A model generated the notes under the pieces. The model was not told where the DNA came from, did no database searches, and was given only the letters and a program-made list of their open reading frames with translations. Positions 1-64,000 of a stretch of 64,000 bases of DNA are shown here, one piece after another. The translations under genes were made by a program, and so were the position numbers. How positions within the stretch are numbered: position 1 is the stretch's first letter; each line of letters starts with the position of its first letter. Origin of the DNA: Crossaster papposus (taxonomy: Eukaryota > Echinodermata > Asteroidea > Velatida > Solasteridae); NCBI GenBank assembly GCA_037893245.1, contig JBAIAA010000449.1:248001-312000 (forward strand), given 5' to 3'.

Positions 1-775
1 ACACCAGTCAAGGGTAGCGCCCCTCATAGAGAAAACGTAAACAAATCAATTGCTGGTAACTGTTGTGTAAACATTCTCACTTTACATAACACAAGTCGTT
101 TTTGACGTTCATTGTCTTCTTGTTGACAAGTTGTTCCTTTTATTTGCATTTATTTGAAGCCCTTCGCTCTTAAGCTACCATTGAACCACTTCGCTCATAA
201 GCTACCATTGAACCACGTATTTTATAACCACTTGTGTTGAAAGTTCCAAGTCAAGATTGAGATATGTGACATATTTGCTTGTTCTTTTTTTCTTTTTCCA
301 AGCATGAATTTTGCAGAAAGTTATTGAAATTCTCATTGGGTAAATAACAAACTTAATGTACTGTACAGTACGTGAAGTATATGTATCCATCTGTTGTGCA
401 CAAACTTGAAAAAAAACCTCACAGCTGTAAAAATAAGACTAGGAATCTAAATATTTGAATGATTCAGAATATTGAAATATGAATCTTAAAACAGTCAATC
501 TGATCAAATGTTCATGCAATGCACATTCTCTGGTTTGCCATTCGCATAGTGTCAACGTTACAAATTACACGGGTACATACTGACGTGAGTAGGCTGAATT
601 GCATGGTTAATTTTGTACTTTCTCATCAATAAAGTTGATTTTGTTTATAACCTAATTATAACTGATGGTTAAAGTATACATATTTAAGAATACAAAATAA
701 CGGGAAAAAAAAATCGATGTCCGCCAGATTTTTCACTCCATTTTAACTTTGACGAGCTGTGTCTCGAAATAGCTT
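1..775. other. Intergenic, no gene seen
   Basis: AT-rich sequence with no ORF resembling a protein family on either strand. The only structure seen is a 27-bp direct duplication at 162-215. Confidence 0.6.
162..215. repeat. 27-bp tandem duplication
   Basis: Two adjacent copies of a 27-bp unit containing TAAGCTACCATTGAACCA (162-188 and 189-215), differing at one base. Confidence 0.85.
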
Positions 776-811
776 GTGCGACTTATGTCGGGTTTCGTGG
801 GAGCAGGTCAC
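776..811 (-). repeat. Solo end of MITE family B
   Basis: Reads as the inverted terminus of family B (see 13727, 25961, 31308, 33061): GTCGGGTTTCGTGGGAGCAG followed by GTCAC. No matching left end is seen upstream, so this is a relic terminus. Confidence 0.55.
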
Positions 812-2256
812 ATAATGTCCTCCGGTGCGAACTGGTTAAAGAAGTTTTTCTGGTTAAAGGTTTTTCCTGTTTCTGTTTCTATTAACGTGATATTTAATTT
901 CAAACACAAAAATTTGTACCCAATACAAGTACAGTACATGTACGCTATGCCTCCATGTTTGCACTTCACCTTCATTTTGTGCACCCCTTCATTCTGTAAA
1001 TTGATGGATCCACCACTGATCAAAAATCCCCACGGACCACATCGATGCAGACAACAACCATACTGGTTTAGCGATTGTGTAGGAAATGCCTCATAAACTT
1101 TTAAAACCCAGCCAGGGTCTTAAAATGTTTACATACAATGGATTCACTCTTGTGTGCGAGGGACCAATCCAATGTGCAGATGTACATGTACAACAGATTG
1201 ATATCACAAATATAGTTAGTGATTACTGACGAATTAGCTGGAGGAAACCAGATGGGACTAAGCCTGGTGCTTAGATTGGACTAGTTGCTTATAGGAAACG
1301 GTACTGATGAGTTTGCAAGTGAATGGTGGGGGTCTGATCCAGGTTGGAACAGTATGTTGAACAAGTACATGTACATGTTCGGGTGCTGCTGAATTAGTCC
1401 TTTTCGTCAATTTCTAAATCAACTTCACTCGTGCGTGGTCTGTTTTTCGCTCGAATGCATCTAGTCGATTGGTTACGTCAAATTTATAGTTTGTGAGCAG
1501 ACGACAGGCTTTCACGTTTTTAATGAAGCAAATGTTGGCACGTCATTAAGATTTGTTTAGTATTTGGGCCTATTTCTATTATTTTCTCTACTTAATTTTA
1601 GTGCAATAATTCATTCATTATCTTATTGCAAAGAGTTATCATCATTGAATGAATTTATCGTAAACTTTCCGCAAAACTTGCCCCAGTTTACCTTTCCGCC
1701 ATCTTGAAACGTTGACGTACCGGTAACTCGCAAGTGGCTAGAGAAACAATGCTCTGATGCTTGGTTGGTAGCTATAGTCAAACCACGCAGCATTCAGGTG
1801 ACATCTAGATTGACTATATGGTTACCTTGTCGACTCCAGTCGCCCTACCTAATTTGCTCATTGTAGTCAACAACTCCCTAATACAAGTCAATCATAGGTC
1901 AAGTCAAAGTCACTTACAAACTGTTGAAATAAACTGGAACTGCTTCAAACGTCGAACTCCTACTTTGTCTAATTCAAATAATGATCCACAATTTGAATTG
2001 GACACGGCAGAATGTCAACGTTTGAAGCAACTGCCAAAACTTCTGCTGTATGTTCGGCAGGTCTTGCCACTCTGAGCTGCAGAAGAGCGAGGGTGCTTAA
2101 AACCTTAAAATGTTTTGCCGGGTCTAATGCAATTGGACCTCCCAAATGAGATTAGCAGTGGTGCCGGTTTAATATGTGCATGTCAAACCTGTTCATGTTT
2201 CTGCATTTGAAAAGGGGAAAAACGAAGGTAAATATCAATGTTTTACTATGTATATT
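812..2256. other. Intergenic, no gene seen
   Basis: No supported gene. Short ORFs are scattered stops-free stretches with no protein-like composition. Confidence 0.5.
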
Positions 2257-2260
2257 TTAA

Positions 2261-2542
2261 AGGATACACCATTTGCAGACTATATCGAAAGTATTTACTA
2301 CCAAATTACATGTATTAAGAAATATCTTACTCTGAAAGTAAATAATGGTTCTAGGCATCCAGCAAAATGATTGCGCTACATGTAGATATCCTGTAATTGT
2401 TTACAAAAAAATGTATACAAATAATTTACGATTGCCAGACGCCAATTTCGAACAAGAACAACTGCCCGATGCCGATTAAAAATGAATGCCGTTTTTCTTG
2501 CTTTTAAGCAATTTCAAGCAATTACCAATGGTGTATCCTACC
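2261..2542 (-). mobile_element. MITE family A, copy 1 (TTAA flank)
   Basis: Inverted ends AGGATACACCATT at 2261 and AATGGTGTATCCTACC at the right; TTAA immediately precedes the left end (2257-2260). The body matches the copies at 18103 and 35243 in reverse orientation, including the segments for the inner 'atttactttc' and 'tttttcttgctttt' blocks. No coding capacity. A TTAA target and short TIR fit piggyBac- or Kolobok-type non-autonomous elements; the parent transposase is not in this window. Confidence 0.8.
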
Positions 2543-2627
2543 GAACATGTACCTTTAAGACTGGAAACCTTTGGAAATGGCCCTGAATTGCAGTTATTAT
2601 GAACATACCCTGTACATACACATGTAC

Positions 2628-2715
2628 ACCACTACCACCACCACCACCACCCCACCACCACCACCACCACCCCCACCACCCCACCACCACCACCACCACC
2701 CCCACCAACCCTACC
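2628..2715. repeat. (ACC)n microsatellite
   Basis: About 88 bp of CCA/CCC-interrupted ACC repeat. ORFs through it encode only Pro/His/Thr runs and are artefacts of the repeat. Confidence 0.9.
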
Positions 2716-3104
2716 CCCACCCTCCAGCCCCCAAAACAAACATTCCTAACACCTTCAAAAAGGAAACTTCCATGTGGGGCCTGGCCCCACCACTGGCCTG
2801 CCAAATGACTCAATTGCGTTTGACCGAAAATCGACGTTTGAAGCAACTGCTGAACTTCTGCCCGTTATTTGTTGCCAACTCCAATAAATTGAATTATACA
2901 CGGCAGAAGTTTGACAATTGAAGCATGCCCAAGCCATTCAAATTTTTTTGTATAACTTTAACTTTTGATTTAACTGTAAACAGACTTGTAAGTTTGGGGA
3001 GAAACACATTTTTGGGCTTATGGTCCCACAAGTCCTCACAAGTCGTCATAGTCCTAATTCAAGTAGGGGCTTGTACAAAAGCTTGTACAAAAGCTAGTAC
3101 CACA

Positions 3105-3212
3105 AGGATCCCGTTTTTAACGGATCCCCTTTTTTAACGGATCCCCTTTTTTAACGGATCCCCTTTTTTAACGGATCCCCTTTTTTAACGGATCCCCTTT
3201 TTTAACGGATCC
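3105..3212. repeat. 17-bp minisatellite
   Basis: Six near-identical units of TTTTTTAACGGATCCCC in tandem, each containing a BamHI-type GGATCC. Followed by unique sequence. Confidence 0.9.
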
Positions 3213-4226
3213 TCGCGGGATTGGTTTGCATGATTGGAAGCATGAAATGAGCTTTTGTGAAATAAAATGAGCTTTTTCGTGATTAAAAATAGGACATGTA
3301 TGATTGATTTTCTGATGAGCATTTTAATTAGCTTAACGATATATCTCACAAATAGCCCATCTGCCTATACCAAATTTGAAGCAGATGACATTGTTTTTTT
3401 GTGTTCGGACTTGTCGTGCCAGAGTAGTTAGGGTGTTTTTCCCGCACGGTGCTGGATCACATAATCTCGCACATGAAGCAAACAGACCCTTATTACACGT
3501 TGGTTGTACATGTACATGTACAGTATGACAACAGCAGCACTGCACGGTGGACAAAATTAATCGGATTCCCCCAGCAGTGCTTCAGACACCCAGTCCCAAG
3601 TTCATTGTACTCCATCACAATTTAATAAGGCCAAACCTTACAAGACCATGTCCCCCGAAATTCAACAATTTCGATAGATGGATTTACAAGTACATAGATT
3701 GGGAAGGTTGTCTACTGTCAATCGGTTTGTTTGTCAGTCTGTCTATTGTGTGTGTTTCTGGTTGTCTTGATGATGTTCTTCGCTGTCCGTTAATATTTGC
3801 CTGTTGTAGACAATATAAATGACTTCCACTACTTGCATTTGGATAATTTTAGGCTGTTTAAATTGTTATGCTTAATCGTGTGTGTTTTGACAGTTTCGTC
3901 TGTCTTTGATCATCGAGAATGCGTTTCGCTACTGTTGATTTAGAAGTTATTTGTAATGTCACCGTGTCGGGTAGTTATGTAGATGCTTATTACGTAGGTA
4001 GGGTTAGAGGCGTTCGTCTCCTGGAAAGATCAAGACATCCCCGATGCCAGTAGGGTGAGGCTTAAGTATTATATTCTCCCTGTGGACGGGAGAGACGTAT
4101 CCCCATACTGCGGTTTGGGAACTGGCGCGGTGACATGATACAATGACTTTTCATATAAATCTGTGTTTTGGGGGTTTTCTTTTTAAAGTGCGGTAGTTAC
4201 TGTTTCATGTTGATTTTGTTTTTGAC
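3213..4226. other. Intergenic, no gene seen
   Basis: No gene recognised. A GTACATGTACATGTAC palindromic cluster lies near 3508. Confidence 0.5.
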
Positions 4227-4467
4227 AAATTGAATTTTATAAACAAAAATTCACGATTGCCGGACAGCGATTGCGAAAAAAACAACAACATGTAAGAACA
4301 ATTGCCTGATGCCGGTTGAAAATGAATGCCGTTTTTCTTGCTTTCCCCGGCATCCATGATGTACTTTGAAAAGTTAAACGATGATATTTATTTTTAGTTT
4401 TAAATACAACCCCCCAAATCCACCCATTCATGATAATTTAAGCAATTACCAATGATGTATCCTACCT
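4227..4467 (-). mobile_element. MITE family A, copy 2 (truncated)
   Basis: Right end AATGATGTATCCTACCT followed by TTAA (4468-4471), and the body matches the 5' half of the family A consensus in reverse. The other half is missing. A second short relic of the same terminus may lie at 4565-4606. Confidence 0.75.
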
Positions 4468-4493
4468 TTAAACAATATTTACTATAAAATGCA

Positions 4494-4515
4494 CCCCCCC
4501 CCCCCCCCCCCCCCC
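4494..4515. repeat. Poly(C) run, 22 bp
   Basis: Uninterrupted C homopolymer just after the family A copy. Confidence 0.95.
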
Positions 4516-4689
4516 AAAAGAAAACCAAAAACAAAACACTAAAAAAACACAAAAAAGCCCAAAACATTCGTGACGATTCAAGCACTTACCAACATTCTAT
4601 CCTTAAGTCATTGCCACACATTTTGTCAAATGTTACATAAACATCTCACAATCTAACCCTGGAGTAAAGTTTTAACCGCAAACTTTTTT

Positions 4690-4806
4690 CTAGCTGAGGC
4701 CGTAAGACCTGCATTTTAAATGTACATGTTTTTCTGTGAAGTGCCTTGAGCGTAAATGTTTGACGGATTGGGCGCTATATAAGAATTGACTATTATTATT
4801 ATTACA
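4690..4806 (+). mobile_element. LINE 3' end fragment
   Basis: Contains GGGCGCTATATAAGAATTG followed by TATTATTATTATTAC, the typical 3' terminus of CR1/L2-like non-LTR elements; the same end is seen after the ORF fragment at 20150-20668. No coding part remains. Confidence 0.65.
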
Positions 4807-5199
4807 TTAGACCTGTATTGATGTGTATCATCTAAATGCGTACCCTAAGGATCCCTCTCAGGAACACTCGTACAACTGTCTCACCCAATTTGGGAGTCCG
4901 ATATTTTTACATTTATTTTTAAAAACACAGACCGACCGTACAGATCAATAAAAGATATTACATCAAAACATTTATATCAGCAGCATTTGTGTGACATTTC
5001 AAACTGCTAATTGTAGTATAAATTTCTCTTTCAACATTAACATCTCCAACTCTGTACGTCAAATTTTGCATGAAAAGGATAAATTTAAATATAATTTAAA
5101 TTCAGAACCGAAGTTCAGAACCGAACAAAAAAAGGAAAGAAATTGGTAAAAAAAGGCACGTTTTCCCATCCTCTAGTGAAAAAATAAAAAATTGAGAGA

Positions 5200-5925
5200 T
5201 GTGTAGTGATATCTTCAGAGGATATGTTTAATTGGCTCGTCTTAATTGGGCTCCTTTTTCTAAAAGAGTTAAGTTAAAAAAGGCTATCCTTGTCTTCAAA
5301 AGTCTCAACAAAATGACTTCTTTGTACTTGACAAATCTGTTCACACCACTTACAGTGATTCGCGAAACAAGGCAATCAACCCACACTGCTCTGAAAGTTC
5401 CTTTCGCCAAAAAAAGAATGCTACGCCACAAGTTTCGCTGTGAGTGGTGCAAATATTTAGAATAATCTGCCCCAACAATTGCGAACATTGATCTCCTTAG
5501 GAACATTTAAATCGGAGCTCTGTAATGCCATTCGTTAGATATTATGTCAATTGCGCTGATCTACGGAGCCACTGTAATGTGGAGCCGGATGGGAATTTCT
5601 CCTTCTATTTTTGCCCCCAAAAGGTTGGGGTTTTTTCCCGTCAATTTCATAAATCAGAATTGGCCTGATCTGAAAGTTAATGTACAGACATGATACCTAA
5701 GTATCAATGTTTTGTATTCCTGTAAATACCCTTGTACATGTCTGTAAATATTCTGTTTGTATTTTTGTGTACAAATGTTACTTATATACGTTATTGTTAC
5801 TTTGTCAGCTTACGGTTTTGTAGATTTTTTTATCCAATTTTATTTAATGATGTATGCATCATTAACTGTTTGGGCACACCCTACCGGTAGGTAAAGAAAT
5901 AAAATAAATAAATATACAAATAATT
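5200..5925 (+). pseudogene. LINE ORF2 C-terminal fragment with 3' UTR
   Basis: The frame at 5232-5465 reads RLNWAPFSKRVKLKKAI, then KVPFAKKRM, which is the conserved tail after the reverse transcriptase of CR1/Jockey-superclade LINEs (pattern 'L.W.P...R...K...F'). The frame then meets a stop at 5464 and a frameshift before the region corresponding to 'NLP'. The following 400 bp end in an AATAAAATAAATAAATA tail at about 5890-5925, so this is the 3' end of a 5'-truncated insertion. Relic, not functional. Confidence 0.7.
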
Positions 5926-6666
5926 AAATCTGACATACTTTACCGGTACCTGCATTCTTTGTGAAATGCTTATTAATATTTGATCAAGGAAAAGTGCATT
6001 ACCTTGTCCTGTGTGAATGAGGTATTTTCAATAACGTATACACTTAAATCATATACATCGCTGTAATAACAAATAAGTCTTCTTTATTTTAGGTTGAGGA
6101 AACCCTGAAAAACCAGTAATTACTATAATAATGTGATGTCCAATGCTTGCGTTGTACATGTACGTAGCACCCTTAGAATTTATCCAGAATACCGAGCCAT
6201 GCTAATGGTTTTTGTTAATAATTGACAGGTTCCAGGCTTACTAAGATGAAAGGAAGCAAAAAGCAATGATAATTTCATTAGGATCTACACGCTGCTAAAG
6301 AAATTAAAATAGAGTAGGAAAAAACAAGACAAAAAGTAGTCAAGTGTTGCTGACTGACGGAGCTGTTATATACATTGTACCATTACAGTGTTTGCACTTA
6401 GAATTAGTATCTTTATTAAAAAAACCAAAACGCTGATATTAGGGAGAGCAACAGGCCAGCGTTGTGGGTAATTGTTGAAGGAAATACTACTTGACTATGA
6501 CAGGTACACGTTAGAGTGGAGAAAAGAACATTTAGTGAAACAACAATTTTAGTGTAGTATCCTTTTTACTAAGCCAAACTGCCACATTGTGTATAAGTGT
6601 CAGTTTCTCAAAGTTTTTGTTTTCTTTGATAATAAATAAATAAATAATACCACATTGCAACATTGT

Positions 6667-6669
<3 letters not shown>

Positions 6670-6700
<31 letters not shown>

Positions 6701-6745
6701 GGCATTTATACTGCGCTTTTCCAGAACACGATCAAAGCGCATAAC
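6670..6745 (-). mobile_element. LINE/SINE 3' tail, reverse
   Basis: (ATA)n/(TAA)n run followed by ATTTATACTGCGCTTTTCC, the reverse of the AAAGCGC...TTATTA ends carried by the LINE fragments in this window. Body absent. Confidence 0.55.
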
Positions 6746-8398
6746 AAAAGAAAGGATAAATTAAAACAAACTAGAACAAAACTTATATACTTACATGAAC
6801 ATGAAAATGCACATGAAATTGTACATGAAAATGTACAATACACATGAACACATTTAAAACGCCCTCACTCGGTGGCACACGAAGTTAATTTTTAATGATT
6901 AGTCGACTCACTGATGTTTTGAAATAAAGTGCTGTGGACGAAATCGTGGTGTTTTTTTCTCGAGATGTTTCGCATGTATTTTCTTGAATAAGGCTTGATG
7001 TTCCAAAGGCTGGGACCTGGTCAGTGTTTGGGTCAGTGTTGAGACAGAATACTCTATCTCTTAAAATCTAAACTGGAGGCTAAGCCAAGGTTTGAAAACC
7101 ACCTGCAAGGTCGGAGGTCATGTAGGATCATTTACACGTAAGGTCAATTTCTTGAAGTGCACATCAACCAATTATTGTTCTCGTTATACTGCTACACATG
7201 CCCTTCCCTGTAACCATCCCAGCTACTGGTAGGTACCGGATACATGTACATGTTATGTATGCGACAGGCAATTTGTAACAGTAAATCCCATGTTGATGCC
7301 ATTTCCTGACAATGCTAATCCTTTTCGCACATATTGGCATCTGGCCAGAATGTTTTCACCGCAAGGAGTGATCATGTTCATGGCAAATGGGCATTTTAAC
7401 ACATGTATTGCAAGGGAAACATTTGAAACATGTACACAAGTTATGTACGATACCGGTACATAAGTCATGTACATGTACATTATGTACACGTATGCATACA
7501 TCCATACATGTACGTAGTATGTAACTGTGGGCATATATCATTAAGACTGAACAAATCTTTTGAGAGAATCAAGTTGCAGATCTGGTTTTCCTGGGCACTA
7601 CCAACCAAGAAATGGTTGAGTCCTTTTTCTCCCCATTCTCTTCTTATCCCAACCTCATTGACTTGGTAAACAATGTATCTTTACCAATATTCATAGAGTA
7701 AAGACTGAATAATACGTGTTTAACTTTTGAAAGGGAGGGGGGGGGGGTTGCTGGATTATAATATTAGCTTACATATTGGGGTACATACAAACACTAGTTA
7801 GTATTGCTGAGTAAACCACAGTTTCCAAAGTTTCAAACATTGAATTTAAGCTAAAAAAGTGAGTGAAAAAATTAACTGCCTTTTGATTTCACTTGGAGAA
7901 GAAAAAAAACAAAGCAACTAAAAACTTCTGATGTGTATTTATTGTCTTATTCAGTGTCCACGACTTCTGTCTGAGCAAACATTACACAGGCATTACGCCA
8001 AGAAAAAGAAAAAGAAAAGAATGAAATCTCTGACGCGATGTCCACTACTAAAAGCACCCCAGATATTAATCAACATCAACACACGGGCAGTTTGATCTTG
8101 ATTTAATCCTTCAAAGGAGGACAACAATATCTTGGCCTCTACGGTTGGTTGGCACACACATCCGGATCTTCAGCAGCCAAAAAAAAAGGGAAAAAAGAAG
8201 ACTACAGAAAAAACACAAGCAACTAAAACGTGGCATTATTAAAATTTAACCTGCGGGTGTTATTAAGCATCGGCACTGCTGGGAGGCCAGAGTTGCCACG
8301 ATTTTTATCAATGCTATCGCAAATCGGGTAAACCCGAGGGGGAAATGGACTGGGGACTTGCTTCTTGAGATGCTGGATTCTGTGTGCTTTAAAGGGGT

Positions 8399-8426
8399 GG
8401 GGGGGGGGGGGGGGGGGGGGGGGGGG
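8399..8426. repeat. Poly(G) run, 28 bp
   Basis: Uninterrupted G homopolymer; the glycine- and proline-run ORFs over it are artefacts. Confidence 0.95.
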
Positions 8427-9287
8427 TTGAAGGAAAGGAGGATGTGTGGTCGCCAGGTTGAACGTAAATTAGCTTGTCCCTTCCAATGCCTGGTGATAAT
8501 GACTTCCATTTCTTTTCTTTTTCTCAGTTTTTTTTTCGGAAAAGATTTACTATAATAAAAGATGAAGAATTTCATGGACCGGTAAGACGTTTAAGACGAC
8601 ACGCTTTGTTAACGTGCGCTTTCCCTATGAGAATTGGGTGGGACGTAATCCAACAAGCTCCCATAGGAAGGTGCACATAAGCGTGACGTCATTACATGTA
8701 CGTCTTAGGCTTTAATATTGCAGTATGGGCTCCAGGCAAGGTTGAATGGGGGCGCTGTTCACATAGCAACCGTTCTTCCCATGGGGGTGTTCGTCACTGG
8801 TGTTACGCGCCGCGCTACGTTCATTTAATATCGTTTACCAGTGGGATTGCTTTATTGTCTGTTTGCTGACTTTCTTTACTACATGTATGAATATCATAGC
8901 GGGAATCAGACACTTAAATCAAAGTCGGGTAAGATGGCGTCAATATTGAGCCCCAAACTCGCATTTTCTTTAGGCCTACTTGTGGATGGGACGGTACAGT
9001 ACGTCACAAAGCGACTGTTTCGGTTGATAATGGCATGGATCACCCAGTAGTGAAGATACACATTATCATACAAACTTGCTTAGACTACTAAATTTTTACT
9101 ACCGGTACATGTACATTGTACACGTATTGATCATATAGTATAAATTCATACACGTACACATGTACCGCTATGGTCATTCTAGAAATTAGGCTTAAAAATC
9201 TTTGTGTTGTCCACTAAAGATCCATATACCGCTACAACACGTTGTGCCCTACGGTACAATGTGCCCTACGGTACAATGTGCCCTACG

Positions 9288-10870
9288 ATTATAATAATAA
9301 TAATAATAATAAATTTATATTGCGCAGATTCCACATTAGTGTTCAAGTGCGCAGTACATGTATACATACACAATGTCGTAAAAAGCTAACTACCCTGATA
9401 CAATAAAAATTCACAAATAAAATTAAAATACCGGTACCTAAATAATCAATTAAATACACAAATATCCATTAAAATACACAATTATCCAATAAAATACACA
9501 GTACAATGCAGCAAAGCAGAACAAAGTTATTTAAAAGCAGCAATAAAAAGGTGTGTTTTTAGTTTAGTTTTAAAAATTGAAAGAGACTGAGATGTTTTAA
9601 TCTCATGTGGCAGTTGATTCCATAAATGAGGTGCTGCAGAGGAAAAAGCTGTACACCCCAATGTTTGCAGCATTCTACCTGGTGGGTATGCTAGCTGTAG
9701 TGAAGTGTTTGACCGCAATGAATAATGAGAATGAGTCTTAATACTTAACAGATCAGTAATATAGTTAGGTGCTAAGCCGTGAAGAGCTTTGAATGTAAGC
9801 AGTAGTACTTTAAATTGAATACGGAAACAAATCGGTAACCAGTGCAATTGATGAAGTAATGGTGTTATGTGATTCCAGCGTGATGCCCCATGTACAAGCC
9901 TGGCAGCTGCATTCTGAACTCTTTGCAGTTTGGCCAGTTGTGTATTCGGAAGACCATAACATAAACTATTGCAATAGTCAAGCCGGCTGGTTACAAAAGC
10001 ATGAACTAAGACAACCAAAGCATTCTTTGATAAGTATTTACGTATACGCCTGATGTTATGAATGTGATAAAACGCAACAGAACACGTTTTTGTGACATGC
10101 TGATCCATACATAAATGAGAATCGAACCAGGATCCCAAATTCCGTACGTGACATGTTTTGGAAATTGTGACATCACCTACTATAAGGTCAGAAAGTGTTA
10201 GCTTAGATAATTGTTGTCTAGTACCAATGATGATAAACTCTGTTTTGTTATCATTTATCATGAGTCTATCCTGTAACATCCACTGCCGTACATCTTTGAT
10301 ACAATTCTCCATGGCAGTCACAGCCTGTGCCTGATGAATGGAACTACAAGGCCCAAAAGATAAATACAACTGCGTATCATCTGCATAGCAGTGGACATTA
10401 GGAAGATGACATTTAACTACATCAAACAATTTAGATGAATACAAAGTAAAAAGCAATGGTCCCAAGCAAGATCCCTGCGGGACCCCACAATTAAGATTAC
10501 ATTGATCAGATATAATACCCTCCATCGATACACGTTGACTCCTTCCTCTTAAATATGAGCGAAACCAGTCCAATGCTGTACCTGTGATCCTGAACTTACA
10601 CTGGAGTCTATTTAACAAGATACTGTGGTCAACAGTATCAAATGCGGCACTTAGATTTAATAAAACCAGCAAGGTAACATGTTGAGAGTTCATTTTCATC
10701 AAGATATCATTTTTCACCCTCAACAGGGCTGTTTCAGTACTGTGATTCTTTCTGTAAGCAGATTGCAACAGTGGGTACAATGAATTTACACTCAGATGTT
10801 TGTGAATTTGATTAAAAACTGCTCTTTCGGTCAGCTTGGATAAATGTACTGAAGATTACTGATTGGGCGA
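9288..10870 (-). pseudogene. 5'-truncated CR1/L2-like LINE, reverse transcriptase
   Basis: An open frame of 417 codons (10780 down to 9527) encodes most of a non-LTR reverse transcriptase: QSAYRKNHSTETALL (RT block 2a region), LSAAFDTVDHSIL (motif A), GVPQGSCLGPLLF (motif B), HCYADDTQLYLSF (motif C, catalytic YADD), and the C-terminal 'LHWLPI.FRIQFKVLLL' and 'HLWNQLP' blocks. The frame continues upstream of the first Met to about 10865, so the Met is not the native start. The 3' UTR ends in GCGCAATATAAATT and a (TTA)n tail at 9290-9325. The insertion is bounded by a 16-bp direct repeat (9272-9287 and 10871-10886, one mismatch), i.e. a target-site duplication. It lacks the endonuclease and most of ORF2 but the RT part is intact, suggesting a fairly recent insertion. 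Confidence 0.85.
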
Positions 10871-10886
10871 TACAATGTACCCTACG

Positions 10887-11540
10887 GTTCAATGTACGGT
10901 ACAATGTACAAGGTACAATTTTGGGAAAGAATGTTGCAACCTGACGCTGTTTTTGTTTCTTCATATATCATCTCAATGAAGCTTAATCAGTGCAAAAATG
11001 CAGATGTACTTTTTTCGACTCTTCATAATAATAATGCTTGCAGTTGAACCTTGTGTCGTGAATTTTAGTCTTGATACATGTACTATAAGTACCTGTACAT
11101 TTAGTCCCATGCATCCTGAACATGTGTGAAATTGATCTTGCAGTGTAGGCTTGCCAGGATATCCGGTCTTTCATTTCCCCTGATGTGTGTTTCTTGGCTG
11201 GCAAAACAGGATCTCATTTATATCCAGTGTACTGGTTTGTGTACGTGTACCAGTACTTGTACACGTGAGCAATTCATATTATTGAAGCACACCCCAAAAA
11301 GGTTTTTACATGTACCATACCAATGTTTATGACCGTCACAAGGAATAAGTCTCATGACATGCACCTTAACTCTGTCCTTGATAACCCAAGAGTGGCACCC
11401 TTTCCTCTCTAGAAGAAAGGTGACATAAATCGCAAAAACTAAAAATAGAGTTATGTACATGATTAAAAAGTCCAGGATATAAGCTTTCATTTGGTACAGC
11501 TCCATAGCCCCTCCCGTTCCGGTGATATGACGGGGATCAC
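10887..11540. other. Intergenic, mostly no feature
   Basis: No gene. The stretch 11436-11535 in reverse resembles 16030-16090 (shared GAACGGGAGG.GCTA.GGAGCT), so a further dispersed repeat is present. Confidence 0.45.
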
Positions 11541-11704
11541 AAATTTTTCATTATACAATTCTATTTTTCGGAGTAATTACAGGATATCTAGCACAATCAT
11601 TTTGCTGGATGCCAAGAATCAACATTTACTTTCAGATGAGTAAGATATTTCTTAATAATTCAGTAGTAAATATTTTCGATATCTGTAAATGGTGTATCCT
11701 ACCT
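11541..11704 (+). mobile_element. MITE family A, copy 3 (3' half)
   Basis: Matches the 3' half of family A (TACAGGATATCTAGC, then TAAGATATTTCTTAATAATT) and ends AATGGTGTATCCTACCT followed by TTAA at 11705-11708. Confidence 0.75.
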
Positions 11705-11884
11705 TTAACCCTGAGATTGATTTTAACCCTGAGATTGATTTTAACCCTGAGATTGATTTTAACCCTGAGATTGATTTTAACCCTGAGATTGATTTTAACC
11801 CCGAGATTGATTTTAACCCCGAGATTGATTTTAACCCCGCGTTTGATTTTAACCCCGAGATTGATTTTAACCCCGAGATTGATT
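11705..11884. repeat. 18-bp minisatellite, 10 units
   Basis: Ten tandem units of TTAACCCTGAGATTGATT (later units have CCCCGAG, one has CCGCGTTT). The first unit starts exactly at the TTAA that closes the family A copy. Because 18 is a multiple of three, frames stay open on both strands (for example six-residue NPEIDF repeats), but there is no start, splice or codon evidence that they are translated. Confidence 0.95.
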
Positions 11885-12012
11885 TTAGACGCACCTTTCC
11901 TCATTCATGTATACATGTACATGTACATGGATACCATTGGATAGTCTGTTCGTAGACTATCTTAACCAGTCCACGTCAGATGCCGTGTATACACGGACAG
12001 TTTTTCGGAATT

Positions 12013-12182
12013 CAAAATGGATGACGGATAAACACACCACGAACAAGGCCGGAAATATCAGGGTGTGCTACCCACAGATGCAGGCCGGAACCCGTCTCAG
12101 ATCAAAATTCGTTAATACAAAAATCAATCCCATGCCTGGGCCCATTCAATGTCAAAATAATCCCGGCGAAAACTGGATACGG
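12013..12182 (+). repeat. Dispersed repeat family E, copy 1
   Basis: Contains ATGGATGACGGATAA, GGAAATATCAGGGTGTGCTA, CCCACAGATGCAGGCC and TGTCAAAATAATCC in order; the same blocks recur at 22318-22545 and, in reverse, at 60214-60330. No coding capacity. Confidence 0.7.
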
Positions 12183-13726
12183 TAGGCCTCTAATAACATT
12201 TTGCTTCTGAATGACAGAGGCAAAAAGCAGTCACTTCACCAAAATCAACTGCAGTCAGGCAAGATGGTGTTGATTGTGCCTCCCCAACTCTCCCTTTCTT
12301 GCCATTGAGGGGGTACTTGTGCACAGAGCCCATTGTGAATCAATTTGGTGACATATCTCACTGACTTACTGACTGTCATTTGTGCTGGTTTTGGTTTCCC
12401 AGTATAAGTTCACCACATGTGAATAAGCTTCTTGTTTTGGGCATATTCATAATTCCCTTGTAGATAATTGGCAAGTCTCGGAAATAATGTGCAATGTAGT
12501 ATTGAAACGCCACTTCTTTGGTTGTGTGCAAGTTGTATGTAGAGTCAAGTGCATTTTCTCTAGCAAAATTGGAAATGTTTCTTAGTCCCAGATCCATATC
12601 TTTTGAATATTTTTGCATTGACTGACATTCACTGAGATAATATTTGATGGTAAAAGGTGGCATCACTTTTTAGGATGCAACATTCTTCTGGAAATTACTT
12701 CTGGAAATTATTCTTAAATTATACCTTGTTTCCACCCCCCCCCCCCCCCCCCCCCCCTACCTACCTACTTTTACTGTACATTTGTGCTTCTAGGGAATGT
12801 CGACAATCACTTAAAAAATGCCAATTTTTTTCACGGAATCATCAGCGCCGTTTTTGTTATTTCAGTGATGCCGCGCTTACCATCTTTATGTTTACCATCC
12901 CCTCAGGTGATGTGAATATTTGGAGTATCAATCTTTTCAGGCTGTCTAATTTTCATGTTTTAGGCCGTCAACAATGTCCTAGGAATCCACTCATGTGAAG
13001 GTTTTCTTTCCTTTTTTTCTTTTTGAGGGGGGTGGGGGAGAAATTCTTAGGGGCATATTGCCCAGTGTTTGTTTTTCCTGCGGGATGATCGAGAAATATG
13101 CGCGATGTCAGCTTTGGAGATCCCCCTCGTTATTGATAGCACCTGCAGTGTTTGAGATAGGAGAGTTTTTCTGAACTGGAAAGATTTGAAATTATATTCA
13201 TGTTCATGCACACAAACTGATTTACTCGGGTTTTACATGTAACTAAAACATCATTCAAACATAAACTGTGCTAGTTCCACGCCCAACAGATCCTATTCAT
13301 AAACTGCAGATGACACAAAACACAATAAAAGGGGCCACCAATCTACCTGTCACGTTTTTCTGTGTTTATTAACTTAATTAACCATCCCACTGCTCCAGTG
13401 TTTGTGTTTACATAGCCCTATGAGGTCAAGAAACTATGAGGTGCAGAGATTGGTGTATCTTTTTAAAAATAAAATTAACTGACAAATATGTATTTAAAAA
13501 AATGACAGAAAATGCAGTAGATTTTTTCGTCAAATATCTTGAACTGAACAAAAGTGGGCTCATATTTCAGTTTTGTGATAGTATAATGCATATATCGATT
13601 CACTTCTTCAAAAAATACTGGAAGCTTTGTGTAATAGGTTGAGTTTATAAGTGATAAAGAAACACTGCTAACGTGACAGAACTGTGCCTGGCCCCCCTTA
13701 CTGTGTTTTGTGTCAGATAGACATTT
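12183..13726. other. Intergenic, no gene seen
   Basis: No supported gene. Contains a 23-bp C run at 12735-12757. Confidence 0.5.
12735..12757. repeat. Poly(C) run, 23 bp
   Basis: C homopolymer. Confidence 0.95.
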
Positions 13727-14331
13727 GTGACCTGTCACCACAAAATGAGAGTCGGAAATATTGAAAATTGAGATATTTGTATTTTCAAATTCTTGAGAAA
13801 GAGAGCTTTCCAATGGTACATAACACTCGGGGGTTTTGCGATAATTTTTTTTTTACAGCGCTCTAGAAAGTCATGGGTTTCCCAAAACGTGTTTACATGT
13901 GAAAACGTACTTTAAACATCTTAAACAAAACACGCAAAAGATTACAAAACAGGACAAGTAAGGTTCGGTTAAACATAGCAACGGCTATGTTCTAATTATT
14001 GTTTCTTCTTGAAATTTTCCACACATACAAACTATTGTAAAAAAACCAAATATCCAAATTTTGAAAACGTGGGCTACTTACGAAACCCTGATTTTCATAT
14101 TTAATTACTGTGTTAATTAGACAAATAAACTAACTACGCAACATCGCGTAATTTAAGAAGTTTTTGATCATCTGAACTAACCCCAAAAATGGGAATATGT
14201 AGAGGAGGACTTGGGTTTTCCAAATTACGCACAATTTTAATATTGACCACCCCTTCATATTTTGACTTTGGATGGCCATATTTCCGAATCACATCGTGCG
14301 ACTTTACTCTCATTTTGTGGTGACAGGTCAC
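13727..14331. mobile_element. MITE family B, copy 1
   Basis: Left end GTGACCTGTCACCACAAAAT, then GAGAGTCG; right end is the inverse, CATTTTGTGGTGACAGGTCAC preceded by CGACTTTACTCT. About 605 bp, non-coding. The same terminal motif bounds three other elements here (25961, 31308, 33061) with different interiors. Confidence 0.75.
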
Positions 14332-16136
14332 TATTATTTCCAGTCATATCACGTACAACACAGCAGACAACAATTGTTTTGTTCTCATAGCATTGCAGTA
14401 AGTCAGAAGGATACAAAATATCAGTAACTTATGATGCAAGAAAACAAATTTAATCATTTTTTGTCCACTTAATCTTTGATTAACGACATTCAAGAAGTCT
14501 AAAAAACAGAAGAACCGGCATTCCAAATATGCAGACTACATACATGTACGTGCATTTTGTGGCCGAACCAAGGCAAATATTTTGATTAGTGAAATACCGT
14601 TCTCGCCACAGGGTACTTCTATTTTTAATGAAGCCTCAAATGTCCGGAATCTGTTTAGATGTTCAGGTTTTTGATTACTGAATTTGATTTATTTGTGAGA
14701 ATCGAAGAAAGAAAAAAAGTATGTTGTGTTCAGGCTGTACACATGTGCCTCGTATATCATGTACTAGCTGAGGTACCCGGCATTGTACGAGATAATGAAA
14801 AAAGAATATAAGCTTCCTGGCTTTGTTCATGATCGACATTACCGTAACGTCAAAAGTACGGCCGAGGAGTTCAATACCGTAACGTTAGAAGTGAAGAAAA
14901 ATTGTTATAATTGGTTGGTTTCACAACACGTTTGTCTAAAAATGGGATCTGCATTTCACAATGCTGGGCCCAATTTCATAGCGGTGCTACAACATTTTAA
15001 AAGAAAATGGTTGGAAATGACTAAAATATTTTTAAGGAAAATAACCCCCCCTCCCCCCCCCCCCCCATAAAAAAAAGATAAATTGATCAAAAAATTGATC
15101 ACTTTCTTAATATCTAGCTTTTTAATCTTGGGCCATCGTGAAGTATCGTTGTTTATCTGTCTTGGTGGCACTCATCAATTTTTCATTAAGGGAGATCTAC
15201 AATATCTAAGTGAGTAAACAAGACATTTGGAAAGAAAATTGTAAATGATTTGTAGCATTATTCTTGATTCTTGATTCTGTATTTGATGTACGGTAAAAAT
15301 AAGGGAAATTTATAGCCTATAGTCACAAGTGTCGTCAGAATGAATGCAGCGGCAGAGAATTCTGGTTTTAAAAAAATTGCCGATTTCTTACACGCAAATT
15401 CAACCAGGAACGTGTACATTTGTACGTCGGTGCTCAACTTTGGCGTCGCTCCCTGGCGCCTGGTAACATCTCTCCAAAGGCTCCCATGATGCATGTACTT
15501 CCTGTGCCAATTTTCGTGGAGCACTTTATTTTGTGTTTAACATTGTCTGCATTAGTAGGCAGAAGGTTGTAGAGGTTCAATTCCCAACTGAGAAAGCTTT
15601 TCTTCTTTTTTCCTTGCAAATAACACCCCCCCAAAAAAAAAAATTTTTTAAAAAAAACTATATTAAAACGATTCCAAAAGATTGCTCATCATTTCGGTTT
15701 GGTGGGTGTATTTTCCCCACACAGCTTTACACAACGTATATCGCCAAGTCATCTGTAATTAAATTCTTTTCACACTAACACCCTCTCAACCCGGGATGAA
15801 TTCAACCCTGGTCAAACTCACTGCCGACCCGGGTTAAGTTTTGGATTTTTGTAAAAAAAGAATTCACAGAAATGTTGATTTTTATGGAAACAATGGAAAT
15901 ACAACCATTTTGTGTTTATCGTTCTGTTGTTCTACAACAGAGCCAGCTACATGTATTTCAAAGCCAATTTTCTCAGTTGTGTGATTTGAACTCCAAGGAA
16001 GTAATCAATATGCAAAAGTGTCATACATGTATCTCCAGAACGGGAGGAGCTACGGAGCTCTATTATATACTAAATGAAAACTCACATTGCAGGCTTTCCA
16101 ACAATGTATTTTTATAACTCAATTGATTTTCAGTAT
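14332..16136. other. Intergenic, no gene seen
   Basis: No supported gene. Short C/T-rich and A-rich runs (15045-15085, 15620-15655). Stretch 16030-16090 is related to the reverse of 11436-11535. Confidence 0.5.
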
Positions 16137-16928
16137 GTATACCATTTTCAAATTCATATTATTTCAAAACTACTGAATGTTTCTAAAAAAATACAAATGT
16201 CTGTTGAAAGGGTAGAATGCCCTATGTCCAATGGTATAACAAGACAGTTATGAAAGGTACTGAAATCAGCACTGTTACAAGTTGGGATGATAAGGCGGGC
16301 AGTGAGAGACATGAGACGAAGATGCCAGCTATGCATTAACATGAATAGTGGCCACGTGGAGGGTACATGTACATCACCTTAAATGTGTCAGGTAAGTGTA
16401 CCACAAAAAGAAAGAGATCAGAAAATATGATTCATCGACCCAGTAATTGCTTTTTCAATGTGTTTACACCCTGTAAAATAATTTGTCCTTACAAACACCT
16501 GCCTGAGCTTTGTCACAAAAGTAAAAACAACTTGCCACAGTGCTGATTTCAGTAAAAATGTCTTGTTTGTTCGGTCATTCATGGCAGGCTTGTAGGGGGG
16601 GGGGGGTTGCGACGGGTGCGTACGCACCTCCCCAAATTACCAAAAGGTTCACATTTTCCGGGGTAAATAATGGTATTTTGATGTAGAAATAACGGTACTG
16701 GCACAAAAAAAAAATTGTTCCATTTTTTGGTCAAATACTTACAAATTCGCACCCCCCATAAAAAATCCTGCGTACGGGCCTGCATGGCAATGACATAATG
16801 AACCTTATACCATTGGACAGAGGGCATTCTACCCTTTCAACAGGCATTTGTATTTTTTCAGAAACATTCAGTAGTTTCGCAATAATATGAATTTGAAAAT
16901 GGGTATACTTTTTATGTGGACACCCTGT
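16137..16928. mobile_element. Inverted-repeat DNA element, long TIRs
   Basis: A left arm (16137-16240) is matched in inverse by a right arm (16803-16928) over about 105 bp: both contain CATTTTCAAATTCATATTAT and GGGTAGAATGCCCT and CCAATGGTATAA. The right outer end reads GGACACCCTGTA, i.e. TACAGGGTGTCC, a terminus typical of mariner-like and related elements. The 560-bp interior has no transposase; a second repeat (16563-16785) is nested in it. Confidence 0.75.
16563..16785. repeat. Nested repeat with GCGTACG ends
   Basis: Bounded by GGGTGCGTACGCACC on the left and AATCCTGCGTACGGGCCTGC on the right, with a G run after the left edge. Resembles an inserted element inside the 16137-16928 interior; family not identified. 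Confidence 0.45.
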
Positions 16929-17411
16929 ATGTATATAGAGCAAGTACTAGAGAACTAGCTGTCCACTACCATGTCAAGATGAGATGAAAGTGGAGATCGG
17001 ACCCCGAGGGAGTCAATTAGTTTAATCGCCAGCTGTGTGGTCTTCCTGCTCCTATTCTTTCAGCATTGATTAATCTTATTAGACAGAATCAGTTTCTATC
17101 AATTCAATCATCTCCATGATTCAATCGTAGAGCAAGGAACACATGAGTTCCTTGCTCTATGATTCAATTAAGACGCTTCCCCCCCCCCCCTTCAGTGTTT
17201 TCAAGTTGAAACAAAATGTATTAGAAGCCCACATGCATGTAAATGAATGTAATTTAGTAAAACGATGAAATTGGCCTTACTAGTATTTTTTAACCCAGAT
17301 TAGCAGGTTGTTGCACAGTGCGATGATTCAGGGGACATCAGGTTGTGGCTAATGTGATATTCAGGGAAGTACCCGTATAGACATTCTATAAATTTATAAA
17401 GCCAACCATCA
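16929..17411. other. Intergenic, no gene seen
   Basis: Contains a short perfect hairpin (GAGCAAGGAACACATGAGTTCCTTGCTC, 17132-17159, described by position only) and a C run at about 17180. No gene. Confidence 0.5.
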
Positions 17412-17652
17412 GGGGCCAATTTCACGAAGCTGCTAAGCACAAAAATGTGCTAAGCCTGAAAATTAGTCTTTGTCAAAAATAGGGTGTACAAACCAAATTT
17501 TCAGATAATGTATATTGGTTCTAACTGATATTAAGCTGTTTTTTGCTTAGCATGAAAAGCACATGGAGTTTTGGCCGGCAACCCGTTATTATTGAGCAAG
17601 ACTTTTTGGTGCTAAGCAAATTTTGGTGCTTAGCAGCACCGTGAAATTGGTC
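17412..17652. mobile_element. MITE family C, copy 1
   Basis: Starts GGGGCCAATTTCACGAAG, then CTGCTAAGCAC; ends with the inverse, GCTTAGCAGCACCGTGAAAT then TGG. About 240 bp, non-coding foldback. Confidence 0.8.
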
Positions 17653-17673
17653 CGAGGTTGACCGATGGGCTTG

Positions 17674-17938
17674 TGGCCAATTTCATGGAGCTGCTAAGCA
17701 CCAAATTTGCTTAGAAAATGAAAAAAAGGTCTTGCTCTGTAAAAACAGGTTACCAGCCAAAACTCCAAGTGCTAAATTCATGCTGCGACAAAATCATCTG
17801 AATACCTGCCACAAACAGTGTATATGTATGTACATGTACATCACCTGCAAATTTGGTTTGTAACTGTTTTTGCCGAGGAAGATCTTCCATGCTAAGCTTC
17901 TTTTTGTTTGTGCTAAGCAACTCTGTGAAATTGGCCCA
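17674..17938. mobile_element. MITE family C, copy 2
   Basis: GGCCAATTTCATGGAGCTGC at the left, GTGAAATTGGCCCA at the right, with GCTAAGCA blocks inside each arm. Lies 21 bp after copy 1. Confidence 0.8.
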
Positions 17939-18008
17939 TGGATTCATTCTAATGACGAGATCTGTAAATTTGTTCTCAAAACACTGATGATTGACACTAA
18001 ATACATGT

Positions 18009-18087
18009 ACAAGTAGTCTTGCACCAAGACGTTGTTGTCTATAATGGATTTTTGATAAACTTCTGCAGTGAGAGGCTGTTATCAAAC
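18009..18087. repeat. Direct repeat, left copy
   Basis: About 75 bp (GTAGTCTTGCACCAAGACG, then TTGTTGTCTATAATGGAT) recurs at 18475-18547 on the same strand with roughly 80 percent identity; a family A MITE lies between. Confidence 0.75.
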
Positions 18088-18102
18088 ACATTATAACCTT
18101 AA

Positions 18103-18473
18103 AGGTAGGAAACACCATCGGTAATTGCTTGAATTGCCATGAATGGGTGGAATTGGGGGGTTATATTTCATAGTAAATATCGTTTAACTGATCTGTCCAA
18201 AGTTTTATAATCATGGATGCTGTGAAAATCAAGAAAAACGGCATTCGTTTTTAACTGGCGTCGGGCAGTGGTTCTTATGTTGTTTTTGTTTTTTCGCGAT
18301 CGCCAGACGACGATCGCAAATTTTTGTTTAAACAATTTACTTTTTTGTAACCGTTGGATATCTAGTGCAATCATTTTGCTGAATGCGTACAGTCATTATT
18401 TACTTTCAAATAAGTAAGATATTTCTTAATAATTTAGCAGTATATTAATTTGATATGTGCAAATGGTGTAACC
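18103..18473 (+). mobile_element. MITE family A, copy 4 (near full length)
   Basis: TTAA at 18099-18102, then AGGTAGGAAACACCATCGG; ends AAATGGTGTAACC. Carries all internal blocks of the family (TTGCTTGAATTG, AACTGGCGTCGGGCAGT, GGATATCTAG, AATAAGTAAGATATTTCTTA). 371 bp, non-coding. Confidence 0.85.
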
Positions 18474-18474
18474 G

Positions 18475-18547
18475 GTAGTCTTGCGCCAAGATGTTGTTGT
18501 CCATAATGGATTCATGATAACTTTCTACAGTTTGAAGGTGTTATCAG
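18475..18547. repeat. Direct repeat, right copy
   Basis: Second copy of the repeat at 18009-18087 (GTAGTCTTGCGCCAAGATG). Confidence 0.75.
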
Positions 18548-19386
18548 GTGTAATTCCCGGCAACAATATATTGTACTTTGTAGCACGTGTGACATGCGCT
18601 CACTAATAATAGAAGGGGGGTTGTTTAAGTTGAACGTACCACAGATTTAATTATCGTTTGACTACCGAGTTGGTTTAGTTTGTTAGTTTGAATCTCATAT
18701 AGTACCGGTACATGCAGATGTTCCATCCTACAAAATAAGATATCAAGGTAACATGCATTCATGTAGTCTATACACAATAATTATTGGGTTTTTTATTCTA
18801 GAGAACCCAAGGTTTTTGCCTCCGTATTTTTTGTGAAGATTTTACAGGGCTTGTTCCATTGTAGCGATATCAGAAATATGCCTGTTGAAAGGAATTGCAT
18901 ATTTTTGTATTTTCTTTTGTAATTGGCCTTATTGATTGTGGCATGACTCCTTACCCGGTATTCACTCTGTTGGAGATTAATGAGTCCGTATGGGACCGTA
19001 TCTCACGCAGTGCACAGTTGGGTAATTATGTTAGAGGTACGAACATTATGCTGACGAAAACATCACGAGTGTGTGGGTTGGTGACCAGAGAGAAATACTC
19101 TTGGTTTTTTATCTAAAAATAATTGACATTTGCGCACTCGTGCTGAAGGAGAAATTAATTTGAACAATATAAGAACATTTGCGTTCAGGACGGCCGGATT
19201 CAAGAGACAGACCGGGACGGCGGTGCAGCTCTTTTACTAAAATCCAGAAAACAGTTTTATGCATCTTGCCTTCGAGATTCTTAAAAACAAAAAACAATTA
19301 TGTGCAAGTGCTTTGTATTTCTCAGCGGGCGAAGACGGGCCCACTTTGCAACTGGACGAGGTCAGAGGAAGGTTGGAGGTACCCAT
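18548..19386. other. Intergenic, no gene seen
   Basis: No supported gene on either strand. Confidence 0.5.
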
Positions 19387-19616
19387 ACAGTACATTACAA
19401 TTGAAAGTTAACACTGTCAACGGGAAATGTTGCGAACAGAATTTTATTTCCCAATCACATTCCCATTTTGCACGCAATTTTTTTTCAACTGTGCAAAAAT
19501 GTTTTAGGAAATATTTTCTCATTTTGTGAAATAAAAATAAATTCAGCCCCGGGAAGATAAAAAGTGTGAAAATAATTTCCCATTTTCAGGTTAACTTTCA
19601 ATTGCAATGTACTGTG
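19387..19616. mobile_element. Foldback MITE, 230 bp
   Basis: Left arm CAGTACATTACAATTGAAAG then TTAAC; right arm the inverse, GTTAACTTTCAATTGCAATG then TACTG. No coding capacity. Confidence 0.75.
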
Positions 19617-20149
19617 TACATGTACTGTACATTAATTATTCTAATTAACTGGTGTAATTGTGTTATTCTTGTAGCATTGTTTATCCACTGCTGGCCGGGG
19701 TTGCTGGAGTTTTTCCGAATGTAATGCTCGCAGTAGAACTTATCCGGCATTCTTTGGCTTTTTTGGTCGTGCATCCCTGTTACCATAGCAATCTATTTGA
19801 TAAATTGTTTGCAGACTTCTTGTATTTCCTTGTACACTAGTTCCTGTACTTTGTCCTACAGTTTGAAAATGTACATGTAGAGACATGGCATTTTTCTTGT
19901 ATTTAGCATTTTCCCTATAGACTTTGTGCATACAATTTCTTCTGGAGACATCCTCCTCTTTTTGGATTTCCTTGTGGAGACTTTTTTATTCTTTTGTCCT
20001 CTGTTGTTTATCGGTCACGATCACGTATTGCCACAATGCATGTTGCTCATGGCATTGCATAGTATGTGCATGCCAGTACTGATCAAAGCATTGATTTTTG
20101 ACACGTACACGTACAAGCAAAAGAGAATGGTAATAATACTAAGAAATAT

Positions 20150-20668
20150 CAACACATTACCCCCGTTCTCCAAAGTCTTCACTGGATTCCTGTAGCACAG
20201 CGTATTGAGTTCAAGATCCTTATTTTGTCTTTTAAAATCTTGCATAATCAAGCACCGGGATATTTGTCTGATTTGTTGACAGTTCGAGAAAGTTCTATAG
20301 CCACTCGCTCTTCCACTGAAACGCGCTTAGTTCAACCTCGTTATAATCTACAACACTATGGCAGACGTTTATTTTCAGTATCGGCACCCAGTGTATTGAA
20401 TAGACTTCCTTATTTTATTCGAAATGCACCTTCTCTCTTATCTTTTAAGACAGCACTAAAAACGTATTATTTTCGACAGGTTTTTAAGTAATATTCCAGT
20501 GATTGTGATTTTAATGTATTTCATTAATGAATCTTGTCATGTATTTTAATGATTTTAAATGGATACATTTTTAATAACGTTTCCGTGATGATATTTTGTA
20601 AAGCGCGTTGAGATTATTATATAATGTAATGCGCTATATAAGAATAAAATATTATTATTATTATTATA
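20150..20668 (+). pseudogene. LINE ORF2 C-terminal fragment with 3' tail
   Basis: From 20153 the frame reads HITPVLQSLHWIPVAQRI, FKILHNQAPGYLSDLL, and ends NRLPYFIRNAPSLLSFK...VFK at a TAA (20489-20491). This is the conserved region after the RT domain of CR1/L2-type LINEs. The 3' UTR ends GCGCTATATAAGAATAAAAT then (ATT)n at 20650-20668. 5'-truncated, without the RT core. Confidence 0.8.
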
Positions 20669-20934
20669 AAATAAAATTAAATGGGAAAGTCAAAAACATA
20701 ACAAAGCTGCATTGGATTGGTTGATTAAACCCTCCCTCTCTCAGTGCCAAAATGGAGTCAGCTAATCTAATAACTTACACGTATGTGAATCGTATACATA
20801 TACAAGTAATTTTGCAGTGGGAAACTATCGGTTGTTGATGTGACATTTGATAACTGAATTAGGCAACTGTATAGATTCACATAATATCCCATTCTGTAAT
20901 ATCTTCAATCGGAGTTGTATTCGAGTCCCCGCAA

Positions 20935-21012
20935 GTCTCCACAATTCCCTGCAAGTCTCCACAATTCCCTGCAAGTCTCCACAATTCCCTGCAAGTCCCC
21001 ACAATTCCCTGC
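20935..21012. repeat. 20-bp tandem repeat within family D
   Basis: Four units of GCAAGTCTCCACAATTCCCT, an expansion of the TIR-proximal GCAAGTCC motif. Confidence 0.9.
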
Positions 21013-21073
21013 AAGTCCCTCACAAGTCCCTGCAAGTCCCTCACAAGTCCTTCAGTTTCAAGTTAAGTCACTT

Positions 21074-21620
21074 AAGGCCCAGTCATACCGAATCGTACGA
21101 TTTCTGGATCGTGCGAGTGGTGCAATTTGGCAGAGATACTGTACGACCAATCGCCAATGTTTGCGACGATCTCCGCATAGCGGTCGTATGCTGTGATTGC
21201 TCTTAGTACTGGTACGTACGATTGGTGGCACGCTTGGTCGTGCGATCACAAGCGATTGGAGAAGATTTATCGCAAAATCAGTCGTAGGTAATCGTGCGAC
21301 TAGTCCCAGGTACATGTACCTACATTTGAGTGTACGAGCAATCGTGTATACCTGCGACCACTCGCACGATCAGTCGTGTATACCTACAACCAGATGCACG
21401 ACTAATCGTGCGACTGTGAGACCCGCGATCATCCACGACTTGTGGTGCGAGCATGCACGACTGGTGGTACAAACATGTAAAACCTTGCTGCGACTGATTT
21501 TGCTGTGGTGATGACCCACGACCTCTGCGACCAGTCGCACGTTCTTTGTACGATTTGCCCAGGATTGCAACATTTTTCGGTCGCAGCTAGGTCGTAACAT
21601 GATCGCAAGCCCGGTGTAAA
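21074..21620. mobile_element. Nested element rich in CGATCG-like motifs
   Basis: Starts AAGGCCCAGTCATACCG, ends near GCAAGCCCGGTGTAAA (inverse TTTACACCGGGCTTGC). Interior is full of TCGTGCGAC/GTCGCACGA motifs in both orientations, giving extensive secondary structure. Non-coding; interrupts family D copy 1. Confidence 0.55.
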
Positions 21621-21881
21621 TGTTAACAAAAGCATTCCTTTGTCATTGTTTAACCAGTTACTTGCGACTGGCTTTATAAAAGGACTTGTGACTGGACTTG
21701 TAACTGGACTTGCAGGGACTCGAATACAACACTGTCTTCAATATTAGCCACTGAGAATGAGCATTTGCTTTTGGATTGTACCTTTCACTTTTATACACAC
21801 CTTCAGATACACCTGCTGATATGACATTAGTGTCCAATTATTTGATCTTCATAAGATACCGGTATGTAGTAATAAGCTTAA

Positions 21882-22265
21882 AGGGGTCGTATACGTTTAG
21901 TAATTACTCCAAATATTAATGGCAATAAAAACTTACTTTAAGAAGTACAGCAGCTTTTGATAGTATAATGCATTTTTAGAAATTTTTCATTTCGAAGTCC
22001 TCCGGTTATGAAAAAAGATATCCCTTTTTATCCCCAAAAATTTGAATCTGAGAAGCGTTACTGCAGTGAAGTTTCTCAGATTTTGTATTCCAATGCGGGT
22101 ATTCTTCCTGTGTGGACATAACCGCCCTAGATTTTCGGCAATATCTCAAAATCGCTACCACCTTTTGAAATGAAATTTTTACAGGTTAGTTTTATGGTAT
22201 ATATCTATAAATATATAGGATTAAAACAAACAGTGGGTTCCAATTACCAAACGTATCTGATCCCT
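21882..22265. mobile_element. MITE family F with TTAA duplication
   Basis: TTAA at 21878-21881 and 22266-22269. Left TIR AGGGGTCGTATACGTTTAGT, right TIR the inverse, ACCAAACGTATCTGATCCCT. 384 bp, non-coding. TTAA target-site duplication fits piggyBac- or Kolobok-type elements. Confidence 0.85.
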
Positions 22266-22317
22266 TTAACCAGTGTGCGTTGGAGGACGTGTGTGTACCG
22301 GTAAATCAATACACGCA

Positions 22318-22545
22318 ACGATTTTCCGGATGACGGATAACACCTCACGAGCAAGGCGGAAATATCTGTCGGAGATTGGCTCGCAGTGAGCGAGGCTGGA
22401 AATATCAGTGTGCTACCCACAGATACCGGCCAGAACCCGTCTAGTCTCGGATCGAGGTTAAAAAACAATTAATAATAATCTCGCTCCTGGAGCCAGTCAA
22501 TGTCAAAATAATCCTGGTGCGAAATGGTTCGGGGTGCGGAGACAG
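22318..22545 (+). repeat. Dispersed repeat family E, copy 2
   Basis: GGATGACGGATAACACC, CGGAAATATC, GTGTGCTACCCACAGAT and AATGTCAAAATAATCC in the same order as 12013-12182, with an extra GGCTCGCAGTGAGCGAGGC hairpin that is also present in the reverse copy at 60214. Confidence 0.75.
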
Positions 22546-22899
22546 TAATTATGTCTAAAAAACAACAGTGTGTCGAAAAGATATTGAAGAAAGAAAAAAA
22601 TCAACAAAAAAAATCAAGGATATTGGCAAAAAAATAAAAATACCGCCATTGGTAAAATTAGCATGGAAGGGTTGTTGATGAAGTTGGCCTTAATATCCCA
22701 GCAGGTAAACCAGCAAACGTGGGAGTAATTGTTTCGTTAAAAATCAAATTCAGTCAAATTTGCCTGGCGGGGATTTGTACCAAGGCCGCTTCATACTTTG
22801 CAAATTTGACGCCAGGAAAAAAATTGCTATGACATTTGCCGGATTTTATTTCTGCATTTTTTAAATCGTTTTTATATGTTTTTATATATTGTAGAATTA

Positions 22900-25105
22900 G
22901 GATTGAATTTATCATCCATATTTATTGCCATTTCATGGTTCAGATCTTAGTGAAAACAAAGTATCAACTTGCACAGTCTATAAAAACAGTGGCATGTTCA
23001 GAGTACATGTACACTGTACATACACTGATGACGATGTCAACGAACTTACTGAGACTGTCTGTGGTTACATTGATTTTTGTAAAGATGTGATTGTTCCATC
23101 TAAAGTCGTTAAAGTTTATGCTAATAATAAACCATGGATTACTGGCAGTGTAAAGACAGTTCTTAAATTGAAAAGAACACTGTTTGTTAAAGGGGATAAG
23201 GTTCAATTGAAATCTGTTCAGAGAGAGCTTAATCGTGTTATTCGCAAAGAAAAAATTGCTTATAAAGAAAAGATTGAAAAACATTTCATTAATAATGACA
23301 TGAAAAATGTATGGAATGGTATAAGACTAATGAGTGGGTTTGCTAATGAAAAAAAACAATGTTGTAATTTGCCCGACGTTTCAGCTTCATATGCTAATGA
23401 GCTTAATACATTTTTCAATCGTTTTGATTCTCATGACTTCTCCAGAGAGAAAGAAGAATTAAGAGGGATGCTTTGTCCAGGTGCACAGGTTTCTTTGTTT
23501 ACTACCAACGAAGAAGTAGTGCGATCACACTTTAAACGCCTTAACTCATGTAAAGGTTCTGGTCCAGATAAATTGATGCCTCGCATTCTGAAATCATGTG
23601 CAGATCAATTAAGTTATATTTTTATGACCATTTTTAATATGTACTTCAACATGTGCTTCAACTTGCAGAAGTTACCTGATATCTGGAAGACTTCGTGTAT
23701 TGTTCCAATTCCAAAGAAGTCTGTTATCGAATGTATGAATGATATGAGGCCTATTGCTCTTACATCTGTCGCCATGAAAGTATTTGAGAAAATTGTATTG
23801 AATCAGTTGAAGCCTATTGGTGCTACATTTATTGATCCTTTGCAATTCGCTTATATTAGCAACCGTAGTACAGAAGATGCTATTGTTTATAAGTTGGAAA
23901 AGCTGTATTCTCATTTGGAGGGTTCTAGAAATGGTAACTCCGTTCGGATAATGTATTATGATTTTTCGTCAGCATTTAACACGATGCAACCTCATCTCCT
24001 CTATGGATGTTCCCGATCAGCTGGTTAGACTTATCCTTGAATTTCTTACAAATCGCAGTCAGTTTGTAAAGTTTAATGTTAAATCAAGATGCATAATCAC
24101 CAACACAGGTGCACCTCAAGGTACACAGTGTTAGCTCCATTTCTGTTCACGGTATATACTTCTGACTTTCGATCCAGCCATGCTGACTGCCCAGTGATTA
24201 AATTTGCCGATGATACTGCATTGTTAGGACTTATTAAACATGATGATGATAGGCATTATATTGCTGAAATTGATTCTTTTGTTAAGTATCTGATACTTAA
24301 TGTTGCCAAGACTAAAGAACTTGTTATTGATTTTTGTAAAAACAAGATGGAGCCTAGTAATACTGTGATTGATAACCGCCTTGTTGAAAGGGTTCATACA
24401 TATAAATATCTCGGTGTTATGTTTGATGATAAACTTGACTGGAGTGACCACTTGGATTACGTGATGAAAAAGCTTAATTCGCGCGTAAAATGAATGTTTT
24501 TAGGTCAGAAAGGAAATTCTTGTTACATTCTATTTATCAGTGATCTGTGGGGTATGCAGTTATTGTTTGACAGGATGGGGTGGGAATGCTTTGAAAAAAG
24601 ATAAAGTTCGGATTGATAGACTAGTGAGAAAAGTAGAGAGGATGAGGGGTTTGTGCTTGCAGTCGATGGACTCTCTGTACCGGGAGCGAGTGACTGGTAT
24701 GTTTGGTCGTATTTTGGACGACGAAAGCCATCCACTATGCGCCGAGCTTGCTGGCCACATTATTCCTAGAAGTGGAAGAATGCGACTACCGGCTGCTCGC
24801 ACTAATCGCCATCTTCACTCCTTTGTTCCAATGGGAATTAAGTTTTACAATGAAGTTTTTAAAAGATAAATTTTGATGTTTGCCCTTTTTACATGTATGT
24901 ATAAATCTTTGTATACCCTTTTTAAATATCTGGATGGTTAGACAGAGGGTGACAGATCGTATAGGTTTTCCCCTTTACGTGTGTTGTTTGTGTATTCCAT
25001 ATTTGTAAGATTTTAATTGATCCTTTGCGAGCAGTGTAATTTCTTCATCTGAAGACTAATAAAATGTTCTTATGTCTTCTTATGTCTTTTCTTATGTCTT
25101 ACAAA
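22900..25105 (+). pseudogene. Non-LTR retrotransposon ORF2 (RT), frameshifted
   Basis: Three frame segments (22925-24028, 24089-24493, 24540-24869) give one ORF2 relic. Segment 1 has the linker to RT (NNKPWITGSVKTVLKLK) and RT blocks KGSGPDKLMPRIL, PDIWKTSCIVPIPKK, MRPIALTSVAMKVFEKIVL, and motif A-like YYDFSSAFNTMQ. Frame is lost at about 24010 near the expected fingers/palm junction. Segment 2 has FADDTALL (motif C, catalytic FADD) and HTYKYLGVMFDDKLDW. Segment 3 is the C-terminal region. The 3' end carries AATAAAATGTTCTTATGT and short TCTTATG repeats (25060-25103). Belongs to the CR1/Jockey superclade by motifs; exact clade not resolved. Endonuclease absent, at least two frameshifts: inactive. 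Confidence 0.8.
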
Positions 25106-25208
25106 CTAATCAGAATAAATTGATCCTGTTAACATGCATTGATTGCCAACAATATTATCCATTTTTGTGAGATATGCCAATTTTTTTATAAATATACGAA
25201 AAGTAATA

Positions 25209-25575
25209 AAAAGTGCAGTAATGTGCGGTGCTTATATAGCGCTTTATCACCAATGGTCTCAAAGCGCTTAACATTATTACCCTGGTCATTGGGCCCATGA
25301 AACATTTCAAATACCATCTCAGCTCCCTGGAGAGTATACAGCTCAATGCTGCCATTTCGGCACAAAGCAGCTAAATTGAACCACAATAACCATCTCTGCC
25401 CTCACAGGTACCTATTTACTCCTGGGTGGAGAGAAGCAATGAGTGACAAAGTGCCTTGCCCAAGGGCACACGCACCATAGTCCCAGACCGGACTCGAGTC
25501 GAACCCACAACCTGCAGTTTTACCTACAGATTACAAATTCAATGCTCCAGACCACTAGACTACGACACTCTAGTA
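25209..25575 (-). mobile_element. tRNA-headed SINE
   Basis: Read on the minus strand from 25575: a tRNA-like head with A box TAGTCTAGTGGTCTGG and B box GGTTGTGGGTTCGACTC, then the conserved core GGGCAAGGCACTTTGTCA, CTTCTCTCCACCCAGGAGTA, and a tail with AAAGCGCTATATAAGC near 25235. This core is widespread in deuterostome SINEs. Pol III promoter boxes are partly degenerate. Confidence 0.75.
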
Positions 25576-25960
25576 CCCAGATCAGCTGGATTATTTTCAA
25601 AAAATGTCAACATTCGCTACAAATTTTAATCTGTCAACATCTTGTCAACATCTTGTTACAGTTTTCTTTAAATAAAAAGAAGGAATCTGTTTATTTTAAG
25701 TGTAAACTTGATCTACATGTATTTGGTACAAATACAAACAAATGTACATTTCAGGTCATTCTAGCTAGTATTAAGCAGTTTGCAGCAGTTTTATCGTATT
25801 TATTAAAAATAATACTGTTGCAGCATCAGTCACGAAACCCCCGGCCCCCTCAAAAAAATATATTTTACAGAAGCACTGGAACATTTCATTTTTCTGATAC
25901 AACTTCGCGTATGCCTGATTTTCATGTTTAGGCCATTTGGAAACGCATTAATCGGAATAT
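25576..25960. other. Intergenic, no gene seen
   Basis: No gene; AT-rich. Confidence 0.5.
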
Positions 25961-26398
25961 GTGACCTGGTAATACATGTATATGGCACCACGAAATGAGC
26001 GGAAAGTCGTACAGGTCTAAAATGAGTTATTGGCCGAAACATTCATTTTTTAAGTGGGAGGTCGGTTTCGAGTTGTTAATGTTTTTACATACAAAAAACC
26101 TTCTTTATCATATCCCCAAATTGTAAAGCTCAATTAAAACTCTAAAGTGTGTTTTTTGGTGGCTGAATTGCACTGATTGATAGTATAGTTGGCACGGTTA
26201 ACAGACTTTAAACTCCGTTTCCTCAAAACAAGGGAGCATGACTTCAGCTATTTCAAAGAAGTTTAGCGGTGGCTAGGAATAAGCTACAGCAACACACAAT
26301 ACATCATTTGAAAGCTTAGAACTTCCTCTTTCTAGAAATGTAATAATGTCAATTTTGTTATTTTGCGACTTTCCACCCATTTCGTGGTGCTAGGTTAC
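25961..26398. mobile_element. MITE family B, copy 2
   Basis: Left GTGACCTGGT, then CACCACGAAATGAGCGGAAA; right CCACCCATTTCGTGGTGCTA then GGTTAC. 438 bp, non-coding. Confidence 0.75.
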
Positions 26399-26895
26399 AT
26401 ACATGTAATCACTGTACAATAATCGGAAAGCATTAGTTCGGTTAATGATTTGATACATGTTCATATATAACGGATGTTCAACCTTTTTATGTACATCAGC
26501 CTGACTTGCTTTTAGAGTAGAGTGTGTGGAATGAATGGCTTGTAATTGAAATAACAGTGTCGCGTGGCACAGTTCAGAGATGTACATGATGTATGTATGT
26601 ATGTTGTCTTTATGGATCATGGGCAGAGTGACTACATGTACTTAGATCGGTTCATACATTCATGTGAAAGCGAGAGGAATTGACGTCAGGAGATGGCCTT
26701 GGAAAATTGTCGGAGTTATAACGGGTTCAAAAATAGGTTTTCAATTCACCATGCAAATACTTGTCCTGATGTCAGAAATTTGCGTACACGTTTGCTTCCA
26801 CGCGATAAGTATTGAAAAACCAGTCTTCGTACGTGGTACGTGTATATGGTACCACTTGAAAAGTTGTTCATTATTTTGTAAATACTGGCTCTTAT
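26399..26895. other. Intergenic, no gene seen
   Basis: No supported gene. Confidence 0.5.
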
Positions 26896-27256
26896 TACCT
26901 CCGCCAAGAGGTTATGTTTTTACATTTGTTTGTCTGTTTGATTGTTTTGGTGTTTGTTTGTTTGTCTGTCTGGCTGCCGTTTGGCTGTCTATTTGTTGGC
27001 AAAAAGCCACATTATAGGAAAAACTACTGGAGTGGATAGATACATGCAGCTTCCATAAATTTTTCAGATTGATCTGCATTCAGATTTCAGATCAGGAATC
27101 TAGATCCCTTTGACTGATTTGTTTTTACATTGGGAGATATGGCGACGTACAAAGCGCGGTACTGCCACCAAGCGGTGACGCACACCATTCCCAAGTTGGT
27201 GCGCATTTTGGCAGTTGGGTTGAAGGTCTGCACTCTGTCGAGTGCCCTTTTCTAGT
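26896..27256. repeat. Dispersed repeat upstream of TNFAIP8-like exon
   Basis: Starts TACCTCCGCCAAGAGGTTAT and ends GGTCTGCACTCTGTCGAGTG then CCCTTTTCTAGT. I recognise these ends as a widespread non-coding repeat of marine invertebrates; assignment from memory of the motif, so moderate confidence. Ends 65 bp before the splice acceptor of the next gene. Confidence 0.5.
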
Positions 27257-27321
27257 TCAGAAATACTGTTACGTAAAATTTAAATCTGATTTGTTTGTTT
27301 TTTTTCATATTTTTTTCTTAG

Positions 27322-27893
27322 TGGCTGAGTCAGAGTCCCACGTTACCTCCAAGAACCTGGCGTTGCGCGTGGAGAAGAAGATCGCCAGCAAGATGTCCAC
27401 CAAGCGCGTGGCCCACCTGTTCATCGACGACACCATGGGCGGGGTGCTGGACAACCTGTCGGGCTTGCTCCGCCAGTACACGGGCAACAAGAAGGAGGCC
27501 GAGAAGCTCATCAAGAACATCATCAAGGTGACCATCAAGATCGGCATCCTGCACCGCAATGACCAGTTCAACCAGGAGGAGCTGGCCCTGGCCGAGAGCT
27601 TCCGCAAGAAGTTCCACACCTTGATCATGACCTTCGTCAGCTTCTACGAGGTAGACTTTAGCTTCGACCCGCCCTACCTGACGGAGCTCTTGGACACCTG
27701 CGGTCAGGTGCTGACCCGTTTGGTGGAGCGCCACCTCCGGGACAAGTCTATCGGCCGCATCGACCACGTCTTCAAGTTTTTCTCGAACAGTGCCTTCATG
27801 GAGACGATCTTTAACCCAGACACGCCTCTAAAATGCCACCTGGACAAGATCATAGTGGGGCTCAATAAACTAATAGAGGCCGGCCACATCTAA
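27322..27893 (+). CDS. TNFAIP8-like (TIPE family) protein, main coding exon
   Basis: Encodes 190 residues matching the TNFAIP8/TIPE family over its full length: SKNLALRVEKKIASKM, a 'LIDDT'-type element here HLFIDDTMGGVLDNL, QYTGNKKEAEKLIKNIIK, HRNDQFNQEELALAESF, and the C-terminal 'LLD.C..VL..LV.RHL..KS.GRI.HVF.FFS' block. Family members are about 185-200 residues, all-helical, cytosolic, with a hydrophobic cavity that binds phosphoinositide lipids, and regulate apoptosis and immune signalling in vertebrates. A pyrimidine tract and AG (27320-27321) precede TGGCTGAG, so the exon begins with the last two bases of a codon; an upstream exon ending in A would give a split ATG start. The extension to a Met at 27291 would read the intron's pyrimidine tract and is rejected. 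The exon is clearly more GC-rich than its surroundings. The 5' exon was not located. The closest paralogue (TNFAIP8, L1, L2, L3) cannot be decided by eye. Confidence 0.93.
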
Positions 27894-28479
27894 TTTTTTA
27901 TTTATGTTTTTTTAATGTGAAAAGGGCACTTTTCTGTCTGTGTTCACTCCTTTTGATGTACACAGACATACAATATACATGCATGCATGTATATATACGG
28001 GACCGAAACGGACAACTCGCCACTCCAATTTTGAAATGTTAGTTTTGTGAAGTTTTTTTTTGTACATCATTTGGGCATAGAATTTCGGTTTGATATTACA
28101 ATTTGTCACTGCCCTCATTGCATGTACATGTACATTAACGATATGATGACAGTGGTGGTCACAAAATATAGTGTCAATAATATCTTTACAACAAAAACCG
28201 TACATAATGTATTTTGGTTGGTTACTCTTTGAATAGCTGCAAAAAAGGTATGCAGTACTTCAGCTTTAACATTCAGCGAAGGAGCTCAGTGGCAAATTCT
28301 GATTTGATGGATTCTCTTTAAATCTTTGCAGTCCAGAGTTCAGTTCCTGCTGCGGATGTACAGGTTCCTTTCAGGATTTCACTGTTTCATGGGATACAAG
28401 TACATGTGCATTATAGCTCTTTCAATGCGTTATTGGTATCTGGCAGGATGCACCCTTTTTATGCAGTTATCAGCAAAGT
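27894..28479 (+). other. Downstream of TNFAIP8-like gene, probable 3' UTR
   Basis: AT-rich, no ORF of interest. No AATAAA is seen close to the stop codon; the next clear one is at about 30024, so the 3' UTR end is uncertain. Confidence 0.35.
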
Positions 28480-28770
28480 CGTATTCGAGTCCCTGTAAGT
28501 CCTTGCACAAGTCCAGTCACAAGTCCAGTCATAAAGCCAGTCATAAAGCCAGTCATAAGTAACTTCATAAGTAACGTCATAAGTAACGTCATAAGTAACG
28601 TCATAAGTAACGTCATAAGTAACGTCATAAGTAACTGGTTGAACAATGACAAAGGAATGCTTTTGTCAAAGCTCATTTGAATAGCTTGTGATTTTAATTG
28701 AGACTGGAGGACTTGTGATGGACTTGCAGAGACTTACAGGGACTTACAGGGACTTGTGATGGACTTGACT
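28480..28770. mobile_element. MITE family D, copy 2
   Basis: Left GTATTCGAGTCCCTGTAAGT, right TTACAGGGACTTGTGATGGA; internal GTTGAACAATGACAAAGGAA as in copy 3. Holds a 12-bp tandem array. Confidence 0.75.
28554..28635. repeat. 12-bp minisatellite
   Basis: Six to seven units of ATAAGTAACGTC (first ones degenerate). Confidence 0.9.
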
Positions 28771-30760
28771 ACATCCCTGGTTGTCAGCCATAAGGGTGGT
28801 TCATGTGTGTACTTTATGCAAATGTATGTCAATGCGATGTACAAATTCTGAAGCCACTAAACCAGCGGTGTATGGTTTGAATTTGTAGAGGGCCCCTGGG
28901 GTGCACCATTTTGTTTTCATAAGGGGCACTAAATGACAACAAATTGGTTGTGTGCAACTCAACATTTCAAATAGGGGTAACGGATCCTCGATGGGGGGGC
29001 ACGTGCCCACCACCCCTCGTAGTTACGTCACTGCACCAAGAATTCGCTGCTAAAATCCCCAGGGTTGAAATATTTTCAACTTTTACGAATTCGCACCACA
29101 AAAAATTGCCCTTACATGTATGTCACAAATTCGCATTCTCTATTGCGCCGAGTATGAACTTGCTTTTAATTGACCGCAGATAATACAGTGCATCCATGTT
29201 GTCCTTGTCACTTCATATTTCCAAATGTTGCATACTTTCCCCCGTAGTGAAAAAGAGCTGCGTTTTAATTTGCAAAGTGGTTTGAAACTGAAGGCCATTT
29301 TTTTAGTCAAGTGTCGTTTGATATACCGGTACATGTGTGACATTATTCTTTAGTATAATTGTTTTTTAAAGAGGGTTCTACTTTGAACTACATGTACTTG
29401 TACATGTATGCAATTAAACTATTTACACAGACCATAAAAAGATACAAGAAAAGTTGCTGGTAAATATGGAAGCCAAGGTCAAATATGTCTACAAATGAAA
29501 GCACTTAGGCAAATACGCTTGAGTTGAAGTGATCTAGCGCGACAGTATCCCATGACATATTGTGTCCAATATTAAATATCAGGTGTAATGAATAATATAC
29601 AGGTTGTCTTTAAAAATGGTGCAAGTGGAACATGTCATTTTGCTCATTAAATAATTAGCATTTGCTAGTGATGTTTGTATAAGCTTCAAGATAACTAAAT
29701 TACCCCGGTAGCATTGAAATATGCCTTTGGTTTTAACCTATTTGCTTTTGTCAGTTCAAAGATATGTTTGATTAAAACAGTATTAGCATTTTTCACATGG
29801 GTGATTATGTAGAGAATGTTGGCCTAATCAACATTTTCATAGTTTACCTGAACCTATTCAATCTCAAGATCAATTGAGCTATTGCATAATACATTTTCAC
29901 TTCTTTTTGATCTCTTTTTATTTTTGAAGTCCAATCCTACTGGTGTAAGATGTGTTTGGTCTTCAGATTAGACCTAATTTAATCAAATGGGAAAGTGGCA
30001 CATCGACTTTTGGAAGCCTTGTTTAATAAAGTTCATGCATATGACGTTACACGCACGTCGCACTTCACGACAGCGCCCCCAATGAGGTCTAGTTGCGTAA
30101 TCACGGCATATACCGTCTGCACTTTGTTTGACCTCAATAATGGCCGCTCGGCCCGGTTGCTCGTGCGATTAGCGCGTACGCGTAGCGCGTGTAGCCTTTC
30201 CGAGTGTGTAGTTTTTTATGATTAAAAAGATGTGTTTCACATGCACCTTTTTGGGGGGGGGATGCCCTGTATGTTTTTTTGTTTTTTTAAGGCCTAATAC
30301 TTGGGAAAGTTAGTTTATCAATAGCATTACAAAGGTCTTATTGTGAAGGGTTGATGTTTTGTAGTGTAAATTATTTTTTTAATAAGTTTTCATGTATGTG
30401 TACCCATACGTGTACATGTACATGTACCGGTGCATACCGTATGTAAAGCATAAGCTTGCTATTATTGGCATTTCATGATGTAAAAAAAACTATACATTTT
30501 ATTTGGATTTGGTGCAAACGATTGGTTTAGGCAATCATGTTAAACGTGTTACATACAATCGATACTCTTATTAGTTAAATTTTACCTTTTTTTCTGGTTA
30601 TATTCAGAGTATGATGCTAATGATGTTTGTTTGTTATGTCTTTGGGCCTCGTTTGTTTTGTTGTCTCCACAATGTTTTGTTTCGTTGTCTACATAATGTT
30701 TTGTTTTGTTTTAGGTACAGGTAATCACTATGAATATCAAATGCAACCGTGACATTTCAG
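28771..30760. other. Intergenic, no gene seen
   Basis: No supported gene. A GGGGGGGCACGTGCCC patch with ATTCGCACCACAAAAAAT downstream (28980-29110) resembles repeat material seen near 16740. Confidence 0.45.
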
Positions 30761-30764
30761 TTAA

Positions 30765-30925
30765 AAGTAGGATACACCATTGATTAATTGCTTGGATTAT
30801 GAGGAATTGGTGGATTTAGGGGGTTGTATTGTAGAGTAAATATCATTTACCTGACTTGTCTGAAGTTTTACAATCATCTACGTGCCGAGAAAAAGCAAGA
30901 AAAGCGGTGTTCGTTTTTTACTAAT
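30765..30925 (+). mobile_element. MITE family A, copy 5 (5' part)
   Basis: TTAA at 30761-30764, then AAGTAGGATACACCATTG and the first internal blocks; breaks off after GTTCGTTTTTTAC. Confidence 0.75.
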
Positions 30926-31307
30926 GTACATGTATTTATGGACCAAATCCTTAGTTATCAGATTTATGCTTGCATTCAAGCCAACTATCTGAACCTGTGT
31001 AATATGCTCAACGTTAGCGCAAATAGTTACAGTAAAAGGAGCTATGTATTAGAGCCCACTCCAAGCAGTTGGTCTCATTTTAAACTAAGAAACTGGAAAT
31101 ATCATCAAATATTGTCCGACGGACAATAAATGGATACAATTATACTCTTTTGAATTTAACACTTAACATTTTCCCTGATAGTTATTGTCACTGTTCGGCT
31201 AAAAGGATGACACTCTGATGTCCTTGTCTATATCATATACATGTGCGCACATTTGCACTGAGATAAGGGTCTTTGATCGTTGGGTCAGTATCTTTTCTAT
31301 AGTAAAC
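30926..31307. other. Intergenic, no gene seen
   Basis: No supported gene. Confidence 0.5.
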
Positions 31308-31701
31308 GTGACCTGCTCCCACTAAATCAGAGTAAAGTTGACATTTTGATATTTTGAGATATTGGTATTTCCAGATTTCTTGAATTCTTAGCTTTATAAT
31401 GATATATAATTTATTGGGTAGGGTATTTAAAAAATATATAATATTGAGCAAAACCAGCGGTCATTAAACACAGCAAATTAAGAATAGTTAAGAATAAATG
31501 TTCGCTACATTTTACTTCTTGGGTATGCTCAGTAAAATCAAATTTAGATTTTTTTCTGCTAATCTTTTGCAAAAAATACTCGGTAGTTCGAAAGAAAACA
31601 TATGTGGGAATTGTACCGGTATCATGCCAAAAGCTATTTTCAATCATAACTAAATATGGCATATCGCGACTTTACACCGTTTTTTTGTGAGAGCAGGTCA
31701 C
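31308..31701. mobile_element. MITE family B, copy 3
   Basis: Left GTGACCTGCTCCCACTAAAT, right TTTTTTGTGAGAGCAGGTCA then C, preceded by CGCGACTTTACACCG. 394 bp, non-coding. Confidence 0.75.
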
Positions 31702-32272
31702 AAATGTCATCTTGTCATTGCGGTTTTTTTGGTAATCTTAACGAATTGCAATAATTGTACACATTTTGGCATTGGTTGGGACTGTTTATTCATGTACATG
31801 TTAAAGGTTTCTGTAATGGAAGTTTACACAAGAGCAGTCAGTACAGCCAAATGGGGCGAGTCCAAATATAAATAACTCAAAGATTGATCTATCATTCATG
31901 AGCTAGATCTCATAACCTGAAACCTAATGATGCGGTGGTTTCACGCTGGCCTACATGACCCTCTGTTGCCAGCCTATACTTCTGTTGCTCGGGTTGCTAA
32001 GGAATGGCAGACTGACCAAACAGAAAAGGCGAGAAGATAAGATTGAGAGGAAAAGAAGGGCAACAGTAAGAAACAAAAACCCTAGTAATGTTTGTGTATG
32101 TGCCAGATGGTTATCTGGAGTGGGATGGGGGATCCAAGGAGGTAAAATTTGTTCGTATTTGGACAAGAGGCTGCAATGGTCTAGGTTACTTTAAGGGGTA
32201 CAATTTTTAAAAGCTTTCTTGCTACTTCCGATAGTGCTGTAGGCCAGCAATTAGAGAAATCTAAGTTTTAAA
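31702..32272. other. Intergenic, no gene seen
   Basis: No supported gene; AAG/GA-rich patch at 32030-32080. Confidence 0.5.
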
Positions 32273-32582
32273 GGGAGACCCTAGTCTTGTTTGCAGGACG
32301 ACCTAATCGTGGTATGCAGCGCGTTTGACAATGCATAATTGCTGACTCATTGGTCAAGTTTCTGTTAAGTCACGTAATTATGCACGCAACGTCAGACGCG
32401 CATGCAAATGCGACACAATTCTGCTCGGAATTTTCCGAGCGATCACGAGAGATAGACAAGACGGCCTATTAGGTCATGGCGTAGTCTACGCCGTACGTTA
32501 GAGGGTGCCCGCAATTGGCGACCTACGCGTGCTAAATATTGCGATTAGGCCGTCTTGCAAACACGAACTAGGTAGGCCCTAG
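32273..32582. mobile_element. Inverted-repeat MITE
   Basis: Left arm GGGAGACCCTAGTCTTGTTT, then GCAGGACGACCTAATCG; right arm the imperfect inverse CGATTAGGCCGTCTTGCAAA then CACGAACTAGGTAGGCCCTA. About 310 bp, GC-richer than its surroundings, non-coding. Confidence 0.7.
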
Positions 32583-33060
32583 TATACGCCTTTTGCAAAG
32601 ATACAAATCTAAATTACTGAATTATTATGATATACCGTACCTACTAATACGACTCTAAGTGAATAACGGTCTCAAGCATCCTGTGAAATCACGGCACCTG
32701 GTGCATTTTATTAGCAATACAGCTACACATCTTTGAATGGGTGCAAGCCAACTAGTCTGGTTTCCTATAACCTGATAATTCCCCAACGTCTATACATTTC
32801 TCTGTTTGTCTATTGAAAAAGAAGTCGAGGATGAACATGTGGGTTAGTCCATAAATATGGGGTCCAAAAGTGTGCCATTTTTGGTGTCCCGGTTTCCCAA
32901 GCAAGTGTCGTAGAAATGGACTTCAAACATATTTTTCTGTTTCTTTTTCCCCCCCTAAGGTACATTGCTCTTAGTGTAATCAATATTGAAGATAAAAGGT
33001 ATCAAAGAATGTTTCCTGAATATACCAAAAGAAATTATGTCAGACGTAACTTAAAAATAT
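32583..33060. other. Intergenic, dispersed repeat fragment
   Basis: Bases 32595-32720 resemble 39775-39870 (shared TTATTATGA, CTCAAGCATCCTGTGAAAT), a further repeat pair. No gene. Confidence 0.4.
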
Positions 33061-33455
33061 GTGACCTGTTCCAACGAAACTCGGATAAAGTCGCACAATG
33101 TGTTTTATTATAATGTACTCGTAAAGTCATTTCAGGGTTGATTTTACCATTTTGAGGTTTTGAGTTTTTGTGAATCATGAACTAATAATCTACATTCTCC
33201 CTAAATTTAAACATAATCCGTCATCCAGAAGGACGTTTTTTGTGGATTTTGTGAACAAATGTGTATAGAAAAAATACGCTTTTTAGTTATTAATAGGTTG
33301 TCGGGGTTTATCACAAAATCCTTCCCCAAATAGGGTGGGTGTACATATGTAAATCATACAACATTTTAAAGCTAAGAACCTAGAGAATTGGAAAAAGGCA
33401 AAATCAAAAAAAACGAAAATTGTCTACTTTGTCCGAGTTTCCTTGGAGCAGGTTG
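33061..33455. mobile_element. MITE family B, copy 4
   Basis: Left GTGACCTGTTCCAACGAAAC then TCGGATAAAGTCG; right CTTTGTCCGAGTTTCCTTGG then AGCAGGTT. 395 bp, non-coding. Confidence 0.75.
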
Positions 33456-33968
33456 AATATGGACAGACACATTAACAGTTGCATGGGGTCCCTGAGGCAA
33501 ATTATTTTGTAGTTTTTTTATTTCCCACAAGGCTGCCAGAATACTACACTGAGAGTCCTCTAAATTTATGTAAATCTTTTGAGTTGGGGGTCACTGACCG
33601 GTCAAGAGTTTATTGAAGCCACTACATGTGGAGGGGGTGGGGGATTTCTTTCATGTTTAATACACGTATTTCCTTTTTTTCCTTATAGATCTTGCTTATT
33701 AAATTAAGTTATGAAACTTGGGTAAATTTGTTTTATCGTTGTGTAACCTTACACCTTAATTCCACTGGGGAGGCATCATTAGCAAAGTGTTTTCTCTCCA
33801 CATCCTGTTTCATAACGAACTTCTTTATCTACGTTGCTCAAGAAAAGAGAAACGTAACAACTAATTAAGAATTTGATCAATTTTAATAAGCAGGGTAATT
33901 TCACGATAACAGCGTGGCACTTTTGAAGAGAACTTTTCGTTTGAAGTTTTGAACAAATTTGTTTTTGT
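33456..33968. other. Intergenic, no gene seen
   Basis: No supported gene. Confidence 0.5.
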
Positions 33969-33972
33969 TTAA

Positions 33973-34287
33973 AGGTGGGATACACCGTTGGTAATTGCTT
34001 GAATTATCAGGAATGGGTGGATTTGGAGGGTTATTGGAGCGAGAAAAACAGCCTTCGTTTTCAACTGGCGTCGGGCAGTTGTTCTTGATTTTGTTTTTTT
34101 AACGATCGCCATGGCAATCGTGATATTTTTTTTTATAAATTTGAATTTCCGAACAATTACAGGATGTCTAGGTTAATCATTTTGCTAGAAGCCTGGAATC
34201 ATTATTTACTTTCAAATAAGTAAGATATTTCTAAAAAAATTGGTAGTAAAATTTGTCGATATCTGTATTAATGGTGTATCCTATCTT
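33973..34287 (+). mobile_element. MITE family A, copy 6 (internal deletion)
   Basis: TTAA at 33969-33972, AGGTGGGATACACCGTTGG left, ATGGTGTATCCTATCTT right followed by TTAA (34288-34291). Lacks about 60 bp after TTGGAGGGTTATTGG compared with the full-length copy. Confidence 0.85.
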
Positions 34288-34291
34288 TTAA

Positions 34292-35238
34292 AGGCCTACT
34301 ATTTTAAAAACAAAAGAGAAACATGCTAAAATAGAGTAGGTATTTTACTAGTTTTTGAATTGCTAAAACCCCATGAATCTCCAATCTTATCTTCAAATTA
34401 AGCGGTCACTCTCAGATTTGTAAGTCACAACAGATCCTGCATCTTTGTGTCGTCGCCTGTGCCAAAAACTAGGGAAGCCTATCACATACTAATTTGATAG
34501 ACGGAAGAATAAGAAAGGTGGGGGGGGGGAGGGGGGTTCAGCAGCAGCAGCAGCAAGTGGAAATTGATCAAGGCAGACTTAGTATTCATTTGCCGTCCAG
34601 TCTCGGCAGAGATTGAGTGACAGTAACCACAGGGGGAGTGGGGGGGGGGAAAGACCCCCCAGGCCTCGGCCTCAGCCCCGGCCCCATCCTACCCTTGAAA
34701 TTGAACCGATGGGTGATATGTGAATCTTGAAAAGCTGTCAGTTTAAAGCGAAGTGCACCTGCAAGTGTGATTCCTGGCATTATCCCGATGTCCCAATGGA
34801 AACTAGATAGTGCTAGGAACAAAATCTTTCATTTTGCCGGTCGAGAATAAGTAACCTAAAATATCTGCATGAAAAGACAACAGTTAAATATAGTGATATT
34901 ATCGCAGTTACAGTGAATGCAAGAGTTTGTTTTGAAAATTCAAACTGCCCGCGCTTAAAAGCAACAAATTATAGACACAAAACTGCAAGCAAAAGCACAA
35001 AATAGTTACTAGTTCTTGAAAAGTGTCATTCGTTTCATAGGAAGAAATAGCAAAATTGAATAAACATTAACGACAATGGCTGCATACACCCAAACTCTCT
35101 GCATATTAAGTTGTAGGTATTTTAAAATTGGAAAATTGATAGTCCCGTCCCCCAAAAATTGGTAACATTGTCTGGTTTCTTGTTTACTTGCATGGATTGT
35201 CATGGATGTCATGATGTTTTTACCGATCTAAAAAGACT
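34292..35238. other. Intergenic, no gene seen
   Basis: No supported gene; G-rich patches at 34517-34540 and 34630-34650 and an AGC trinucleotide stretch. Confidence 0.5.
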
Positions 35239-35242
35239 TTAA

Positions 35243-35625
35243 AGGTAGGATACATCATTGGTAATTGCTTGAATTATCATGGATGGGTGGATTTGGGAGG
35301 TTTGTTTTTTATAGTAAATATCGGTTAACTATGAACCTGTTCAAAGTTTTTCAATCATGTATGCCGAGAAAAGCAAGAAAAACGGCCTCCGTTTTTAACT
35401 GGCGTTGGGCAGTGGTTCTTATGTTCTTTTTTTTTAGTGCAGTCGCCGTCCAGCAAACGTTAATTTGTTTTTAGAAAATTCAATTTTCTCGAAAAAATCA
35501 CAGGATATTTAGCGAAATCCTATTGCTGGATGTCTACAATCATTATTTACTTTCGAATAAGTAATATATTTCTTAATAATTCGGTAGTAAAAATTGTTGA
35601 TATCTGCAAATGGTGTATCCTACCT
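35243..35625 (+). mobile_element. MITE family A, copy 7 (full length, TTAA both ends)
   Basis: TTAA at 35239-35242 and 35626-35629. Left AGGTAGGATACATCATTGGT, right AAATGGTGTATCCTACCT. 383 bp; best reference copy of the family in this window. Non-coding. Confidence 0.9.
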
Positions 35626-35690
35626 TTAACACTGTGGGATAGCATTAATGCACAGCATGCTTCATGATGTTCTTTCAGTTTGTGTGTTCT

Positions 35691-35764
35691 TTAATGCGAT
35701 GGACCATTAATGCGATGGACCCTTTATGCAATGGACCATTTATGCAATGGACCATTTATGCAAG
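35691..35764. repeat. 16-bp minisatellite
   Basis: Four to five units of TTAATGCGATGGACCA / TTTATGCAATGGACCA. Confidence 0.9.
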
Positions 35765-36236
35765 GGCTGAAGACATCTTTGAAGATTCAAACCCCCCGGG
35801 GCTACGTACTCGGCCCAATTTCAAAGTGCTGATTGACATTCGGCTTATAAAATGTGCAGGGATGTTACAATTTCTCTTGTATACAGTACATGTACATCAT
35901 GTTTTTTGGCGAAAGTTCCCTGTGGAATTAGTATGTTCTTTGTCATACAGAATGCTTGTAGCTTATGCAAAATGGACTGTGGGTAGATCTGTTAGTAAAA
36001 CAAATTCCTCTTGTGTGTGTGTTCTTGTATCGTATTACGATCGAGGATCGAATCACAAAAGAGAACAAAGGGAACAAAGGATCCTCGAAGGACGGTTTGC
36101 TTGTCCGAATTCGGTCCTCGATCGTTGGGGCAAGCGCTAAGTAATGGGGTTAGGGTATAGTAAAGGAACAAAGGAAAACACAATATCGATCCTCGGTCGT
36201 TATGTGGTTCACGACTGTGTGTGTGTGCGTTTGTAT

Positions 36237-36415
36237 TGACCGGCAATCGTGGTCGTCGGACAAAAGAATTGGGAGTCAAACAATGGGTCCACGATTGACA
36301 CAACGTCCACGATCTTTTCCCGTGTACAAATCCTATGGCGATCATCCGAAAACGTTAGAGTATAAACAAAAAAGGGAAGACGGTCGGACAATACCCCGTC
36401 CACGATTGCCGGTCA
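36237..36415. mobile_element. Foldback repeat
   Basis: TGACCGGCAATCGTGG at the left and its exact inverse CCACGATTGCCGGTCA at the right, with several CGATC.TCG motifs between and upstream (36050-36200). Followed by TG repeats and a G run. Confidence 0.6.
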
Positions 36416-36425
36416 AAACATAACT

Positions 36426-36439
<14 letters not shown>

Positions 36440-36456
<17 letters not shown>

Positions 36457-36460
36457 GGGG
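36440..36460. repeat. (TG)n then poly(G) run
   Basis: About 14 bp of TG repeats then 21 G. Confidence 0.95.
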
Positions 36461-36480
36461 TGGCGGGGTGGAGAGACTAA

Positions 36481-36698
36481 GGGCCTTTTCGAATTCCTGG
36501 CTTAGTTATGTCTTTGGCTTAGGGTGATTTTAAGCTCTCAACTAATTTTAGGAACTCCAGCCTCATTCTTGTGCTTTAGAAACATTCAGTCCATTGACAT
36601 GAATCCAAAAAGTTAAAATATTGTTGTTTGCTTTTATTTCGATTTGCTTCTCAGTGATTTAGAAGCCGTAGACGAAGCAAAGATTTTGAAAATCCCTA
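36481..36698 (+). mobile_element. MITE family G, copy 1
   Basis: GGGCCTTTTCGAATTCCTGG at left, AAAGATTTTGAAAATCCCT at right. Matches 48062-48316 in reverse along its length (shared CTTAGGGTGATTTTA, AACTCCAG, TTTGCTTTTATTTC). Confidence 0.7.
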
Positions 36699-37300
36699 AA
36701 GTAACCTCATTGCGCACTGGTGTGTTAATTGTAAATTATGTCGAGTTGAATGTAAAAAGGAATTATTGTACACTTACACTTATTGAAATGGGCTTCCCGA
36801 AAACTGACAAAAAATTATCTATAAATTAACATTTACGATACACATGTATGAAGAGACAACGATGGTAATAAGGCCACATGGTGTCTTGGGATAGAGAAAA
36901 AAATGCATTAATATATGATCGAATTTATGTTATCTGAAGAAAGAAAAAAAAGTTTAGAATTGTCTTGTGGATACAAGTAGTGTTCCTGAATTGATTATTT
37001 TTATATAATGGTACTATATAGCATTTGTAAGTTATGTATATTATATTGTGAAATGATAATTTGTCATTATATGGGAATGACAAAAAACCCCAAAACAAGC
37101 GTTGTTTAATAGTAATTCCTATATAAACTATATGGAAAATATTGTTTTATTTTGCATTGCGAAGGAGTTAATAGTATACCAATACATGTATATAACATGG
37201 TTTGTGGGTAGATAGTCGGTGTTAGCTCCCCGAGGTATTGGGAAGTGATAAACTAGTTCCCACAGGGAACCTCAAACCATGTTATTTTTCGGTAGACTAT
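36699..37300. other. Intergenic, no gene seen
   Basis: No supported gene. The edges (37205-37250, 37560-37610) show further weak inverse similarity that may extend the foldback element below. Confidence 0.45.
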
Positions 37301-37541
37301 AGACCATATGCCCTCTGTTTACATCTACATGTATATTCAAATGTGCCCGTCAATATGCGCACGCATCGTGTTTTACATAAATTTGGTTAGGAGGCGACAT
37401 CAGAGGTCACATAATTCAAAGGTGGTCTGACCTGTGGCGTCACTCCTCAACCAAATTTTATGCAAAACACGATGTGTGCGCATATTGCCGGGCACATTTG
37501 AATACAGATGTAAACACGTGACGTCAGAGGGCACTTCGTCT
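37301..37541. mobile_element. Foldback MITE, 240 bp
   Basis: Nearly the whole element is two inverted arms: CAAATGTGCCCGTCAATATG and CGCACGCATCGTGTTTTACA on the left, inverse counterparts CGATGTGTGCGCATATTGCC and GGGCACATTTGAATACAG on the right, around a short centre near 37410. Ends GACCATATGCCCTCTG / GAGGGCACTTCGTC. Confidence 0.85.
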
Positions 37542-37768
37542 ATTCACTGTTGTGTTTTTACATTTGTATTTGCATATCAGTGTCCACCTTCAACACTCTG
37601 GGGAGCTAATATCAACTATACACTCGATGCCATGCATAAACTTAAGATGGTGCTTCGTGTTGGCTCGTGATTGCTCCCATGCATGTGTGTATAAGACGCG
37701 TTAATTTTTTTCTTAATGTGCTCAAGTCTTTATGTAATTTTCTGACTCTTAGCATCCAAGGATAGAAG

Positions 37769-37939
37769 TGTATTGGAGTCCCTGCAAGTTCTTTCACAAG
37801 TCCTTTCATGAAAAGCAGTCACAAGAAACTAGTTGAACAATGGCAAAGGAACGCTTTTATTAACAGTTCATTTGAATAGCTAGTGACTTGACTTTAGACT
37901 GAAGGACTTGTGATGGATTTGCAGGGACTTGAATACAAC
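37769..37939. mobile_element. MITE family D, copy 3 (short)
   Basis: GTGTATTGGAGTCCCTGCAA left, TGCAGGGACTTGAATACAAC right; internal GTTGAACAATGGCAAAGGAA. 171 bp, uninterrupted. Confidence 0.8.
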
Positions 37940-39156
37940 TCTGGCATCTGGGGCTGTTTTCTAAACCTCGGCTTCATCTCTGTCTTTGGCTTCGTTCCTG
38001 CAGTTTAGCAATGGGGATGTGGACGGGGCCTGAGCTGGGGTTTGGAAAATGGCCTTGGTCTCGCTTTGTAGCCATTGAGGGGGCAATTGCACAAAGTCCA
38101 CAGTTCCGAGTGTGGTTGGGTCCAATCTCATTCCATGTGTAGGCTCCAACTACTGGTTGCTCTCTAACACTGGTACATTATTTGATCATTAAAATATCCA
38201 AACATTTTGAATACTTATGCAAATTAGGAATAGTCTGGTGCCTGGCCGTGCTTCAAATTTGATTGCGAAATCCCAAAACCCAGTTTTAAACTGTTAGACT
38301 GAATCCTATCAATCCAATATTTATTATTACATAAAATATTCTTCTGAGCAAAATGAAAAAGTGAGGATTGTTTTTGAGGTGAAAGGCCGGGGACGAGTTA
38401 CTTCACATCGAACATTAAAATATGTAATACACGTTACTGTTGCTGTTTCGAATCAAGATATGGGGAGCCGGTTTCCAATCCAGGGCTTACTGCTGGAAAC
38501 GAGGTTGAAAATAAAGTAAGGTTGGGTCAGGATGGGACACTTGCATGAGTTATTAATGTTCTGAACAACTTTAGAGCCACATTTTCAAATTTCATGGATA
38601 ATACAGGTGTATAATATGTCCTCATAACATTGTATATATTGTTTGTTTCACGGTTATGATGCTGCCATTTGGGAAAATGGAAATATATCTTGTTCTGTCT
38701 GAAGAGATTTGTGACAGAATTCTCCAATTGAAATCAAGAAGAGAAAAATCTCAATTGAAATAAATCGGTAAAAAAAACTTAAAAACAAAAAATTGCCTGA
38801 AAAGTAGTTTTTCTGCTGAAGGCTGAACAAAACTTGTTAGAAATTCATCAATAAAAAGGTTGGATTTAGTATAAGTATATTCCTGCAACATCATTAGAAA
38901 ATGGTGTACTATATTGTGTACAGAGACAATTTTTATGAGACAGAATTTTAAATATTTGTCAAGTTGATATAAATTGAATGTATGTTTATCCATAAATGTT
39001 TGACCTCTAAAATATTGGGTTTATTTGGTTGCTTTGTAGCTTTTTGTACTTCTTTGATTGTAGCCATGCTGGTGTAGTTTTATTTTTTTTAATAGCTTGC
39101 CGAACTTGTATATTGCATACAAATTGAAATACAATAGGCGAGCTGTAGCGAAGACC
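37940..39156. other. Intergenic, no gene seen
   Basis: No supported gene. Bases 37960-38065 share a GGGGTTTGGAAAA motif with 47985-48020. Confidence 0.45.
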
Positions 39157-39382
39157 AGGGGCCAATTTCATAGAGCTACTAAGCACAAACATTTGCTTAG
39201 CATGACAATTTGTCCTTGGCAAAAACAAGGTTACAGACCAAATTTTCAAGTGATCTTTATTGCTTTGGATTGATAATTGCTTAGCATGAAAAACACAGAA
39301 TTGTGGCTGGTAACCTGTTTTTAATGAGCAAGATTTTTGTGCTAAGCAAATTGTTGTGCTTAGCAGCTGTGAAATAGGCCCC
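39157..39382. mobile_element. MITE family C, copy 3
   Basis: GGGGCCAATTTCATAGAGCT left; TTAGCAGCTGTGAAATAGGC then CCCT right. Flanks ACCAG/CTGGT extend the palindrome. Confidence 0.8.
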
Positions 39383-40507
39383 TGGTTAGATTAGAGTTGC
39401 TTCAAGTCCTTTCTTGCCCTAATTTCGTTTTAGTTTCTGTTGTATTAATATCTGTAATAATCCGTGTATGTAATGCATTAATATTTATATTAACATTAAC
39501 AGGTGCAAGGTTTTTGTATATTAATTTTTTTTGTATGTGTAATGCTTTGCGAAGAAAAATATTATTTCGTTTTTGATATTGTGTATGTGTAGTTCATGGT
39601 ATTTGTATACACGACAGCAGATGATCGACATGTTAACAAGGACTCAAATATGCCAGGTGCTAAACGAAAATCTCAGTAATTTAATATCGTATACATGTAT
39701 TATTTGGGTTTTTATTTTCAATCTATCTTTAAATTCTGTAAATTAAACATCTATGACTTTAAAGGTATGTGCAAACATCTAAAAACAAAACTACTGAGTT
39801 ATTATGAAATAAAGTGAATAATATTCTCAAGCATGCTGTGAAATTAGGGCATATACATTGTATTATGCTGTTATTTTCAACAAAAGTAAACATTTTTCAT
39901 CAATTTTCAACGATAGGAAAACTGATTTTTTTTTAAATACTGCCCATCTAAAACCCATGTGATGTATAAATATAATTGGAAAAAAATACCTATACAAGTC
40001 CTACACAGGAGGAAAATCACTACACCATAGAACCGTGGACAAACTAAAAAGCTAGATTTTCAAGGGGAGATAAAAGTTTCGACTCATTTTCCACGTGTCA
40101 TCAATAATGTCCCGTAACTAGGTTTTTATACCATCTGAAAAACAATACATGTTACTATTGTTTAATTCAAACGGTTTTCAGTGGCATTTTTGTTTCCTGT
40201 CAAATTATGATTAATGTTCTCATCTGCACATAATATCTCTGGACCATTTTGGGACAAGTTTACACCAACAACAATATACTAGTTAGTATAAAGTTGAGTT
40301 AGATTTGTTGAATCAACAACGTACATGTACTTGGTTTATACAGTTACTGCAAATAAAGGAAATGTAATTGAACTATAACAGAATAAACAAAAAACTCATT
40401 TAAAGAGAATATATGTTGTCATGCTTTGATGGGTTCTTGTCTCCTTATACTAGGTCACACCACAATTGGGTATTCTACAAATTTGGGTTTTATGTATTTT
40501 AATACCA
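39383..40507. other. Intergenic, no gene seen
   Basis: AT-rich, no supported gene; 39775-39870 resembles 32595-32720. Confidence 0.5.
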
Positions 40508-40946
40508 GGGGTGCGTTCCACTCCAGCGAACGTTGCGAACGTTGGCCAACGTTAGCGTTGTTCGCGTGAGTGGAACGCAATGTGCGCCAAATATGTTGGC
40601 AAACGTTAGCGAAAACGGCGAACGACTTTTCGAGCTGTTCGCTGTTGGCCAGTGACGTATTTTAATGATGGCGAAGCGGTTAGCAGACGGCAGGGTTCTT
40701 TTCACGGTTTTTATTTACGTTTTATACTTTTCGTTATAAACGGTGGATTGTTTTGAGCATTCACAGGGATCTTTTAAAGAAAAATAATGAGTTGGACAAA
40801 AAGCAGCAAACCAAACGATGTCACTTTCACTGGGCGCCGCCATTTTGAAAACGTAGTTTTTAAAATATCGTTCCACTTCAACTAACGCCAACTCAAAACG
40901 TTGGCGAACGTTCGCGCAAACAGTTCGCGTAAGTGGAACGCACCCC
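40508..40946. mobile_element. MITE with GGGGTGCGTTCCACT ends
   Basis: Left GGGGTGCGTTCCACTCCAGC, right GCGTAAGTGGAACGCACCCC. Interior has many AACGTTGGCGAACGTT-like motifs near both ends (subterminal repeats). 439 bp, non-coding. No clear target duplication. Confidence 0.8.
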
Positions 40947-40980
40947 AGGCGAAGCCCAGGATCTACGTCACTCTACTTAC

Positions 40981-41115
40981 CTGTAGAGCCACTACATATG
41001 CATAGTCCCAGGCGTCAACGCTAAGATTTTTCTCACAATAGCGCCCCCTTTTGACCCTCCCACAGTGCCCCGCGGTATGAGCGCCATGTTGGCATCCTCT
41101 TTTCTCTTAGCGGCC
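40981..41115 (+). repeat. DIRS left inverted terminal repeat
   Basis: CTGTAGAGCCACTACATATG, then AACGCTAAGATTTTTCTCAC and CGCGGTATGAGCGCCATGTT; all recur inverted at 47690-47845. Confidence 0.85.
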
Positions 41116-41230
41116 GTGCAGTCAACACGTACTTTTGGACAGCTCCGTCTAAGTGTTTTCTTAACGAGTCGACGTTAAGGTTTTTTCGTGTATTATTAAT
41201 AAAAGATTATTGTAGAGTACGATCTTCATT

Positions 41231-43349
41231 GTGGAATTTGTTTTTGGAGTGGTTATAAAGAAACGTTTGGCGAGGAACGAGTCAGTCTATAACGGGGAAA
41301 AATTATTTTCCCCGGGACGGCCCGTTTCCTCGGGGGATCGTACCGGTGGCGTTGAATCGTCTCACCGTGACGGCTCCCCCAGCCAGCACTCGGAGCTGCA
41401 GGAGGCTCCGAGTGCTGCCCGTCCCGTTGACCGTGCCGAGGACACGATCCAGTCCCCGGCCCCGGCCAATACACCCAGGACTAGCCAACGTAAAGGGTCC
41501 CGCCCCGGCAAGGTTATTTCTAAAAAATCTTTCTTTGCCGGTGCGGTCCCGAAGAAGGGCCGTCAGCCGAAGCTGACAACGGCTCCACTGTTATCGGACA
41601 ATGTCCGTTCCGATTCAGTGGTTACCGTGCCCTCGCGCTTCCCCGGCCCTATGGCCCCGGCCACGGGGCTGCGTGACGGCCTGCTGAAGCAGACCGATCA
41701 CGCTTCATCGCCAGGTAGTACAGTGCTAACAGAATCTCACTGTACTACTATACTCGAGCACAAGCGGGACAGCTGTCTCTCGCTCCGTCCTTCGGGTCGG
41801 ATTTTGGGCCCTATTCGGGCGTACCAGCCCTACCGGTTCTTCAGTCGTCCCTGGGAACTTCTCCGAAATTTTCCCGGCCGGACCCAAGAAGAAATCAAAG
41901 AAGAGCCGACGGACATCGAGCTCTTCTTCGAAGGGCTCACGCCAGGACAAACGGCATCGTCCCCACGACGCCGTCTCTTCGGCTGACTTTATGCAGGCCT
42001 TTCAGTCTATCAGTGCCTCGCTGTCAGCTATTGCCTCGGCTCATCGACAGCCAGCCCCACCTGGTCTCGGGGAACGGGCTAGTGGAGCACAGGGCGGCCA
42101 CGACATCCCGCATACAGTGAGTCGCGCCCCATCCTCCCCTCCGGCTATAAGCATCCATCCTTCGATGACCTTACTGCCGGAACCGGGGGAAACTACTCTC
42201 GCTCCGTCGGGTCCGGCCCACGCTACCGATCTGCGTGATGACCCGGCCCGCTCCCCGTGTTCGCCTCGCCCGTCCGGCATTCCGGGGATTCGGCCGAGGA
42301 CGAAGACGAATACGAATGGGCTCAGCTTCAGCGTCTTTCTATCTCCGAGACTGAGTTGCGCCTCGTCCAACGCGACATGGTTCGCGTCTTGAAGCTCCCG
42401 CAACCTGAAGAGCCCGCCGCCGTAGAACGCAGATCTTTCAAGCGCCGGACGGGCTCATCGGAATCCCACCATACTCCATTTTTTTTCGGAGTTACCACTG
42501 GATCAGGTGTGCGTGGAACGCTTCAATGCTATAGCGGGGGAACCCACTTGGAAACCCTATCGTAAGCGTGCGTTGGCTTACTATCGTTTCCCTCCGGCGG
42601 ACTTTGGAAAATTCTTTAGCCCGCCTGCCTTGCCGGACTCTGCCAGAGACAAACTGGCAGCGGATGGCGGTTCTTCGACATCGAAATCCCCTTTTTCGGA
42701 TCGATCTCGAAACAAGCTAGAGGATATCTTAAGAAAATTAGATACAGCCTCTCGCTTCGGATCGCGGACATCTTCATTCCTCCTCCTTCTTACGGAGTAC
42801 CTTGTCTCCGGCTGTGGGGAGGATTCCTCCATACCTACGGATTTATTGGCGGCGGCTTTCCATTGTCTTGACTTTGGTTTACGCACAGTTCTCGAGCAGT
42901 TCACTCGGATCTCGACTCTGGCGACTTCTTCCCGTCTGGCTAACGTTTTGGACGCGCTCTTCCTTCCATCGGAGGGCGCTCGCAAACGCCTGGAGACCCT
43001 ACCCCTTTCGGGTGATGACCTCTACGCCGGGAAATTTCAAGAATTAATGGAAGCCGAAGCAAAGCGGATCGAGGCTACCGATAAGATTAATCTGAAGAAG
43101 CCAGACGGTCCGCCCGCCAAATTTGCCCAAAAGCCCAAGCCTACAACGGTTTTCCGCATCCCGCACCGTCAGCCCCTGAAGTCAGTTCGGGGCGGCCCGC
43201 GGGGTCGAGGTGGCTACCAGGGTCGAGGTGGCAACCAGATGGGTTCGCGTTTTACTCGCCCCCAGTCTGCCGTTGGTCGCCAGACCCAACAAGGATCGCG
43301 CGGCACCCATACACCGGCCCCCCGTTTCTCCGGGGGCTGGCGTAAATGA
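41231..43349 (+). pseudogene. DIRS gag-like ORF (frameshifted)
   Basis: Four overlapping frame segments (41231-41986, 41991-42392, 42257-42565, 42507-43349). The last is the best conserved: EPTWKPYRKRALAYYRFPP, a helical middle (LTEYLVSGCG, LDFGLRTVLEQFTRISTLAT), and a basic Gly/Arg-rich tail RGGPRGRGGYQGRGGN ending in a TGA at 43347-43349. Such an RGG tail is expected for nucleic-acid binding by a gag-like protein. Position directly before the RT supports the call. At least two frameshifts; not a working gene. Confidence 0.7.
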
Positions 43350-43352
43350 CGC

Positions 43353-43980
43353 CATCGCGCCGAGGCGCCCCCCCCCCCCCTCCGACGGACCCGTGGGCGG
43401 CCGCCTCCAATATTTCGTAGGGTCCTGGGCTCAAGTTTCGTCCGATCGATGGGTACTCGAAACCATCAGACACGGTTACGTGTTGGAATTCACAAGTGTC
43501 CCTCCGTCGGACACATTTGTCCGCCAGAAACGAGTTCCATCAGAGCTGGCGAAACGTCGCGCTCTGGAGGAAGAGATCGAGTCTCTTCTTTCCAAGCGTG
43601 CGCTACGCGTGGTCCGGTACGGAGCCACGCCATCGGGCTTCATGTCAACCTAAATCGGCGCGGCGCTTCGCAAACGCGGTCTAGTGATATTTCAGTACCT
43701 CGACGACTGGATCGTTTTCGGCCGATCTCACTAAATCACGGCCAACGCGATCCGCGAGACCTATAGGACCTGACGGAGAGCTTGGGGTTCATCATAAACT
43801 CAGCCAAGTCTCATCCTCTTCCATCACAGTCTCCAACTTTTCTGGGCGCGAGGCTAGATCTCCGCGCGCGATTAGCCCGCCCGACAGACGAGCGTGTGGC
43901 CAATCTGCTCCAGTGTGTCAGTCTTTTCTGTCTGTTCCACTGGCCCCAGCACGTGCGGGGCTGAAATTGCTGGGTCTTAT
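43353..43980 (+). pseudogene. DIRS reverse transcriptase (deleted)
   Basis: Starts with PVGGRLQYFVGSWAQVSSD in the frame ending at 43653, the usual N-terminal entry to the DIRS RT, and proceeds to ALRVVRYGATPSGFMS. Immediately after, the frame jumps to AALRKRGLVIFQYLDDW (43660-43709), which holds the catalytic YLDD of motif C. The fingers and motif A/B region expected between them (well over 100 residues in the family) is missing, so an internal deletion occurred at about 43650. The thumb-side block LGFIINSAKSH...SPTFLGARLDL follows (43775-43860) in another frame. Inactive. Confidence 0.8.
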
Positions 43981-44482
43981 GGCCAGTATGATAGACTTGG
44001 TGGACTTTTGCAGGCTTCGAATGCGCCCAATTCAGCTCCACCTCCTCACGTTCTATCAACCCAGTCGACACCATTATCGACCATATGGTACCGACTTCAC
44101 TATGGTTAGTCCCTCACCTTCGTTGGTGGACAGTTCCCACCAACCTTACGCGAGGACGCAGATTCAGTCAGCCTCGACCATCGGTCGTCGTCACGACCGA
44201 CGCTTCACTGTCGGGCTGGGGGGCTACGTTGCCCCCCCCTATCAAGTAGCGAGGCTCTGGGATGCCGAACACCGCACATTCCACATCAACACTCTGGAAT
44301 TGATTGCGGTGTCCAGGGCTCTGGAACACTTCCTACCCTCGATCTCCGGTCGGGCAGTTTGCGTGATCCTTGCGACAACATGACTGTGGTAGCGTACATA
44401 AATCGCCAAGGGGGCACCCGGTCAGCTCGCCTTTGCGCACTGACCTGGGAACTCCTTCATTGGTCCATGCGACACAAGATTA

Positions 44483-45601
44483 GGGACTTTTCGATTTGCA
44501 CGTTTACTAGTAGACTGCGACGTATGCGGTCATTTGTGAAGCAGTGCGCATGCGCATCGACGAACTCGTCGTTCGTAGCAGAATTCTCGAACGCGTTCAA
44601 CCTTGTTTTGCCGTCGTTGGAAAACTGTGACGACATAGTGTGCATATCACTATTTTGTAGAAACGCAACACCACATCAGGAAAGAAACACCACATTTGAA
44701 GTTACAAAATGGACCCGATTGACTTGATTCTTCAAGCAGAGAGTGGTGGAAGCGTAAGTTTTTTTTTAAATTAACACATTCTCTTGTCTGTAATTTCCCT
44801 TAAATCAAAATTCTTGTAGAATAATCCATAAAATGAACACATTCTATTTATGCATCGCCAATTTGTTGCAGCACAATTATCGAGTACAGTCCTATGCACC
44901 GAAATTGGTGTTGGATCTTTAGCCATGCTTTAGCCATGCTTTATCCATGCAAGTAAAGTTGCAGGCGTATCAATTTTATACTGGCATACAAATGGCCAAT
45001 TTATCATTCAATCATCAATGAAAATCGACAGACTCGGAGGACAAAGGATAATGAAATACTCGATAGGTTGCTGTACAATTACAAATATGAATAGGGTCTA
45101 GGATCAGCCTACTTGTTGAGTAAAGAAATGTGCGCAAAAGCCAAGTTACTATTACTAGTATTATTAATATTAGTAGACTCTAGGCCTAGACCTAGAGTCT
45201 ATTATTAGTATTATTATTAAGTAAGTCAAAGCCAGAAATTTAGTGAATGTATTGCTATCACAGTATCAGAAATAAGAATTTACACTTGGGTCTTGACCTT
45301 AATAAAGTACTAATAGTAACATGAATTCTTCGTCGTCTAAATCGCCGGTGATGTATGCGAGGAGAATTTCTTCCCTAAGTCTATGGAGATTCGGCATAAT
45401 GTCTGATCTAGCTATTTAATCGAATTTCGCGCGAGCGCGCGCGCGCGCCAAACATAAGGCATGACGTCACTGAGTGAGCGTAGTCGTAGTCGTAGAAATC
45501 GAAAAGGTAAGGTACAACATTTAGCGTGCCGCATACGTCGCAGTCTACTTGTGACCGCATACGTCGCAGTCTACTAGTAAACGTGCAAATCGAAAAGTCC
45601 C
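44483..45601. mobile_element. TA-flanked inverted-repeat element inside DIRS RNase H
   Basis: Perfect inverted termini of 50 bp: GGGACTTTTCGATTTGCACG starts at 44483 and its inverse ends at 45601. TA is present on both sides (44481-44482, 45602-45603), i.e. a TA target-site duplication. 1119 bp. Next to the right TIR a 23-bp piece of it is repeated (45527-45549). Interior is AT-rich except for CpG-dense patches at both ends (44530-44610, 45425-45500). No transposase is visible. TA duplication fits Tc1/mariner or ISL2EU-type elements; superfamily not resolved. Confidence 0.9.
44709..44753 (+). other. Possible short first exon inside the TA element
   Basis: ATG followed by 14 codons (MDPIDLILQAESGGS) and a consensus donor GTAAGT at 44754. 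A pyrimidine/TTGCAG acceptor at 44871 would continue the frame for 16 codons to TAG. It may be the 5' end of the lost transposase gene or a captured host exon; no homologue recognised. Confidence 0.3.
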
Positions 45602-45753
45602 TATTGTCCTGTCAGCGACCCATCTCCCGGGCGTGGAGAATGGCACCGCCGACGCCTTGTACCGGGGTCACATCATTCCGACGGAATGGTCTCTGCTCCC
45701 TCCGGTGGTTCGGTCGATCTTCACTCTGATCGACCGGCCTCACGTCGATCTTT

Positions 45754-47008
45754 TTGCGACGTCCCTCAACAATCAACTGCCGGTTTATTGCTCGAGGTTT
45801 TCCCGACCCCAACGCCTGGCGGACAGACGCTCTAGCAATTCATTGGGACAGGCTGTTCGCTTACGCCTTCCCGCCCCTATCCCTCATCGCCCGGGTCTTG
45901 TCCAAGATCGAACAGGAGAATTGCAAGATCCTTCTGGTGGCCCCGTTTTGGCCTCGCCAACCGTGGTTTGCCAGGCTAACCAGGCTCCTCGTGTTCAGAC
46001 CCGTGATTCTTCCACGGCGTCCGGACATCCATCAACCCGATCCGTATATATATAACAGCAGACTACGTCATTTGTATAAATGGTACCGGCGTCACTCTCA
46101 CTGTCCCACCGATTCTTCTGTAGAAACAGTGGGTGATTTCCTTTTGTACCTATTTGAGAGTGGCCTATCTACGGCCACAATCAAGAATTACCGTTCAGCC
46201 ATCTCGGCGATCCATAAAGGTTTCCCGGACGGTTCCTCGATCTCTGACAACCAGGCATTGGGTCATCTTGTCCGGGGCATGTTCGTTGATCGCCCCCCGA
46301 CACGTAAACTCGTCCCTTCCTGGGACCTATTCCAGGTGCTCTCGGTCTTGCCTAGAGCACCATTCGAGCCCCTGGCCAATGCCTCGTTATTACAGCTATC
46401 GCTTAAGGTTGCCTTTCTGTTAGCAGTTGCTACCTCCAGGCGCCGTAGTGAGCTACATTCTCTTTCATTAGAGCAAGGGCACATCCGTTGGGAACCTGCC
46501 GGTGTCCGTCTGATTTCTAGGACGGGTTTCCTCTCAAAGAATCAGTCCGCTTCTTTCCTCCCGCCTGATATCTTTGTTCCAGACATTAAGTCTTTCTCAT
46601 CGATCTCGTCCGACAAGTTTTTGGTGCCCGGTCCGGGCTCTCAAATGGTACGTCGAACGAACTCGACCGTGTAGGGGTGACCTCAAGCAATTGTTCATTA
46701 CTACGGTCCCACCTTACCGACCAGCGTCCCGTGACACCATCTCTCGATGGCTTGTGACGGCTATCTGTTCGGCCCTCTCTGATTGGCCGAACGAACCTGG
46801 GTCTTCTGTCCGGGCTCACGATGTAAGATCAACATCAACCCCGTGGGCCTTCTTCAAGGGCGTTCCCATCGCAGACATCGTCAAGGCTGCTTCATGGAAA
46901 TCTGCTAGCACCTTCACGGAATGTTACCTGAAGGATGTCTTACAATCTGAGGGCATTGCTGGCAGAACCGTCCTGAAGGCTGCTGCAGCCTCATTTCGGC
47001 GTCATTAG
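45754..47008 (+). pseudogene. DIRS tyrosine recombinase
   Basis: Frame 45754-46674 continues to 47008 after a frameshift at about 46620. It begins in the RH-YR spacer (FAYAFPPLSLIARVL, LLVAPFWPRQPWFARL), then the SAM-like N-terminal part (TVGDFLLYLFESGLSTATIK, NYRSAISAIH) and the catalytic core: SRRRSELHSL (first catalytic Arg, about 46440), RAHDVRSTSTPWAF (His-x-x-Arg, 46817-46828), WKSASTFTECYL (Tyr nucleophile codon at about 46924). Ends TAG at 47006-47008. In DIRS elements this enzyme joins the circular cDNA to the chromosome. All catalytic residues are present but in two frames. Confidence 0.88.
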
Positions 47009-47493
47009 TCGCTTCGCCTCTCCTCCTCGTTTTTCGGTGAGTGCGACATTGCTCTTCCTCAGATTAACAGATTAGTGATATGGTTTATTCACACGTGCTC
47101 GCTTTAACGATTCACGTGTATATCTACCTATTTATCACTTGCCCCAGTGACTTTTTTCCTCAGGACGGTCTATACATATCATCCGTGCTGATGATCTCTA
47201 TGATGTCCTTGGGCTGACGAATTTTGGGTTTTCCGCATCCTCCCTTCGATGCTCCAACCCGTTTTTTCCAAGGGTTCTACTTGTGGTTGATTAAATAAGA
47301 TACATTTTGTCTTGATACTTATTTACTCTAGACTAAGCCTACTGGTTGTAGGACTTCTTTCGGAGGTTGCACATACAACCTCTGAAACAGAGTTTGGAAC
47401 CGCTTTAGTTAGCACGTCTTATTTGCGACCGTGCAGTTCAGGACCCTTATTCACAGTAGCATCTCGCATACCCACCACCGGTCTACGGTGCTA

Positions 47494-47544
47494 TATCATG
47501 CATATGTAGTGGCTCTACAGGTAAGTATATAGAGTGACGTCGAC

Positions 47545-47588
<44 letters not shown>

Positions 47589-47635
47589 ACAGTAGTGTGG
47601 TAGGGGTCTACGAACGAATACTTACCTGTAGAGCT
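47494..47635 (+). repeat. DIRS internal complementary region
   Basis: First part (47494-47541) is the inverse of the element's left end (CATATGTAGTGGCTCTACAG, then AGAGTGACG). Second part (47589-47635) is the inverse of its right end (GTAGTGTGGTAGGGGTCTAC). A sequence complementary to both outer ends is the defining internal complementary region used in circle formation. A 43-base C run separates the two halves. Confidence 0.8.
47546..47588. repeat. Poly(C) run, 43 bp
   Basis: C homopolymer inside the ICR; a second C run is at 47636-47650. Confidence 0.95.
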
Positions 47636-47689
47636 CCCCCCCCCCCCCCCGCCTCCCCACTTATTCTCGGTCTTGTGGTTGTGCCAAGT

Positions 47690-47845
47690 TTAGCACGCAC
47701 GATAAAAGAGGATGCCAACATGGCGCTCATACCGCGGGGCACCGTGTGGGAGGGTCAATAGGGGGCGCTATTGTGAGAAAAATCTTAGCGTTGACGCCTG
47801 CCGGCTGGGACTATGTATATATGTGCTAGTGGCTCTACAGGTAAG
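47690..47845 (+). repeat. DIRS right inverted terminal repeat
   Basis: Inverse of 40981-41115: AACATGGCGCTCATACCGCG, GGTCAATAGGGGGCGCTATT, AAATCTTAGCGTTGACGCCT and CTAGTGGCTCTACAGG. Confidence 0.85.
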
Positions 47846-47877
47846 TATTCATTCGTAGACCCCTACCACACTACTGT

Positions 47878-47913
<36 letters not shown>
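47878..47913. repeat. Poly(G) run, 36 bp
   Basis: G homopolymer at the right end of the DIRS element, complementary to the C run in the ICR. Confidence 0.95.
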
Positions 47914-47914
<1 letters not shown>

Positions 47915-48061
47915 GGGGGGATTTGATAATACTAGCCCAGATGCTCGTTTTGAAAATCCGTTAAGCGACTGGAGCGGAGACCACAGTGCTGGAGAGTGGA
48001 AACAGTCTAAACTGGGGTTTGGAAAACGGCTCGTGTCTTTTGGGGGGTCTATTTAATTTTA

Positions 48062-48316
48062 TGGGGGTTTTCGAAACCTTTGCTTTATCTATCACTTCGC
48101 CTCCGGTTCGCTTTCGATATCCAAATCATTGAGAATCAGATAGAAATAAAAGCAAATAAAAACAATATTCGAACTGTTAGGTTAATATCAATCGATTGAA
48201 AGTTTCTGAAGCACAGCAGGCATCAGAACGTGACTGGAGTTTCCGCAGTTAGGAGCCTACAAATAAAATCGCCCTAAGCCTAAGACGAAACGAAGCCAGG
48301 GATTCGAAAAAGCCCC
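48062..48316 (-). mobile_element. MITE family G, copy 2
   Basis: GGGGGTTTTCGAAACCTTTG left, GGGATTCGAAAAAGCCCC right; inverse of 36481-36698 with extra sequence. Confidence 0.7.
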
Positions 48317-50766
48317 AAAATCTATTTTCGGCTAATGTGAGTCGAGTTATTCGGCTTCGGTTGGTCTCTGAGAAGCAAACTGAAGCGAATTATTCTAACC
48401 GTTTGCTTTATTCCACCGATTGATTGAATGTTGCTAAAGCAGTACATGCACTAAAACGTAGCTGATTCGGGAGTGTATTGATATCCTTATTAAATAAATC
48501 CAAAACGAAGCCACAATTTCGAAAGGAACTAGATTGTCAAGATCATGATTGATCCATGAGGGCGCTCTTGCACTTTTGCAGTCTTTTTTTCTTTTCCCGT
48601 AGCTAGCTAGCTATCGTTCACATGTTCGTACAGTCTACAGTACGTTGTATGTTCGATGTTCGTACAATCATGGAGGAATAATTCCTCCATGGTACAATAA
48701 ACAACATGACCGTTGTTTATGCCACTTCAGTACTGGATCTGACATAATATATTATTATGTATACATATCCTCTGGTTGTCTCAATTTTGTATGTGGACAA
48801 TAAAGTGAAGTGAAGTGAAGTGAAGTGAAGCAAGATGCCATACCAAAATTGGACTTGTTATGAAATTGAAATGCCTTCTTGGACTTGGGACGATCCATTT
48901 ATAAAATAATTTAAACAAGCTAGAAGGCAAACTTGACATAAACTACTTGACCATTATTATGAGGCATGTAGTACATACACGTGACATGTACAAGCACATT
49001 TGTACACTACATGCATGTAACTGTACAAGTACATGCATACAGATTCTACTTTGTGTATTTTAGGGAAAGTCCCTTCTTGTTTTACACTAGCATAGGGGAT
49101 TTCCCCGAGGTTAATGAGAAATGCTCATAAATATTTATAACTTGCTGGCAACAGCCAATTGTACTTCAGTTGTGTGGTCACATGACAGCAGTCACTCATG
49201 TGGTTTGGTTGCAAAGGGATTTTTTTTTATATGGAGCCTTGGAGGCTTAACAATTCTCTCAATTTTGTTGTGGGGGCAGATCAGAATTCTGCCCATTGAC
49301 TAGTGCTTGGTAAGTTTGCATGTTTTTTATGTTGACACTAGTTTTACCACAGCATTAGGCTGTGTACGTCATCTATGTTACCGTAAACTGTGACTGATTA
49401 TCATTTACTTTACTTTAGTCTAGTCTGTATCCACGGTCATGTATGTTAATTGTGTATCGATTTTTGTTTCTTCTTTTAAAATTACAGGATATTTTCTCGA
49501 TACCGTGGTAGTAATTCACCTTTTTTAGTGCTGTGTTGGGTTGTTCTTGTTCCTATTAAAGTATTATTGTTACTATTTTTATTTTATATTTTTATATTTT
49601 TTTTTAGTGAGCAAAACTCAATTCATAATTTCTTTCCTATATTTTTGGTTAAACAATGTACAATTGGTTTCGTTTTTATTATTCACTAGAATTTTGATAA
49701 CTCTTTCTTGTAGGTCAGATTTATTTTTGACTTTGTGTTTTGTAACCATTCTTTCGGAAATTTCTGAATCGCACTTTGACACTTTTTAATTTTTTTAGAT
49801 AGTACCGGTACGGTACTGAGGACGCTTTTTCAGTTTTTTTGGTTTTTTTTCCTGTGTCCTGCCAAACAAAAGAGAGTTTATGACCTAATCCTTTGAGCCA
49901 GCGGAGCCCCCAAAACCTTGTAAATAGACTAGGAGCTATTGTTCCAGGGCTATACACAACCAGTGCTGAAAAACAATTTTTGGTTTATAGAACCCCCTAA
50001 TAAAAATATATGCATATAAAAATAATGGCGTGGGCATGCAGCGTGCGGCTAACTACCCATTCGCTAGAAGCGCGCACATGTACACATATCACTGTACTAG
50101 ACCGAAGCGAATAAACAATTACCGCACTTGTTTACACCAAGAGCGCGCCACAAGAACAGCTTACGCAACACCAGCAGGTCAACTGTGGCGGCTAAAACAG
50201 GAAGTGTTTTAGCTAACACCGTTCACACATCGTGTTAAAAAGATAAAACGGTCATAGTTTCAGCTAGACCCTCGATCCCTCTGACGTGTTTTAAATCCCC
50301 GTTTCAGTGGCGAGATAAAACCGATTCTGTTAAAACTAAAACTGTTCAGACATCGTTTTAGCTAAAACTTTTAACCAAATCGAGTTCAACTAGTGTTTTA
50401 AGCAAATTTAAAACGGTGTGTAAACGAACCCACCGAGTTCCTTTAACTTCGTGAAGGACGGCGTCGTTCAACCAGTGCTAATCCTCCTGAATTGCAGCCA
50501 TGGGCACTGTGGACGTGTGGCCCAGAGCATCTCTTGTCAGCTTCCCATGCTGAATCTTGTTGATCTTTGTTTCCATAGCTGTTTCAGGAGATCAGTGTAG
50601 TAAGCCTCAGTGATATTGCGACCCTTTTTAAACTTTCTGTGTAATCACCAGTTGAACTGCATGCAAATTCAGTTGAAACTGTATAGCCCATCTCCTTTGT
50701 GATACTACTTTATGTGCGCATGCGGACATTATGTGAACTTCCTCTTAACCATGGCCTAATAAACGT
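48317..50766. other. Intergenic, no gene seen
   Basis: No supported gene. Contains a GGAGGAATAATTCCTCC hairpin (48672-48688), a GTGAA tandem (48807-48833), and at 50180-50430 a patch rich in GTTTTAGCTAA/TTAAAAC motifs that may be another repeat. Confidence 0.45.
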
Positions 50767-51830
50767 GTACCCAACAGCACACGGAGGACTCTACATTTCT
50801 GCCATTGTTTACCTTTATTCCGACTCCATATATCTCTACATGGTGGCAGCGGTGGGATATGTAGAGATGGGGTCCGCTCGTAAGTCCGACGCCTCATAGG
50901 TCCGACGCCTCATTAGTCCGACAAAATACCAAATAAGGCCCATAAGTCCGACGCCTCATTGGTCCGACACCCCATAGGTCCGACGCTCCATAGGTCCGAC
51001 GCCTCGTAGGTCCGAAGCCTCATAGGTCCGACAATTAATTTTACTTTTATTTCTGTCCATAACTCCGACGCCTCATAAGTCCGACACCTCATAAGTCCGA
51101 CGCGTCGTAAGTCCGACGCGTCGTAAGTCCGACGCGTCGTAAGTCCGACGCGTCGTAAGTCCGACGCGTCGTAAGTCCGACGCGTCGTAAGTCCGACGCG
51201 TCGTAAGTCCGACGCGTCGTAAGTCCGACGCGTCGTAAGTCCGACGCGTCGTAAGTCCGACGCGTCGTAAGTCCGACGCGTCGTAAGTCCGACGCGTCGT
51301 AAGTCCGACAGTCATGAATACAAGCATTGCGATCGAAAAGTATGAAGCTGTAAGCTACAAGTTCTAAATACTTGATCTCCAGAAATATTTATACAATCTA
51401 TCTCACATAGGCCGCGAAGACCGCTTTATACACCGAATCATTGGTGAAATCGAAATATAACAATTAACGAGCTCGCGTGCAGGAGTTTACAGGGTTATGG
51501 TGGTCTGCACCCATAGACATCTAAATAATTATTTAGATGTCTATTATTTAGATGTCTATGTCTGCACCCCTAATTCGTGCTTTGCACAGTGCGCCCTCTC
51601 ACGTTTTTGCCTTGTCGGACAAATGAACCTTCTCTTATAATAGTCTATAGCTCCGACGCCTCAACAGTCCGACGCCTCATTTGTCCGACGTCGGACTTAT
51701 GGGGCGTCGGACTTATGAGGCGTCGGACTTATGAGGCGTCGGACTTACGATACGGCCCCGTAGAGATATGGAGTCGGGATATAGGGAAACAATGGCACAA
51801 ATGTAGAGTTCTCCGTGTGCTGTTAGGTAC
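50767..51830. mobile_element. Inverted-repeat element with internal 16-bp array
   Basis: Left end GTACCCAACAGCACACGGAG then GACTCTACATTT; right end is the inverse, AAATGTAGAGTTCTCCGTGT then GCTGTTAGGTAC. TIRs run at least 55 bp (through TTCCGACTCCATAT). Interior: degenerate 16-bp repeats (50880-51060), a uniform array (51061-51310), then inverse-oriented units (51655-51745), plus a palindrome at 51514-51560. No transposase. It ends 97 bp before the start codon of the next gene. Confidence 0.82.
51061..51310. repeat. 16-bp CpG-rich minisatellite
   Basis: About 15 units of TAAGTCCGACGCGTCG, nearly identical; related diverged units (TAGGTCCGACGCCTCA) flank it on both sides, those on the right in inverse orientation. 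Four CpG per unit in an otherwise CpG-poor region. Long minus-strand frames over it are repeat artefacts. Confidence 0.95.
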
Positions 51831-51927
51831 CAACTATAAGGCATACATGTACATATTATTTCTCCCTTCTTCTTTATAACCAAAGGAACAGGAGTCAGAT
51901 TGGAAGTTCAAGTGATACCTACTCAAG

Positions 51928-54357
51928 ATGGCTTTTGCATTTGATATGAGTCTGGAACAGGCTGCTGCAACTTTGAGAGAAGAACTTGTGGAGCTCTTGG
52001 AAGCAAACGGACCTTGTATAGAAGTGGAGAACCTCGGCGCACAGTACAGGAGGCATTTCAAGAAAGACCTAAACGTCAAGAAATTTGGGATGACCTCGGT
52101 CAAAACAATGGTGGCTTCGTTTGGGCACATTATAGAAACATTCTCTGTCGGGCAAAGGAAATATCTCATGATGAAAAAATTGCCAGAGGCCGCAAAAACA
52201 AAGAAGGGTGGAGCTGAAGGTGGTATCCCAGTTTATAACACCTCCGAAAGTCTGTCAAGAGTGTCAGAGCCCATCTCCGAGAGATATCAAACAAATGGCT
52301 CTTTAACACGGGGAAGGTATACATGTACCTTAAAAGACTTGAAGAAGGATTTGGTGGAGTTGCTTCAGAGTTCACCTGAGCGGCATATCGAGCTGCACTC
52401 TCTGCAAGAAACCTATGAGCGGAAGTACAAGAGAGCTCTGAACCTCACTGAACATGGTATATGGGCAGTTGATGCCATTGCCGATACATTCAGGGACACT
52501 TTTGAGATAGTCAATCAGTGCATTCACAGCAATCATCAGAAAATCCGCATTAGGCCGGACGGCATTGACGATCAACAAAATAGAGGTGTGGTGAAAAGGA
52601 ACAAGTCTAACATTTTCAGAGAAGATGTAAAAGAGTTGCTTACGAGGTATCCTAATGGTGTAAAAGTAAATGACCTTGGTAAACTGTATGGGAAAGAGTA
52701 CCACAAAAATATACCTAAGAGAACGGTGATAATAGATATGTGCGGGGATTATTTTGAACTCTTCAGTACATGCAGTAAACCCAGCCGTCAGTTTCTTCAC
52801 TTGAAACCAGGTCAGAGCAAGGCAGGTGGTGGCAAGAGAGCGAGTGATGCTGCCAGCTCAAGTGACCAATTCGCTCCCGCCAACTCTAGTCAACAACTCC
52901 CTCCCATGGTGTTCAACAACACGGGTTTGAGTCTGTTTGGAGCTGCCCCGGGGGTCAGCTACACGTACCATAGTCCACCATCAGCGGGGATCGTAGAAGG
53001 AGCAGCAGGAGGTATCGGCGGCAGCGGATCAGGTTTGTTAGGAGCCTCGCCAGCTGTAGCTGCTGTCTCACCAGTTCCGTTAATGGGTCTCCAACCAATT
53101 CCGTTAATGGGTCTCCCACCAGTTCCGTTAATGGGTCACAACCTCGGTGCCGCAACTGGAAACCCACCTACACAACCCGGGCAGGGTCTTCTTGAACCCG
53201 TGCCAGCTCAACAAAGCCAGGTTCAGCAACGGCAACCACAAAATCTGCCTGTGAAAGAATCTGCAGTTGGGCTCGTGCAACAAGAGAAAATAAAAAGTTT
53301 GCCAAAAGTGCAGCCTGTAGAAGGCAGCGGAAAGAAAAGCGGAAAGAATAGCGGTAAAAAAAGTGGAAAGAAGAAGAAAGTTGCCAGTCGTCCTTCAGAA
53401 GTTGCATTTGGAACCTTGGATGCTACTGAAATGACAGTGTTGTATCCACACCAAACACCGAGGCAAAGAGTTGCAATCAAGCAGGAACGCGTGCATCAAG
53501 AAACCCAGCCGCTGACGCCACCACCGTATTTGAAGGAACAACTGCAGGGGCAGCCCCATAAACTGAAAACCAATGTCAAGCAAATGGACACAAATCAGTG
53601 CAGTGACGACGCAGTTCCAAGTTCAAGAGACAAGCAACAGAAGCGGTCTGCATCAACCCCGCAACAGCAACAGCAATGGAAGAAATCTAGACAAGTATAT
53701 CTACCGCTGGACGAGCCCTCTGAGCATATGTATCCAGCTCTGACGTCGTCATCACAAAGCAGCGGCTCAAAGCAACAAACCCCGAAACGGAGCACTCTGA
53801 ATGCAGTGGCCCAGACCGTTATTGACAACCTTGCTGCAGCCAATGAGCTGGTGACGGTGGACCGTGTGGTGGAACTTCTCAAGCAGCAGTTTCAGGCCAG
53901 CAACTTGGAAAATCTTGGGCTGCAAAACGAAAGGCAACTGCCAGCCCTGCATCAGTTGATGAAGCTTCAGTCCAAAGTCAATGCCTTCATCCAGGCATTC
54001 GTCCAAGTCCGTGCCATCTGCACCCTCCACGAGCTCGGGGAGTCTCTAGCGATGGTGGATGCCCCTATAGGTTCTACAGAGAAGCTGGACTATGCCGACC
54101 TTCAACTAGGCCCGTTGTCCAAGCAACCTCTGGTCTATCAGTTCTTTAAGTTTCCGCCAACTAAAGATGAAGGTGACATCCCAAAGATCACAACTCTTGA
54201 TGTCATCAAGGTTCTGAACAATTTTCTGACAGAAAAAGAACTGTGGAGAACGCGTGTCAAGTTGGAGAATTTCATGGAGTACATTCTAGACGAGTATGAA
54301 ATGGAAGAACCTTATGAATTGGGCTTGCGAATCCAGAGTATTGGACTTGCCATTGCA
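51928..54357 (+). CDS. LOTUS-NOV gene, coding exon 1
   Basis: 810 codons, phase 0 end at donor GTAAGT (54358). Holds the three N-terminal LOTUS domains, a three-unit repeat of eight residues (P-V/I-P-L-M-G-x-x, 53071-53142), the lysine-rich stretch and the QQQQQ tract (53660). The open frame runs on to 54597 but the last 80 codons read an AT-rich intron. Confidence 0.9.
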
Positions 54358-57300
54358 GTAAGTATCATTTTATTTTTGAAAGTCCGTTTCTATCGGAATT
54401 ACTCTGTCACATATTTGTTTCATCTCCAACTTTACATTGAAAAAGTCTTTGCACCGAATATTAATGGTTTTCAAATTTTGTTTAATTTTGTCAATTTTCT
54501 CGCATATAAAATGCCACAGAAAAGTATTACGAATCAGGATAACCTATGTCAAAAATCAAATTATCTCCTCTTTGTTTTAAATATATCAGGCACTTAAGAC
54601 TGCCAAACGGGAACAAAAAACGACCATGGACAGGGCTCGTGAAAACCTGAAGACTTCCATGTCGGAAGAGGTGGCTGAAGCAATGGAGAAAATCCGCAAA
54701 GCCGTGATGGCGCCGGTGGACATCACCGGGCACCAGTTCCCCTCAGGGCCGCAGCTGGAAGTGCGGCGCCTCTACTGCAACACGACAGCAGCAGCCGCTG
54801 TCGACAGGGTCTTCAATAACGCCTACGAGCTGATCGCCTACAGCACGCCCCTGCGCCAGTTCTGCCCGGCACTGAGGAAAATGGTAATGGACCCGTTTAG
54901 CCGTTCGCTGTTCCAGCTGGCCATTTGTACGGGCGACCTGAGTCGACCCACTGACCTTCCAGAGGGGATTCTGGATGATGAAGATGAAGATGATGAAGAA
55001 AGTAGTCCTGAGGAGGAAAAAAGCCCAGTGAAATCACAACCGACTGCAGGTATCGCATGTTTTTTAGCACTGGATTTGTCTATGACTTCAATTTTGTCTC
55101 TGAATAATTTAGAAGCTATAAAGTCAAAAAAACTAGTGGAAGTAACCTATATTTTTGCCTTGGAATATGGGAATTTGTTCCCATTTACGGCTTAGGTATT
55201 ATGACTCGGGGAATCCTCAAGTCTGGGAGAAGGCAGAAATGAAACTGAGTTTTTGAGAAACCCTCTGTCAAAACCCTGATAAAAAGTCTGGTGTTTTTGA
55301 CATGTAACTATACTCCTTAAAATAATTGTTGATAAGAGTCTTCCTGGATCTTCCACAAATCATTACCTGTGCTGAAGCCTAACCTTGATTTTGGGCTTCA
55401 TTATATTTCGTTTGTTATTACATAGCTGGCAATAAATAGGCTCAACACTCTAGCTTATGCAGCCCGGCGCGAACTGGGCCCAATTTCTTGGCTCTGCTTA
55501 CTGTTAGCGAAAAATCCCTGCTTACAATAGCAGAAAATTTGGTGCTTACGGTAAACATATTTCACACGTTGGCGAGGAATTTTGGTCTCTGAGCATGCGT
55601 ACAACCCGTAACTAAGGATTCTGTGCTTACATTGTAAGCACATAATTTTTCTGCTAGCGCGGTTAGCAGAAAATGGTGACCGTAAGCGCGGAATTCTGTG
55701 GTTAACAGAGCCATGAAATTGGGCCCTGGTTAACATGGGTTACCAACTAAAAGTCTTGTTCTGGAATGGATGAAAAATACTATAAACTGTTTATGCTTCA
55801 ACTGTTGTCAGATATTGTACCCATATCTTTCGTGCCTGTTCCACAGTACACTTGTGCACAGTCTGCAGAACAAAATATTTACAAAGATAGACACACAAAC
55901 AAAATGGGGCGAAGCTGTCCTGTGTAAGATAAATGTAGCAAAATGACTATAATTTTTCCTAGATCAAGTCTGCGAAGAACTACAGCGTTACCTAGAACGC
56001 ATTCAGCATGGAAATGTCAATCTCAAAGACCTTGCCCGCATCGAGGCTAAACTTTGCCAGCATTTCAGCTTTCAGGATTTTGTGTCGATCAACCGAACGA
56101 AGAGAACCTTCCTACAGTTCCTCTCACTGGATCATCCAGAGGTAATCAAGTTTAGTAAGAGACTATACAATCACTATTTCTGTACATAGTCCATCCCTAT
56201 GCGTCATTTAGTTAAAGTTTCAAAAATTTGGTCTTATATTGCAAAGTTGAAGTCATGGATGCAATATTTGTAACCTTCATATTATGGTTGTGTAAAAGGT
56301 CAAGTACTGAGGTCAAAGGTGGAATTGTAAAATTATTTGCATTTGAGAACTTGCATGTTCAATTATAATAAAACTTGGGTCGTATATGCAATATGGAAAC
56401 TTGCATGTGATGGTGATATTCAGGGTCACACTGAGGTCAAAGGTCACTTGAGGTCAAGTTGTAAAATAGGGTAATCGCGAAAGTATAGACGAGATTCTTA
56501 GTTCGAGACTTTTGGTTCGAGACACTTGGTTCCATATGCATTATTAAAGTTATTGACGTATGATCTCAGGTCTGTAAAACCCCAATGCATACATTTGCAA
56601 ACGCACTTTTTTGAACTGTTGTTTGTTTCGGCATTTGCTCAGATTTTAGAGAGCATTGGCGGTACCCTGATGGGACTGGTGTCCAGTAACCCCAGCCAGG
56701 GGTCTACCTACAGACCGTCGCGCATGGACCTAGTGGAATTCATCCAACAGTGTAACCCTTGCAAAGTAGGCATTTGAAGATGTGGTACATTTTTTAATTT
56801 ATAACTCCATTAGATACTTGAAAACACCGTGTTTAGCCATTTCACTCACAGACGCTCTTTCCTGATTGGCTGTGATTGTATCACGTGATGTTGGCTATTT
56901 TCAATTGATCATCCACGCCTGAAAAGTATTGTACCCATGCCAACAGAGCTGCAACACTCGGCAGTTATTTACCCCCTTGGTCTATCTTTGATGATTCTAC
57001 CCACTCTGACATTTTATTCCCTTGGCCTAATCCTCCTTTTGTTGGTTGTTCCACTCTGTTATTTATTTTTTTGTGTTTCTTCTTCCACCATGGTTTGCAT
57101 CATGCTTGTATGTCCCCCTTTATATGTTTGTTTCATGTACACAGCCTTTTTGTCTCTGAAGAAGATCCTGTTAAGATAAAAATATTAGGCCCTCTAAACT
57201 TATTTGATTTGTATAATTTAGATCATTCCCGCCAGTAAGCAGTTTGCAGCAGTTGGAAACATATACTAGTTCTAATTTCTGCGGAAACAAAATGAGAGTT

Positions 57301-60300
57301 TAAATAAATCTCTAACTTGACCCTTTTAGGTATCTCAAGACGTCCTGGATCTCAGCCTGTGTGCCCACTACCAGGTCAGCAGCGTTGAGGAGCTAGGACA
57401 TGGGCCTCTCAATCGTCTCAGTCAACAGATCATCAAGATGGCCGCTAAACTAGGCCAGCAAGAGGAGCAAAACGCAGTCGTTTACGAGGCGGCTTTGTGT
57501 GCGTCAAATAGGTGTGACGGTTGAATTTGTGACCCAACCCAACAAAATGAGTCATTTGTAGCCACATTTACTTTTGAGTAATATAAGTAACGTTATGAGA
57601 CCAGTTCCTCTGGTTCCAGAGGGAATTCTTGGTGCTACCAGAAAGGAATACTGCACGGCAGCGAGCTATATACTCACCGGGATGACGTCACCTGGCAGCA
57701 TATCATTTTAACTTCCAGGTGGCGCTGCAGAATCGGCCAATGACGCGCTCCAATTTGCTCATGAATATTTATGAGGTGTAGTAAAATGTGACTCCAGTGT
57801 TATTTCTGAGTTAGCTAATGTGCTTGGCTTGGCTGCACGTTGACCAACAAGTTTTCTTTTCTCACTTACATTCTTTTGAAGGCAAAGTGAGAGTAAACGC
57901 AAAGAGGTCGGCTTGTTTGGCTCGCAGACCCTGGAGAGCGCCCTCGCTTGTCTGGCCTCTGCCCCCTTACTGGAGGACTTAGCCGAGTGGTCTCATTGGT
58001 CAATGGTCTTTGAACCTGAACATGGAAACCTCAAAGCATTTCTGGAGAAGGATCCTGGTATGCCATTTGTGAGATTATAATTGTGGTAGTTATTAAAGCT
58101 TTGGAATATTTTGCTGTGCTAATTTTGTGCATATAAAGCACAGTCTGAACTAAGGTTTTATTTTTGCTATAACCAGAATTTGTAATAACAGTTTGTATAA
58201 ACGAGAATTGACTGTAAATGCGTAATTTAAAACTTTTTTTTTAAGTGTACAAACTTCTGTATTATATTAAAAACTATCAGAAATCCTGTAAATCTCTTAA
58301 ACTAGTTATGCAGATATATATTTGCAGTTCAGTTGCAATTTTAGAGCTTTATAAAGAAAATGGATTTAAGAAATGAGATTTTTTTTTTTATCTTAAACTT
58401 CAGGTCAAAGTGTATCTCCACCAATCGAAATCAATGCCTTGGAGGTCCGTCCCGGCGTCCTGCTCCGATTGGCCACAGAGACGTCACCTGACCATTTTGC
58501 CTCGGCCGCAAAGGACGGCGTTGGCATCGTTGCGGTTAGCCATCTTGTCTCCCTTGTTGCCAAGGAGGGTCTTGCCAATGCCCCCCTGGCTTTGCTTAGC
58601 AACCACATGGAGACGGCTCTGAATGTTTTGGCCATAAAGTCGGAGGCGGGAGAGATGAGACACAGTGCCGTGATTGGTTTCGTGCTGGACTGCCTACTGG
58701 CCGTACCTCTTCTGATTGGACAGGCAGTTGTTAGGCAGGTCTGTAGTGACTTTTTTTTACAAAGTTTTGATCATAAATTTGATTAGATTTAATTTTAAAT
58801 AGTCCAAAATCGTTACTGAGCCGAAATGGCTCTTCATTGCCAATTCGAGCTATTTTATGCTTGTATCATCAAAGGTATAAACCCATCATCATGTGTCTGC
58901 TGTACTATAACCATTATAGCACAATTTTCCCACATTTCGATTCACCACCAGTGCAGATGCTTCACTTGACCACAATGTCCTCGACAAAAAGGCAAAGCCC
59001 AATATTATTTTCAGTAGTTTGAAATTATATAGACTGACCCTATACTCCTCTTGGTCATTGCAGGTCATCTTGAATCCCCTGACATCCGTCATCGGGTCAG
59101 AGGTCAAATCAAGACAGTTGATCCTCAAGGCCTGTCGCACTACCACCCACAGGACAAAAATCCAGAGGCTGGGGCTTCTTCTTGGCATCAGCCAATGGAA
59201 GGACAGCTTTACCGATGAAAGGATGCCCCGGAACATTGATAAGGAAGAGGACGAAGGGGAGGACGGGTTGTTCTTCATTGATTTGCTTGGGACAAATAAA
59301 GCATCTAAACCTACAGAGGTGAACATTGAGTTATTTCTCATAATGAATCAAAGGGTTTCTCAATGTTACATCTGAATTGTAGTTTTCTGTTAAAAAAACC
59401 TAAACCTATGGCACGATTTGAATGTTTATTAAGCAAGTTTTATCCTGTTTGTGAGTAGAGGCTTTTGATAGTCGGAAAATTTAAAACTCATAATATTGAC
59501 TTGTTGAGACTTTTGGTTCCTGAGATATTTGAGGCATTGATGTCCTTTGTCACACCTGCTGTAATATTAGCTCTCAGTTTTCGAACAGAAGAATTGCAGA
59601 GGTTTCACTGTAAAATCTTCCTTTTTATTCTGAATAAATGGTTGTGGAGTGTTTTTAATAAACCCAACCATTTTTTATTCGACAAGGTTCCACGTTTTTG
59701 TAAAACCGTGGTTGTCAAATCACAAGTTATAAGTCAGTCACTAGTCAATCACTAATCATCCAGTCCCATGCCAAGTCATGTCACCCCCAGTTGTGTTTTG
59801 ACTTGCAATCTTACCTGCGATAGAGGAACTCACCAAATCTCTCAAATTGTCTACAGGCGGCAGAAAGCTCTTCAGCCACAGAGGCCAGTGCCATTGACAC
59901 ACCGTCTTTTCAAGATGCCGACGAGCTGTCCCAGACATCGCTGGAGAAAGATGAGCAGAATGCAGATGCTCAAGACGTCCTTGAACTGGAGAAGATGCAA
60001 GACGAATTTGGAAATGAATCTGAACACAAACTGGACAACCTCATCCAAGCAAGTTTTGAAGATGACGAGGAGATCAGTATGGAAGTTCAAGAAGACTTAA
60101 GCGAAAGTAAGAATATCTGTGATATTGAGAATTTATCAATTGCTGATGATTTTTTGGCAGTGTGCTCAAGAAACTATTTATTTTTGGATTAAAATTTGCG
60201 CGGGATTGTTTTTCGCGAATCTTGATCCGTGAGGTGTTCAGGCCAGCATCTGTGGGTAGCACACCCTGATATTTCTGGCCTCGCTCGCTGCGAGCCGGTT

Positions 60301-63300
60301 GCTGACAGATTGCCTTGCTTCTGACGTCCGACGCAAAATGATTAAGGAAAAATAAACGTCAAAATTGATTGTTTTCTTTTTAAGGAGAGGGTGATGCTGA
60401 TGAGTCTCGGGCAGTTGGCACGGGAGAGGCAATCTTGGCTCAGGGTGAAAGTTTTAATTCGCCGCTCAAAACGGATGAACCAATCGAGATCAAGGACGAA
60501 CCAGAACCAGAACCGGAGCCTGACCTGACGCCATTCCAGCGCTCTGTGCTGGACTGTCGGGCAGTGATCCGCAGCATCTGCCGAGAGGAGTTTGGGGTGG
60601 GAGTGGAGCTGGACGAGCAGACCCAACGACTAATGGACCGGCAGAGGGAACGCATCGGTCGCAGTCTCAAGCGACTCTCGGAGGAGCTGTACAGCAAGGA
60701 TACCCACTTTGTCCTGGAGCTGATCCAGAACGCTGACGACAACGAGTACGACGCTGGGGTAGAGCCTTCCTTGGTATTTTTTGTGGACAGGTCAGTTCAC
60801 TGTGAGACTTGAAGATGTAAAACCTTTTGTTGAAATGAAAAACGTGAAAAGTACAATAAGACCCCCTTTTCACGTATTGCAAAAAAGGGCCTGATAATAG
60901 GGCCAATTGTTTACTTCTCACAGTGGTAGAGGTCAGTCTGGTAGAGGTCCCAAGATAATACTATTTTAGGCGTGGATCCAGAGGGGGAGTTTTGGGGGTC
61001 GGAACTCTCCCTCCTCCACCCCCTCCCCTCCCTAACATAATACACAAACAAACCACAAGGGATACTGACAAATTGGGAGACTGCCAACATAGGGCAAGAT
61101 AGCTCAGTTGGTATAGCCCTGGTCCGGCATTCCGGCAGTCGCAGGTTCGAGTCCCGCCTTCCAAATGTCTTTGTTTACTTTATGCAATTTATGCAAATAT
61201 ACCTAGTCAGTTTTCCCTTGTGGTTTGTGTATTATAAGATAAAAAGTCGTAGCATCAGTGAGTGATCCCCACAATGTCGCTTCCCAGGTTGTATTATAAA
61301 ATTGGGTGTGATCCCTGGCCACATGCATTCTGGTGTTTATGACTTTGACTCGCGCCCTTAAACAAAGATACTGACAATTTGGGAGACCGCCAACATAGGG
61401 CAAGATAGCGCAGTTGGTAGAACGCCGGTCCAGTATTCCGGAGGTCGCAGGTTAGAGTCTCGCCTTGCCAATTTTATTTGTTCACTTCTAAATGAAAACA
61501 AATAAAATGGTAAACTACGGTAGCAAATTCAGACTTCTGGTGCGTGAATTCTGTCTTTGTCTAAAGCTTAATATTCGTAGCCATTTATCACAGCATTCAC
61601 AACATTTGCATATCCCTGCTAACCAGACATTGATGATGTCTCGTACAGGTCAGAGGTCACAGTCTTAAACAACGAGGTCGGGTTCTCTGAGAGTAACATC
61701 CGGGCTCTCTGTGACATCGGGAGAAGCACCAAAGGCAAACACAAGAGAGGATACATAGGTAAGACGGGATTTTAGGCAAGACGGGATTTTAGGCAAGCGA
61801 CAGGGCGTATTACGATTCTAGTCTAGCTAATAATAGATCTTGAGATCTTGGGCGGTCTGTTCTTGACAAGCAAAACTTGTTCTTGTGCTCAAATGGCGGG
61901 AACGCGACCCACAGTACACCACCTATATATTGAGGTTTTCCATGAATTGAGTTTTGCCTGTCAAGAACAGACCGCCCAAATCCAGTACAGCAGTGATGCG
62001 TTTGTGTCCCTTCCGGTGAACCCTCCATTGACCCCTCCAGTGACCCCTCCTAGTTACCCATCCCAATGAACCCTTCCAGTGACCCCGCCAGTGACCACTA
62101 CCGGTGACCCCTACCGGTGACTCCGCCCAGTGACCCCGCCCAGTGACCTCTCCCGGTGACCCCTACCAGTGACCTCTCCTGGTGACCCCGCCTGTTGACC
62201 CCGCCCAGTGAGCCTTCCCAATTTTTTCTTTAATTGTCGCCAAGTGAAGGCCGGTTACTTTTTCAGGGGGTCCATTGAGAGAACATTCTTTTTATTTTCA
62301 ATTCACTATTCAGGTCACAAGGGCATTGGATTCAAGTCTGTGTTCAGAGTTACCGACAGACCGGAGATCACCTCCAAGGGCTATCATGTGTGCTTTGATC
62401 AGAGTTCTGACCAAATGGGTTACATCTTGCCCACTTGGGTGGGGCCTGAAGACATCACAGATGTGGCCCAGATGGAGGAACCTCGCAAAACGTAAGAGCT
62501 AATCATTGTCATGCAAATGGTACAGTAGATTACAATTCTCCCCAACGGACCGTGCCATTCAACCTACCCCATGAACTTTGTGACCACTAAGATCAACCGA
62601 CCATTGAAACGAAGCTTAGTGTTACTGTACAACATTTGTGAATTTCATTAATATTTATATCTGCTTGTTCACATGAATATATTTGATCAAACTGCTTGAC
62701 CTCCCGGATCACACTATACCATTGAAGGGATCAAGCTTAGTGGTAGTGCAGAATCTGTGAATTCATGAATATTCATCATTTCTGCGTGATCTCATGAATA
62801 TTTAATTAAACAGCTGGACACCGGGATCAATCGACCATTGCAAGGTTTTGTGGTTGTCCAGAATTTGTGAATTTATGAATATTCATGATATCTGCGTGAC
62901 CTCATGACTATTTATCAAATCTACATGATCTTGTGATCTCATTAATATTTACCTGAACAGCTGTTAACCCCCCCAGATTAATCGACCATTGATTGAGGCT
63001 TACTGGTACTAGTACAGAAACTTTGTGTATTTCATGAATATTCATTATATCTGCATGATCTCATGATTATTCATATCTCCATGATCTCATGAATATTCAT
63101 CATATCTACATTATGTTATGATCTCATCAATATTCTTATCTCACTATATTGTGATCTCATTAATATTCATCATATCTTCATGAATTTTAATGAATATTTA
63201 ACTCTGGACCACCCAGCTGGACCACCCAGATCACCCTTCCGTTGAAGGGAGACTTCCAACGAACAACCAGCCTGGTCAACAAGTTTGAAGACGTCCAGCC

Positions 63301-63610
63301 ATCTCTACTGCTGTTCCTGAACAGACTACGGTCAATTGTCATCGTTAACAAGGTCAGATTCTTAAGTAGAATTTTTTTTTTATAGTACAGGTACAGGTTA
63401 TAGTACAGGAAAAAGGGAAACACAACAGGGAATCCTTGAAAAAACACGACTGGATGTACTTGTTAATTGGTCGATGTGTGTTTTTAACAGGAGGAGAATT
63501 CGACCAGCCACATGAGCAGACAAGATAAAGGAGGCAACCTTGTAGAGATCCGCCACTCCAAAAACACCGACAGCTGGCTGCTCATCAAGAAATGCTTGGA
63601 TGCTACCAAG
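51928..63610 (+). CDS. LOTUS-domain / NO VEIN-like GHKL ATPase (14 exons, 3' partial)
   Basis: Fourteen coding exons with GT-AG introns keep one frame for about 1780 codons; the gene runs out of the window. Domains: LOTUS/OST-HTH winged helices at about residues 12-88, 131-213 and 228-296; a disordered Pro/Gln/Ser-rich stretch with a lysine-rich likely nuclear signal (KKSGKNSGKKSGKKKKV, about 467-485); further helical modules (about 625-760 and 1024-1083); an acidic linker; and a GHKL ATPase with N-box ELIQNADD (about 1575-1582), G1 box DIGRSTK (about 1621) and GHKGIGFKSVF (about 1636-1646). The last set is typical of NO VEIN/sacsin-like ATPases. LOTUS domains in Oskar, TDRD5/7 and MARF1 bind RNA or Vasa. 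Start: ATG with A at -3 and G at +4; an in-frame TAA lies 17 codons upstream. A role in RNA-linked ATPase function is inference; no activity is shown by sequence. Confidence 0.88.
54590..55049 (+). CDS. LOTUS-NOV gene, coding exon 2
   Basis: Acceptor ATATCAG; frame ALKTAKREQKTTMDRARENL, then EVRRLYCNTTAAAAVDRVF, and an acidic end DDEDEDDEESSPEEEKS. Donor GTATCG at 55050, phase 1. Confidence 0.88.
55476..55727. mobile_element. MITE family C, copy 4 (intron 2)
   Basis: GGGCCCAATTTCTTGGCTCT left; GAGCCATGAAATTGGGCCC right; internal GCTTAC/GTAAGC blocks. More diverged from copies 1-3. Confidence 0.75.
55963..56141 (+). CDS. LOTUS-NOV gene, coding exon 3
   Basis: Acceptor TTTTCCTAG. Frame DQVCEELQRYLERIQHGN, LKDLARIEAKLCQHFSFQDF, FLQFLSLDHPE: a further winged-helix-like module. 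Donor GTAATC, phase 0. Confidence 0.85.
56643..56765 (+). CDS. LOTUS-NOV gene, coding exon 4
   Basis: 41 codons: ILESIGGTLMGLVSSN, then RPSRMDLVEFIQQC. Acceptor TTTGCTCAG, donor GTAGGC, phase 0 at both ends. Confidence 0.82.
57330..57511 (+). CDS. LOTUS-NOV gene, coding exon 5
   Basis: VSQDVLDLSLCAHYQVSSVE, GPLNRLSQQIIKMAAKLGQQ. Acceptor CCCTTTTAG, donor GTGTGA (weaker than consensus), phase 2. Confidence 0.82.
57882..58057 (+). CDS. LOTUS-NOV gene, coding exon 6
   Basis: SKRKEVGLFGSQTLESALAC, then LEDLAEWSHWSMVFEPEHG, a block that recurs in NO VEIN-like proteins. Donor GTATGC, phase 1. Confidence 0.83.
58404..58738 (+). CDS. LOTUS-NOV gene, coding exon 7
   Basis: INALEVRPGVLLRLATETSP, DHFASAAKDGVGIVAVSHLV, and helical GFVLDCLLAVPLLIGQAVV. 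Acceptor AAACTTCAG, donor GTCTGT, phase 0. Confidence 0.85.
59064..59318 (+). CDS. LOTUS-NOV gene, coding exon 8
   Basis: 85 codons: VILNPLTSVIGSEVKSRQLI, QRLGLLLGISQWKDSF, acidic DKEEDEGEDG. Acceptor GTCATTGCAG, donor GTGAAC, phase 0. Confidence 0.85.
59857..60106 (+). CDS. LOTUS-NOV gene, coding exon 9
   Basis: Acidic, low-complexity linker (AESSSATEASAIDTPSFQDA, DNLIQASFEDDEEISMEVQE). Acceptor TTGTCTACAG, donor GTAAGA, phase 1. Confidence 0.83.
60214..60330 (-). repeat. Dispersed repeat family E, copy 3 (intron 9)
   Basis: GCATCTGTGGGTAGCACACC, CTGATATTTCTGGCCTCGCT and GCTGCGAGCC match the reverse of 22330-22420. Lies 55 bp upstream of the exon 10 acceptor. Confidence 0.75.
60385..60790 (+). 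CDS. LOTUS-NOV gene, coding exon 10 (ATPase N-box)
   Basis: Linker with an EPEPEPEP tract, then LDCRAVIRSICREEFGVGVE, RIGRSLKRLSEELYSKDTHF and VLELIQNADDNEYDAGVEPS: the GHKL N-box with the Mg-binding Asn. Acceptor TTTTTAAG, donor GTCAGT, phase 2. Confidence 0.9.
61059..61163 (+). mobile_element. tRNA-like SINE unit 1 (intron 10)
   Basis: Leader GATACTGACAAATTGGGAGA, then a tRNA-like part with A box TAGCTCAGTTGGTATAGCC and B box GGTTCGAGTCCC (61143-61154). The 3' acceptor half (CGCCTTCC) does not pair fully with GGCAAGA and the anticodon arm is irregular, so it is not called as a functional tRNA. Confidence 0.6.
61366..61471 (+). mobile_element. tRNA-like SINE unit 2 (intron 10)
   Basis: Same leader (GATACTGACAATTTGGGAGA) and tRNA-like part (TAGCGCAGTTGGTAGAACGC ... 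GGTTAGAGTCTC). Here the acceptor GGCAAG pairs with CTTGCC, better than unit 1, but the B box is mutated (TTAGA for TTCGA). Confidence 0.6.
61649..61758 (+). CDS. LOTUS-NOV gene, coding exon 11 (G1 box)
   Basis: VTVLNNEVGFSESNIRALCD, then DIGRSTKGKHKRGYIG. The Asp of the G1 box contacts the adenine in GHKL ATPases. Acceptor CGTACAG, donor GTAAGA, phase 1. Confidence 0.88.
61847..61981. mobile_element. Short foldback MITE (intron 11)
   Basis: CTTGGGCGGTCTGTTCTTGA at the left and TCAAGAACAGACCGCCCAA at the right, with CAAGCAAAACT/AGTTTTGCCTG inside the arms. About 135 bp; arms at least 30 bp and nearly perfect. Confidence 0.88.
62014..62216. repeat. GTGACCCC minisatellite (intron 11)
   Basis: About 16 degenerate units of CCAGTGACCCC(G/T)CC of 11-14 bp, ending 100 bp before the exon 12 acceptor. 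Confidence 0.85.
62314..62491 (+). CDS. LOTUS-NOV gene, coding exon 12 (G2 box)
   Basis: GHKGIGFKSVFRVTDRPEIT, then GYHVCFDQSSDQMGYILPTW. Glycine-rich ATP-lid motif. Acceptor CTATTCAG, donor GTAAGA, phase 2. Confidence 0.9.
62640..63195. repeat. Degenerate TGAATATTCAT repeats (intron 12)
   Basis: Many loosely spaced units containing ATTCATGAATATTCATNATATC and CATGATCTCATGA-like motifs (about 45-60 bp apart), AT-rich and partly palindromic; fills most of intron 12. Confidence 0.7.
63217..63352 (+). CDS. LOTUS-NOV gene, coding exon 13
   Basis: WTTQITLPLKGDFQRTTSLV, then FLNRLRSIVIVNK. The acceptor is ambiguous: CTGGACCACCCAG is duplicated in tandem (63204-63229); only the first AG (63216) keeps frame with exon 12. 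Donor GTCAGA, phase 0. Confidence 0.82.
63491..63610 (+). CDS. LOTUS-NOV gene, coding exon 14
   Basis: 40 codons: EENSTSHMSRQDKGGNLVEI, SWLLIKKCLDATK. Acceptor TTTTTAACAG, donor GTAATG, phase 0. Last exon inside the window. Confidence 0.85.
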
Positions 63611-64000
63611 GTAATGTACAATGTATACTGACAGCTCTAATTATAAAGTCAACTCGTATTGGGTGGTGTGCGGGGCTGCATATCAGAAGAGCTGGGCTCA
63701 GTTCAACAATGGATGATACTCGGACTAGCCAAAATAGGTCCCAATTGTGAATTTGGTGGAGGACAATGTGTTCTACATGTGGGTTCGATTAGTACTGTAA
63801 TCCTTTTTTTTTACTGAAAACAATTTTATGTCAATAGATATTAATGTAAACTGATACTTACCTTTGCTTTATGCACAATGACGGTCCCTTGCCAGGATTT
63901 TTTTTTTCTTTTTTTCTCACTCCTCTGGTTTCTCCTATCTATTCTTTTTACACCCCTTTCTTGTAATACTACTTATCCTCGCAACCCTCCCCCCCCCCCC
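63611..64000 (+). other. Start of intron 14, window end
   Basis: No further exon with matching phase is seen. Pyrimidine-rich from 63895 to the end (T, CT and C runs). Confidence 0.6.

What the first reader, a model, noticed from the sequence alone, without database searches (positions are those of the whole stretch)
51928..63610. LOTUS domains fused to a NO VEIN/sacsin-like GHKL ATPase
Seen: three OST-HTH/LOTUS-like modules in one large first exon and, 1300 codons later in the same continuous frame, an N-box ELIQNADD, G1 box DIGRSTK and GHKGIGFKSVF. Known: LOTUS domains bind RNA (including G-quadruplexes) and Vasa-type helicases; the C-terminal NOV domain (DUF3883) is also found next to restriction-type defence genes in prokaryotes. 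Inference: an RNA-guided or RNA-scaffolded GHKL ATPase, possibly acting in germ granules or in control of mobile elements. I know of no characterised animal protein with this architecture.
Basis: partly seen in the sequence, partly recalled or inferred. Interest (0 to 1): 0.85.

Follow-up and report, generated by a model that had tools for sequence, protein, structure and literature searches.

The report
Starfish NO VEIN protein with LOTUS domains
A sea star gene encodes a giant, widely shared but unstudied animal protein that joins three LOTUS (RNA-biology) domains to an Hsp90-like ATPase and a probable nuclease with bacterial phage-defence-like relatives, so it may be an overlooked genome-defence or RNA-surveillance machine.

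Summary
A 14-exon gene model at 51928-63610 encodes 1780 aa without a stop: three LOTUS domains, then a GHKL/sacsin-type ATPase. The gene runs off the window; the same contig supplies further exons ending in an intact NO VEIN C-terminal domain (NOV_C). Two details fail: 'DIGRSTK' is not the G1 box (NNEVGF is), and the modelled LOTUS domains lack the extension that Vasa binding requires. The architecture is not unique: this is the ortholog of 'protein NO VEIN / wu:fj29h11' (closest Patiria miniata), found in fish, hemichordates, molluscs and corals and uncharacterised in animals. Plant NO VEIN shares the rest, without LOTUS. New here: NOV-N, a confidently modelled domain without Pfam or PDB match, shared with plants; a nuclease-like D...ExK signature in NOV_C, unvaried in every ungapped row examined; and a tie to prokaryotic ATPase-NOV_C proteins that match PADLOC's TmtA (phage-defence) profiles, although sacsin matches TmtA profiles too. 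Best reading: an ATP-gated nuclease of prokaryotic, defence-like ancestry with an RNA-facing LOTUS front end added in animals. Mechanism and defence role are inferred, not shown.

The parts
51928..54357 (+). exon 1 (810 aa): three LOTUS domains, disordered linker, NOV-N domain
51952..52173 (+). LOTUS 1 (residues 9-82), no C-terminal extension in the model
52330..52551 (+). LOTUS 2 (residues 135-208), no C-terminal extension in the model
52591..52803 (+). LOTUS 3 (residues 222-292), no C-terminal extension in the model; weakest of the three
52816..53769 (+). linker predicted disordered (residues 297-614)
   Evidence: pLDDT under 50 almost throughout
53776..54357 (+). NOV-N domain (residues 617-810), shared by animals and plants, no Pfam or PDB match found
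   Evidence: AF2 pLDDT 94.3; searches; distribution
54590..55049 (+). exon 2, middle NOV core
55963..56141 (+). exon 3, middle NOV core
56643..56765 (+). exon 4, middle NOV core
57330..57511 (+). exon 5, middle NOV core
57882..58057 (+). exon 6, middle NOV core
58404..58738 (+). exon 7, middle NOV core
59064..59318 (+). exon 8, middle NOV core
59857..60106 (+). exon 9, acidic linker
60385..60790 (+). exon 10: start of the GHKL ATPase with N-box ELIQNADDN (60717-60743)
61649..61758 (+). exon 11: G1-box position LNNEVGF (61665-61685)
62314..62491 (+). exon 12: G2 box GHKGIGFKSVF (its first base is the last of exon 11)
63217..63352 (+). exon 13, ATPase
63491..63610 (+). exon 14, ATPase; the gene goes on past the window to the equivalent of 74184 on the same contig

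Best explanation
The gene is the sea star ortholog of animal protein NO VEIN (wu:fj29h11): three LOTUS domains of the minimal kind, a flexible linker, a NO VEIN core not found in the prokaryotic relatives examined (NOV-N plus middle), a GHKL/Hsp90-like ATPase module and a C-terminal restriction-enzyme-like (PD-(D/E)xK-type) NOV_C domain. Most likely it works as an ATP-gated nuclease clamp: LOTUS domains and core recognise particular RNAs or RNA-protein complexes, ATP binding closes the GHKL module, and closure licenses NOV_C to cut nucleic acid. The ATPase plus NOV_C part has prokaryotic, phage-defence-like relatives; the likeliest role in animals is surveillance or silencing of foreign or repetitive nucleic acid. 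Shown here: gene model, domains, orthology, conservation of the motifs, relation to prokaryotic proteins. Inferred: ATP use, nuclease activity, RNA binding, the coupling, and the defence role. My odds: identity about 0.95, an active nuclease about 0.6, RNA-facing LOTUS about 0.6, a defence role about 0.3.
For: Gene and domains. Orthology: 80% identity to Patiria over 1236 aa; Patiria has OST-HTH, SACS and NOV_C. LOTUS upstream of the core in 140 of 153 proteins that have NOV-N and 40 or more residues before it, the model included; reversed control 1 of 153. ATPase motifs: N-box pattern in 179 of 190 collected proteins, N-box together with the G1/G2 pattern in 174 of 190; LNNExGF in 165 of 190. 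NOV_C Asp, Glu and Lys: 141 of 143 rows from P0001-P0160 plus P0165 and P0168 (the other 2 are gaps), 18 of 18 rows from the rest of P0161-P0190 (plants, algae, metagenome), D 37 (1 gap) and E, K 38 of 38 prokaryote rows, and this gene. A published analysis calls DUF3883 a REase domain (PMC3710099, passages). Prokaryotic tie: PADLOC TmtA PDLC03972 450 bits for Patiria; 378 bits for a plant NO VEIN across 6-1292 of 1302 positions; up to 406 bits over 1196 aa to prokaryotic ORFs, 74 of 75 scoring higher with Patiria NO VEIN than with sacsin; the tree puts NO VEIN near prokaryotic and fungal rows, apart from sacsin.
Against: No expression, binding or enzyme data were at hand. A sacsin-like protein also matches TmtA profiles: of the 8 profiles that both match, each scores higher on 4 (sacsin 536 bits on PDLC03965), so TmtA is a broad label. 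The G1 position lacks the Asp and first Gly of the Hsp90-type box. NOV_C found no solved relative by sequence, so its fold was not tested. The prokaryote set was gathered with a NO VEIN-type query, which favours NO VEIN over sacsin; NOV_C was detected in only 38 of the 75 ORFs. By eye, neighbours in L018 and L028 look like housekeeping genes. Plant NO VEIN is described as a nuclear factor for cell-fate decisions (passage in PMC12289216), not as defence.
Confidence: 0.42

Rival explanations
1. A sacsin-like chaperone or scaffold: the Hsp90-like module remodels proteins in RNP granules, LOTUS domains give the address, and NOV_C is a binding domain without catalysis.
For: Pfam SACS and an NCBIfam sacsin N-terminal ATP-binding model hit the ATPase; sacsin is described as a chaperone (PMC3710099, passages); LOTUS proteins sit in germ plasm and nuage (PMC5458760, passages).
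Against: Asp, Glu and Lys of NOV_C are unvaried in all ungapped rows of three sets, which a pure binding role would not obviously demand; sacsin repeats lie apart from NO VEIN in the tree.
Confidence: 0.25
2. A nuclear developmental regulator like plant NO VEIN: a factor for cell-fate decisions, LOTUS domains acting as winged-helix nucleic-acid or protein binders, no defence role.
For: NOV-N, middle core, ATPase and NOV_C align with plant NO VEIN; [quoted passage not shown]
Against: The core is in animals, so it is not plant-specific; no shared basic (nuclear-signal-like) stretch before NOV-N: of 9 proteins looked at, 3 had none and the other 6 have it at different places; a developmental phenotype can be indirect.
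Confidence: 0.2
3. A germline Vasa/piRNA cofactor: LOTUS domains recruit Vasa to germ granules, and the ATPase acts in transposon control.
For: [quoted passage not shown] an acanthocephalan transcript annotated NO VEIN is female-biased (PMC12690905, passages).
Against: Vasa binding needs the C-terminal extension (PMC5458760); in the model each LOTUS ends with its wing, with no helix alpha5 after it.
Confidence: 0.1

Closest known systems
Protein NO VEIN / wu:fj29h11 of animals (Patiria LOC119741972, fish, molluscs, corals)
   Same: Domain order LOTUS, NOV core, SACS ATPase, NOV_C; this gene is its ortholog.
   Different: LOTUS copies vary: the family HMM found 3 here, 5 in Patiria, 5 in Asterias, and 1 to 5 in the 11 other LOTUS-positive proteins tabulated.
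Plant NO VEIN (Curcuma P0162, Erythranthe P0163)
   Same: NOV-N, middle core, ATPase and NOV_C align in the same order.
   Different: No OST-HTH match in P0162 at E 5; NOV-N starts at residue 90 (P0162) or 34 (P0163), leaving little room before it.
Prokaryotic ATPase-NOV_C proteins matched by PADLOC TmtA profiles (that TmtA means Tiamat is recalled)
   Same: GHKL ATPase through to a C-terminal D...ExK domain; near full-length profile match for plant NO VEIN.
   Different: NOV-N and the middle core gave no hit at E 0.1 in any of 80 prokaryotic loci; LOTUS was not searched there, but the ORFs of the 8 loci listed start at or near the ATPase.
Sacsin
   Same: SACS-type GHKL module.
   Different: Three ATPase repeats in the one sacsin-like protein examined (rows), which carries no OST-HTH or NOV_C label (P0189, listing); apart in the tree.
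MARF1 and TDRD5/TDRD7 LOTUS proteins
   Same: LOTUS fold; MARF1 is an endoribonuclease with multiple LOTUS domains (abstract of PMC7279887 in the listing).
   Different: Different enzyme parts; the OST-HTH founding paper (PMC2848206, parts 1 and 2 of 4 read) names fusions to LK-nuclease, Tudor and others, none to a GHKL ATPase in the parts read.

Membership tests
OST-HTH/LOTUS domain proteins | OST-HTH profile match above the gathering score | tested here: met
   61.6 bits for exon 1 against 23.8; singly 33.9, 23.6, 18.1 bits, so only LOTUS 1 passes alone
OST-HTH/LOTUS domain proteins | winged-helix fold of solved LOTUS domains | tested here: met
eLOTUS (Vasa-binding) subclass | C-terminal extension (helix alpha5) after the wing | tested here: not met
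   no helix follows a wing within the domain in the AF2 model; definition from PMC5458760, passages
NO VEIN family | SACS/GHKL ATPase with N-box and G2 box | tested here: met
   Pfam SACS 60.5 bits; motifs at residues 1575 and 1636
NO VEIN family | C-terminal NOV_C (PF13020) | tested here: met
   terminal exon on the same contig aligns in the NOV_C profile built here; ortholog P0121 61.2 bits to PF13020
NO VEIN family | shared core N-terminal of the ATPase | tested here: met
   aligns with plant and alga proteins
Tiamat-type (PADLOC TmtA) proteins | TmtA profile match | tested here: met
   450 bits on PDLC03972 for the ortholog P0121; sacsin matches the profile set too, so weakly specific
Tiamat-type (PADLOC TmtA) proteins | anti-phage or antiviral activity | not testable with these tools
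   no functional data
PD-(D/E)xK nucleases | D...ExK active-site residues | tested here: met
   present in this gene and unvaried among ungapped rows
PD-(D/E)xK nucleases | restriction-endonuclease-like fold | not tested
   no model of NOV_C was made; a PDB sequence search gave nothing convincing; DUF3883 is called a REase domain in PMC3710099 (passage)
Sacsin | groups with sacsin rather than with prokaryotic or plant NO VEIN proteins | tested here: not met
   the three repeats of one sacsin-like protein form their own group, support 100, apart from NO VEIN; quick tree, long sacsin branches

The most novel reading that the evidence does not exclude
Many animals keep an RNA-licensed genome-defence nuclease that shares ancestry with prokaryotic anti-phage ATPase-nuclease proteins: LOTUS domains read RNA, the GHKL clamp integrates the signal, and NOV_C cuts the invader or transposon; plants kept the same engine without LOTUS and came to use it in development.
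Probability: 0.2. Interest if true: 0.9.

Novelty: new variant of a known kind. Interest (0 to 1): 0.62.

Why it matters
The family reaches from corals to fish and plants, is huge and strongly conserved (ATPase part 93% identical to Patiria), and a 2025 paper states that no metazoan homolog has been characterised (PMC12690905, passages). It joins three things usually studied apart: LOTUS proteins of RNA granules, the plant developmental factor NO VEIN, and prokaryotic phage-defence-like ATPases. The nuclease signature and the ATPase give single-residue tests that would settle whether it is an enzyme and what it cuts.
Full report
Gene. Reading the + strand from 51928 gives a 14-exon model with GT-AG introns and a 1780-aa frame without stops. 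The window cuts the gene. The own genome (G000, 1.02 Gb; the window is contig C449, 248001-312000) supplied the next stretch, and tblastn with the Patiria ortholog finds further exons in order up to the equivalent of 74184, ending in NOV_C. I did not fix the splice sites beyond the window. LOTUS, ATPase and NOV_C are thus parts of one gene model, as in the orthologs.

ATPase. SACS 60.5 bits. In the 190 collected proteins the N-box pattern is in 179, and N-box together with the G1/G2 pattern in 174.

NOV_C. In an HMM-built alignment the Asp of PYD and the Glu and Lys of EVK are present in 141 of 143 rows of the mostly animal set (the other 2 are gaps; 142 proteins), in 18 of 18 rows of the plant, alga and metagenome set, in this gene, and in 37 (D, 1 gap) or 38 (E, K) of 38 prokaryotic rows found among 75 ORFs. 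Rows too divergent for the HMM would be missed. The pattern is that of PD-(D/E)xK nucleases, and DUF3883 has been called a REase domain (PMC3710099, passage). A PDB sequence search found no relative (best E 0.37).

Orthologs. The closest is Patiria miniata LOC119741972 (80% over 1236 aa), then Asterias and the hemichordate Ptychodera; that the window is from a sea star is inferred from this. Fish, sharks, lamprey, lungfish, molluscs, Oculina and Hydra follow. LOTUS domains precede NOV-N in 140 of 153 such proteins, molluscs included that Pfam's labels miss. Plant P0162 has none. Identity to Patiria rises from 54-65% in the LOTUS domains through 74% (NOV-N) and 82% (middle) to 93% (ATPase), and LOTUS copy number differs between sea stars: a variable front end on a conserved engine.

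Prokaryotic relatives. PADLOC TmtA profile PDLC03972 matches Patiria with 450 bits, its best stretch covering 1719-3006, and plant NO VEIN with 378 bits across nearly the whole profile. That TmtA stands for Tiamat is recalled; the output gives no description. Control: a sacsin-like protein also matches TmtA, and of the 8 profiles that both match each scores higher on 4 (sacsin best 536 bits on PDLC03965, 161 on PDLC03972), so TmtA is a broad label with a NO VEIN-like and a sacsin-like side. Of 75 ORFs taken from them, 74 score higher with Patiria NO VEIN than with sacsin, up to 406 bits over 1196 aa; the exception is L088. The scan was seeded with NO VEIN-type sequences, so this leans towards NO VEIN. 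In a tree of 109 rows (quick method, midpoint root, with long-branch warnings) the 18 animal, plant and algal NO VEIN rows form one group (support 90), joined by four metagenome rows (99), near proteobacterial and fungal rows (86), with sacsin repeats apart (100). Neighbourhoods: among 10 ORFs picked by eye from 5 loci were SIR2 and HerA (L014), a type I restriction subunit (L021), a phage integrase (L011), a KAP NTPase (L015) and NERD-helicases (L011, L014, L015); two ORFs of L017 had no match. By eye L018 and L028 show housekeeping neighbours. The NERD-helicase is next door in 5 of 80 loci.

Mechanism. Shown: the parts and their conservation. Inferred: ATP-driven closure of the GHKL module (general knowledge of Hsp90- and MORC-type proteins), nuclease activity of NOV_C, RNA recognition by the LOTUS domains, and their coupling. 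The defence role rests on relationship and on the variable front end, and is the weakest link.

Literature. Ten full-text searches were made, their lists capped: NO VEIN with LOTUS/OST-HTH (20 of 32 seen), OST-HTH with GHKL (20 of 339), DUF3883/sacsin/NO VEIN (1 of 1), fj29h11 (1 of 1), 'protein NO VEIN' (3 of 3), NO VEIN/Arabidopsis/Hsp90-like (10 of 91), Tiamat with NO VEIN, sacsin, DUF3883, GHKL (3 of 3), Tiamat/defense/eukaryotic (7 of 7), LOTUS/G-quadruplex/MARF1 (8 of 33), DUF3883/PF13020 (20 of 26). No title or abstract start seen there describes this architecture or a link of NO VEIN to prokaryotic defence; the library lacks most subscription journals, and the original NO VEIN and Tiamat papers were not read. 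PMC12690905 states that no metazoan homolog has been characterised (passages).

Noticed in passing
41216-47008: GC-rich block of long + strand ORFs that by eye looks like a DIRS-type retroelement: gag-like start, RNase H-like fragments and a tyrosine-recombinase-like end.
   Followed up: no
9527-10855 (-) and 22907-24028 (+): Long ORFs that by eye are LINE-type reverse transcriptase.
   Followed up: no
27114-27893 (+): 259-aa frame that by eye resembles the TNFAIP8/TIPE family.
   Followed up: no
61090-61480: Two tRNA-like, SINE-like copies (seen) in the intron between exons 10 and 11; ARAGORN calls no tRNA in 48000-64000.
   Followed up: partly
51060-51309 and 62008-62220: Tandem arrays: a 16-bp unit, 15.6 copies, upstream of the gene, and a 13/39-bp array in the intron between exons 11 and 12.
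   Followed up: no
L011, L013, L014, L015, L016: A prokaryotic NO VEIN-like ATPase gene followed directly by a helicase gene, 62-68% identical to the L011 copy in the four others, in 5 of 80 loci; NERD and helicase domains found in the three tested, L011, L014, L015: a candidate two-gene defence operon.
   Followed up: partly
P0184, P0185, P0186, P0187: Fungal proteins joining a NO VEIN-like ATPase to PF27504, two of them (P0184, P0186) with a heterokaryon-incompatibility domain PF06985 (listing); they group with proteobacterial proteins in the tree (support 91).
   Followed up: partly
G000 contigs C5 and C125: Four pairs of LOTUS matches with equal scores in the same order on both contigs, probably two haplotype copies of one multi-LOTUS gene.
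   Followed up: no
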